32,757 nucleotides of DNA, from IMG/VR virus record IMGVR_UViG_3300044621_002104, positions 1 through 32,757 of that record; one strand, given 5' to 3'. Below, one piece after another: positions 1 through 32,757 of this stretch. Both the position numbers and the translations under genes were made by a program. How positions within the stretch are numbered: the stretch's first letter is position 1; every line of letters begins with the position of its first letter. Origin of the DNA: a virus. Under the pieces are notes generated by a model. It had not been told where the DNA came from, did not search any database, and saw nothing but the letters and a program-made list of their open reading frames with translations.

Positions 1-91
1 ACTCGGTGAAGACCGCAGTGAAGGTCGGGCCGCCGGCGGCGGTGAAGGACACTTCGTATTGGGCCTTTGTCAGTGGGCGCAGAATAGCCAT
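1..91 (-). CDS. N-terminal fragment of an unidentified, probably highly expressed structural protein
   Basis: The reading frame starts at an ATG whose first base is position 91 and runs off the left edge of the window, leaving about 30 codons. The N-terminus reads MAILRPLTKAQYEVSF and continues with Ala/Gly-rich residues. It follows the major capsid gene in the same orientation and is preceded by an exceptionally strong Shine-Dalgarno sequence with 7 nt between GGAGG and ATG. That points to an abundant virion protein such as a tail tube or another head protein, but the fragment is too short to identify the family. The start is well supported by the ribosome-binding site; the function is not. 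Confidence 0.7.
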   Translation of the reverse strand, partial: MAILRPLTKAQYEVSFTAAGGPTFTAVFTE

Positions 92-92
92 G

Positions 93-106
93 GGATCACC
101 TCCTTA
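93..106 (-). promoter_or_regulatory. Full-length anti-16S Shine-Dalgarno sequence
   Basis: On the plus strand these 14 bases read GGATCACCTCCTTA, identical to the 3' tail of bacterial 16S rRNA. The minus-strand mRNA can therefore pair with the whole anti-Shine-Dalgarno tail. The spacing to the ATG at 91 is optimal. No other gene in the window has so complete a match. Confidence 0.85.
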
Positions 107-119
107 GTAACTAGCCTTA

Positions 120-1175
120 TCAGGCCAGAATGTCGGTGATCATCGCGCCAGAACCGATCAGACCAGTGGTGCCGAGGCCCACGGGGTGCACAGCACGCTC
201 GACGGTGATTTCAGCACGAACCACACGACGCTCACGGATGTAGTACTCAGGACGAACGGCAGGGGTGCCGGTCAGCTGGTAGGTATAAGCGAAAGCCGGA
301 GTAGCGGCGTTAGCACCACCAGCAGGCATCACAGCGTCAGAAGGACCGTTGGGGCTGTAGAACAGCAGGACGCCGTTCTCAGGGAACACGGGCAGCAGCT
401 GACCGTTCTCGGCCAGATAGCGACCCTCAGCCACGCGGATGCCGCGCTCCAGACCGAAGTAACGAGCCAGCATGTCCACATCGATAGAATCGGCTGTGGT
501 GTACTTGATACGCTCGAGGATGCTCTGGTTGGTCAGCAGTTGGTCGAAAATGGCGGTACCGACGATCATCGAGTTCGGACGGATACCGATTTGGTACGAA
601 ACGCTACGCTTCAGAGTCAGCACAGCTTCGATCGGGTTCGAAGTGGGGTCGCTCCAAGGAGCGGCACCGGCAGAAGCACCGTAGGAGGTCTGGAACTGGG
701 TGAAGGTCTCGAAACCGAGGCCAGTCTGGGAACCGGCAACGCCGTTGTAAGGCTCGTAAGGGTTGAAGGAACCGGTCACGGTCACGACTTCAGCCACGGT
801 CTTCTCGTAGGCGTTCATCAGGCGGGACATAGCGTTGCGAGTTTCGATCGCACGCAGGTCAACCTGAGCAGGGCCTTCGCCAGCGTTCTCGATGACTTCT
901 TCGGGAAGTTCCCAAGCCACCACTTCCTGTTCCAGGGCGTAGGGCTCAGAATCGTAACGAGTCTGAACGTAAGGGATGTTGGTGCCATATGCACGACGGA
1001 AGTCGTTGATGGCGAACTGCTCTTTGCCGAAGCGCAGGATGCGGCCGGCACGAGTCGGGGTATCCACAACAGGCGCGATGAAGTTCGCGATGTTGGTGGA
1101 GGGGAGCATGAAACCTTGTGCCAGCGTAGTCAGAATAGGATCTACGCCCGCATAGGTTTGGGCTAGGTTCATCAT
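120..1175 (-). CDS. Major capsid protein
   Basis: This 351-aa protein is the best candidate for the major capsid subunit that builds the icosahedral shell. The N-terminal half has the pattern of phage capsid proteins of this size: a Pro/Thr-rich stretch ending TPTRAGRILRFGKEQF, then a long charged helix with EVIENAGEG and LRAIETRNAM, then Gly/Ser loops. It ends a head-gene run in Mu-like order: portal, protease/scaffold, MuF, decoration protein, capsid. Two adjacent ATG codons (1175 and 1172) are possible starts; a GGAG element lies about 11 nt upstream of the first. I see no clear maturation cleavage site. An HK97-like fold is inferred from context and family resemblance, not shown directly. 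Confidence 0.85.
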   Translation of the reverse strand: MMNLAQTYAGVDPILTTLAQGFMLPSTNIANFIAPVVDTPTRAGRILRFGKEQFAINDFRRAYGTNIPYVQTRYDSEPYALEQEVVAWELPEEVIENAGEGPAQVDLRAIETRNAMSRLMNAYEKTVAEVVTVTGSFNPYEPYNGVAGSQTGLGFETFTQFQTSYGASAGAAPWSDPTSNPIEAVLTLKRSVSYQIGIRPNSMIVGTAIFDQLLTNQSILERIKYTTADSIDVDMLARYFGLERGIRVAEGRYLAENGQLLPVFPENGVLLFYSPNGPSDAVMPAGGANAATPAFAYTYQLTGTPAVRPEYYIRERRVVRAEITVERAVHPVGLGTTGLIGSGAMITDILA

Positions 1176-1195
1176 GGGAGGGAGTACTCCGTAAG

Positions 1196-1224
1196 TCTAT
1201 AAAGATGATTTCAACGGGTTGCAA
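1196..1224 (-). promoter_or_regulatory. Weak sigma70-like promoter candidate before the capsid gene
   Basis: On the minus strand TTGCAA (1224-1219) and TATAGA (1201-1196) are separated by exactly 17 nt. Each hexamer differs from consensus at two positions. The predicted start would leave only a very short leader before the ribosome-binding site, which weakens the call. The -35 lies inside a perfect GGTTGCAACC palindrome that could itself be an operator. Confidence 0.22.
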
Positions 1225-1277
1225 CCGCTTGGACTTACACCCCGAAAGAGTAGCCAAGCGGTGAGCAACCAGATTAC

Positions 1278-1706
1278 TCAGCTGAACGAAACTGTCACCA
1301 TACGGCGACCACCGATGTCGATGAGGTCGCGAATGGTGGGCACAGTGCCGTCGGCTTGAACGGCGGTACCAGCGGAGCTGGCCTGACCGATGGCGTTCAC
1401 CAGCAGCGGGCTGTTGAAAGCGATGGCGCCGGAAGCGGGATCCACTTCGATCAGCAGCAGACCGGATGTGGCGACGGTGGCCAGACGGGGGCTGGCAGGA
1501 GCGTCAGCGAACAGGGGGATGAAGGCTTGGTTCACACCCAGGATGGTGGTAGGAGTTGCGCCGGGCAGGGTGCAAACGCCCATGGAGGCGCCAGCACTCA
1601 CAGCACGGAACTCACCGATGGCGACGGAAGGGTCGGCGGTGAAGGTTTCGGCGAAACGGATGTACTGCTTGCCGTAAGCAGGAGCAGCGTTAGTCGAAGT
1701 AAACAT
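1278..1706 (-). CDS. Head decoration / capsid-stabilising protein
   Basis: This 142-aa protein is rich in Ala, Gly, Val and Thr with alternating beta-strand patterns, no Cys cluster and no membrane segment. The composition, the repeated short turns (AVSAGASMGVC, AVQADGTVPT) and the position directly before the major capsid gene fit small decoration or cement proteins of the DUF2190-like type. Such proteins bind the capsid surface after expansion. It starts 65 nt after the MuF-like gene, with a GGGTAAAA element in that gap, and ends about 100 nt before the capsid gene. The role rests on composition and synteny rather than a diagnostic motif. Confidence 0.6.
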   Translation of the reverse strand: MFTSTNAAPAYGKQYIRFAETFTADPSVAIGEFRAVSAGASMGVCTLPGATPTTILGVNQAFIPLFADAPASPRLATVATSGLLLIEVDPASGAIAFNSPLLVNAIGQASSAGTAVQADGTVPTIRDLIDIGGRRMVTVSFS

Positions 1707-1763
1707 GTCTCAATTACGATTGGACTTTAATGTTGGCAAACGTGGGTTTACCAGTTGGGATGG

Positions 1764-1771
1764 TTTTACCC
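1764..1771 (-). promoter_or_regulatory. GGGTAAAA element directly after the MuF stop codon
   Basis: On the minus strand the MuF-like gene ends with TAG and is followed at once by GGGTAAAA. It is one of six same-strand copies in the window. Function unknown. Confidence 0.35.
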
Positions 1772-2545
1772 CTATCGGTACTCAATTCGACACCTGCAGC
1801 GGTCATAGCACCGACAGCCCTTGCCGGGCATCGGAAGCGAGCCGAGAGGCTGCCATCCTGAAGCGTCGTAGTTTTTGCAGTCAGGACACACACGCGGGTC
1901 GTGTCTCGAGATTCTCCTCATCTCCTTGTATCCACCATCCTGTTTGTCCATAAAGACACCCAGTTGGAAGAAACTGTAAGCGGGAGAAGAGACGTAACGA
2001 AGAACACGACCGAACAAAGAAGGCCAGGTCTTACCGACCGCCCTTTTCTGAGTCGTCTCAATGGAGGCCTGCTCAGCGGGTGATGTATCCATCCACTCTT
2101 CCGGAAAATCCGGGTCAAGATCGGGATCCACGTCTAAAACTCGGTTGAGATCAGGATCGGCAAAATCGAGAGAGTCGTCTCCGTATTTGAGAGTGCCATC
2201 ATCTAAATAGTCCTTGGTTTCTTTTAGGAAGACGTTAAGAGGAGGGAGCATGTCGCCGACGATCGACGGCCACGCTTTCTCCATTTTTTCTTTCGGCCGA
2301 CCGCTGCCCGCTCCGAGATAGACCGCCGCGAGAGCAGAAGTGAGGGTTTTGTCTACGAGAGCACGTTCGTACTCATCGAATTTCATCTGTCGGTCACGAA
2401 GACCTTTGACGATGACTCGACCCTCAGCCTCCATCCTCGCCTCCAGCTTGCCGAGGTCTGGATATTTTTTAGCCAGACGCTCAGCTTGCTTGTAGTAGGT
2501 CTCTCTCTGACGGGTGGCTAGGCCAACCATCGAGAGAAGATCCAT
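1772..2545 (-). CDS. MuF-like minor head protein
   Basis: This 257-aa protein is probably a minor capsid protein of the Mu gpF / SPP1 gp7 group, which associates with the portal inside the procapsid. The C-terminal 45 residues carry the recognisable signature: DPRVCPDC, then a GW-x-PLGSLP stretch, then PGKGCRC and DRCRC before the end. The N-terminal part is helical and charged; the middle contains an Asp/Pro-rich linker (DPDLNRVLDVDPDLDPDF). The six clustered cysteines could bind zinc. It starts 1 nt after the protease/scaffold stop, so translation is probably coupled. It is shorter than Mu gpF, suggesting that only the C-terminal MuF core and a reduced helical region are kept. Confidence 0.75.
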   Translation of the reverse strand: MDLLSMVGLATRQRETYYKQAERLAKKYPDLGKLEARMEAEGRVIVKGLRDRQMKFDEYERALVDKTLTSALAAVYLGAGSGRPKEKMEKAWPSIVGDMLPPLNVFLKETKDYLDDGTLKYGDDSLDFADPDLNRVLDVDPDLDPDFPEEWMDTSPAEQASIETTQKRAVGKTWPSLFGRVLRYVSSPAYSFFQLGVFMDKQDGGYKEMRRISRHDPRVCPDCKNYDASGWQPLGSLPMPGKGCRCYDRCRCRIEYR

Positions 2546-2546
2546 C

Positions 2547-5123
2547 TCAGGAGTACATTGCCTTCTTCAGGGCCTCGACGTAGTCGAGCTCGCCGCCAGA
2601 CTTCTCTACCATCGAGAGAGCCTTTTGGTGAGGGTCCAGGTCCACCTCATCCACGAACTTCATGGAACCACCAGCGTACTCGCTGAAGTCCACCAGGTTG
2701 GGAAGACGATCCAGGATGCTGAACAGCAGGCCAGTGGCGGTCTCACCTTCGGAGAACTCCATGGTGCCGAACTCCAGACCTTCAGCGAACTCCATGAGTT
2801 TTTTCTCGGGGATGATGGAATCCACCATCTTGCCTTGCTCATAGAGACCTTCGACGAAGCTGTGAATCTGATCGCGACGACGAGCGATCTGAGCCTCACG
2901 GTACTCGTGCTTGATGCGAGCGTTCTCGGCTTTCAGGGCCTGCAGCTCGGCGTAGAACTCACTGAACTCCTCGGACTCCGAGTAGTTCATCTTCTTGCCA
3001 CCCTTCTTGCCGCAGTCCTCTCCCATTTCCATCTCATCTTCATCGTAGTCGCACCCTTCTTTGTAGGTGGATCCGAATCCGGTCTTGGAGTAGGGGTTCT
3101 GGTCCTTCTCATGCTCGGCATAGCCGGTGCTAACACCGCTGGGGCCTGTCTCTTCAGCCACGCCACCTTCGAACTCGCCCGAGAGCATGTCCTTCTTGGA
3201 ACGAGGCATGCCAGCTTGAGCATCGACTTCGTTGTGGTCTTCGGCGAAGTGACCCTTTTCTTTCACTTCCATCGCACGCTTTTTCAGCGCGGGGGGAAGC
3301 TTGTCCATCTTGCTCTCGGCATGATCATCGGACATATGCTCCTCTTTCTCCTTCATCTTTTTCTTGATGAAGTCGGGCATTTCCTTGTGGTCGGCACCGC
3401 CGGTCACGCCGGAAGGACCTGTCACCTCTGCGGGCTCTTCGTCCTCATCGGAGTCGAAAGCACCAGGAGTCAGGGCTTTCTTACTGGACTTGGGCTCGCC
3501 TTTGTAGGACTCAGCGTGCTCAGCGTAGACTCCACCGGACTTCAGAGTTGTCTCGTTAGGACCACCCTCGAACTCGCCGGAGAGTTGCTTTTTCTTGCCT
3601 TCGGCGTAAACGCCTTCCTTGCCAGTCACCTCAGCAGGCTGGGGCTCGGCATAGTCAGCCATCACGGAACCCGGGATACCGCCACCGTGAGACTTGGGCA
3701 TCTTCTCACCGCCCTTGATGTACATCACTCGAGCGTTCTTGGCCTTAGCGACGTTCTCCACGCCAACGGCGAAGATCTCATCATCGGGCATTTCCTCGGT
3801 CTCAGTTGGGACCTTGGTCTCACCATCGACACGACCAGCAGGATTGCTGCCGGAGGCTGCTTCAGCATCGTTGACGCCGTAATCCACGTCGTCATCGTAC
3901 TGGTTGTTGTTCATCATTTGATCGCGACTCATTTCGTCGTACCGTCCTTCATCGTCAGGGTCAACATAACGACCGGTCTTACGACGGTCTTCTTCGATCT
4001 CATTGTTCTTGGCAGGGGGACGACCAGCGTCATGCTGCTCTTTGCCAGTGGAGATCTTGTCACGGCCAAAAGTGGCCTTTTCAGGAGTGGTCTTGCCTGT
4101 TTTGTAACGATCAGCCTGCTGCTCACCGCTCTTGGCGGTTTCGTAGCGGTCGTCGCCGTTGTAGCCGCCTTTAGGGCCGCCTTCGGCGTAGTTCACTTTG
4201 CCGGGCTCCATGCGGGGATTCCGCATTTTGGGAGCGTCGGCGCCACGCTCTTCGTGGTCAGTGTGCATTTCGTCTTCGTCTTCTTTGTAGACGTTCTCAA
4301 CCACCTGCGACACTTGGCCGTGGGGGGTTTTCTTCTTTTTCCGGCTGATGCCTTGTTCTTCCATGAATTCGTCCTTAGGGAACTGGTCTTCAAGATCTGC
4401 GACTGACCGAGCGTTATCCCCACGGCGTGGGCGTTCGGAAAAGTTTGCAGGGTTGCTGGGGTTTTCGATTTCGGATGCGTTGTCCTCTTGCTCCTCCACC
4501 TCAGCCGACGTGTCTTCCACTTTCTGTTCCTCCGGAGTTCCGACGGCGTCCGCGACAGCGGCACGCATCTCACCCCTGGCGAGATCGAGTTTCTCCTTGA
4601 GCATTTCAAGGGGACTCAAGTCACGAACGAGAGTTGGTCCCAGGTCCTTGTCAAACACCGTCATCGGATCGATGGCGACGGCGAAGTCATAGACTCCGAC
4701 ACGCTGATCCCATTCGGCAAAATTGAAGGGTTCCAAACCTTTCACCGCAGGGGGAGCGGCACCAAGCAGCGCCAAATGGCGAGCGGTCCACTTTCCGGGA
4801 TGCGGATTGATTTGGGAGTCTGGGGAGTAGAAGGAGATAGACACCTTTCGATAGTGTCCGTCTTTCACCAGGTCTTTCGCTACGTCAGTAAACGCAACGT
4901 TTGCGTACAGGTTATCACCCTGACGTTCAAAGCCTTTGATCCACCCGTATGAGGGCAGACTGTCAGAGTCACCCTGATGACCAAGCACAAGAGGTGCTTC
5001 GTGAATCTGGGGATCGTAGGAGGCAACGACCTGGTCTAGGTCTTTGGCACTGAAGCTTCGGGCCACACCCTGAGCTGACGTTTGATCGCCAGCCATAAAC
5101 ACATGAATGCGTTTTTGGAACAT
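2547..5123 (-). CDS. Prohead protease fused to capsid scaffold (Mu I-like), with a very long acidic linker
   Basis: This 858-aa protein has three parts. Residues 1-135 match the Mu gpI-like prohead protease family: FMAGDQTSAQG, APLVLGHQGD with His49, YGWIKGF, the YRKVSISFYS block with Ser95/Ser97, and LALLGAAPPAVKGLEPF. His49 and a Ser in the VSIS block are the likely catalytic residues. Residues about 140-690 are low-complexity, strongly acidic and repetitive (LSGEFEGG twice, AEVTG twice, TGPSGV twice). Residues about 690-858 form a charged helical scaffold with a coiled-coil stretch (LQALKAENARIKHEYREAQ). In Mu the separate scaffold Z is made from an internal start in I, and the same may occur here. 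The tripeptide [FY][AS]E recurs 14 times from residue 135 onward and may mark self-cleavage sites. The gene sits between portal and MuF genes. Confidence 0.85.
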   Translation of the reverse strand: MFQKRIHVFMAGDQTSAQGVARSFSAKDLDQVVASYDPQIHEAPLVLGHQGDSDSLPSYGWIKGFERQGDNLYANVAFTDVAKDLVKDGHYRKVSISFYSPDSQINPHPGKWTARHLALLGAAPPAVKGLEPFNFAEWDQRVGVYDFAVAIDPMTVFDKDLGPTLVRDLSPLEMLKEKLDLARGEMRAAVADAVGTPEEQKVEDTSAEVEEQEDNASEIENPSNPANFSERPRRGDNARSVADLEDQFPKDEFMEEQGISRKKKKTPHGQVSQVVENVYKEDEDEMHTDHEERGADAPKMRNPRMEPGKVNYAEGGPKGGYNGDDRYETAKSGEQQADRYKTGKTTPEKATFGRDKISTGKEQHDAGRPPAKNNEIEEDRRKTGRYVDPDDEGRYDEMSRDQMMNNNQYDDDVDYGVNDAEAASGSNPAGRVDGETKVPTETEEMPDDEIFAVGVENVAKAKNARVMYIKGGEKMPKSHGGGIPGSVMADYAEPQPAEVTGKEGVYAEGKKKQLSGEFEGGPNETTLKSGGVYAEHAESYKGEPKSSKKALTPGAFDSDEDEEPAEVTGPSGVTGGADHKEMPDFIKKKMKEKEEHMSDDHAESKMDKLPPALKKRAMEVKEKGHFAEDHNEVDAQAGMPRSKKDMLSGEFEGGVAEETGPSGVSTGYAEHEKDQNPYSKTGFGSTYKEGCDYDEDEMEMGEDCGKKGGKKMNYSESEEFSEFYAELQALKAENARIKHEYREAQIARRRDQIHSFVEGLYEQGKMVDSIIPEKKLMEFAEGLEFGTMEFSEGETATGLLFSILDRLPNLVDFSEYAGGSMKFVDEVDLDPHQKALSMVEKSGGELDYVEALKKAMYS

Positions 5124-5205
5124 GACTCTTACTTAACAACGACGGGTTTATTGGGGGTGCGAAACTTTGTCTCCCCTGGTAGTTTCCGTCGAATGACTGA
5201 GAGAG

Positions 5206-5213
5206 TTTTACCC
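5206..5213 (-). promoter_or_regulatory. GGGTAAAA element directly after the portal stop codon
   Basis: The portal gene ends TGA and is followed without a gap by GGGTAAAA on the coding strand. It lies about 85 nt upstream of the protease/scaffold start. It is one of six such sites; function unknown. Confidence 0.35.
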
Positions 5214-6629
5214 TCAACCAAAGATTTCGTCGTAGAGATCATCATCGTCAGATGATTCTGAAACGGCTTCATCTTCGGTTATTTTCTCATCTCCAAAGGG
5301 TTTCTCTTCACCGCCGAAGATCTTGTCATAGAGATCACCGTCTGCCTCAGGATCGTAAGATTCTGGAGTTCCTTCGACCTCAGCTTGAGGCGCCGCGGCT
5401 TGGAAATCCTCTTCATCAGCCAGGTCAACTTTGAAGTGATTTTGAATCCATTCTTTCTTCGGTTTGTAGCCCGACTGAATCATCAGGCTCACGTCAGCCA
5501 TCGTCAAGGTGGATTCTTCGAGACGGAATTGACGACTGATTGTTGGTGCCTCGACATTGACACCGAAGTTCAGATCGACGATCCAGCGGATGAGGGTGTC
5601 GCTCAAAGTCTGTGAAATCAGCTGGGAAAGCTCGGAAGCGCGGATGACACGGACCAAGTTTGCCACCTGAGAAGAAGCACGAGAGCCAGCTTCGGCTGTG
5701 CCTGCTTCATCCTCACCACACACCAACAGGGAAATCTCCTTGTCGATATACTCGATGAGATTCATGAAGATATCAGCTGAACCTGACGGATTGAGGAATT
5801 CGAGTTCGTATCCCTCAGGTAGAATCATCGCTGTCTCTTGAGACAGGTTGGAGAGGTGGTCATACAGAGTGTCGATCTCAACATTGGAGGCTGAGAGAGG
5901 AGCTTTTGCGATCGCGGTTGGCGTTGCGTAACGATCGCCGTACAGAACATAAGACTCGATAGCACGACGACGAAACTTAACGATCGGATACAGAATCCTG
6001 CCCAGTCCGGTACCATAGGGATCTCCAGTGTGCGAGAGCCAATAACGTTGAATGATGAACTTGCGAGCGGGAAGCTCGATGCCTTCAAACATTCGGTTGA
6101 AGGTCAGCACACGCATTGTGAAACCGGTGTCGGCTTCTTCCGATTCCTGGAACACAAAACGACGCTGGTCGCGGATGCGAACATCAAATGGGATGATGCC
6201 CTGTTTCGTCTTCTTCCACATCACCTCACCGACGGAGAATCCACAGACGAGCGCCTCACCGAGTCCTTTGTAGAGATCGTCAATGTCGAGAGAGGAAAGT
6301 GCCTGCTCAACGTAGTCCTTGACGGCAAGATCGCCCGGCTTTTCGGAAGCGGGGGTGATGAGCCAGTCTCGGGCTGTGATCTCCTGCATCAGTTTCATGA
6401 ACGACGCCTGGACTGAAGAGTCCCACAGTAGTCGTTTGTAGATGACGAGGGCGCGGTTGCCGCCCTTCTGAATGATGAGGTCGTCGTCTGGACGGACAAT
6501 CGTGTTCCCCTGTCCCGTGAAGGGAGAGGAACTGCCGAACATGTAGATCGACGATAAATTGTACGGATCTGTTGTATACTTAGCGACTTCACCCTGTGGA
6601 ACGGGCGGGATTTGGAAACGTTTCGCCAT
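5214..6629 (-). CDS. Portal protein (Mu gp29-like, DUF935 family)
   Basis: This 471-aa protein forms the dodecameric portal at the unique capsid vertex through which DNA is packaged. Family blocks appear in the expected order: RDQRRFVFQESE, LPARKFIIQRYW, GDPYGTGLGRILYP, FRRRAIESYVLYGDRYATPTA, and IPxG-type ILPEGYELEFLNPSG. The C-terminus is an acidic tail containing two copies of DLYDxIFG, one at the very end. The gene overlaps the gp25-like gene by 1 nt (TAATG), which decides the start. It heads the head-gene cluster, although tail genes lie upstream of it. Length is close to that of other Mu-type portals. Confidence 0.92.
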   Translation of the reverse strand: MAKRFQIPPVPQGEVAKYTTDPYNLSSIYMFGSSSPFTGQGNTIVRPDDDLIIQKGGNRALVIYKRLLWDSSVQASFMKLMQEITARDWLITPASEKPGDLAVKDYVEQALSSLDIDDLYKGLGEALVCGFSVGEVMWKKTKQGIIPFDVRIRDQRRFVFQESEEADTGFTMRVLTFNRMFEGIELPARKFIIQRYWLSHTGDPYGTGLGRILYPIVKFRRRAIESYVLYGDRYATPTAIAKAPLSASNVEIDTLYDHLSNLSQETAMILPEGYELEFLNPSGSADIFMNLIEYIDKEISLLVCGEDEAGTAEAGSRASSQVANLVRVIRASELSQLISQTLSDTLIRWIVDLNFGVNVEAPTISRQFRLEESTLTMADVSLMIQSGYKPKKEWIQNHFKVDLADEEDFQAAAPQAEVEGTPESYDPEADGDLYDKIFGGEEKPFGDEKITEDEAVSESSDDDDLYDEIFG

Positions 6630-7000
6630 TAGATGCTCAGGGTGAATGAGAGTTGCGGTTGCGGAACTCCGTTGATGTAATATGTGATGATGACTCTATA
6701 TAAACCACTGTCAGAGCCGGACCAATCGCCAGTGACGGTCACAGCGCTCAATTCCGGAACATCTTGTTCGATGGCTTGTTGAAATTGAGAGTTGATGACT
6801 GATGGCTTTATGACTTGGAAGATGAAGTCGTCTGTGCCATAGCTCGCTCTCATCACTCGCTCATACCAGCGAGTTTCAACGACCGAAAGCACGTGTTGAC
6901 TCACGAGATCGAGATCTGCGGAGACGGCAAGACTGCCATTCGATAGTGTGAGGGGATATGTCAGCCCCTGAATTCTTGGCTGAAGCGGATTAACACTCAT
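6629..7000 (-). CDS. Baseplate wedge protein, GPW/gp25 family
   Basis: This 123-aa protein belongs to the T4 gp25 / P2 gpW baseplate wedge group, a lysozyme-like structural fold that nucleates sheath assembly. The characteristic pattern is present: GLTYPLTLSNGSLAVS, an LDLVSQHVLSVV helix, ETRWYERVMRASYGTDDFIF, an N-SQFQQAIEQDVPEL helix, and a final VTVTGDW-YRVIITYYING strand pair. The Glu-Arg-Val-Met-Arg...Tyr-Gly core is the family hallmark. It overlaps the upstream ribbon-helix-helix gene by 4 nt (ATGA) and the portal gene by 1 nt. Its presence near the sheath supports a contractile tail. Confidence 0.85.
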   Translation of the reverse strand: MSVNPLQPRIQGLTYPLTLSNGSLAVSADLDLVSQHVLSVVETRWYERVMRASYGTDDFIFQVIKPSVINSQFQQAIEQDVPELSAVTVTGDWSGSDSGLYRVIITYYINGVPQPQLSFTLSI

Positions 7001-7305
7001 CGACGATACCGTTTGGCCATTTCAGAATTGAGTTTCATCATGCGGGAGCTTTTCTCCCTGAGGTCTATCTTTGCGTCTGCCACTCTTCCCAGTTCCTCGC
7101 GGAGTTTGTCAAGCGGCAGAGAGATATAGAGGACTGGTTCGAACAGCTCGTGTCGCTGTTCGGTGTGAGTCTCAGGTTCCCTTTCTTCGGACTCTTCAAG
7201 AATGCGGGCGCAGAGGGCGCTCAAAGAGACGCCCTCCATTGCCGCACGTTGTTTGAGCTTCGAGTGAAGGGAATCCTCGACGTTGAATAGAATTCGTTTC
7301 GCCAT
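6997..7305 (-). CDS. Ribbon-helix-helix (Arc/CopG-type) protein
   Basis: The 102-aa protein begins MAKRILFNVEDSLHSKLKQR, then MEGVSLSALCARILEE. This is the strand-helix-helix pattern of Arc/CopG-type DNA-binding proteins, which act as dimers and insert the N-terminal strand into the major groove. The C-terminal 60 residues are charged and helical and unassigned. I place the start at 7305 because AAAGGGGAATCC precedes that ATG at normal distance. An ATG at 7320 overlapping the sheath stop (TGATG) would add five residues. A putative DNA-binding protein between sheath and baseplate genes is unusual; it may regulate late transcription or be a structural adaptor of the same fold. Confidence 0.7.
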   Translation of the reverse strand: MAKRILFNVEDSLHSKLKQRAAMEGVSLSALCARILEESEEREPETHTEQRHELFEPVLYISLPLDKLREELGRVADAKIDLREKSSRMMKLNSEMAKRYRR

Positions 7306-7319
7306 GGATTCCCCTTTCA

Positions 7320-10300
7320 TCAGATAGCGTTGTCTTGACCCACGCCCAGAGCGTCGAGCTCGTTCTGCATGTTGCCGATGGCGACACGGATGAGATCGAC
7401 TTCGATGCGCTCCAGTGTAGGCACTGGAACCACGAACACCTTAGCGTGAACGATTCCGGCCTCCAGCGATGTGGTGGTCTGAATCCGCTCATCGCAGATG
7501 ACCTGGAACGCCTGAGCGGGCCGCGATCCGAACAGTGCTCCACGGACATACAGCTCGTTGAGGATGCTGTTGCCGATGGAGATGATCTTGTTGTAAACGA
7601 GGCCGAAACCGTCGATCACGTTGAAGATCTGGCTGTCGAAGGCGCGACGCAGAGAACCGTAAACCACGTTCATGATCACGCGAGTGTTCACGAACTGGAA
7701 TAGGCGCTGTTCGGCGTCCTGCTGGTTGATGCGTGTACGACCACCCCAGATGAACACGGTCGAGCCGTATCCAGGCAGTGTGCGGCAGACATTGCAACCA
7801 CGCGGGTTGAGAATGTCTTGCTGGGTGCTGTTGATCGGGATCTGAACAGCGGACACACCGTTGAGTGGGAACTTGACGCCAGCGGGCGGATACTGGAACC
7901 CTTCGCTGCGGTAGCGGCGGATGGCCACACCGGTAACGTATGGGCTGGCAGGAATCCAAGCGCCGGAGCTGTTCTTGAGATACGGGCCGTAGTAGGCGAT
8001 GAAACCGCGGGGGTTGTAGTACTGCTGACTGTCGTCGAGCAGCTTCTGAGCATCGTCGATACCGGTGGCGACCAGCACACATGCGGGAACACCTTCGTTG
8101 AAGGTTCCACGCAGGCCGTAGTCGACCAGCTCTTCGGATGTCACAGCGTTGAAACGCCACAGGTTGCTCGGAGCTTCCTTATAGGCATTGTAACGCAGGG
8201 ACAGGGAAGCACCCCACAGAACACGCTTAACTCCACCACCGTCAGTGTAAGTCGGGGTGATGTAAGCCTGATCGGAACGGTCGTTGGCGACCAGAGGCGA
8301 GCAGAAGAAGCTCTGTGTGTCTTGATCACCCAGGACCAGATCACCCAGGAATCCAGCGTTGTCGGGATTCGGGATGCCGGCGTCGAACTCACCATAGGGA
8401 GAGTAGTACTTCTCGTCGGGTTGATTCTCCACGCGGTAGAAACCGAGTGTGTGAACCAGACCTTGACCGGCAGGTCCTGTCAGGGGATCGAGGTTTGCGG
8501 GATAGAAGGTCGGCAACACGTTGAAGGTGTTGAAACCATACTTACGACCGCGGATGATGTTCACCACACCCTCATTGTTGTAGAGGCTGGTGTTCTCAGG
8601 AGCGACAAGCAGTCCGCTGTAGGATAGTGTAGTCTGTCCAGCGGTAAAGCCACCCGTCGGGAACTGAATGAAGATCCGGCTATTGAGGTTCGTCAGGGTT
8701 GTGGCCAGACGGAACTGATTGCCATTGATCACACTCACGTAGTACTTCACAGAAGCCTGAGAAGTCGAGGCGGTCACCAATGTTCCACCGGTCGCCTTAG
8801 TAATGGGAGCGGTGAAGTAGATGACGGAACCGTTCACCAGACCGTGGTTGAGACATCCGAACACGACCGGGCTGTTGGCCACCGAAGGATTTTCCTTGGT
8901 GAGATCAGTCTCGGCGAATGTCCGAGTGAACTGGGCCAACTGATAGTCCTCTGTGCTGTTCTGGAGTGTTCCAGGCAAGTGCAGAGTGTTCAGATCGAGA
9001 AGAGTGGTGGACTCGTTCAGGATCAGGTCGGAAGTCTGGCCGTCGATCTCCACATAGAGGTCCCAAGCGGGAACTTCGTAGGTGAGGACGCCGGTGCCTT
9101 TGGTCTGCAGAGTTGCGAAACCAGCGGCGGAAACCAGTGGCGAACCGCCGGTGAAGACCAGGGTCAGAGGCATGTCAGCCTCAGTGTAACCGGAGCCAGC
9201 GTTGGTGATTTCCACATCCACGATGCCGAAACCGAGCACAGTGGCGCCGGAAGCCGGAACAATCGTGTTGCCCGAATCCAGCGGCGAGGCTGTGAAGGTC
9301 AGCGAAGGTGCGGCGAGATAGCCGGCACCTCGGTCGGCGATGGTCACACCCGACACGGGGAAGCCCTTAGTCGCAACGGCTGTGGCCGGAGCGGAGGGGT
9401 TACCGCTAGTGAAGGACACAGAGACCACGTCAGTCGCGGCGTAGCCGGAACCGCCAGTGGTCAGGCTCACCGAAGCGACAGCACGTCCGATGGCATAGGT
9501 CAGACCAGCACCCGAACCGAAGGAATCGGAGGGGTCGTTGATCACACTCACCAGAGCGCTCTCATCGTAGCCGGAACCGCCTGTGTTCAGAGTAACCGAA
9601 GCCAGGGAGAATCCCTTGTACACGGTAGCAGTTGCTCCAGCGCCTGTGGTGTCTCCACCTGCCGGAGTAATGGTGAGTGCGACAGGGTCGGCAGCTGTGT
9701 ATCCGGAACCAGCGTTGGTCACGGAGATGCTAGCCACAGCTTTACCGATCGCCACAGCACCTGCGACTGCACCAGCACCAGTGGTATCACCAGGGGCGTT
9801 GGCAAAACCAGCCGAAGCGGTCGTGTAGCCCAGACCGTTGGTTCCCACGGTGACAGAAACCACGGCGTAGCCGAGGGTCACAGTCAGTGTCGGAGCAGTG
9901 GTCCAGTTTGTGGGGTCGGAGTCAGTTACGGTGCCGTAGCTGCCTGCCAGAGCCAGGTTCACGTTGGCCTGTGTCCAGCCAGAGCCGGCGGAGCCGACAC
10001 TAAACGAGGCGACAGAGCCAGCATCGATGACATAGTCGATGACGATGTCAGTCTCAGCACCAGCACCGGCGAGGGTGATGGTTCCACTCAGGCTAGGGGC
10101 AGAAGCGACTTCACCAGCGGAAGCCACGACAGCGGCGCCACCCTCAGTTGCGAGAACTGCGGTAGCGGCGGCACTAGCACCGTCACCAGCGAAGGAGACG
10201 ATAGGGGGCAGAGTGTAGCCAGATCCACCGTTGGAGACCGCCACAGTTGCCACACCGCCGGAAGCGGCGAGGATGGCGGAGAAGGTCGCACCAACGCCTG

Positions 10301-12476
10301 TTGTACCAGGCAGGGTGACAGACGGAACAGCGGTGTACAGCGAACCACCAGAGAAGGCATTGATGGCCACGATACGACCACCTGTGGTGGAGAGAGTCGC
10401 GGAGGCGGAAGCAGACGAACCACCGGTGAAGCTCACCGAGGGAGTCGCGATGAAGTTCTGACCAGGGGTGGCCAGAGTCAGGGTCTTGACTGTACCAGTC
10501 GCGGCCAGAGTCGCGGTGGCAGTAGCAGCCACACCACCAGCAGCGGCGGGAGCCGTGATGCCGACAGACGGAGTCGACTCATAGTCAGCTCCACCGGAGG
10601 TGAGAGCCAGTTTGGCGACTTTACCGCCGACAGTTGCCAGGGTGCAGGTCACGCTAGCACCAGCACCAGGATCACCACCAGCATTCACAACGTTGACGGT
10701 TGGAGTGTTGGTGTAGCCGGAACCAGCGACGGTCACCGAAACTTCGTCCACCAGACCAGTCGAGCCGAGAATGGCGTTGCCGGTGGCAGTGATGCCGCCA
10801 GCGGCGGAGGGTGCCGGGAAAGCGACGCTGGGCAGGAAGCCCACGTTGTAGCCACTACCTGGGTTGGTGATTGTGACGCCAGTCACGGCATCGCCAAGTT
10901 CACCAGAACCGGAGGAAACATCGACGGGGATGCAACCAGGAGGCAGGGTGTTCACGCCTGGGTACTGAGGAGTGCCATCACCGTCGAGTCCACCTTGGCT
11001 GATGACCCAGTTGTAGGCAGTGATTGCCTGAGGATAGGTCTCAGCGAAGTAGACGTAACCGGTGAGGGTCTTGTTGGAGGGAGTCAGGTAAGTGGGGACC
11101 ACATACACAGTCTCGCCTTCCAAGGAGGAGAGTGCACCAACACAGTCGCTCAGGGTCACGGGAGTGCCGGCTTCCTTGGTGGAAGGCCAGTTTTCGCCTT
11201 GAAGGTCGAGCAGACCGGGACGGTCGTAGGCGGGAGTGGTGCTTGTCGAGAACGAGATGATTCCATTGTCGCGAAGCGACAGGAAGTTGTTGAAAGGAAC
11301 GTTCAGGTTCTGGGAACCGTTGACGGCCGTTTCAGGGTTGCTCTCAGTGCCACTCAGAGGAGTGTAGCGCAGTTGAACATAGTCAGTATTGTCAGCGGTC
11401 CACTCATAGACAGAGTTGCCAACAAGGAAATCCTGACCGGTCTTCAGCGGGGCAGCAGCGGCATGCTGAGTGAAGCCATTGTACTCGAGAATGTCAGTCA
11501 CGTTGTACGGACCGGCATCAGCGATGGCCATCCACTTGTGGCTGTTCAGCTCGGCCTGGAAAGCCATTTCTTGGCCAACCAGACGGCGACCTTCGGGACC
11601 AAACTTGGCGAAAGCACAAGGAGCGGTCAGGTAGCCCTGATCCTCTTGATCCACGAAAGCGGTGCGCAGGCACTGCAGGTAGTCAGCAACGAGTTCGTTG
11701 GTGTTCTCGCTATCAGGGATAACGGGACCCACGGTGTACGCGTTCAGAGTGAACACGTAGTAGGAACCATCGCTCGGGGGCTCACTCTCGGGAACCACAC
11801 TGATGGGAGCGTTGAACTCACGACCGGCGAGGTACTCGAAAGCACACTCGGCGAACTGCTCACTGCAGACTCCCAGATCGCGGACGATGGTGCCAGCGGA
11901 GACGTTAGGGTCTGTGGTGACAGCGCGAGCGACTGCGTCGCGAATGGCGATAGCAATCTTCTTGTTATTGTCGAAGTTGCCCTCGACGTAATCCACGGGA
12001 ATCGCAACGGGAACGCCCTTCCAAGTGCCGGAAGCAGTGAACTCACCGAGGCGAGCGCCGTTGATCAGCAGTTGAGCGTGGACGATGTCACCGGCTTCCA
12101 GAGGGGTGGAAACACCCAGACCGTTGGTCTTGAAGCCAGAGGGGTTGAGCTGCACTTCCATCACGTTGGCGGGAGTGCCAACGCGGATCACACGCAGGTC
12201 ACCGACGTAGCTTTGTGTGAAGAAAGCGTCGACGCACTGGTAGGACAGCAGTTCGATCTTGCCGCTAGGAATAGCGCCGCCGATCAGACGTACATACTCA
12301 CGAGTGTTGGTGACTTGCACCGGCTCATTGAAGGGGAAGAGAGTCGTGGGAATCTCAGGCTCCACTTCGACCAGCATGTAGACAGTGCTAAATGCCGCGA
12401 TTGCGGGGGTCGCCGACTGTCCGGCGACCTCATTGATATAAACTCCGGGGGCTCCCCCGAAAGAAATTGTTGCCAT
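7320..12476 (-). CDS. Giant contractile tail sheath protein with an internal repeat array
   Basis: This 1718-aa protein is the tail sheath subunit, far larger than usual (typically 400-700 aa). The N-terminus (MATISFGGAPGVYINEV) is typical of sheaths. The C-terminal region has the family pattern: YGSTVFIWGGRTRIN, then NVVYGSLRRAFDSQIFNV, GALFGSRPAQAFQV, and an EAGIVHAKVFVVPVPTLE strand. Residues about 535-1125 are an insertion of about 13 beta repeats. I chose the ATG at 12476 rather than the in-frame GTG at 12539 because the sheath N-terminus begins there; no strong Shine-Dalgarno is seen. The gene follows a 142-nt gap after the LysM-like gene. The core presumably contracts while the insert decorates the outside of the tail. 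Confidence 0.88.
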   Translation of the reverse strand: MATISFGGAPGVYINEVAGQSATPAIAAFSTVYMLVEVEPEIPTTLFPFNEPVQVTNTREYVRLIGGAIPSGKIELLSYQCVDAFFTQSYVGDLRVIRVGTPANVMEVQLNPSGFKTNGLGVSTPLEAGDIVHAQLLINGARLGEFTASGTWKGVPVAIPVDYVEGNFDNNKKIAIAIRDAVARAVTTDPNVSAGTIVRDLGVCSEQFAECAFEYLAGREFNAPISVVPESEPPSDGSYYVFTLNAYTVGPVIPDSENTNELVADYLQCLRTAFVDQEDQGYLTAPCAFAKFGPEGRRLVGQEMAFQAELNSHKWMAIADAGPYNVTDILEYNGFTQHAAAAPLKTGQDFLVGNSVYEWTADNTDYVQLRYTPLSGTESNPETAVNGSQNLNVPFNNFLSLRDNGIISFSTSTTPAYDRPGLLDLQGENWPSTKEAGTPVTLSDCVGALSSLEGETVYVVPTYLTPSNKTLTGYVYFAETYPQAITAYNWVISQGGLDGDGTPQYPGVNTLPPGCIPVDVSSGSGELGDAVTGVTITNPGSGYNVGFLPSVAFPAPSAAGGITATGNAILGSTGLVDEVSVTVAGSGYTNTPTVNVVNAGGDPGAGASVTCTLATVGGKVAKLALTSGGADYESTPSVGITAPAAAGGVAATATATLAATGTVKTLTLATPGQNFIATPSVSFTGGSSASASATLSTTGGRIVAINAFSGGSLYTAVPSVTLPGTTGVGATFSAILAASGGVATVAVSNGGSGYTLPPIVSFAGDGASAAATAVLATEGGAAVVASAGEVASAPSLSGTITLAGAGAETDIVIDYVIDAGSVASFSVGSAGSGWTQANVNLALAGSYGTVTDSDPTNWTTAPTLTVTLGYAVVSVTVGTNGLGYTTASAGFANAPGDTTGAGAVAGAVAIGKAVASISVTNAGSGYTAADPVALTITPAGGDTTGAGATATVYKGFSLASVTLNTGGSGYDESALVSVINDPSDSFGSGAGLTYAIGRAVASVSLTTGGSGYAATDVVSVSFTSGNPSAPATAVATKGFPVSGVTIADRGAGYLAAPSLTFTASPLDSGNTIVPASGATVLGFGIVDVEITNAGSGYTEADMPLTLVFTGGSPLVSAAGFATLQTKGTGVLTYEVPAWDLYVEIDGQTSDLILNESTTLLDLNTLHLPGTLQNSTEDYQLAQFTRTFAETDLTKENPSVANSPVVFGCLNHGLVNGSVIYFTAPITKATGGTLVTASTSQASVKYYVSVINGNQFRLATTLTNLNSRIFIQFPTGGFTAGQTTLSYSGLLVAPENTSLYNNEGVVNIIRGRKYGFNTFNVLPTFYPANLDPLTGPAGQGLVHTLGFYRVENQPDEKYYSPYGEFDAGIPNPDNAGFLGDLVLGDQDTQSFFCSPLVANDRSDQAYITPTYTDGGGVKRVLWGASLSLRYNAYKEAPSNLWRFNAVTSEELVDYGLRGTFNEGVPACVLVATGIDDAQKLLDDSQQYYNPRGFIAYYGPYLKNSSGAWIPASPYVTGVAIRRYRSEGFQYPPAGVKFPLNGVSAVQIPINSTQQDILNPRGCNVCRTLPGYGSTVFIWGGRTRINQQDAEQRLFQFVNTRVIMNVVYGSLRRAFDSQIFNVIDGFGLVYNKIISIGNSILNELYVRGALFGSRPAQAFQVICDERIQTTTSLEAGIVHAKVFVVPVPTLERIEVDLIRVAIGNMQNELDALGVGQDNAI
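9100..10890 (-). repeat. About 13 divergent copies of a 40-50-aa GSGYT beta repeat inside the sheath gene
   Basis: The encoded protein repeats the pattern V-x-V-T-x-G-G-S-G-Y-T, then about 12 residues, a V-x-F/V-T/P strand, and a Gly/Ala-rich GAGA-x-A stretch. Examples are VSVTVAGSGYT, VAVSNGGSGYT, ISVTNAGSGYT, VTLNTGGSGYD and VEITNAGSGYT. The DNA is correspondingly repetitive (recurrent gtagccggaaccgcc-like segments on the plus strand). One unit is closely related to a segment of the 1039-aa protein at 18912-22031. Confidence 0.85.
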
Positions 12477-12618
12477 TTTAATATGGTCGGAAGTCCCTTC
12501 TTTTCTTAAGACGTGATGGTGGCCTCGGGGAAGTTCCACCTACGGTCTCCGCAGAGTCACGCTCAAGGTTCTGTCGCTTTTCGACGGCCCGCTTTGTCCT
12601 CCGTTTCCGGTGCGGTCG

Positions 12619-12987
12619 TTATCGATTGCCCGAACGTGCTTCGGGCGTGTCCATTGTGTAACCGTTCACCTCATTGTAGTTGACCAGACTGTACAGATTG
12701 TACTTGCTGGCCTGCGCTTCATACTCAGCGAGTGATTCGAACGGAAAGATTCTCTCAAGAACTCCAGCATTCTCAGTGTTGACGAAGAAGCCGTCATTGT
12801 TTGTGGAGGAGAGCACTCGCTGACTGTTGACGTCAAGCGAGAGCACGACTCCGACAGGTGGTTCCTCAGTGACGGACCACTGGGGATTTTGCTCGATCAC
12901 CGAGCGAAAGTCGAGCGAGTTCGTGTAGTAGAAGTAGCCGAGTTTTCTCCAGGTGTCCCCCGGATTCCAGGTGATCGAGATGTTCAT
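12619..12987 (-). CDS. LysM-like tail protein (gpX-type)
   Basis: This 122-aa protein has a LysM-like module near the N-terminus: WNPGDTWRKLGYFYYTN, then a helix ending VIEQNPQW and a PPVGVVLSLD strand. This matches the GDTLxxIAxxYYG...NPQ...PGxxLxIP layout. Small LysM proteins of this kind (P2 gpX, T4 gp53) help join the tail tube, hub and baseplate and may contact peptidoglycan. The C-terminal 60 residues are unassigned. It lies between the acidic 172-aa protein and the sheath gene, fitting a tail role. It ends in TAA at 12619. Confidence 0.65.
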   Translation of the reverse strand: MNISITWNPGDTWRKLGYFYYTNSLDFRSVIEQNPQWSVTEEPPVGVVLSLDVNSQRVLSSTNNDGFFVNTENAGVLERIFPFESLAEYEAQASKYNLYSLVNYNEVNGYTMDTPEARSGNR

Positions 12988-12994
12988 CGTTCAA

Positions 12995-13513
12995 TCAGAC
13001 GAAACCGCCATTGCGGCGAGCGTTGAACATGAGGCGGGCGGCAATCTCACGACCACGGGTCTTCTCGACGCCGGCCTCAGCGATGATTTGGTCCACACCA
13101 GCTTTTTCGACAGACGCTGGGGTGATGGCGGAGGCACGAATCTCAGCGAGACGCTCCTCAGTCATGGGCTTCAGGCCCTCGTCCTTCGGCTGCTCAGTTT
13201 TCTCCGGATCCTTGCGCTTGTCAGCAAGCATTTCGGCCAGCGCAGTGGTGTCAACCGGAGCCGCCGCAGCAGGCGTTTCCACCGCCACAGGAGCCTCTGG
13301 TTCCACGGCAGGTTCTTCAACAGCGGGAGCTTCTTCAGGTGCTTGTGCTTCCTCGAGGGCTTCCTCGACGACTTCGACTCCTGCTTCTTTTTCAGCTTTG
13401 ATTTGTGCGGCTGTCTTTCCATCCTCCCAAGCCTCATTCACATCAGGAGTTGCGGGATTATCAGCGGCGAGTTTACCGTCAGCTGTACGGGCGCGCTTGC
13501 GACGAGTAGCCAT
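12995..13513 (-). CDS. Ala/Glu/Pro-rich low-complexity protein in the tail cluster
   Basis: This 172-aa protein begins with a basic cluster (MATRRKRARTADGK), passes through a long Ala/Glu/Pro/Val-rich acidic segment (residues about 35-90, EEAPAVEEPAVEPEAP-like), and ends with a helical charged region finishing in ARLMFNARRNGGFV. I recognise no family. Its position between the gpG-like and LysM-like genes, with 2-nt and 7-nt gaps, places it in the tail morphogenesis operon. The composition suggests a flexible linker with a folded C-terminal tail, for example a minor virion or assembly protein. Confidence 0.7.
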   Translation of the reverse strand: MATRRKRARTADGKLAADNPATPDVNEAWEDGKTAAQIKAEKEAGVEVVEEALEEAQAPEEAPAVEEPAVEPEAPVAVETPAAAAPVDTTALAEMLADKRKDPEKTEQPKDEGLKPMTEERLAEIRASAITPASVEKAGVDQIIAEAGVEKTRGREIAARLMFNARRNGGFV

Positions 13514-13515
13514 AG

Positions 13516-13929
13516 TTACTTCCTACGTTTTGAAAAGAAAATGTTTTTGAAAGCGATGGCGCCGAGTGCTGCCAGGGCTTTCGGTGGAATGCCCATCCAC
13601 GGACGCGCGGGCATTTTACTTGTGCCGAATTGGTTGTAGGCTCCATAAGGTGTGGTGTTCACCTTGAAACCCTGCTGGTAGGGCACGATTTTTGCAGTGT
13701 CTTGCATTCGGCCAGTTGCCCGAAGGATGGGCTGGCCAGGGTATTTCTTATCCTTCCACGCGCGATAGTCAGGCGATAGTTGTGCCCACGGCTTCCCGTT
13801 TGTTGGGTTTCTCTCGTCCTTCCAGAATGGTTTCTGTTCGGCGAGAAGAATGGGCGCCCACTCCCTCTGTGTTTTCGGCCACCAATTGGTATTGATGGAC
13901 GGCATATTTTTCACTTTGAAAGTGATCAT
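13516..13929 (-). CDS. Phage virion morphogenesis protein, Mu gpG-like
   Basis: This 137-aa basic protein matches the virion morphogenesis / tail completion group that includes Mu gpG and P2 gpS. The diagnostic layout is visible: NPTNGKPWAQLSPDYRAWK near residue 45, ILRATGRMQDT, a GFKVNTTPYGAYNQFGT segment (family: YAxxHQxG), and PARPWMGIPP. These proteins act in head or tail completion, probably at the head-tail joint. It overlaps the upstream chaperone frame by 4 nt (ATGA). The Trp-rich start (NTNWWPKTQREW) differs from better-known members. Confidence 0.8.
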   Translation of the reverse strand: MITFKVKNMPSINTNWWPKTQREWAPILLAEQKPFWKDERNPTNGKPWAQLSPDYRAWKDKKYPGQPILRATGRMQDTAKIVPYQQGFKVNTTPYGAYNQFGTSKMPARPWMGIPPKALAALGAIAFKNIFFSKRRK

Positions 13930-14357
13930 CGCTTCTTTGATTTCTTCATCGCGGCCTCTTCGGCCTTGATGTGCTGATTGAGAATCTCAATCATCAGTAG
14001 GATCTTAGGGACTGGAAGGGTCTCCATCCATTCGATGGAGGCATCCCAGCGCTGCTTGCAGAGGTGGAATGCTGTCTGAAGCCACGATTCAACCGTCATG
14101 ACTCTCGATGCGAGAACATTCTCGGCGACCCATTCGAATGCTTTTCGTGTCTCATGGACACTCAGCCATTCTAGGGACTCCTCCTCGAGGAGGACGCGAG
14201 TGACCATCGCGATGGCGACATCGCTGTCGGAGAGTTTCTCGTTCTGAAGGACCTGGATGAAGTAGAAATCCTTTGGTGTGAGGTCACGGAAGCGGACTGG
14301 TCCGCGTCCATTCACCCACACCTCATAGGTGAAGTTTTCCTGGTCCTTGACGATCAG
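13926..14357 (-). CDS. Tail assembly chaperone C-terminal extension made by -1 frameshift
   Basis: This frame has no good independent start; the nearest candidate is a GTG at 14321 (131 aa) without a clear Shine-Dalgarno. It is open upstream to the slippery heptamer at the end of the 109-aa chaperone gene. A -1 shift there joins 109 residues to 143 residues from this frame, giving a 252-aa fusion. The segment is helical and acidic to neutral with Trp-rich stretches (FEWVAENVL, ESWLQTAFHLCKQRW). A short form plus a frameshifted long form is the standard arrangement of tail assembly chaperones, which bind the tape measure during tail assembly. It runs into the gpG-like gene with a 4-nt overlap. 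Confidence 0.75.
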   Translation of the reverse strand: MIVKDQENFTYEVWVNGRGPVRFRDLTPKDFYFIQVLQNEKLSDSDVAIAMVTRVLLEEESLEWLSVHETRKAFEWVAENVLASRVMTVESWLQTAFHLCKQRWDASIEWMETLPVPKILLMIEILNQHIKAEEAAMKKSKKR

Positions 14358-14683
14358 TTTGGGTCTTCGTCCTCATCAGCCCCGCTCGCCTGTCCGACGA
14401 GTTCACTGACTTTCTTAAAGTCACGAACGCCAAGATCAAGGACTTCCTCGTAGGTGATCTTATTGATCCCTACACTCAGTCGCTCGATAATTTTCATCCC
14501 TTTCTCAACATCACCGGCTTTGCTGAGATCCTTCTCCATGTAGAGAAGATCACGACCGGTCATTTCACGGATGATGATTTCGCGTCCGTCACTCAGCGTG
14601 GTGCTGAAGGTGAGGATGTCCTTTTTAGGAGCTGTGGGTTTGATGACCACTGCAGTTTCCTCTGTTTCCGAAACGATTTTCAT
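14354..14683 (-). CDS. Tail assembly chaperone, short form (E/41/14-like)
   Basis: This 109-aa protein resembles the E/41/14 group of tail assembly chaperones: a short N-terminal extension, then DILTFSTTLSDGREIIIREMTGRDLLYME. The LSDGRE-x-x-IRE-x-T-x-x-D pattern is typical of the family. The C-terminus is acidic (SGADEDEDPN) and ends at TGA immediately after the slippery sequence. Such proteins coat the tape measure protein while the tail tube polymerises. No tape measure gene is seen in the window, unlike the usual order in which it follows directly. Confidence 0.75.
   Translation of the reverse strand: MKIVSETEETAVVIKPTAPKKDILTFSTTLSDGREIIIREMTGRDLLYMEKDLSKAGDVEKGMKIIERLSVGINKITYEEVLDLGVRDFKKVSELVGQASGADEDEDPN
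14357..14363 (-). promoter_or_regulatory. -1 programmed ribosomal frameshift slippery site CCCAAAC
   Basis: On the minus strand the zero frame reads GAC CCA AAC TGA, so the heptamer is C CCA AAC (X XXY YYZ), directly before the stop codon. After a -1 slip both tRNAs re-pair with CCC and AAA, and reading continues CTG ATC GTC AAG into the downstream chaperone frame with no stop until 13926. Confidence 0.8.
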
Positions 14684-14937
14684 GTGGTTGGTGACTTTTC
14701 GTCTGGTGTCTGGTACATTTTTACCCCAACAAGACGCACAAAAGCCTCCAAGTCCCCGTATGAGGTCCCTGGAGGCAATTTCATGATGTTCATGTTGGCG
14801 TATGTGAGCGAAGTTTTCGCTCCCTTGATGTCTCCCTGAAGAAAACGATCGAGTGCATCAATCGCCCACTCCTCAGTGTAGACAACCTCAAGACAAGGCG
14901 AACCTTGGTCGCTGCATTGTGTTGATTGATTGGACAT
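14680..14937 (-). CDS. Unidentified 85-aa protein upstream of the tail chaperone
   Basis: The protein (MSNQSTQCSDQGSPCLEVVY...) has a short Ser/Gln/Cys N-terminus followed by a compact helical domain (TEEWAIDALDRFLQGDIKGA, then SYGDLEAFVRLVGVKMYQ). I do not recognise it. I chose the ATG at 14937 because GAGGT precedes it at normal spacing; an in-frame start at 14958 would add seven residues. The start lies inside the 3' end of the kinase gene (about 50-nt overlap) and the stop overlaps the chaperone start by 4 nt. This suggests a translationally coupled tail-assembly protein. A GGGTAAAA element lies within its coding sequence. Confidence 0.6.
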   Translation of the reverse strand: MSNQSTQCSDQGSPCLEVVYTEEWAIDALDRFLQGDIKGAKTSLTYANMNIMKLPPGTSYGDLEAFVRLVGVKMYQTPDEKSPTT

Positions 14938-15448
14938 TTTCCCATACCTCGTTCGCACCCCAACCAGGTTCGACCATGAATGATGGGAACATCGTCACAT
15001 AGCGATAGAAGTTCTCCATCTCATCGATGTAGAAGTGGTGCTCATTCTGACGAGCCATAAACTCGTCACGGGCCATCCAATGTGATGGTTGACGCTGCCT
15101 CTTGTGAAGCTCGTCCCAATGAAGTGGGGCGCACCAGTGCCAAGGCTTGGTGACGCCCACGTGAATAACGTCGTGTTTCTTACTCAACTCAAATTCAAGA
15201 TCCATGATCTCAACGAGGTGATCATGGTTTCGCTTGCGAAATCGCTCCAAAATGAAAGCGCAGAGGTAGCTGCGATCCCAAATCTGATCTCCTCCTTCGT
15301 CAAGGTTTCTGCGGTAGATGTCGAAAATGTTGTCGTCGAAGGGGTCGGGTGCGTTGTGGTGCTTGACCGTAAATCCTGAGAGAGCTGAAAGTGTGGAGGC
15401 CAGAGTTGATTTGCCGACTCGGTCGGGGCCTCCAAGTAGAATGAGCAT
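14888..15448 (-). CDS. P-loop deoxynucleotide-kinase-like protein (paralogue 1)
   Basis: This 186-aa protein has a Walker A motif at residues 6-15 (GGPDRVGKST) and an IWDRSYLCAFILERF block. The latter corresponds to the DR[SY] substrate/Mg motif of thymidylate and deoxynucleoside kinases. Further conserved points are HVGVTKPWHW and ARQNEHHFYIDEMENFYRYV. It is clearly paralogous to the 30521-31102 protein, sharing [AP]DRVGKST, WDRS/FDRS, KPWHW and a [FY]Y-E-x-V-T-x-FPS ending. The probable role is phosphorylation of a dNMP, possibly a modified one. A DNA-acting kinase such as those in hypermodified phages cannot be excluded. It starts 3 nt after the RlpA-like gene and lies among structural genes, away from the other metabolic genes. 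Confidence 0.72.
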   Translation of the reverse strand: MLILLGGPDRVGKSTLASTLSALSGFTVKHHNAPDPFDDNIFDIYRRNLDEGGDQIWDRSYLCAFILERFRKRNHDHLVEIMDLEFELSKKHDVIHVGVTKPWHWCAPLHWDELHKRQRQPSHWMARDEFMARQNEHHFYIDEMENFYRYVTMFPSFMVEPGWGANEVWENVQSINTMQRPRFALS

Positions 15449-15451
15449 GCG

Positions 15452-15820
15452 TCAGACTCGACTGAAACAGACAGAAACCACACCTTGAGAAGGTGAAGCG
15501 ATTTTGGCGAATGCACCGTAGGAAAGGTCGAGAGCACGTCCGTAGACGTGAGGACCATCATCGTTGATGCGGACGATGACTGATTTGCCGTTGGCTTGGT
15601 TGGTCACTCGAACGCGAGTTCCGAAGGGGAAACTCTTGTGGGCGGCCGTCAGGCCATAGGCATTAAACCTCTCGCCACTTGCAGTAGTCTGCCCGTGGTA
15701 GCCGTCTCCGACTCCGTAGTGCGAAGCCTGAGTGCAGCTGGCGGCTTTGGCCTCCTGGGGTGCTAGGCCAGAGAGAACCAAAGTTGTGGCGGCGAGGCCA
15801 CTGAAGATAGAACGTAGCAT
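15452..15820 (-). CDS. Secreted RlpA-like double-psi beta-barrel protein
   Basis: This 122-aa protein has a signal peptide: MLRSIFSGLAATTLVLSGLA, with probable cleavage after AKA at residue 26. The rest is almost entirely an RlpA-type double-psi beta-barrel: ASHYGVGDGYHGQTTASGE, LTAAHKSFPFGTRVRVTN, GKSVIVRINDDGP and GRALDLSYGAF. RlpA proteins act on or bind naked glycan strands of peptidoglycan in the periplasm. The phage copy could act in lysis, in host wall remodelling, or be a virion enzyme. It lacks the SPOR domain of bacterial RlpA. No clear Shine-Dalgarno precedes the ATG. It sits between an unknown 64-aa gene and the first kinase gene. Host origin by transfer is likely but not shown. 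Confidence 0.82.
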   Translation of the reverse strand: MLRSIFSGLAATTLVLSGLAPQEAKAASCTQASHYGVGDGYHGQTTASGERFNAYGLTAAHKSFPFGTRVRVTNQANGKSVIVRINDDGPHVYGRALDLSYGAFAKIASPSQGVVSVCFSRV

Positions 15821-15852
15821 TAAAAAGAATAGAACTCTACACCCCCTGTCTG

Positions 15853-16047
15853 TCAGAGCGAGTACGCAATGCGTTCCGCTTCTTCGATTGAGTAGTAATC
15901 CAAATTGACAGACACTCGGACCGAGGATGGAATCTCTCGTCCCCGCTTGTCGAGTGGAACCACTTCAACATGCGGATAGAGACGTCGGAGCGGAGACAAG
16001 AACGACGCTGCGACCCGAGACTTTTTCTTGTTTGAATGACGTGACAT
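15853..16047 (-). CDS. Unidentified small basic protein (64 aa)
   Basis: The likely start is the ATG at 16047, giving MSRHSNKKKSRVAASF... The frame is open further upstream into the polymerase 3' end, but that part is an antisense-like arginine/serine-rich translation and is not credible. The protein has a basic N-terminus, a central VEVVPLDKRGREIPSSVRVSV stretch compatible with beta strands, and an acidic helix (SIEEAERIAYSL) at the end. I recognise no family. It fills the gap between the DNA polymerase and the RlpA-like gene in the same orientation. Confidence 0.55.
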   Translation of the reverse strand: MSRHSNKKKSRVAASFLSPLRRLYPHVEVVPLDKRGREIPSSVRVSVNLDYYSIEEAERIAYSL

Positions 16048-16075
16048 TGACTTTAACAATATAGAAACAATTGGA

Positions 16076-18874
16076 TCAGAGTAAACCGCGTTGGACGAGG
16101 GAGTAGCGGGTTTTGAGCTTGTCGATGGCGCCGATCTCGCCCAGTTCCCGCATGCTGTATTCCTGGCCATTGGGCTCATCTTTCCCTTGAGGGTGAGATG
16201 GGCTGACGGTGCACTCGTGTGGAGTTTTACGAATGCGCTCGTCTATGGCCACGGAAGAGAAGAAAGCGCGACTCAGAGGCACATCCGACATCCCCACAGA
16301 AGCCTGGAAGCGGGCCCACGTGTAGAGATGCGCAATCTGATAGGCGACTGCCCAAAGCTCAGTGTGCTTCTCTGGGGCCATCCACCAGATCTCGTCATGG
16401 ATCGAGATGATGAATCGAGCTTGCAGCTTGTACTCACGAATGAGCCAGTGTGCCGCAGTGAGGATGGTAGCCAGGATTTCAGCGCCTGAGGCTTGAATCG
16501 TCCAGTTGATTCGACTGGTGAGGAAGTCATCACCGACCACAGCTGGCCTCATGGCTGTGGAGATTTTAGTGCCGAGGCAGGGGAGAGATGGCACCTGCTG
16601 TTTCAGTGCGATTTGCTCCATGTAGTTGAAGCAGCCACTGTCAGTGCCGCCTAGAAGTGGCTCGGATTTGAATTTCCTGAAACCCTTTTTGGCCTCCAGC
16701 ATTTTCATGGCGAGGTTGTTTAACTCGCGAGGGTTACGATCAGGGAATTTACGACGAATGGTGTTGGCCACTGTCCGCATTCCCGCACCGTACAACACAG
16801 CGAAACCCACGCCTTTCGCGGTGTCACGGTCGACACCTACCACTTTCGCCAGTGCTGAGTGTGGGTCAGTTCCGTGCTCTTTCGAGCCACTCAACACACT
16901 GAATCCCATCGGAGAGCCACCGACAACACCTGTGTCCCACGCATCACAGTAGGCCGAAGCGATCTGAAGCTCCTGGCCGTCGAAGTCAGCGCCGACGATT
17001 CGCCAACCGTCAGGAGCAGACACTCGGGTCTTCAGTTCGGTGCCGATGCGATAGTTTTTGGTCGAGCACATGGTAACCATCAGTGGCTCCACGGTCCGCC
17101 GAGTCACAGTGCCGTGAGCGAGAATCTCAGGCAGCGTGATGTAGGCATCCTCGCCATGGGGGTTGTGGGCCTTCACGAAGATGCGATCCATCACCCGTTT
17201 CCGAACCGAGGTCCAGTAGGAGGTGGCGTTTGCGATCTCGAGAGCACGCTTTGCCTGAGGGAGGTCACTGTCAAGGCGACCTACCTTCATATCTTCGACG
17301 AAGTCCTTTGTCAGTAGAACGCCGACATTGTCTTTCTGGTTTTTGGGATGCGGGATCTTGACTAGTTCCTTATTCTCGTCGTAGAAACACCAACCCTGCT
17401 TTTTGGTCATCACGATGGGCGAACCCTCCCACTTCAGCTTCAGCATGAGGTGAGCGAGTTGACTCTTGGTTGTGATGCGCTGGTCGGGGTCCTTGACGAA
17501 GTCACGATACCAGGTCGGGATGTTCGCGTACTTACCCTTCTCCGTCTTGACCTCCCAGTCCAGCTGGTGAAGCCAGGGGTCCCGGTCAGCCCACGCCAGT
17601 GCTGCGTCGTGATCCTTGTTGTAGATCTCCCGCCATGTTTCATAGTGAGCATGTGCCAGCTGACGACACACATCACCCATCTCACGGATGTGCTCGTGAT
17701 AGGCATCCTCACACTGCTGAATCCACTGCTTCCAGTTGTCGGGAAGGGGAATCACCGAACCATTGAGGTGGTACATGCCACACAGTCCGACCAAACTCGG
17801 AGTGGAGTCGAGATACTTTGGCCACAGCGCTTGGAACAGCTCGGCAGTATACAGTGCGTCCTTGATGGCGTAGTCGAGGGCTTCGAAGATCGCAACACGA
17901 ATGCCACCAAGATCTGGAGAGTTCACGAACAGATCACGAACTTCCTTGTCGCTGTATCCAAGCTTCTTCACATTATCGTCGCCGAAGTATTTGCGAACCT
18001 CATAGACGTGAAAGTTGTAACACTCCACAAGGGAGTTTGTTGCGCCTTTGTCGAGCCACTTCGGAGCGAAACGGAGTTTCCGCTTCTCATCCTCAGTCAT
18101 TTCTTCAGGTTCTTTACCAGCCAGCACGTAAAGCCAACGCTGACCACCTGCCAGACCAGATACGCCGATATGAGCAGAAAGGGTGTCAAAGTAGAAGTTT
18201 TCGGGCTCGGATCGATCAAGGGAATATGCCTCACGAGAGCGGACACGATCGTAGGAGATGTTGTGGCCGGCGACGAACCGATTTTCCCCAATGGGGATCA
18301 TCTCATATTGAACCCACTGATCTACCGGAATCGACGGATCAATGAGTTCATCAGCGATCCAAATGTAAGCTGCTTCCGACGAGAGAGCCGTGCCAATGAT
18401 GGGGAACGCTCCACCTTGAACGAAGGTCTCAGTATCGAAAGTGAACGCTGACTCAAGCGGATACGGTACCGTGTCTGTAATCCACTCTCCGCTCTTTCCA
18501 ACTGTGTAGCGAGTCCACCCAGGATTGAGGACAATGTCGTCAAGACCCGGGATCGGCGCGAGGGGCGCTTTAGCGAAATCATCTGCTGCTTTTTTATGAT
18601 GGCCAATTTGTTCCTCTGCAATCTTCTCGAAGTGATCCTCGATGGTCACACCTTTGAGATCTGGCAGAGGCAGAGGCCCGTCGTACATGCCATCGGCGTG
18701 GCTGACAGGCACGGGAATTTTGAACTTCTCCATAAGAGAAATCGCCCGGTCCAACTGTTTCTGAGTTGGTTCCGGGCGAGGAACAGTGCCGAAGAGCTTC
18801 CGGTGAATCTCGTCTGAGACCACCGGATAGCCGAGTTCATTCTTGCGCATAAGCGGCACGTTGAGTTTTGTCAT
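16076..18874 (-). CDS. Family A DNA polymerase collinear with mitochondrial DNA polymerase gamma
   Basis: This 932-aa replicative polymerase carries a 3'-5' exonuclease and a polymerase domain. Exo I is FTFDTETF (Asp147, Glu149), Exo II GHNISYDR near residue 205, and Exo III YAIKDALYT near residue 337. Motif A is VGADFDGQEL (Asp near 630), motif B DRDTAKGVGFAVLYGAG near 680-696, and motif C SIHDEIWW near 826. The details match Pol gamma rather than E. coli Pol I or T7: GTVTRRTVEP, GTDPHS, GGTDSGCFNYMEQIA, LTSRINWTIQ, LSRAFFSSVAIDERIRK, and N-terminal blocks LGYPVVS and PGWTRY. In motif B the position of human Tyr951 is Phe, which in family A enzymes favours rejection of dideoxynucleotides. 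The protein is shorter than human POLG (1239 aa), mainly in the spacer. The start is ATG 18874, not the TTG before it. Confidence 0.95.
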   Translation of the reverse strand: MTKLNVPLMRKNELGYPVVSDEIHRKLFGTVPRPEPTQKQLDRAISLMEKFKIPVPVSHADGMYDGPLPLPDLKGVTIEDHFEKIAEEQIGHHKKAADDFAKAPLAPIPGLDDIVLNPGWTRYTVGKSGEWITDTVPYPLESAFTFDTETFVQGGAFPIIGTALSSEAAYIWIADELIDPSIPVDQWVQYEMIPIGENRFVAGHNISYDRVRSREAYSLDRSEPENFYFDTLSAHIGVSGLAGGQRWLYVLAGKEPEEMTEDEKRKLRFAPKWLDKGATNSLVECYNFHVYEVRKYFGDDNVKKLGYSDKEVRDLFVNSPDLGGIRVAIFEALDYAIKDALYTAELFQALWPKYLDSTPSLVGLCGMYHLNGSVIPLPDNWKQWIQQCEDAYHEHIREMGDVCRQLAHAHYETWREIYNKDHDAALAWADRDPWLHQLDWEVKTEKGKYANIPTWYRDFVKDPDQRITTKSQLAHLMLKLKWEGSPIVMTKKQGWCFYDENKELVKIPHPKNQKDNVGVLLTKDFVEDMKVGRLDSDLPQAKRALEIANATSYWTSVRKRVMDRIFVKAHNPHGEDAYITLPEILAHGTVTRRTVEPLMVTMCSTKNYRIGTELKTRVSAPDGWRIVGADFDGQELQIASAYCDAWDTGVVGGSPMGFSVLSGSKEHGTDPHSALAKVVGVDRDTAKGVGFAVLYGAGMRTVANTIRRKFPDRNPRELNNLAMKMLEAKKGFRKFKSEPLLGGTDSGCFNYMEQIALKQQVPSLPCLGTKISTAMRPAVVGDDFLTSRINWTIQASGAEILATILTAAHWLIREYKLQARFIISIHDEIWWMAPEKHTELWAVAYQIAHLYTWARFQASVGMSDVPLSRAFFSSVAIDERIRKTPHECTVSPSHPQGKDEPNGQEYSMRELGEIGAIDKLKTRYSLVQRGLL

Positions 18875-18881
18875 CAAATAA

Positions 18882-18894
18882 AGTATAGCGTGGT
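18882..18894 (-). promoter_or_regulatory. Candidate promoter -10 region (ACCACGCTATACT) before the polymerase gene
   Basis: On the minus strand ACCACGCTATACT ends 7 nt before the polymerase ATG. The identical 13-mer precedes the 182-aa gene at 23907-23919. TATACT is a good -10 hexamer. The predicted +1 falls at or next to the start codon, so the message would be leaderless or nearly so. No Shine-Dalgarno is present. Confidence 0.5.
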
Positions 18895-18898
18895 TTGG

Positions 18899-18916
18899 TC
18901 TGAGGGAAACCTCAGA
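18899..18916 (-). other. Hairpin over the stop codon of the Ig-like protein gene
   Basis: TCTGAGG and CCTCAGA form a perfect 7-bp stem with a 4-nt loop. The TGA stop (18914-18912) lies in the stem. There is no T-run after it, so it is not a standard intrinsic terminator; it lies 11 nt before the TATACT box of the polymerase promoter candidate. Confidence 0.5.
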
Positions 18917-21900
18917 AGAAGGTGTAGTTTATGTCGGGGAAGTTGATGACGGTGGAACCCTGATCATTTGTGAGGGTCTGGGAGCCACTGACCACTGAAG
19001 GTCCGATACCGACAACTGTCTTGATCGTGTTCGGTGACACGAGAAGTCCTGTTGCGCCACCGGTGCACGAGACGAACCAGGTGTTGCTGAGAATTTGAGC
19101 GCCGGGGTCTGCAGTTGCGGGTCGGATAGTGATCCTGTTTGGAAGAATTCCAGTGCCAATGCCGCCGTCGAGAAGGATTCGTGGAGTGCCCTGCAGTTGG
19201 ATTTTGTTGGACTGACAGGTCACAGTGCCGACTGCGTTGGTGGCAGTCCCCTGGATGTAAATCATACCACCGGTCCACCTGCCATTCTCATTGGCGAAGT
19301 TGTAGGTGGTCGCGACGTTTCCGAGCGAGATCGGAGCCTCGTCCGGATACTGCAGCATCCAAGTCCAAGTGGAAGGAAGTGGCAGGCCATCGATGGGGTT
19401 GACCGCTTGAGGGATGATGCAATTCAGGGTGGTGGGCTGAGACGGTGTCATCAGATTGCTGCCAGTGACGACCGGCAAACGACTCCAGACGGGCAGAGGT
19501 CCACCAATTTTCTGAGTCGGGTAGACGACTTGCAGACCGCTAACTTGGTTTACAGCAGTTTCCTTGATGTAGATGCTCCATCCTTCGGAATTGGTTGGCA
19601 GCGTGTAGGTGGTGCCGCCAGTCTGAAGTGCCACCTCTTGACCGTTGTTCAAAATGCGGTACCAAGTCCAAGCCTGGACCGGAACAGGAACGCCGGTGAA
19701 TTCAGCAGGGTTGAATGTGAGTGTGTATCCAGGATTGTAGTTGTTGGAGGGAGCGTATCCACCTGGATTGAGGATGTACGGCGCCACTCCCTCGGCAGGA
19801 GGAGTCTCTCCGACTCTCTGCAGAGTGACTCTCTGTTGAGGCGCTCCCAGATAGTCGGTGTACAGGACGTCGTAGTCAAAGAACAGACTGCTACCCTGCG
19901 CCTCTAACGGAACTGTAAAATTGAAGGGAGACACCCAAGGACCTGACTGATCAACAAAGTAGTTGACGACATTGTTCTTCAGGTAACCGATCTTGAGGTC
20001 CACAGCGACGGGACCCGGCAAAGGCGGCGTCACCAGTGCGGGACTGAATGTTCCCACAATGGCCTGGCAAGTGGATGTGATCAGAGGCGAGGGACCGGTG
20101 AAAGAGATAGATCCGTCGGTCAGTGTTTGAAGGAAACGACGAATGGTTCCGGTGGAGTTGGACTGAATCGTCAGGGTCTCCAGTCCGTACTTGCCTTGGT
20201 TCTCACCGTAGCTCGCGTACACAATTTGCTGGCCCAAGTCGAGGGCGCCGAGGGTGTAAGTTGTGGTGTTGCGAGTGCCAGCGATTTCGATCAGTGAGCC
20301 GCTCTCCGTCACGTAAGCGAAGTAGCTGTAGAGGTAGGAACTTTCGGGATCGAATGTTCCAGGAGTGCCTTTCAAGACATCTCCGTATTGAGCCGGCGAC
20401 TGGAATCCAGTCAGGACGGGAAGAATGGCCGGCTTGATGGTGTCGAAGACCGGGAAAGTCGGTGTGGAGTAAGCGGTGGTGGTGCCGGCTGTGTTGGTGG
20501 CTGTCACGTAGAAGACAAAAGCCTTTCCTTCATCCGATTCCGGAACCCGATAGGTGTAAACTTTGTTGCCCGCCGGGATGGGAATGGGGTTAGGGAGAAT
20601 ATACTCAGCGAAGCCCCAGTCAGTGACGAGAGGCTTCGGATAACCGCCCCAAGTACCCTGACTTCCGGTCAGTGTGTCTCCAATGGTGGGATTCACGGGA
20701 CCGATTTTCGGGAAACGTGTGGCCACCGGAGCAGAGTCGTTGATCTCGATGCCGGCGGAAAATGCTGTCACAGTGCCGCCTGTGTTCGTGGCGGTGACCT
20801 TGACGAAAATCTCCTTGTTGACGTCCCCCGCATTCACTCGATACTGGAGACCACCGAGTTGAACGGGGACGAAGTCTACGCCTTCACCCACTCCCCATAC
20901 CCAGGACACCTGCGGGACATATCCGGTGACAGTGGGTCCAGAGTAGATTGCCATCTCAGTCGGATAGGCAACGGGAACTGAGGCCACAGTGACACCAATT
21001 ACGGCGCCCGTTCCATAGGTGTCTCCGACCGCAGGTACAACGACTGCAGTGGCAACAGTGTATCCGGAACCACCGTTAGTCAGGGTCACTCCGGCGAGAG
21101 GAACACCGATGTAGGAAACGAAAGCGGCGGGACTGGTGAAAACTGGGTTCGTGATGACGTAGGTGCCGTATGACAGAGCCTCACATGCGGCGACATTGGC
21201 CTGTGTCCACCCCGAACCTGGGTCTGTGATGACAACGCTGACATCTCCCAGGGCGTCAGACGACCAAGTCAAAACAATGTCTGTCTCCGCGCCCTCACCC
21301 GTGTAGGTGATGGTACCCGTCTCGCTAGGCGGAGCCGTGATGGGGTCATTGACGACCGCGACCACCCGTCCTTCCTCAGCCAAAGTGGCACCAGCAACGG
21401 CACCCACGCCGTCACCTGTGAAGTTGATCGAGGGGGCGCCTAGAATGTACAGATAGTCCTCGCCAGGATCGGACAGCGTGATAGAGCCGACACCGCTGAT
21501 GGGAGTATTTGCAGGCACCGACGAGATCGAGCCAGCATTTGTGATGACTGGCGCCGCAGGAACAACAGGACCGTAGGGAAGAGTCTGTGTGGCGACAGAA
21601 CCGTTGGTGTTAGTCGCGACACTCTGAACAATCAGAGGATGGGTGTAGTCGGCAACTACAGGAGAATAGAAGAGCCCGGTGCCAACAACAACAGACTGAC
21701 CGCCGGGAATGTAGCGGATCCAGTTGTAGGTCTTCGTGATAGGAGCAGTTCCTGCAGCAGTGCCGGGAGTGAAGGTCAGAGTCTGTCCGACTTGGGCTGA
21801 GCCGGAGATTGTGCCAGCCGACTCCCAAACGGGGTCCGGATCGTAAACACCCTCCGGATAAGTCGGGGCTTCAAGTGTACTGCCTTCGCATACGAAAGCC

Positions 21901-22031
21901 GCACCAAATCCCGTGTTCACATACGCGACGGGAAGGCGATACAGCGGTTGACCGCCAACTACGGTCCAGGCGATAACTTCTGTACCGGCTGGTCCGTTGG
22001 CGTAGTTAGGGAATTGGGAATTCAGGGCCAT
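18912..22031 (-). CDS. Large Ig-like repeat protein, probable virion surface or fibre protein
   Basis: This 1039-aa protein starts with a short motif (LNSQFPNYA, then GGQPLYRLPVAYV) also found in the small gene just upstream. From about residue 70 it consists of bacterial Ig-like domains: AGTISGSAQVGQTLTFTPGTAAGTAPITKTYNWIR, IGPVNPTIGDTLTGSQGTW, and later units with conserved Trp and VTATNTAGT ends. Residues about 170-350 contain a GSGYT-type block related to the sheath insert. I count about six or seven Ig-like domains. It has no signal peptide or membrane segment. Ig-like and GSGYT modules are common on phage capsids, tails and fibres and probably bind carbohydrate on host cells. It begins 8 nt after the small homologue and ends before the polymerase gene, away from the main structural cluster. 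Confidence 0.75.
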   Translation of the reverse strand: MALNSQFPNYANGPAGTEVIAWTVVGGQPLYRLPVAYVNTGFGAAFVCEGSTLEAPTYPEGVYDPDPVWESAGTISGSAQVGQTLTFTPGTAAGTAPITKTYNWIRYIPGGQSVVVGTGLFYSPVVADYTHPLIVQSVATNTNGSVATQTLPYGPVVPAAPVITNAGSISSVPANTPISGVGSITLSDPGEDYLYILGAPSINFTGDGVGAVAGATLAEEGRVVAVVNDPITAPPSETGTITYTGEGAETDIVLTWSSDALGDVSVVITDPGSGWTQANVAACEALSYGTYVITNPVFTSPAAFVSYIGVPLAGVTLTNGGSGYTVATAVVVPAVGDTYGTGAVIGVTVASVPVAYPTEMAIYSGPTVTGYVPQVSWVWGVGEGVDFVPVQLGGLQYRVNAGDVNKEIFVKVTATNTGGTVTAFSAGIEINDSAPVATRFPKIGPVNPTIGDTLTGSQGTWGGYPKPLVTDWGFAEYILPNPIPIPAGNKVYTYRVPESDEGKAFVFYVTATNTAGTTTAYSTPTFPVFDTIKPAILPVLTGFQSPAQYGDVLKGTPGTFDPESSYLYSYFAYVTESGSLIEIAGTRNTTTYTLGALDLGQQIVYASYGENQGKYGLETLTIQSNSTGTIRRFLQTLTDGSISFTGPSPLITSTCQAIVGTFSPALVTPPLPGPVAVDLKIGYLKNNVVNYFVDQSGPWVSPFNFTVPLEAQGSSLFFDYDVLYTDYLGAPQQRVTLQRVGETPPAEGVAPYILNPGGYAPSNNYNPGYTLTFNPAEFTGVPVPVQAWTWYRILNNGQEVALQTGGTTYTLPTNSEGWSIYIKETAVNQVSGLQVVYPTQKIGGPLPVWSRLPVVTGSNLMTPSQPTTLNCIIPQAVNPIDGLPLPSTWTWMLQYPDEAPISLGNVATTYNFANENGRWTGGMIYIQGTATNAVGTVTCQSNKIQLQGTPRILLDGGIGTGILPNRITIRPATADPGAQILSNTWFVSCTGGATGLLVSPNTIKTVVGIGPSVVSGSQTLTNDQGSTVINFPDINYTFF

Positions 22032-22039
22032 CGGAACTA

Positions 22040-22234
22040 TCAGATTGCGGGAGGCACGTTTGTGCTACCGGTGGGGATGATAGCTGCGCAACGCAGCTGA
22101 GGTGGCATCACCACTGGAAGACGGTAGAGGGGATATCCGTTGGCGTCGTAGTTGACGATGCTGGACCAGGCAGCCGCGTAATTTGGGTAGTGTGAGTTCA
22201 GGTTGCTGCCGCCCACGGGAGGTGTGCTGGCCAT
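22040..22234 (-). CDS. Small protein homologous to the N-terminus of the Ig-like protein
   Basis: This 64-aa protein contains LNSHYPNYAAAW and NGYPLYRLPVVM, matching LNSQFPNYA and GQPLYRLPVAYV at the start of the adjacent 1039-aa protein. It ends with a PTGSTNVPPAI tail, much as the larger protein continues into CEGSTLEAP. It therefore looks like a free-standing copy of an N-terminal attachment or assembly module. Its stop (TGA followed at once by TAG) is 8 nt before the larger gene's ATG, so the two are probably translated together. No Shine-Dalgarno is visible; a GGGTAAAA element lies about 30 nt upstream. Confidence 0.7.
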   Translation of the reverse strand: MASTPPVGGSNLNSHYPNYAAAWSSIVNYDANGYPLYRLPVVMPPQLRCAAIIPTGSTNVPPAI

Positions 22235-22262
22235 AGGGGGGCGCTTTCAAGTGCTAGGACTA

Positions 22263-22270
22263 TTTTACCC
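22263..22270 (-). promoter_or_regulatory. GGGTAAAA element containing the stop codon of the 82-aa gene
   Basis: The preceding gene ends GAG CAA GGG TAA, and the TAA is part of GGGTAAAA. It lies about 30 nt upstream of the 64-aa gene start. It is one of six same-strand copies; function unknown. Confidence 0.35.
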
Positions 22271-22513
22271 TTGCTCAAAGTCCCACATCAGTTGCCCGGC
22301 CTCCTCATCGTTCAATCCCAGATTGAAGTATTCATTCGCTACTTCAAGTTCTTTGCGAAGAAACATGTTGCAGCGAAGATGAACACGAAGACGCCAAGTA
22401 AGATACTTCTTCTTGTTTGGCGGGGTGGGGCTTTCCAGCCAAGTCTGGTAGGTATTCGCGACGGCTTGAACGAGGTCAGGGCCAATCTTCTTGTAGGCGT
22501 TTTTTGGCGTCAT
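22265..22513 (-). CDS. Unidentified 82-aa protein
   Basis: The protein is helical, basic in the first half and acidic at the end: MTPKNAYKKIGPDLVQAV, then a WLESPTPPNKKKYLTWRLRV linker-helix and a C-terminal NEYFNLGLNDEEAGQL. No family is recognised. It starts 3 nt after the stop of the 273-aa gene, so it is probably translated with it. Its stop codon lies inside a GGGTAAAA element, after which the Ig-like module genes begin. Confidence 0.65.
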   Translation of the reverse strand: MTPKNAYKKIGPDLVQAVANTYQTWLESPTPPNKKKYLTWRLRVHLRCNMFLRKELEVANEYFNLGLNDEEAGQLMWDFEQG

Positions 22514-22516
22514 GGC

Positions 22517-23338
22517 TTACGAGAGGCGAGTTGCAGCTACGTTGCGGTTGAATTCTTGGAGGTTGATTCGGGAGTTCACCTCGGACCGATGCTTTTGAAG
22601 CAGATCCATGGCGTCGTGAATCTTGGGGAATGCCATCACCCTGTCCACGGGGTTGTTACGCCAGGTTTCAATCTGTTCAAGAGTGTAGGGAGAGTCCTCC
22701 TCCCAGTCAGGGTCAGCCTCGCCATACAGCAGAGGCAGACCATCATTCAACCACCACTCTTGAATCTTGGGGGCATATTTCTCCCACGCCACTTCGTTGG
22801 TGATGTGTGTTTCGCACTCGCTACGAATCCACTTCACGAACTCACGACCACGCTGAACCACCAGCTCAGCAGAAGAAGGCACCTCATCGAGGAGATAAGC
22901 TGGATCATCACCGCCCATCACGCGTTCATACACGCACGGAAAGATCACGGTCTGTGATGCTGCCTCGATGTCAGAAGCTTGATCGCCATGAACAGACCAG
23001 GATGTGATCGCGCTGAGAATTGTGTCAAAAACGGCTATTGTGCACGCCTTGGTGATGGCCACTTCATTGGTTGAATTGGTTTTCTCACCAATTGTGAGTT
23101 TCTCAAGAGCCTCGATCTTTTGATTCAGTTTAGAGATAGTTCTCTTGTAGTGCTTGGATATTGCGCTCTCATAAGCCTCGACTGCATCTACCAGGCTATC
23201 TACGCGTTGGGACAGTACGTCGACCTCATGATCCAAGCAGTCAAGATGATGCTTCGCGTTGGAAAGCTTCTTCTTGACTTTTGGAATTTCGCTTTTTAGA
23301 CTCGTGGCCTTGAAGTTTAGGTAGTCCTTGGTTGCCAT
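22517..23338 (-). CDS. Unidentified 273-aa protein with N-terminal coiled coil
   Basis: Residues about 8-90 form a long charged coiled coil (SEIPKVKKKLSNAKHHLDCL, then VLSQRVDSLVDAVEAYESAI). A Thr/Ala-rich hydrophobic helix follows, then an acidic, Trp-rich C-terminal half with many short helices. I see no catalytic motif. Its start overlaps the 182-aa gene's stop (TGATG). The three genes 23886-22265 appear to form one operon. A structural or assembly role would fit a coiled coil of this size, but there is no direct evidence. Confidence 0.7.
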   Translation of the reverse strand: MATKDYLNFKATSLKSEIPKVKKKLSNAKHHLDCLDHEVDVLSQRVDSLVDAVEAYESAISKHYKRTISKLNQKIEALEKLTIGEKTNSTNEVAITKACTIAVFDTILSAITSWSVHGDQASDIEAASQTVIFPCVYERVMGGDDPAYLLDEVPSSAELVVQRGREFVKWIRSECETHITNEVAWEKYAPKIQEWWLNDGLPLLYGEADPDWEEDSPYTLEQIETWRNNPVDRVMAFPKIHDAMDLLQKHRSEVNSRINLQEFNRNVAATRLS

Positions 23339-23886
23339 CAGTTCGGGAACACAGTTGCTTTTAGTATATCGTTGGGGATATCGATAACCTCAACCGAGAA
23401 TCCATAGGTTCTGTCGGGATCGGAGAGAAGGTGGAACTGACCGTTGAAGCTCTCGCCATCTTCGCTGCGAAGATACTGATTTGAGGGCATCGGTGGATCG
23501 CAGAGAACCACATCTCCAGCGAATTCAGGCCGACTCTCGATGATGGCCTCAACCAGACGCTTGTAGATGGTCGACGTGATGTCGAGTTCGTCCTTACTGG
23601 TGATGCCAGCAACGTACTCGCCTTGAGGACGAAGTTCAGCGGCCGTGCCGGTATCGAGAATGACCTGGATCACGCCAGCTTCATCGGGGGATTCACGAAA
23701 ACACACCTCGTCGGCGGTGAATTCGATGTCGTCCACGCTCTCGGCCTCTCCTATGTCGGACTCGATAAGATCGTAGAAGATGTCCTTCAGAGTCTCTGCG
23801 TCAGGCCCTCCAATATGGGCCGAGATGGCGAAGAAGATCTTTGGATTTGCCAGAAGCCTGTGAACCGGGTAAATGATCTCAGTCAT
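23338..23886 (-). CDS. Unidentified acidic 182-aa protein
   Basis: The protein begins MTEIIYPVHRLLANPKIFFA and is strongly acidic throughout (SDIGEAESVDDIEFTADEV, RSEDGESF). Its beta-rich C-terminal half contains DVVLCDPPMPSNQY. The DPPMP string superficially recalls the DPPY motif of DNA methyltransferases, but no SAM-binding glycine motif is present, so I do not make that call. The start is well supported: GGAGAAAG lies 8 nt before the ATG and a TATACT box 20 nt before it. It is the first gene of a three-gene operon after the topoisomerase. Confidence 0.7.
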   Translation of the reverse strand: MTEIIYPVHRLLANPKIFFAISAHIGGPDAETLKDIFYDLIESDIGEAESVDDIEFTADEVCFRESPDEAGVIQVILDTGTAAELRPQGEYVAGITSKDELDITSTIYKRLVEAIIESRPEFAGDVVLCDPPMPSNQYLRSEDGESFNGQFHLLSDPDRTYGFSVEVIDIPNDILKATVFPN

Positions 23887-23906
23887 GAATCGCTTTCTCC
23901 AAAGGC

Positions 23907-23919
23907 AGTATAGCGTGGT
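23907..23919 (-). promoter_or_regulatory. Promoter candidate ACCACGCTATACT before the 182-aa gene
   Basis: The same 13-mer precedes the polymerase gene. Here a TGTACA hexamer lies 16 nt upstream of TATACT, matching the -35 consensus at four of six positions. The leader is about 13-14 nt with a GGAGAAAG ribosome-binding site. Confidence 0.55.
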
Positions 23920-23950
23920 GCGTCATGCTGTACACTCCTTCTAGGGGAAT

Positions 23951-23958
23951 TTTTACCC
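23951..23958 (-). promoter_or_regulatory. GGGTAAAA element in the topoisomerase downstream spacer
   Basis: Read on the coding strand it is GGGTAAAAATTCCCC, about 70 nt upstream of the 182-aa gene. It is the only one of the six copies not close to a gene's end. Confidence 0.3.
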
Positions 23959-23961
23959 GGT

Positions 23962-24070
23962 GGATGTGTGGTACTACATCCAGTCAAACCTGATTTTAAG
24001 TTTTTTGTGTTTTGAGGGGAGGGGTGTAGTGTTCTACACCCGATCAAGTCTGGTTTCAACTTTTTGTGAT
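23962..24070 (-). repeat. Two tandem imperfect hairpin repeats after the topoisomerase gene
   Basis: Unit 1 (24022-24070) and unit 2 (23962-24013) align over about 50 bp. Each has a hairpin: GGGTGTAG/CTACACCC with a 4-nt loop (24022-24041), and GGATGT/ACATCC (23962-23981). A similar ATCAAGTCTGGTTTCAACTT or GTCAAACCTGATTTTAAG flank follows on the plus strand. Unit 1 includes the last codons of the topoisomerase gene, so unit 2 looks like a duplicated gene end. Neither hairpin is followed by a T-run in either direction. Confidence 0.6.
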
Positions 24071-26059
24071 GTTTACATCTTTGAGGTTGGCCAGTTTGAT
24101 TCCCTTACAGCCGGGGCGACCCTGCTTCACTGAGCTGAGCGTGATTTTCTCGGCCTGTTTGCGCTTTGACGTGAAGTCTAGAGTGAAGGCCTCCTCAGCA
24201 AAGTGGACGAGTTCGGCACCTTCGGGCAGGAACGACTTCCCTTTGCTGGTGACACGAGCGAGGTCAGCACCGTCTAGAACGGTCGCTTTTAGAGCGCCAT
24301 CGAGAGTGAAGACGACGAGGAATTTGCGTTCCACTATCTCACGTTCTCGCTTCGCTATGATGACGGGGGTGTAGCTGTCAGCCACAGGCCCCTTGAACGC
24401 AGCGTGCACCTTGCGGAAGAAGCCGGATTCCGTGATGAAAATCACTTTGTCTTTCTGATCCAGAACCATAGCTCCGCGCGGGCCCTTCGCCTGAGTGATG
24501 ACCCCCTTCTTGGAATCGACGACCATGAAGCGAGGCTTAGCTGCAGGTGACACCCGGGGAGCTCCGGACTTGTCGGATGTAGGGATCTTCACCCAGCCGG
24601 CGGGAGGTGCTACCAGGGACGACCGGCGTGCCTGGCCGTGACGTTTGGCCAACTCAGCCATCTGCTTCAAAGCCCACTTAGCTCGAGCATCCTCATTCTT
24701 AAGAAGAATGGCCAGCTCGGCAAGTTGGGCCTCGAGAGCTTCACGCTCTGTCTCCAGTTCGCTGGCGTCCAGGCCGGTGAGTTGGTGCAGGCGCATCTCA
24801 AGGATTGCCTTGGCCTGGTCAGGAGTGAATTTCAGAGGACGATCGACAAGCTTCTCGTGGGCCTCCTTGCGGTTTGCGGCTCCGCGAATCGTTTTGATGA
24901 CTTCGTCAATCTTACTGATTGCTTTGATCAGGCCAGTGACGATCTCGTGACGTTCTTCAGCTACGTCACGCTCTCTGACGAACTTTGCTTCCAGGCGAGC
25001 CAGTCGCCACGTGAACCATCTCTGACAAATGTCAGTCGGGCTGAGCTCGACGGGTGTTGTACCGTCAATAACCAGCGTCTTTGCCGAATAACGAGAGTCA
25101 AGGTCGGTGGCTGCGAAGAGTCGCTGAGCAAGCTGCTCACCGTCGACACCGGGCTTTCCAACAACTTCGATGCGGTCGCCGCTGAGATCAGAGAGATCGT
25201 TGATTTCGGCAACTCCCTCGATCCGGCCTCTTTCGAGAGCGTCTTTGATCTGCTCACCCAGCTTCTCAGGGTTGACCCGAGGCGGAAAGTGAGTGAATGT
25301 AGCTGTGCAGCGATCCTTTGCCCGACCGTCCCTCTTCTGGACACCCAGTTCGTAACGGGCACGACAGCGGATACTGCCTGAGCCAGTCTCAACGTAAGTA
25401 GCAAGGTTTTCATCTTGGATGATGTCGCAGCCCGTGGGGAAATCGGGGAGGAGGACCTCACGAGCCTTTTTAAGGTCCTTCTTGTAAACCAACTCCACAG
25501 CCTTCACAATATCACGTAACCCGTGGGGGGCGAGTGTGGTCGCAAAACCAACTGCAATTCCCGCATCACCATTCAGCAGGATCGAAGGAAGAGCCGTGTT
25601 GAAGCGGACGGCTTCCTGCTTGGAGCCGTCGTAATTCGCGCGAGTCTCCCAAGTGGTGCGGTCTTGGAGAAGAATGTCGACCGCAGAATCACGCAGTTTG
25701 CATTCCGTATAGCGTTCTGCCGCGGGGCCATCCACCGTGGAGCCGAAGTTGCCATGGCCATTCACCCACATCACGTTGTTGTTCCACGGAGTCGCCATGT
25801 TGACGAGGGATCCGTAGCAACCGCCGTGAGGGTGGTAGAATGCCATTGTCAGGCCCGTCACACGGGCACACTTGACAAATCGACCGTCGGGTTTGAGATT
25901 TTCCTCGAGCATCGTCTGAAGGACCCGACGCTGAGCAGGCTTGAGACCGTCGTAGAGATCGGGGATGGCCCGGCCGAGAAGAACAGCCATGGCATAAGCG
26001 CCATAGTCCTCCTTCATTTGATCGACGACGTTTGTTGAGATTGTGCGGTCTTCAGTCAT
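24056..26059 (-). CDS. Type IIA DNA topoisomerase, GyrA/ParC-like subunit
   Basis: This 667-aa protein is the DNA-cleaving subunit of a type II topoisomerase. The catalytic Tyr117 sits in AERYTECKL, with DGLKPAQRRVL at residues 37-47, YHPHGGCYG at 75-83 and HGNFGS at 102-107. GDAGIAVGFATTLAPHGL, the DICQRWFTWRLARLEAKF coiled coil and ILEMRLHQLTGL also match GyrA/ParC. The C-terminal domain is short and shows only a few beta-pinwheel-like strands, closer to viral enzymes than to gyrase. The ATPase (GyrB-like) subunit is not in this window. ATG 26059 is chosen because it overlaps the upstream stop (TGATG) and has GGAGAGGAG 8 nt before it. It probably relieves torsional stress in phage replication. 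Confidence 0.93.
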   Translation of the reverse strand: MTEDRTISTNVVDQMKEDYGAYAMAVLLGRAIPDLYDGLKPAQRRVLQTMLEENLKPDGRFVKCARVTGLTMAFYHPHGGCYGSLVNMATPWNNNVMWVNGHGNFGSTVDGPAAERYTECKLRDSAVDILLQDRTTWETRANYDGSKQEAVRFNTALPSILLNGDAGIAVGFATTLAPHGLRDIVKAVELVYKKDLKKAREVLLPDFPTGCDIIQDENLATYVETGSGSIRCRARYELGVQKRDGRAKDRCTATFTHFPPRVNPEKLGEQIKDALERGRIEGVAEINDLSDLSGDRIEVVGKPGVDGEQLAQRLFAATDLDSRYSAKTLVIDGTTPVELSPTDICQRWFTWRLARLEAKFVRERDVAEERHEIVTGLIKAISKIDEVIKTIRGAANRKEAHEKLVDRPLKFTPDQAKAILEMRLHQLTGLDASELETEREALEAQLAELAILLKNEDARAKWALKQMAELAKRHGQARRSSLVAPPAGWVKIPTSDKSGAPRVSPAAKPRFMVVDSKKGVITQAKGPRGAMVLDQKDKVIFITESGFFRKVHAAFKGPVADSYTPVIIAKREREIVERKFLVVFTLDGALKATVLDGADLARVTSKGKSFLPEGAELVHFAEEAFTLDFTSKRKQAEKITLSSVKQGRPGCKGIKLANLKDVNITKS

Positions 26060-26199
26060 CAGTTCAGCTCCTCTCCAAGGATTTCCACCCAATAACGGGC
26101 ATACAGCTTCTCCTCCATTCCAGCAAGGAGCGCTGCTTCTTTATCTCTACCCTCGTCTTGGAGGGTTTCGTATTCGGCGATGAATGCTTCGAAAGTCAT
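26059..26199 (-). CDS. Small acidic 46-aa protein upstream of the topoisomerase
   Basis: MTFEAFIAEYETLQDEGRDK followed by an EAALLAGMEEKLYARYW helix. It is an acidic helical miniprotein with no recognised family. I chose ATG 26199 because the in-frame ATG at 26241 lies upstream of the TATAGT box at 26224-26229. Its stop overlaps the topoisomerase start, and its 3' end supplies the topoisomerase ribosome-binding site. The leader is C/A-rich (CACCCAATCAAACC) without a Shine-Dalgarno. Confidence 0.6.
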   Translation of the reverse strand: MTFEAFIAEYETLQDEGRDKEAALLAGMEEKLYARYWVEILGEELN

Positions 26200-26223
26200 G
26201 GTTTGATTGGGTGGTGTAGGTCT

Positions 26224-26232
26224 ACTATAACA
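26224..26232 (-). promoter_or_regulatory. Extended -10 promoter candidate before the 46-aa/topoisomerase operon
   Basis: On the minus strand TGTTATAGT gives an extended -10 (TG-N-TATAGT). Predicted +1 is near 26217, leaving a leader of about 17 nt. No convincing -35 is seen. Confidence 0.45.
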
Positions 26233-26237
26233 CATTT

Positions 26238-26468
26238 TCACTCAGGCAATCCTACTATAGCGATCCGACTGCAGAGTTCCATCATTACATCGAATGTCTC
26301 GCTTTGGTCGAAGTCGACAGTGTTTCCAAGGACCTCCACCATCGAATCACCGACGGCTTCGTGAATGTCATCCATCAACTTCTCGAAGATACGGTCGTTG
26401 ATTCTCTCGACGGCGGAGTCGAGGATGAGTTGTTTGACTTTGGAGTTCATGGTGGTTTGTTTTTCCAT
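26238..26468 (-). CDS. Unidentified 76-aa protein (cassette-driven)
   Basis: The protein reads MEKQTTMNSKVKQLILDS and continues as an acidic helical domain (ERINDRIFEKLMDDIHEAV). No family is recognised. Two in-frame ATG codons, at 26468 and 26450, are possible starts. The first lies exactly at the +1 predicted from the TATGAT box, as in two other genes of this region that begin MENNQTT and MENKN, which suggests translation from a leaderless message. There is no Shine-Dalgarno before either. Confidence 0.65.
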   Translation of the reverse strand: MEKQTTMNSKVKQLILDSAVERINDRIFEKLMDDIHEAVGDSMVEVLGNTVDFDQSETFDVMMELCSRIAIVGLPE

Positions 26469-26531
26469 ATGCTTATCATACTACAAAAGGTGATCCGAAG
26501 ACCACCCTTGTGCCACTTTACCAACTGTCAC
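26469..26531 (-). promoter_or_regulatory. Hairpin-promoter cassette A
   Basis: On the minus strand a hairpin (GTGACAGTT, loop GGTA, AAGTGGCAC; 26531-26510) lies over the stop codon of the 160-aa gene. It is followed after 29 nt by TATGAT (26480-26475), and 6 nt later by ATGGAAAAACAAACC. The layout matches cassettes B and C. Confidence 0.65.
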
Positions 26532-27010
26532 ACTCTAGAGGCAAACTCTGAGAAGCTGACAACGTCGTTTTTCCAGAAGAACGGCGGCAGGTTGTAGAAA
26601 GACTTGCGCATTCTCTTGAAAGGAGCTGCTTCCCAAACCTCGGCCGAAGTTCCCGGAGGCGCAAATACCAACCATTCGGTCAGTGACTTCGGATGAGGAC
26701 CCTTGCCGTTGTAGGCGGGGCTGTCGAAAGTTTTCGACTTGGCATCTTCACGAAGGGGGAACGACTTGAGATCAACGGCTTTTCCATTGACAAAGACGTC
26801 CACACCGTAGTCCCAACCGGAATCCTCGGAGAAGACCGGGAGATCTACAGTCCAGCCCTTTTCGAAGCAGTACTCGATAAATGAGACGAGAACTTTCTGA
26901 TGGCGGCGATAACCTTCCATGCTGCGGGGGTCCCAGTCGGGATCTGCTAAAAGCTCAGAGAGATCAAAGCCAGGCTCGAGGCGAACTAGACGGTAAGGAA
27001 GATCGTTCAT
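26528..27010 (-). CDS. Putative PD-(D/E)XK nuclease-fold protein
   Basis: This 160-aa protein has a core resembling restriction-endonuclease-like folds: a helix with VLVSFIEYCFEKGW, then WDYGVDVFVNGKAVDLKSF. Asp71 and the Asp80-x-Lys82 pair would be the D...(D/E)xK metal-binding and catalytic residues, with Glu46 or Glu50 in the first helix. The remainder (Pro/Lys loops, EVWEAAPFKRMRKSFY) is unassigned. If correct, it would be a DNA nuclease for recombination, resolution or host DNA degradation. The assignment rests on one short motif and predicted topology, so it is tentative. It starts after a strong terminator and ends in cassette A. Confidence 0.6.
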   Translation of the reverse strand: MNDLPYRLVRLEPGFDLSELLADPDWDPRSMEGYRRHQKVLVSFIEYCFEKGWTVDLPVFSEDSGWDYGVDVFVNGKAVDLKSFPLREDAKSKTFDSPAYNGKGPHPKSLTEWLVFAPPGTSAEVWEAAPFKRMRKSFYNLPPFFWKNDVVSFSEFASRV

Positions 27011-27026
27011 AGCGATGAGTTGTGTT

Positions 27027-27051
27027 GAAGAAAGGGGGGCCGAAGCCCCCC
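27027..27051 (-). terminator. Intrinsic terminator with UUCG loop
   Basis: On the minus strand GGGGGGC, loop TTCG, GCCCCCC, followed by TTTCTTC. A 7-bp G/C stem with a C(UUCG)G tetraloop and a U-rich tail 16 nt after the 166-aa gene's stop is a convincing terminator. It lies just before the 160-aa gene. Confidence 0.85.
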
Positions 27052-27067
27052 ATTAGCGCATATTCTA

Positions 27068-27568
27068 TCACATATAGCGCTCAGAGAGATGCTTGATGGT
27101 GAGAGCCACAACCTGATCCTCCTGCTGCTTGGTGCAGGGATAGAGGCCAGCGTAGGTGCGTTGGCTGAAAGCGAGGGGATCGTCAGCCTCGTGCTCGAGA
27201 GGCAGGTAGGCAATGCCGAGCTGCTCGCTAAGGTTGCGCTCGAGCTTCATAGCCATCTGAACGGTACCACCGCCAAAGCCAAACTTGCGAAGTGCCTTGG
27301 TGTCGCCATTGAAGAAGTGGACGATGGCCTTGCACACAGCATAGTAGGTGTCACTTTCAAAGCCGTAGGAATCGAGGAAACCGACACGACCGCGGACGAA
27401 ACGCTCAAAGTGAGAGAGGTTCCCGTCGACCAGGAAGTCAGGGGCATTTCCATCTTTCAGCCAGGCCTTCACGTAGGCCTTGGTGTAGATCTGGCCTTTC
27501 ACCACTTGGGTGACGCGCCCAGTGCGGGGGCAACGGATGGAACGAGTTGCAGTTGCAAGGAATTTCAT
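27068..27568 (-). CDS. Unidentified 166-aa basic protein
   Basis: The protein starts MKFLATATRSIRCPRTGRVT and has a short beta-rich N-terminus and a helical remainder (FFNGDTKALRKFGFGGGT, EEDQVVALTIKHLSERYM). I do not recognise a family or a catalytic motif. The leader is C/A-rich with no Shine-Dalgarno and contains a short upstream ORF ending 5 nt before the ATG. It is preceded by cassette D and followed by the UUCG terminator, so it is probably a monocistronic unit. Confidence 0.7.
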   Translation of the reverse strand: MKFLATATRSIRCPRTGRVTQVVKGQIYTKAYVKAWLKDGNAPDFLVDGNLSHFERFVRGRVGFLDSYGFESDTYYAVCKAIVHFFNGDTKALRKFGFGGGTVQMAMKLERNLSEQLGIAYLPLEHEADDPLAFSQRTYAGLYPCTKQQEDQVVALTIKHLSERYM

Positions 27569-27573
27569 GTGAG

Positions 27574-27609
27574 TTAGAGAGAGTTGGTTGAGAGGAGGCT
27601 TGTCTCCAT
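27574..27609 (-). CDS. Possible 11-codon leader ORF before the 166-aa gene
   Basis: ATG at 27609 follows a TATAGC box by 3 nt and opens METSLLSTNSL, ending TAA at 27574, 5 nt before the 166-aa gene's ATG. It may be the diverged equivalent of the in-frame extra start seen in cassettes A-C. Translation is unproven. Confidence 0.3.
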   Translation of the reverse strand: METSLLSTNSL

Positions 27610-27673
27610 ATAGCTATAGTACACCATATGGAGTGCCCTGGATCAAGCTATATGCCAGTTTGTGGACTGTCAC
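27610..27673 (-). promoter_or_regulatory. Hairpin-promoter cassette D (diverged)
   Basis: On the minus strand GTGACAGTC, loop CACA, AACTGGCAT (27673-27652) lies at the end of the 42/49-aa gene, with the stop codon in the stem. After 33 nt comes TATAGC (27618-27613) and then ATATGGAGACAAGCC. Spacing and leader differ slightly from A-C. Confidence 0.5.
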
Positions 27674-27819
27674 ACATACATCGCTTTGACGCGGGCGTCA
27701 TACTCAGCGATCTCGGCCTGACGGCGCTCAGCGGCTGCTGCGCGGCGATCGGCTTTGGCTTGAGCGGCTTGAGTTTGGGCGGGGGTGAGTTTGGTCATGG
27801 TGGTTTGGTTGTTTTCCAT
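27670..27819 (-). CDS. Small Ala/Arg/Gln-rich protein (49 aa, or 42 aa from the second ATG)
   Basis: From ATG 27819 the protein reads MENNQTTMTKLTPAQTQ and continues as a single predicted helix rich in Ala, Gln, Arg and Glu (QAKADRRAAAAERRQAEIA), ending VKAMYV. An internal ATG at 27798 would give 42 aa. No family is recognised. The start at 27819 coincides with the +1 predicted from TATAAT. The leader between the two starts is A/C-rich with no Shine-Dalgarno. The stop codon lies in hairpin D. Confidence 0.6.
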   Translation of the reverse strand: MENNQTTMTKLTPAQTQAAQAKADRRAAAAERRQAEIAEYDARVKAMYV

Positions 27820-27883
27820 ATTCTTATTATACTACACCCGGCGTGCTCTGCACCACGTCTTGTGCCACTTCCCCAACTGGCAC
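27820..27883 (-). promoter_or_regulatory. Hairpin-promoter cassette B with consensus TATAAT
   Basis: On the minus strand GTGCCAGTT, loop GGGG, AAGTGGCAC (27883-27862) is followed after 30 nt by a perfect TATAAT (27831-27826) and, 6 nt later, ATGGAAAACAACC. The hairpin is inside the 3' coding end of the 53-aa gene, whose TAA overlaps the -10 box. Confidence 0.7.
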
Positions 27884-27988
27884 ACTGGCTTTTCGTCTGG
27901 CGATTGCCTCATCACGCCTACGCTGGCGTGCCACTTCTTCGTAGCGGTCTTGAATCGTGGGGCGTTTTGTGGCTTCGTTGTCGGCCAT
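27827..27988 (-). CDS. Small basic 53-aa protein
   Basis: The ATG at 27988 directly follows the TGA of the thymidylate-synthase-family gene. GGAGGTG lies 8 nt upstream inside that gene's last codons, an unusually good ribosome-binding site for this region. The protein is MADNEATKRPTIQDRYEEVA, then an Arg-rich helix (RQRRRDEAIARRKAS) and a Val-rich end. No family is recognised. Its last 18 or so codons also carry hairpin B and its TAA overlaps the TATAAT box, so coding and regulatory functions share the same DNA. Confidence 0.65.
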   Translation of the reverse strand: MADNEATKRPTIQDRYEEVARQRRRDEAIARRKASVPVGEVAQDVVQSTPGVV

Positions 27989-28867
27989 TCAATTCACCTC
28001 CACCTTGAGAGCGGCGTGGGGATCATAATTCAGTAGATCGAAGTCGTCGAGTTGAACCGCGTCCCAGCTTGAGAATTGTCCCTCGTCTCGGACCAGAAGC
28101 TGACACTCTGGCCTTGATGTGCGGGAAAGCAGCTCATCCACCAGGCCATAGCAATTTTTGTAGATGTGGGAATTCGCCGAAGGCATATACACAAAACGCG
28201 GTTTGAAATCGGTCATCTGAGCCATCACGGTCAGAATGATCGAATAGCGCGCGATGTCGAGCGGGAAACCCACAACCATGTCATTGGAACGAGCGGGAAC
28301 CATCACATCGAGATATTCGCCACTTGGCATGAACTGCATGGCCAAATGGCACGGTGGACACGCCACATTCATTGCGGTGGGATTTGTAGTGATGACCGTG
28401 CCATGACGAGAGTTTGGGGTGTCACGGAGAAGACGCATCACTCGATCAAGCTGATCGACCGCGCCGACTGTCACCAGACTCTCATTCGGAACCTCAGAGC
28501 CGGCCCGGGAAGCTGGCCAACGCCGCCACTGACGATTGTAAGCCGAAGCACCGAGTTCGCCATTCTCATCAGCGAGGAAATCCCAGAAGTGTTTGGCTGG
28601 ACCGAGGGCTTCCACATTCTGTGTCAAGCCGACATCAAACAGGAACTCGCGAACGAGATTCTTGAAGGGCATCTTGCGCAATCGAGTGAGCGGAAAGCCC
28701 GTTTGAAGATCGACTCGAACCGCAGCACCGAAAGTCGATCTGGTCTCGCCATTGCGACCGACGAAAACCTCACCATGCTCCATCAGTTTCTGGAGATAGG
28801 AAGCGTAGATGTCGTCCCAGTTGTAGCTGTTGACGATAGTGCCGTTGAAGACGAGGTTGTGGCTCAT
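27989..28867 (-). CDS. Thymidylate-synthase-family enzyme, probably dCMP-specific (dCMP hydroxymethylase or methylase)
   Basis: This 292-aa enzyme has the thymidylate synthase fold and catalytic set: nucleophile Cys173 with His174 in CPPCHLAMQF, Glu74, Arg193 in PARSND, and His234/Tyr236 in SHIYKN. The substrate-reading Asn of thymidylate synthase (GLPFNIASY) is Asp204 here (GFPLDIARY). In the family, Asp at this position is found in T4 dCMP hydroxymethylase and shifts specificity from dUMP to dCMP. The product is therefore probably 5-hydroxymethyl-dCMP or 5-methyl-dCMP made with methylenetetrahydrofolate. The N-terminal RTGTGT loop is altered and the second Trp of IWDEW is Leu. The leader is C/A-rich (TTCACAAACAACACG) without a Shine-Dalgarno. 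An ordinary thymidylate synthase is less likely. Confidence 0.82.
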   Translation of the reverse strand: MSHNLVFNGTIVNSYNWDDIYASYLQKLMEHGEVFVGRNGETRSTFGAAVRVDLQTGFPLTRLRKMPFKNLVREFLFDVGLTQNVEALGPAKHFWDFLADENGELGASAYNRQWRRWPASRAGSEVPNESLVTVGAVDQLDRVMRLLRDTPNSRHGTVITTNPTAMNVACPPCHLAMQFMPSGEYLDVMVPARSNDMVVGFPLDIARYSIILTVMAQMTDFKPRFVYMPSANSHIYKNCYGLVDELLSRTSRPECQLLVRDEGQFSSWDAVQLDDFDLLNYDPHAALKVEVN

Positions 28868-28893
28868 AAGACGTGTTGTTTGTGAAGTTAGGA

Positions 28894-29148
28894 TCAGATT
28901 TGGAACGTTTCAAACATCGCCCCGTCTTTACCATTATAGACCAGAAACCCCAAAGTTTTCCCTGAATTGAGGACGAGTTTTCCCTCAAATTGGTCCAAAA
29001 GCGGATCGTAGAGAAACACATTGTCGTAGGACGGGGGTTTCCCATCAACGCCCAGAACTTGGAGAGGCTCTTCTCCGGCGTTCGTTTTGTAGATGTCTGA
29101 CACCCACGCCGTCACCTTATCGGTGAGCTCTTTTTCACTGCTGCTCAT
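28894..29148 (-). CDS. Unidentified 84-aa protein
   Basis: The protein (MSSSEKELTDKVTAWVSDIY...) has an N-terminal helix and a beta-rich C-terminal half (KLVLNSGKTLGFLVYNGKDG). No family is recognised. The ATG at 29148 overlaps the stop of the preceding gene by 4 nt (ATGA), so the two are probably coupled. It is followed by the thymidylate-synthase-family gene after a 26-nt spacer. Confidence 0.6.
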   Translation of the reverse strand: MSSSEKELTDKVTAWVSDIYKTNAGEEPLQVLGVDGKPPSYDNVFLYDPLLDQFEGKLVLNSGKTLGFLVYNGKDGAMFETFQI

Positions 29149-30164
29149 TGGATTTTGCCCCAAATTTGGTTCAGCTTGGGAAAGTTTCTCCTGATGTCTC
29201 CGTCACTCATGCCAGCTGCTCTCAAAGCGGCAAGGGTCTTTTTCCCGCTCTCGACAGGGTCTTTGATCTCAATTCGCTTGGCCGGCTGGGCCGGGGCGCG
29301 TCTCGCCTGGTTTCTCTCTCGTCTGGCCTCCCCCGCCACTTGACGGCGATGGAAGCCCGTGGGCTCAGTTTGGCCAGTCTTCACTTCTTTCAAAAAGAGA
29401 CCCACATTCTGCTTGAACTCCTTGGTTATGCCTTGAGCGCTTACGGAGATTCCTGGGTCAACGATAGTCACAGGCTTGCCGCCCGCGCCCATGATGACCG
29501 CGGCTCTCACAATCGCTTTAGTGCCCCCCTTTGTGGCCTGAATTTCCCTCTCGTATACCTGCGCCCCCTTGTTTTGAAAGTGAGAGAAGACTAAATTCGT
29601 CAACTCAAATCCCTTTTTGCCGGGGGCCAGAGAAATGGTTGTTAGGTTGGGGTTACCAAAGATGGCTTTGTCAAGTTGGCCCATCAAGGCGTGGACCCTC
29701 TGTCTGTTGTACAGATTGTGAGCACCCCTTCGATTGCCTATAGCCTGGTAGACTGGAGATACGCTTTTCACCCAAGGCCTAGTGCCGACTGGCCAGGCTC
29801 CGGTTGAAGCCGCGGGGATAGCCCCTAATTCCAAGCCGGCATGAGACCTCGATGAATAGAGTTTGTATGAGGGCCCATCTTCTACGTTTCTTGCTCCAGC
29901 CTGGGTCAAAAGCAAAGCCTGCTCTCTCCAGAACGGGCCACCTGGAATGTTTTTCGTCTGGCCCGTGGCTATTTTATGCAAAGGCTCGCCCGGAGTCTGA
30001 ATTTCCCCTGCGACAACCAGTTCCTTTGGCATGTAATCCAGTCCAAGTCTCCTTCTCACCCTCTCTTGGGCAAACCTCACGGCCATGCCCTCATCGATCT
30101 CTTTTGGTGTGGGGTCTTTAGGGAGAGTTTCTTCCATGCCCACGGTGATGACTTTAGCCGTCAT
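29145..30164 (-). CDS. Unidentified basic 339-aa protein
   Basis: The protein begins MTAKVITVGMEETLPKD and is basic, with an Arg/Ala-rich segment near the C-terminus (RRERNQARRAPAQPAKRIEI) and a final helical motif (AALRAAGMSDGDIRRNFPKL). The middle contains SSRSHAGLELGAIPAASTG and YQAIGNRRGAHNLYNRQRVH. I recognise no domain. I chose ATG 30164, preceded by AAAGGG at 7 nt; an ATG at 30212 would add 16 residues and overlap the upstream gene by 59 nt. The gene overlaps its upstream neighbour by 11 nt and its downstream neighbour by 4 nt. A nucleic-acid- or capsid-associated role would fit the charge but is not shown. Confidence 0.6.
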   Translation of the reverse strand: MTAKVITVGMEETLPKDPTPKEIDEGMAVRFAQERVRRRLGLDYMPKELVVAGEIQTPGEPLHKIATGQTKNIPGGPFWREQALLLTQAGARNVEDGPSYKLYSSRSHAGLELGAIPAASTGAWPVGTRPWVKSVSPVYQAIGNRRGAHNLYNRQRVHALMGQLDKAIFGNPNLTTISLAPGKKGFELTNLVFSHFQNKGAQVYEREIQATKGGTKAIVRAAVIMGAGGKPVTIVDPGISVSAQGITKEFKQNVGLFLKEVKTGQTEPTGFHRRQVAGEARRERNQARRAPAQPAKRIEIKDPVESGKKTLAALRAAGMSDGDIRRNFPKLNQIWGKIQ

Positions 30165-30498
30165 GAAGTTGCCCTTTCCGGGATGGTCCTTGACAAAGCT
30201 GTCGATTCTCATCCATCTCCTTTAGAATCTTCCTCTTCTCCTCTCCCACTTCCTTGTAGAACTCGGCGGTTTTTCGCCTGTCCAGGCCGAACACGTCGGC
30301 CATTTCCTTGGTGATTTGGCCTCGTACAGCCTCTTGTTGAGGACTGAGACGAACCGCCGAGGTTTCTTTTTTCTCAGCCTCCACCCCTTTCCGGCATGTG
30401 CCACCTGTCCCGTAGGCGGTTCCGTCCGACCTCTCACAACGAGTGAAATCGTACAACTCGCGTATGAGTCCTAAGAAGTTGTCGTTGAGACCGTACAT
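30154..30498 (-). CDS. Unidentified 114-aa protein with RCERSDGTAYGTGGTCRKG motif
   Basis: Residues about 20-38 contain a compact two-cysteine motif, C-x-R-S-D-G-T-x-Y-G-T-x-G-x-C-R-K-G, after a DFTR segment. I have the impression of similar short motifs in other phage proteins but cannot name the family. The rest is charged and helical (AEFYKEVGEEKRKILKEMD). It starts about 20 nt after a GGGTAAAA element and overlaps the 339-aa gene by 11 nt, so they are probably one operon. Confidence 0.6.
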   Translation of the reverse strand: MYGLNDNFLGLIRELYDFTRCERSDGTAYGTGGTCRKGVEAEKKETSAVRLSPQQEAVRGQITKEMADVFGLDRRKTAEFYKEVGEEKRKILKEMDENRQLCQGPSRKGQLHDG

Positions 30499-30518
30499 TC
30501 CCCACGTGCTTTTGGGAT

Positions 30519-30526
30519 TTTTACCC
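30519..30526 (-). promoter_or_regulatory. GGGTAAAA element containing the stop codon of the second kinase
   Basis: The kinase gene ends GGA GGG TAA, and the TAA is part of GGGTAAAAATCCC. It lies about 20 nt before the 114-aa gene start. It is one of six same-strand copies. Confidence 0.35.
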
Positions 30527-31117
30527 TCCCGCGGCCGTGTTTTGAAGGGACGAGATGATGTCCTCTAAATTATCGTTGCCATGAGTCCAGACACTGGGGA
30601 AAGCTGTCACGTGCTCATAGAACTCGTTGAGCTTGTCATAGTACACCCTGTGCTCTTTCTGACGGGAGACGTACAGATTGCGAATGACCCACTGAGGAGC
30701 CCCAAGTTCCTGCTCAGTCAGCTCGATGACGTGATGCTCGGCGCTCCAGTGCCACGGCCTCTTGAGGCCCAGATGGACAGTTTTGAATTTGTCAGAGCAG
30801 GACATCACGTCGAGCTCCATATCCGCGATCTCATCAAGCAGCCCGTTGTTATGACGTCGGAAGTCTTCAAGACAGTAAGAACACACCCAACTCCTATCAA
30901 AAAGACACCACTCTTTCCCAGTGCTCGACCACTCTATGATGTTGTCTCTGTAAAAGTCGAACACATTCTCCGCATGATAGGGGGGTGCTCCGTGATGGTA
31001 GACCGAGCAATTCTCCTCGCCAAGATGTTGCTGGAGTTCTGAGATCAGCGTCGACTTTCCAACTCGATCCGCGCCAGAGACGACAATGAGTTTGCGATCC
31101 ATGTTTTTGTTTTCCAC
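30521..31117 (-). CDS. P-loop deoxynucleotide-kinase-like protein (paralogue 2)
   Basis: From GTG 31117 the protein is 198 aa (MENKNMDRKLIVVSG...); from ATG 31102 it is 193 aa. Walker A is GADRVGKST at residues 15-23. FDRSWVCSYCLEDFRR matches the DR[SY] motif of thymidylate/deoxynucleoside kinases, and GLKRPWHW matches VTKPWHW of the other kinase. It probably phosphorylates a deoxynucleoside monophosphate, perhaps the modified one made by the nearby thymidylate-synthase-family enzyme. The GTG lies exactly at the +1 predicted from TATAGT in cassette C. It follows the UDP-galactopyranose mutase gene. Substrate identity cannot be read from the sequence. Confidence 0.72.
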   Translation of the reverse strand: MENKNMDRKLIVVSGADRVGKSTLISELQQHLGEENCSVYHHGAPPYHAENVFDFYRDNIIEWSSTGKEWCLFDRSWVCSYCLEDFRRHNNGLLDEIADMELDVMSCSDKFKTVHLGLKRPWHWSAEHHVIELTEQELGAPQWVIRNLYVSRQKEHRVYYDKLNEFYEHVTAFPSVWTHGNDNLEDIISSLQNTAAGG

Positions 31118-31180
31118 AGAGTTACTATAGCAAAAATGGCCAAGTTATCTTAAGCCTTGTGACAGTTTCTCAACTGGCAC
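31118..31180 (-). promoter_or_regulatory. Hairpin-promoter cassette C
   Basis: On the minus strand GTGCCAGTT, loop GAGA, AACTGTCAC (31180-31159) overlaps the stop codon of the mutase gene. After 29 nt comes an extended -10, TGCTATAGT (hexamer 31129-31124), and 6 nt later GTGGAAAACAAAAACATGG. The layout is nearly identical to cassettes A and B. Confidence 0.7.
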
Positions 31181-32279
31181 TCATGAAATCGGTGGCCATC
31201 TTCAGGTGGATGGTGATTGCTGGTACCATGTCTAGATACTGAAACAGCCCCGTCCTTCCACAGAATGTGACATTCCCTAGTTTCTCGGCTTCACCCGCAT
31301 ACTTCCCATAGAGGTCCAGTGAATCCCTGTTTCTCACAGGATAGTAGCATTCACCTCCATTCTCTTCGGGATCGCAGGGTGTCTCGTAGGTCACCGTGTG
31401 GTACGGCTGAGTGGATTTTTCGGAGTTAGAAATGAGATCCCACTGTGTGCGGCGGGTGTAAGGGCCGTCATCAGTGAAGTTGATGGTGGCCGCCGACTGA
31501 GATGCCCACACCTTGTCGACATTGAACTTGATCGAACGATACGGCAGTTTCCCGTACTTGCAGGAGAAGAAAGCGTCGATCGGCATAGCCGTGAACATGT
31601 GGTCGTACTCCGCCTCCATGCCGCTTTCGTATGCGGCCCCGGTCTCGACAGTGATGTTCTGGTGGTCGAAGATTGCCCTAAAAACGGCCGTGTAACCATC
31701 CTTCGGCATCGCCTGAAAGGTATCGGTGAAATAGCGGTCGTCACGGTTGAATCTTACCGGAATCCGAGCTCCAACCGCCGCCTCGATCTCACGGGCGTCT
31801 TTCCCCCACATCTTCCGGGTGTACGGACGGAAAAAGATGTCAGCCAGTTTCTCACCCACTGACTTGAGAAACACTTCATCAGAATTCTCCGGTTTTAGTA
31901 TTTCCTCTTGCACGGATTGTAGGAATACTTGAGCTTCCTCCTCAGATTCAAACTTTTTCAAGAATATGGCCTCCATGGTGTCCGCATTCACCGGGAGCGG
32001 CACCTCACGGGAGTCGCTGAGACGGGCCTTCACACGATGCTCATACGGCACCCACTCTGTGAAGCGCGATAGCCACTTGACGGCCACAGAATCCTCAGAG
32101 CCGTGAAAGAGATGCGGCCCATATTGGTGGATCCTCTCGCCATTCTCATTGACGAAGTCAAATGCGTTCCCACCGATGTGATCGCGCTTGTCGATGACGG
32201 TGATGCTGTGGCCTGCTTCAGCCAGTTCACGAGCAAGAACAGCTCCGGCGAAGCCAGCACCCACAATAAGGATTTTCAT
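31170..32279 (-). CDS. glf: UDP-galactopyranose mutase
   Basis: This 369-aa flavoenzyme converts UDP-galactopyranose to UDP-galactofuranose. The FAD site is intact (VGAGFAGAVLARELAEAG near residue 6, then IDKRDHIGGNAFD). Other family blocks are YGPHLFHGS, PYTRKMWGKDAREI, RFNRDDRYFTDTFQAMPKDGY, GPYTRRTQWD and a C-terminal FCGRTGLFQYLDM with bound-FAD glycine. Length matches bacterial Glf (about 367 aa). It overlaps the upstream partial gene by 4 nt (ATGA), so the two are translated together and probably act in one pathway. In a phage the product could feed surface polysaccharide or DNA glycosylation. Its stop codon lies in hairpin C. Confidence 0.93.
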   Translation of the reverse strand: MKILIVGAGFAGAVLARELAEAGHSITVIDKRDHIGGNAFDFVNENGERIHQYGPHLFHGSEDSVAVKWLSRFTEWVPYEHRVKARLSDSREVPLPVNADTMEAIFLKKFESEEEAQVFLQSVQEEILKPENSDEVFLKSVGEKLADIFFRPYTRKMWGKDAREIEAAVGARIPVRFNRDDRYFTDTFQAMPKDGYTAVFRAIFDHQNITVETGAAYESGMEAEYDHMFTAMPIDAFFSCKYGKLPYRSIKFNVDKVWASQSAATINFTDDGPYTRRTQWDLISNSEKSTQPYHTVTYETPCDPEENGGECYYPVRNRDSLDLYGKYAGEAEKLGNVTFCGRTGLFQYLDMVPAITIHLKMATDFMSAS

Positions 32280-32757
32280 GCGATAAAATCTGCAAGTCGT
32301 TTAAGTGAACGGGTTTTTCCAGTCTCATCCACAGGATGTCGTTCGACAAATTCCAATCGCTGGCGAATCGCCAGGTCGTGAAGTTCGCTATCACTCATTT
32401 GCTCGAGTGCCCTAGGATCCTCGATCACCCAACTTGGACCGAAGATGGCTCCCTCTTTCGGATGACAGACAGTGATGGCCATCCCGTCAGAGATCTGCTG
32501 AGGACGGGCCCTCCACCAGCCGGATCCGGCGTGCTTGTAGTGAGGCATGTAATGAAACCAACGCTGGGCAAACCAGTCTACGATCTCATCCTCAGGCATA
32601 CGGATGCCTCCGGCCCCCTTCTTCCCCACCTCAACCACTGGGAGTGTGGGTTTGATCTTTTTCCACGCCTTGCGATTCTGCTCAGTAAGACCTGCAATAA
32701 CCCACACTCGCTCCTTCTCAAGGAGAGTGGTTTTGGGCCGACGTAGCGGCAGCAAAG
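32276..32757 (-). CDS. C-terminal part of an unidentified protein, possibly a GT-B glycosyltransferase
   Basis: The frame is open to the right edge of the window; about 160 residues are visible and the true start lies outside. Features include an ERVWVIAGLTEQNRKAW strand-helix, LPVVEVGKKGAGG, an aromatic WFHYMPHYKHAGSGWWRAR block, CHPKEGAIFGPSW and a final IEDPRALEQMSDSELH helix. A Rossmann-like strand with a glutamate in an EGAIFG loop resembles the nucleotide-sugar half of GT-B glycosyltransferases, but no diagnostic motif is complete. The ATGA overlap with the UDP-Galp mutase gene supports a partner using UDP-galactofuranose. The function is an inference at low confidence. Confidence 0.55.
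   Translation of the reverse strand, partial: LLPLRRPKTTLLEKERVWVIAGLTEQNRKAWKKIKPTLPVVEVGKKGAGGIRMPEDEIVDWFAQRWFHYMPHYKHAGSGWWRARPQQISDGMAITVCHPKEGAIFGPSWVIEDPRALEQMSDSELHDLAIRQRLEFVERHPVDETGKTRSLKRLADFIA

Follow-up and report, generated by a model that had tools for sequence, protein, structure and literature searches.

The 932-residue ORF polG, carried by a 32,757-nt IMG/VR fragment (the whole stretch of DNA analysed, here called the window), is a full-length member of the DNA polymerase gamma (Pol gamma) subfamily, including in regions beyond the motifs shared by all family A enzymes, and is almost certainly the proofreading family A enzyme that replicates the DNA of an S-CBWM1-like cyanophage. 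It is not a novel kind of polymerase, being one of the further homologues predicted in 2020, when the Pol gamma of Microcystis phage Mic1 was added to the family and shared ancestry with opisthokont Pol gamma was proposed (PMC7156551). For the earlier members that paper cites Chan et al. 2011 (A-HIS1/2, the first cyanophage report), Sabehi et al. 2012 (S-TIM5) and Xu et al. 2018 (S-CBWM1). The family has a bearing on how the mitochondrial DNA polymerase arose, and as far as the literature surveyed goes the cyanophage enzymes are the only non-eukaryotic relatives of Pol gamma known.

The gene is intact and lies where a previous reading of the sequence alone (the sequence-only reading) had located it (Table 1). 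No decisive ribosome-binding site was found to fix its start, and TTG at 18877, the ATG at 18874 used here and a Met codon at 18850 are all possible. Comparison with relatives 87–91% identical gave a dN/dS of ~0.06 (leaving out L010, L015 and L060, mis-picked ORFs of 23–27% identity, and L014, too divergent for dS), and polG is therefore under strong purifying selection. Motif alignment showed that the exonuclease residues (Exo I D147/E149, Exo II N205/D209, Exo III Y335/D339) and the polymerase residues (Pol A D630/E635, Pol B R683/K687/Y695, Pol C H826/D827) are all present.

Table 1. Features of the window, with the domains of the polymerase and the evidence for each
Feature	Position (nt)	Strand	Evidence or remark
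polG, Pol gamma-type family A DNA polymerase, 932 aa	16076..18874 (stop codon 16076-16078 included)	-	Homology, motifs, tree, predicted fold
Pol gamma N-terminal domain, residues 1-131	18482..18874	-	Profile match to POLG residues ~70-182, E 3e-14; absent from Pol I and T7 polymerase
3'-5' exonuclease domain, residues 69-354	17813..18670	-	PF18136 mitochondrial polymerase exonuclease domain, E 2.3e-58; Exo I-III motifs
Thumb and short spacer region, residues 361-505	17360..17794	-	Matches yeast MIP1 (E 3.9e-11); human POLG has ~190 aa more in this region
Polymerase core, residues 588-870	16265..17113	-	GTVTRRTVEP and Pol A, Pol B, Pol C motifs
DNA gyrase/topoisomerase IV subunit A homologue, 678 aa	24056..26092	-	PF00521 E 1.3e-97; 50% to S-CBWM1 gp73; conserved upstream neighbour
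Hypothetical gene, S-CBWM1 gp75 homologue	23338-23886	-	Conserved between gyrA and polG
Hypothetical gene, S-CBWM1 gp76 homologue	22517-23338	-	Conserved between gyrA and polG
Structural module	120..12539	-	Same order as S-CBWM1 gp167-gp175; includes baseplate wedge
Tail sheath	7320-12539	-	Structural module
Portal	5214-6629	-	Structural module
Head maturation protease homologue	2547-5123	-	Structural module
Major capsid protein	120-1175	-	Structural module

When the polG protein was searched with phmmer against all PDB chains, the 14 distinct sequences found at E <= 1e-3 were all Pol gamma, the best being yeast MIP1 (9c51, E 1.4e-115), with mouse and human POLG near 1e-105. The alignments run collinearly with the human, mouse and yeast enzymes from residue 8 to residue 904, bearing out the whole-length collinearity that the sequence-only reading had proposed, and identity to human POLG is 30–38% in every segment. 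Pfam gave the mitochondrial exonuclease domain PF18136 (E 2.3e-58), the general family A domain PF00476 reaching just 42 bits (E 7e-11), while the PHROG match was to DNA polymerase PHROG 22619 (E 1e-230), with a weaker one to phrog_17 (E 5e-27). Likeness to POLG outside the common polymerase motifs, on which that reading had staked its claim, was found: the N-terminal residues 1–130 reached POLG at E 3e-14 as a 15-sequence profile (E 0.004 to 0.03 as a single sequence), residues 361–505 alone reached yeast MIP1 at E 3.9e-11, and residues 489–932 alone reached POLG at E ~1e-70. The five sequence blocks quoted as POLG-like are all present in the order given (LGYPVVS at 14–20, PGWTRY at 118–123, DPWLHQLDW at 432–440, GTVTRRTVEP at 588–597 and AFFSSVAIDERIRK at 870–883 of the protein); the last four have clear human counterparts (EGWTRY, DPWLWDLEW, GTITRRAVEP and AFFSAVDIDRCLRK), but LGYPVVS, aligned with LDIQMLS, is a weak one. 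The suggested structural comparison likewise points to a Pol gamma fold: an AlphaFold model (pLDDT 84, pTM 0.84) had as its top 36 Foldseek matches only Pol gamma structures (TM 0.70–0.83), followed by Klenow and T7 polymerase at ~0.35, so that the predicted fold is far nearer to Pol gamma (TM 0.82) than to Pol I or T7 polymerase.

The equivalent of POLG Tyr951 in the window enzyme is Phe691, within Pol B, as had been read from the sequence. The replacement is lineage-wide: all S-CBWM1-like and A-HIS sequences have Phe at this position, and the S-TIM5-like sequences, Mic1, human and yeast have Tyr, a contrast already published for the phage isolates in 2020 (PMC7156551). Since the incorporation of dideoxynucleotides by Pol gamma has been ascribed largely to Tyr951 (review, PMC6264456), we infer that Phe691 should make the window enzyme discriminate against them. 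Because the residue varies among the phage enzymes, we do not treat Tyr at 951 as defining Pol gamma; it is absent from the window enzyme and likewise from those of S-CBWM1 and A-HIS1/2, which are named Pol gamma in the literature.

The distance from the DPW to the PH motif is 75 residues in the window enzyme versus ~260 in human chain numbering, and most of the human spacer is therefore missing. Human POLG has a targeting signal and an accessory subunit, POLG2. A POLG2-like HGTP_anticodon domain was not found in 12 polG phage records (14 of 14 controls were positive), and the pairing of POLG2 with a long spacer contact region that characterizes the metazoan holoenzyme is not seen here. Because the accessory-contact spacer is mostly missing and the related phages have no POLG2-like gene, the window polymerase may well work as a single subunit. 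As a separate observation, the Pol A–Pol B spacing (window ~16815-16985) is 56–57 residues in the window enzyme, S-TIM5, Mic1, human and yeast, and 83–113 in S-CBWM1, A-HIS1/2 and the contig L134, reflecting a lineage-specific insert.

The same 12 records (four complete isolates and eight large contigs, the window's own phage being incomplete) were searched for replisome partners. Neither a DnaB/Twinkle-type (gp4) helicase nor a phage-type single-subunit RNA polymerase was found in any of the 12, the T7 and P-SSP7 controls being positive for both; the combination that marks a T7-type (autographivirus) replisome is not seen in these records. A DUF5906 primase/helicase, absent from T7, occurs in 10 of them, across all four lineages of polG phages; in S-CBWM1 it is gp136. 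We suggest that the window polymerase would copy the phage genome, that its 3'-5' exonuclease would edit errors, and that it probably works with a DUF5906 primase/helicase, a partner proposed from the related phage genomes.

Phylogenetic analysis (459 columns, seven outgroups, a site-heterogeneous model, and human and yeast as the only two eukaryotic sequences) recovered the Pol gamma enzymes as a clade of their own (100/100), to the exclusion of the T7, Pol I and other phage polymerases; the window enzyme falls within it, as the sequence-only reading had anticipated. It is a new branch inside the S-CBWM1-like lineage (100/100), with L014 as its nearest row. The phage closest to opisthokont POLG is Mic1, the sister of the human-yeast pair (100/99) in both trees that we built; in the better-rooted one A-HIS is added to this group (91/81). 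The other tree, with four distant outgroups, placed the root inside the S-CBWM1 clade, a position that we set aside as unreliable given outgroup branches of length 5–10. Constraining all phage enzymes to one clade cost 8.8 log units (AU p 0.052); with that value and two eukaryotic sequences, a mitochondrial Pol gamma nested within the phages is favoured, yet unproven.

Considering these results, we tentatively put forward, as something short of probable, that opisthokont mitochondrial Pol gamma came from within a radiation of cyanophages, its closest kin being Mic1-like phages, and that mitochondria obtained their polymerase, helicase and RNA polymerase from different phages and not from a single T7-like ancestor. 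Separate sources are suggested because the polG phages carry DUF5906, without a Twinkle-type helicase or a phage-type RNA polymerase. That Pol gamma instead passed from an early eukaryote to phages appears unlikely to us: with just two eukaryotic sequences in the trees, an all-phage clade with the eukaryotes outside it is only marginally worse, but the best tree sets human and yeast with Mic1, and then A-HIS, inside a phage diversity of four deep lineages with differing virion types. Either direction of transfer concerns the history of the family and not the identity of the window gene, and the polG proteins surveyed here provide a defined set for a rooted test of where the mitochondrial polymerase originated.

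As to that identity, we argue against a common T7- or Pol I-type phage enzyme that resembles POLG only through the shared family A motifs. The weaker phrog_17 and PF00476 matches do express a general family A kinship; however, T7 polymerase and E. coli Pol I share only 15–26% identity with the polG protein in the exonuclease and polymerase parts, their alignment to its N-terminal domain is limited to 20–28 residues, and the sequence, the fold and the tree all favour Pol gamma. Given the N-terminal and spacer matches, the predicted fold and the tree, we reject the T7/Pol I type as extremely improbable. An assembly chimera or eukaryotic contamination, joining a mitochondrial polymerase gene to a phage contig, has a still smaller, practically negligible likelihood, no evidence for it having been found, polG being 53% identical to the S-CBWM1 enzyme and only ~30% to the human one, and the window gene order being found again in dozens of other, independent contigs as well as in the sequenced isolate S-CBWM1, which rules it out.

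The polymerase of the window is seated in a phage genome of the S-CBWM1 type, of which these 32.8 kb are a part. Most window genes match S-CBWM1 (gyrase A 50%, polG 53%, portal 57%, major capsid 65%), and both the order gyrA-gp75-gp76-polG-gp78 to gp83 and the order sheath-portal-protease-gp171-gp172-capsid are the same in the two. The polG and structural modules adjoin in the window and are far apart in S-CBWM1. The order gyrA-gp75-gp76-polG-neck-sheath is retained in most S-CBWM1-like loci examined. By the shared arrangement of its polG and structural genes the window groups with the S-CBWM1-like phages (Aokuangvirus relatives). Since it encodes a tail sheath, the window is a fragment of a contractile-tailed phage. 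The structural genes had been described as Mu-like head genes; they do include head genes, but the Mu likeness comes down to one weak Pfam match (the protease, 27.1 bits versus a cut-off of 25.2), and they are better described as S-CBWM1-like head and tail genes with a sheath. The host is probably a cyanobacterium, judging from S-CBWM1 and from psbA, whose presence on some contigs of this lineage fits such a host.

Several other genes of the window and its relatives deserve mention. A 1039-aa protein (18912-22031, minus strand), encoded between the gp76 homologue and polG, has no Pfam or PHROG match; many relatives, like S-CBWM1, have no counterpart there, and the versions in close relatives are only 31–86% alike. 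In the tail sheath protein (1739 aa) the sheath match is limited to the last ~230 residues, the long N-terminal extension resembling other virion proteins, and the protease homologue has 858 aa versus ~480 aa in S-CBWM1, the alignment covering the first 256 residues only. Upstream, the window encodes a ThyA-type thymidylate synthase (27989-28867, minus strand), where S-CBWM1 has a ThyX annotation, and a protein resembling UDP-galactopyranose mutase (31170-32279, minus strand). Two proteins with weak nucleotide-kinase matches (14888-15448 and 30521-31117, minus strand) look like paralogues, since they match the same place in relatives. In S-CBWM1 itself, gp8 (L232:3729-5165), annotated as an SNF2 DNA repair protein, carries a Pfam Tet_JBP oxygenase domain (E 4e-18), a possible sign of DNA base modification.

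Members of the family are widespread among environmental phage contigs and all but missing from prokaryote genomes. Among 50,697 phage records, matches over at least 80% of the length were confined to S-CBWM1, the S-TIM group, Mic1 and A-HIS1/2, and IMG/VR held at least 141 or 163 relatives, depending on the pattern set; the fetched loci, many of them in duplicate, yielded 211 full-length polG ORFs, reduced to 43 representatives at 85%. Of two pattern-based scans of GTDB (85,000 prokaryote genomes), the first gave no polG and the second a single phage-like copy, lying in two pieces on separate contigs of a Microbacteriaceae metagenome bin; none was found among plasmids. The bin's polG (L224 and L225) is 57% identical to that of the window, with phage structural genes alongside on L224 and psbA in the same bin, and is probably that of a mis-binned cyanophage. 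S-CBWM1-like polG also occurs on contigs of jumbo-phage size (L061, L068, L063 and L069, of 279, 277, 190 and 201 kb), one of which carries psbA.

Finally, the known systems can be set beside the window enzyme. The closest is the S-CBWM1 DNA polymerase gamma (gp77, MG450654), with 53% identity over 99% of the protein, the same Phe at the Tyr951 position, the same neighbours (gyrA, gp75, gp76 and the neck genes) and the same sheath-portal-protease-capsid order; it differs in a Pol A–Pol B interval that is 36 residues longer (93 versus 57), and its genome is without the 1039-aa gene beside polG. The sequence-only reading, which named S-TIM5 as the precedent, was right in calling the window gene a further phage copy but left the much closer S-CBWM1 unnamed: the S-TIM5 DNA polymerase (JQ245707) is a full-length Pol gamma homologue of 38% identity, though in a separate well-supported lineage, with Tyr at 951 and another gene neighbourhood. 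The Mic1 DNA polymerase gamma (MN013189; PMC7156551), also full-length (32% identity), differs in being the phage enzyme nearest to human and yeast Pol gamma, in its Tyr at 951 and in being split by an intron within motif A (L004:6827-7119, between GADVDS and QELW); in L160 and L161, near-identical to Mic1, polG is split at the same place. The polG products of A-HIS1 and A-HIS2, siphoviruses of Acaryochloris (PMC7156551), are 31–32% identical and share Phe at 951 with the window enzyme, but have inserts between Pol A and Pol B. Human POLG and yeast MIP1, in turn, are collinear with nearly the whole window protein (22–40% identity by segment) and have the same predicted fold and catalytic residues, human POLG differing in a spacer ~190 aa longer and in Tyr951 versus Phe.
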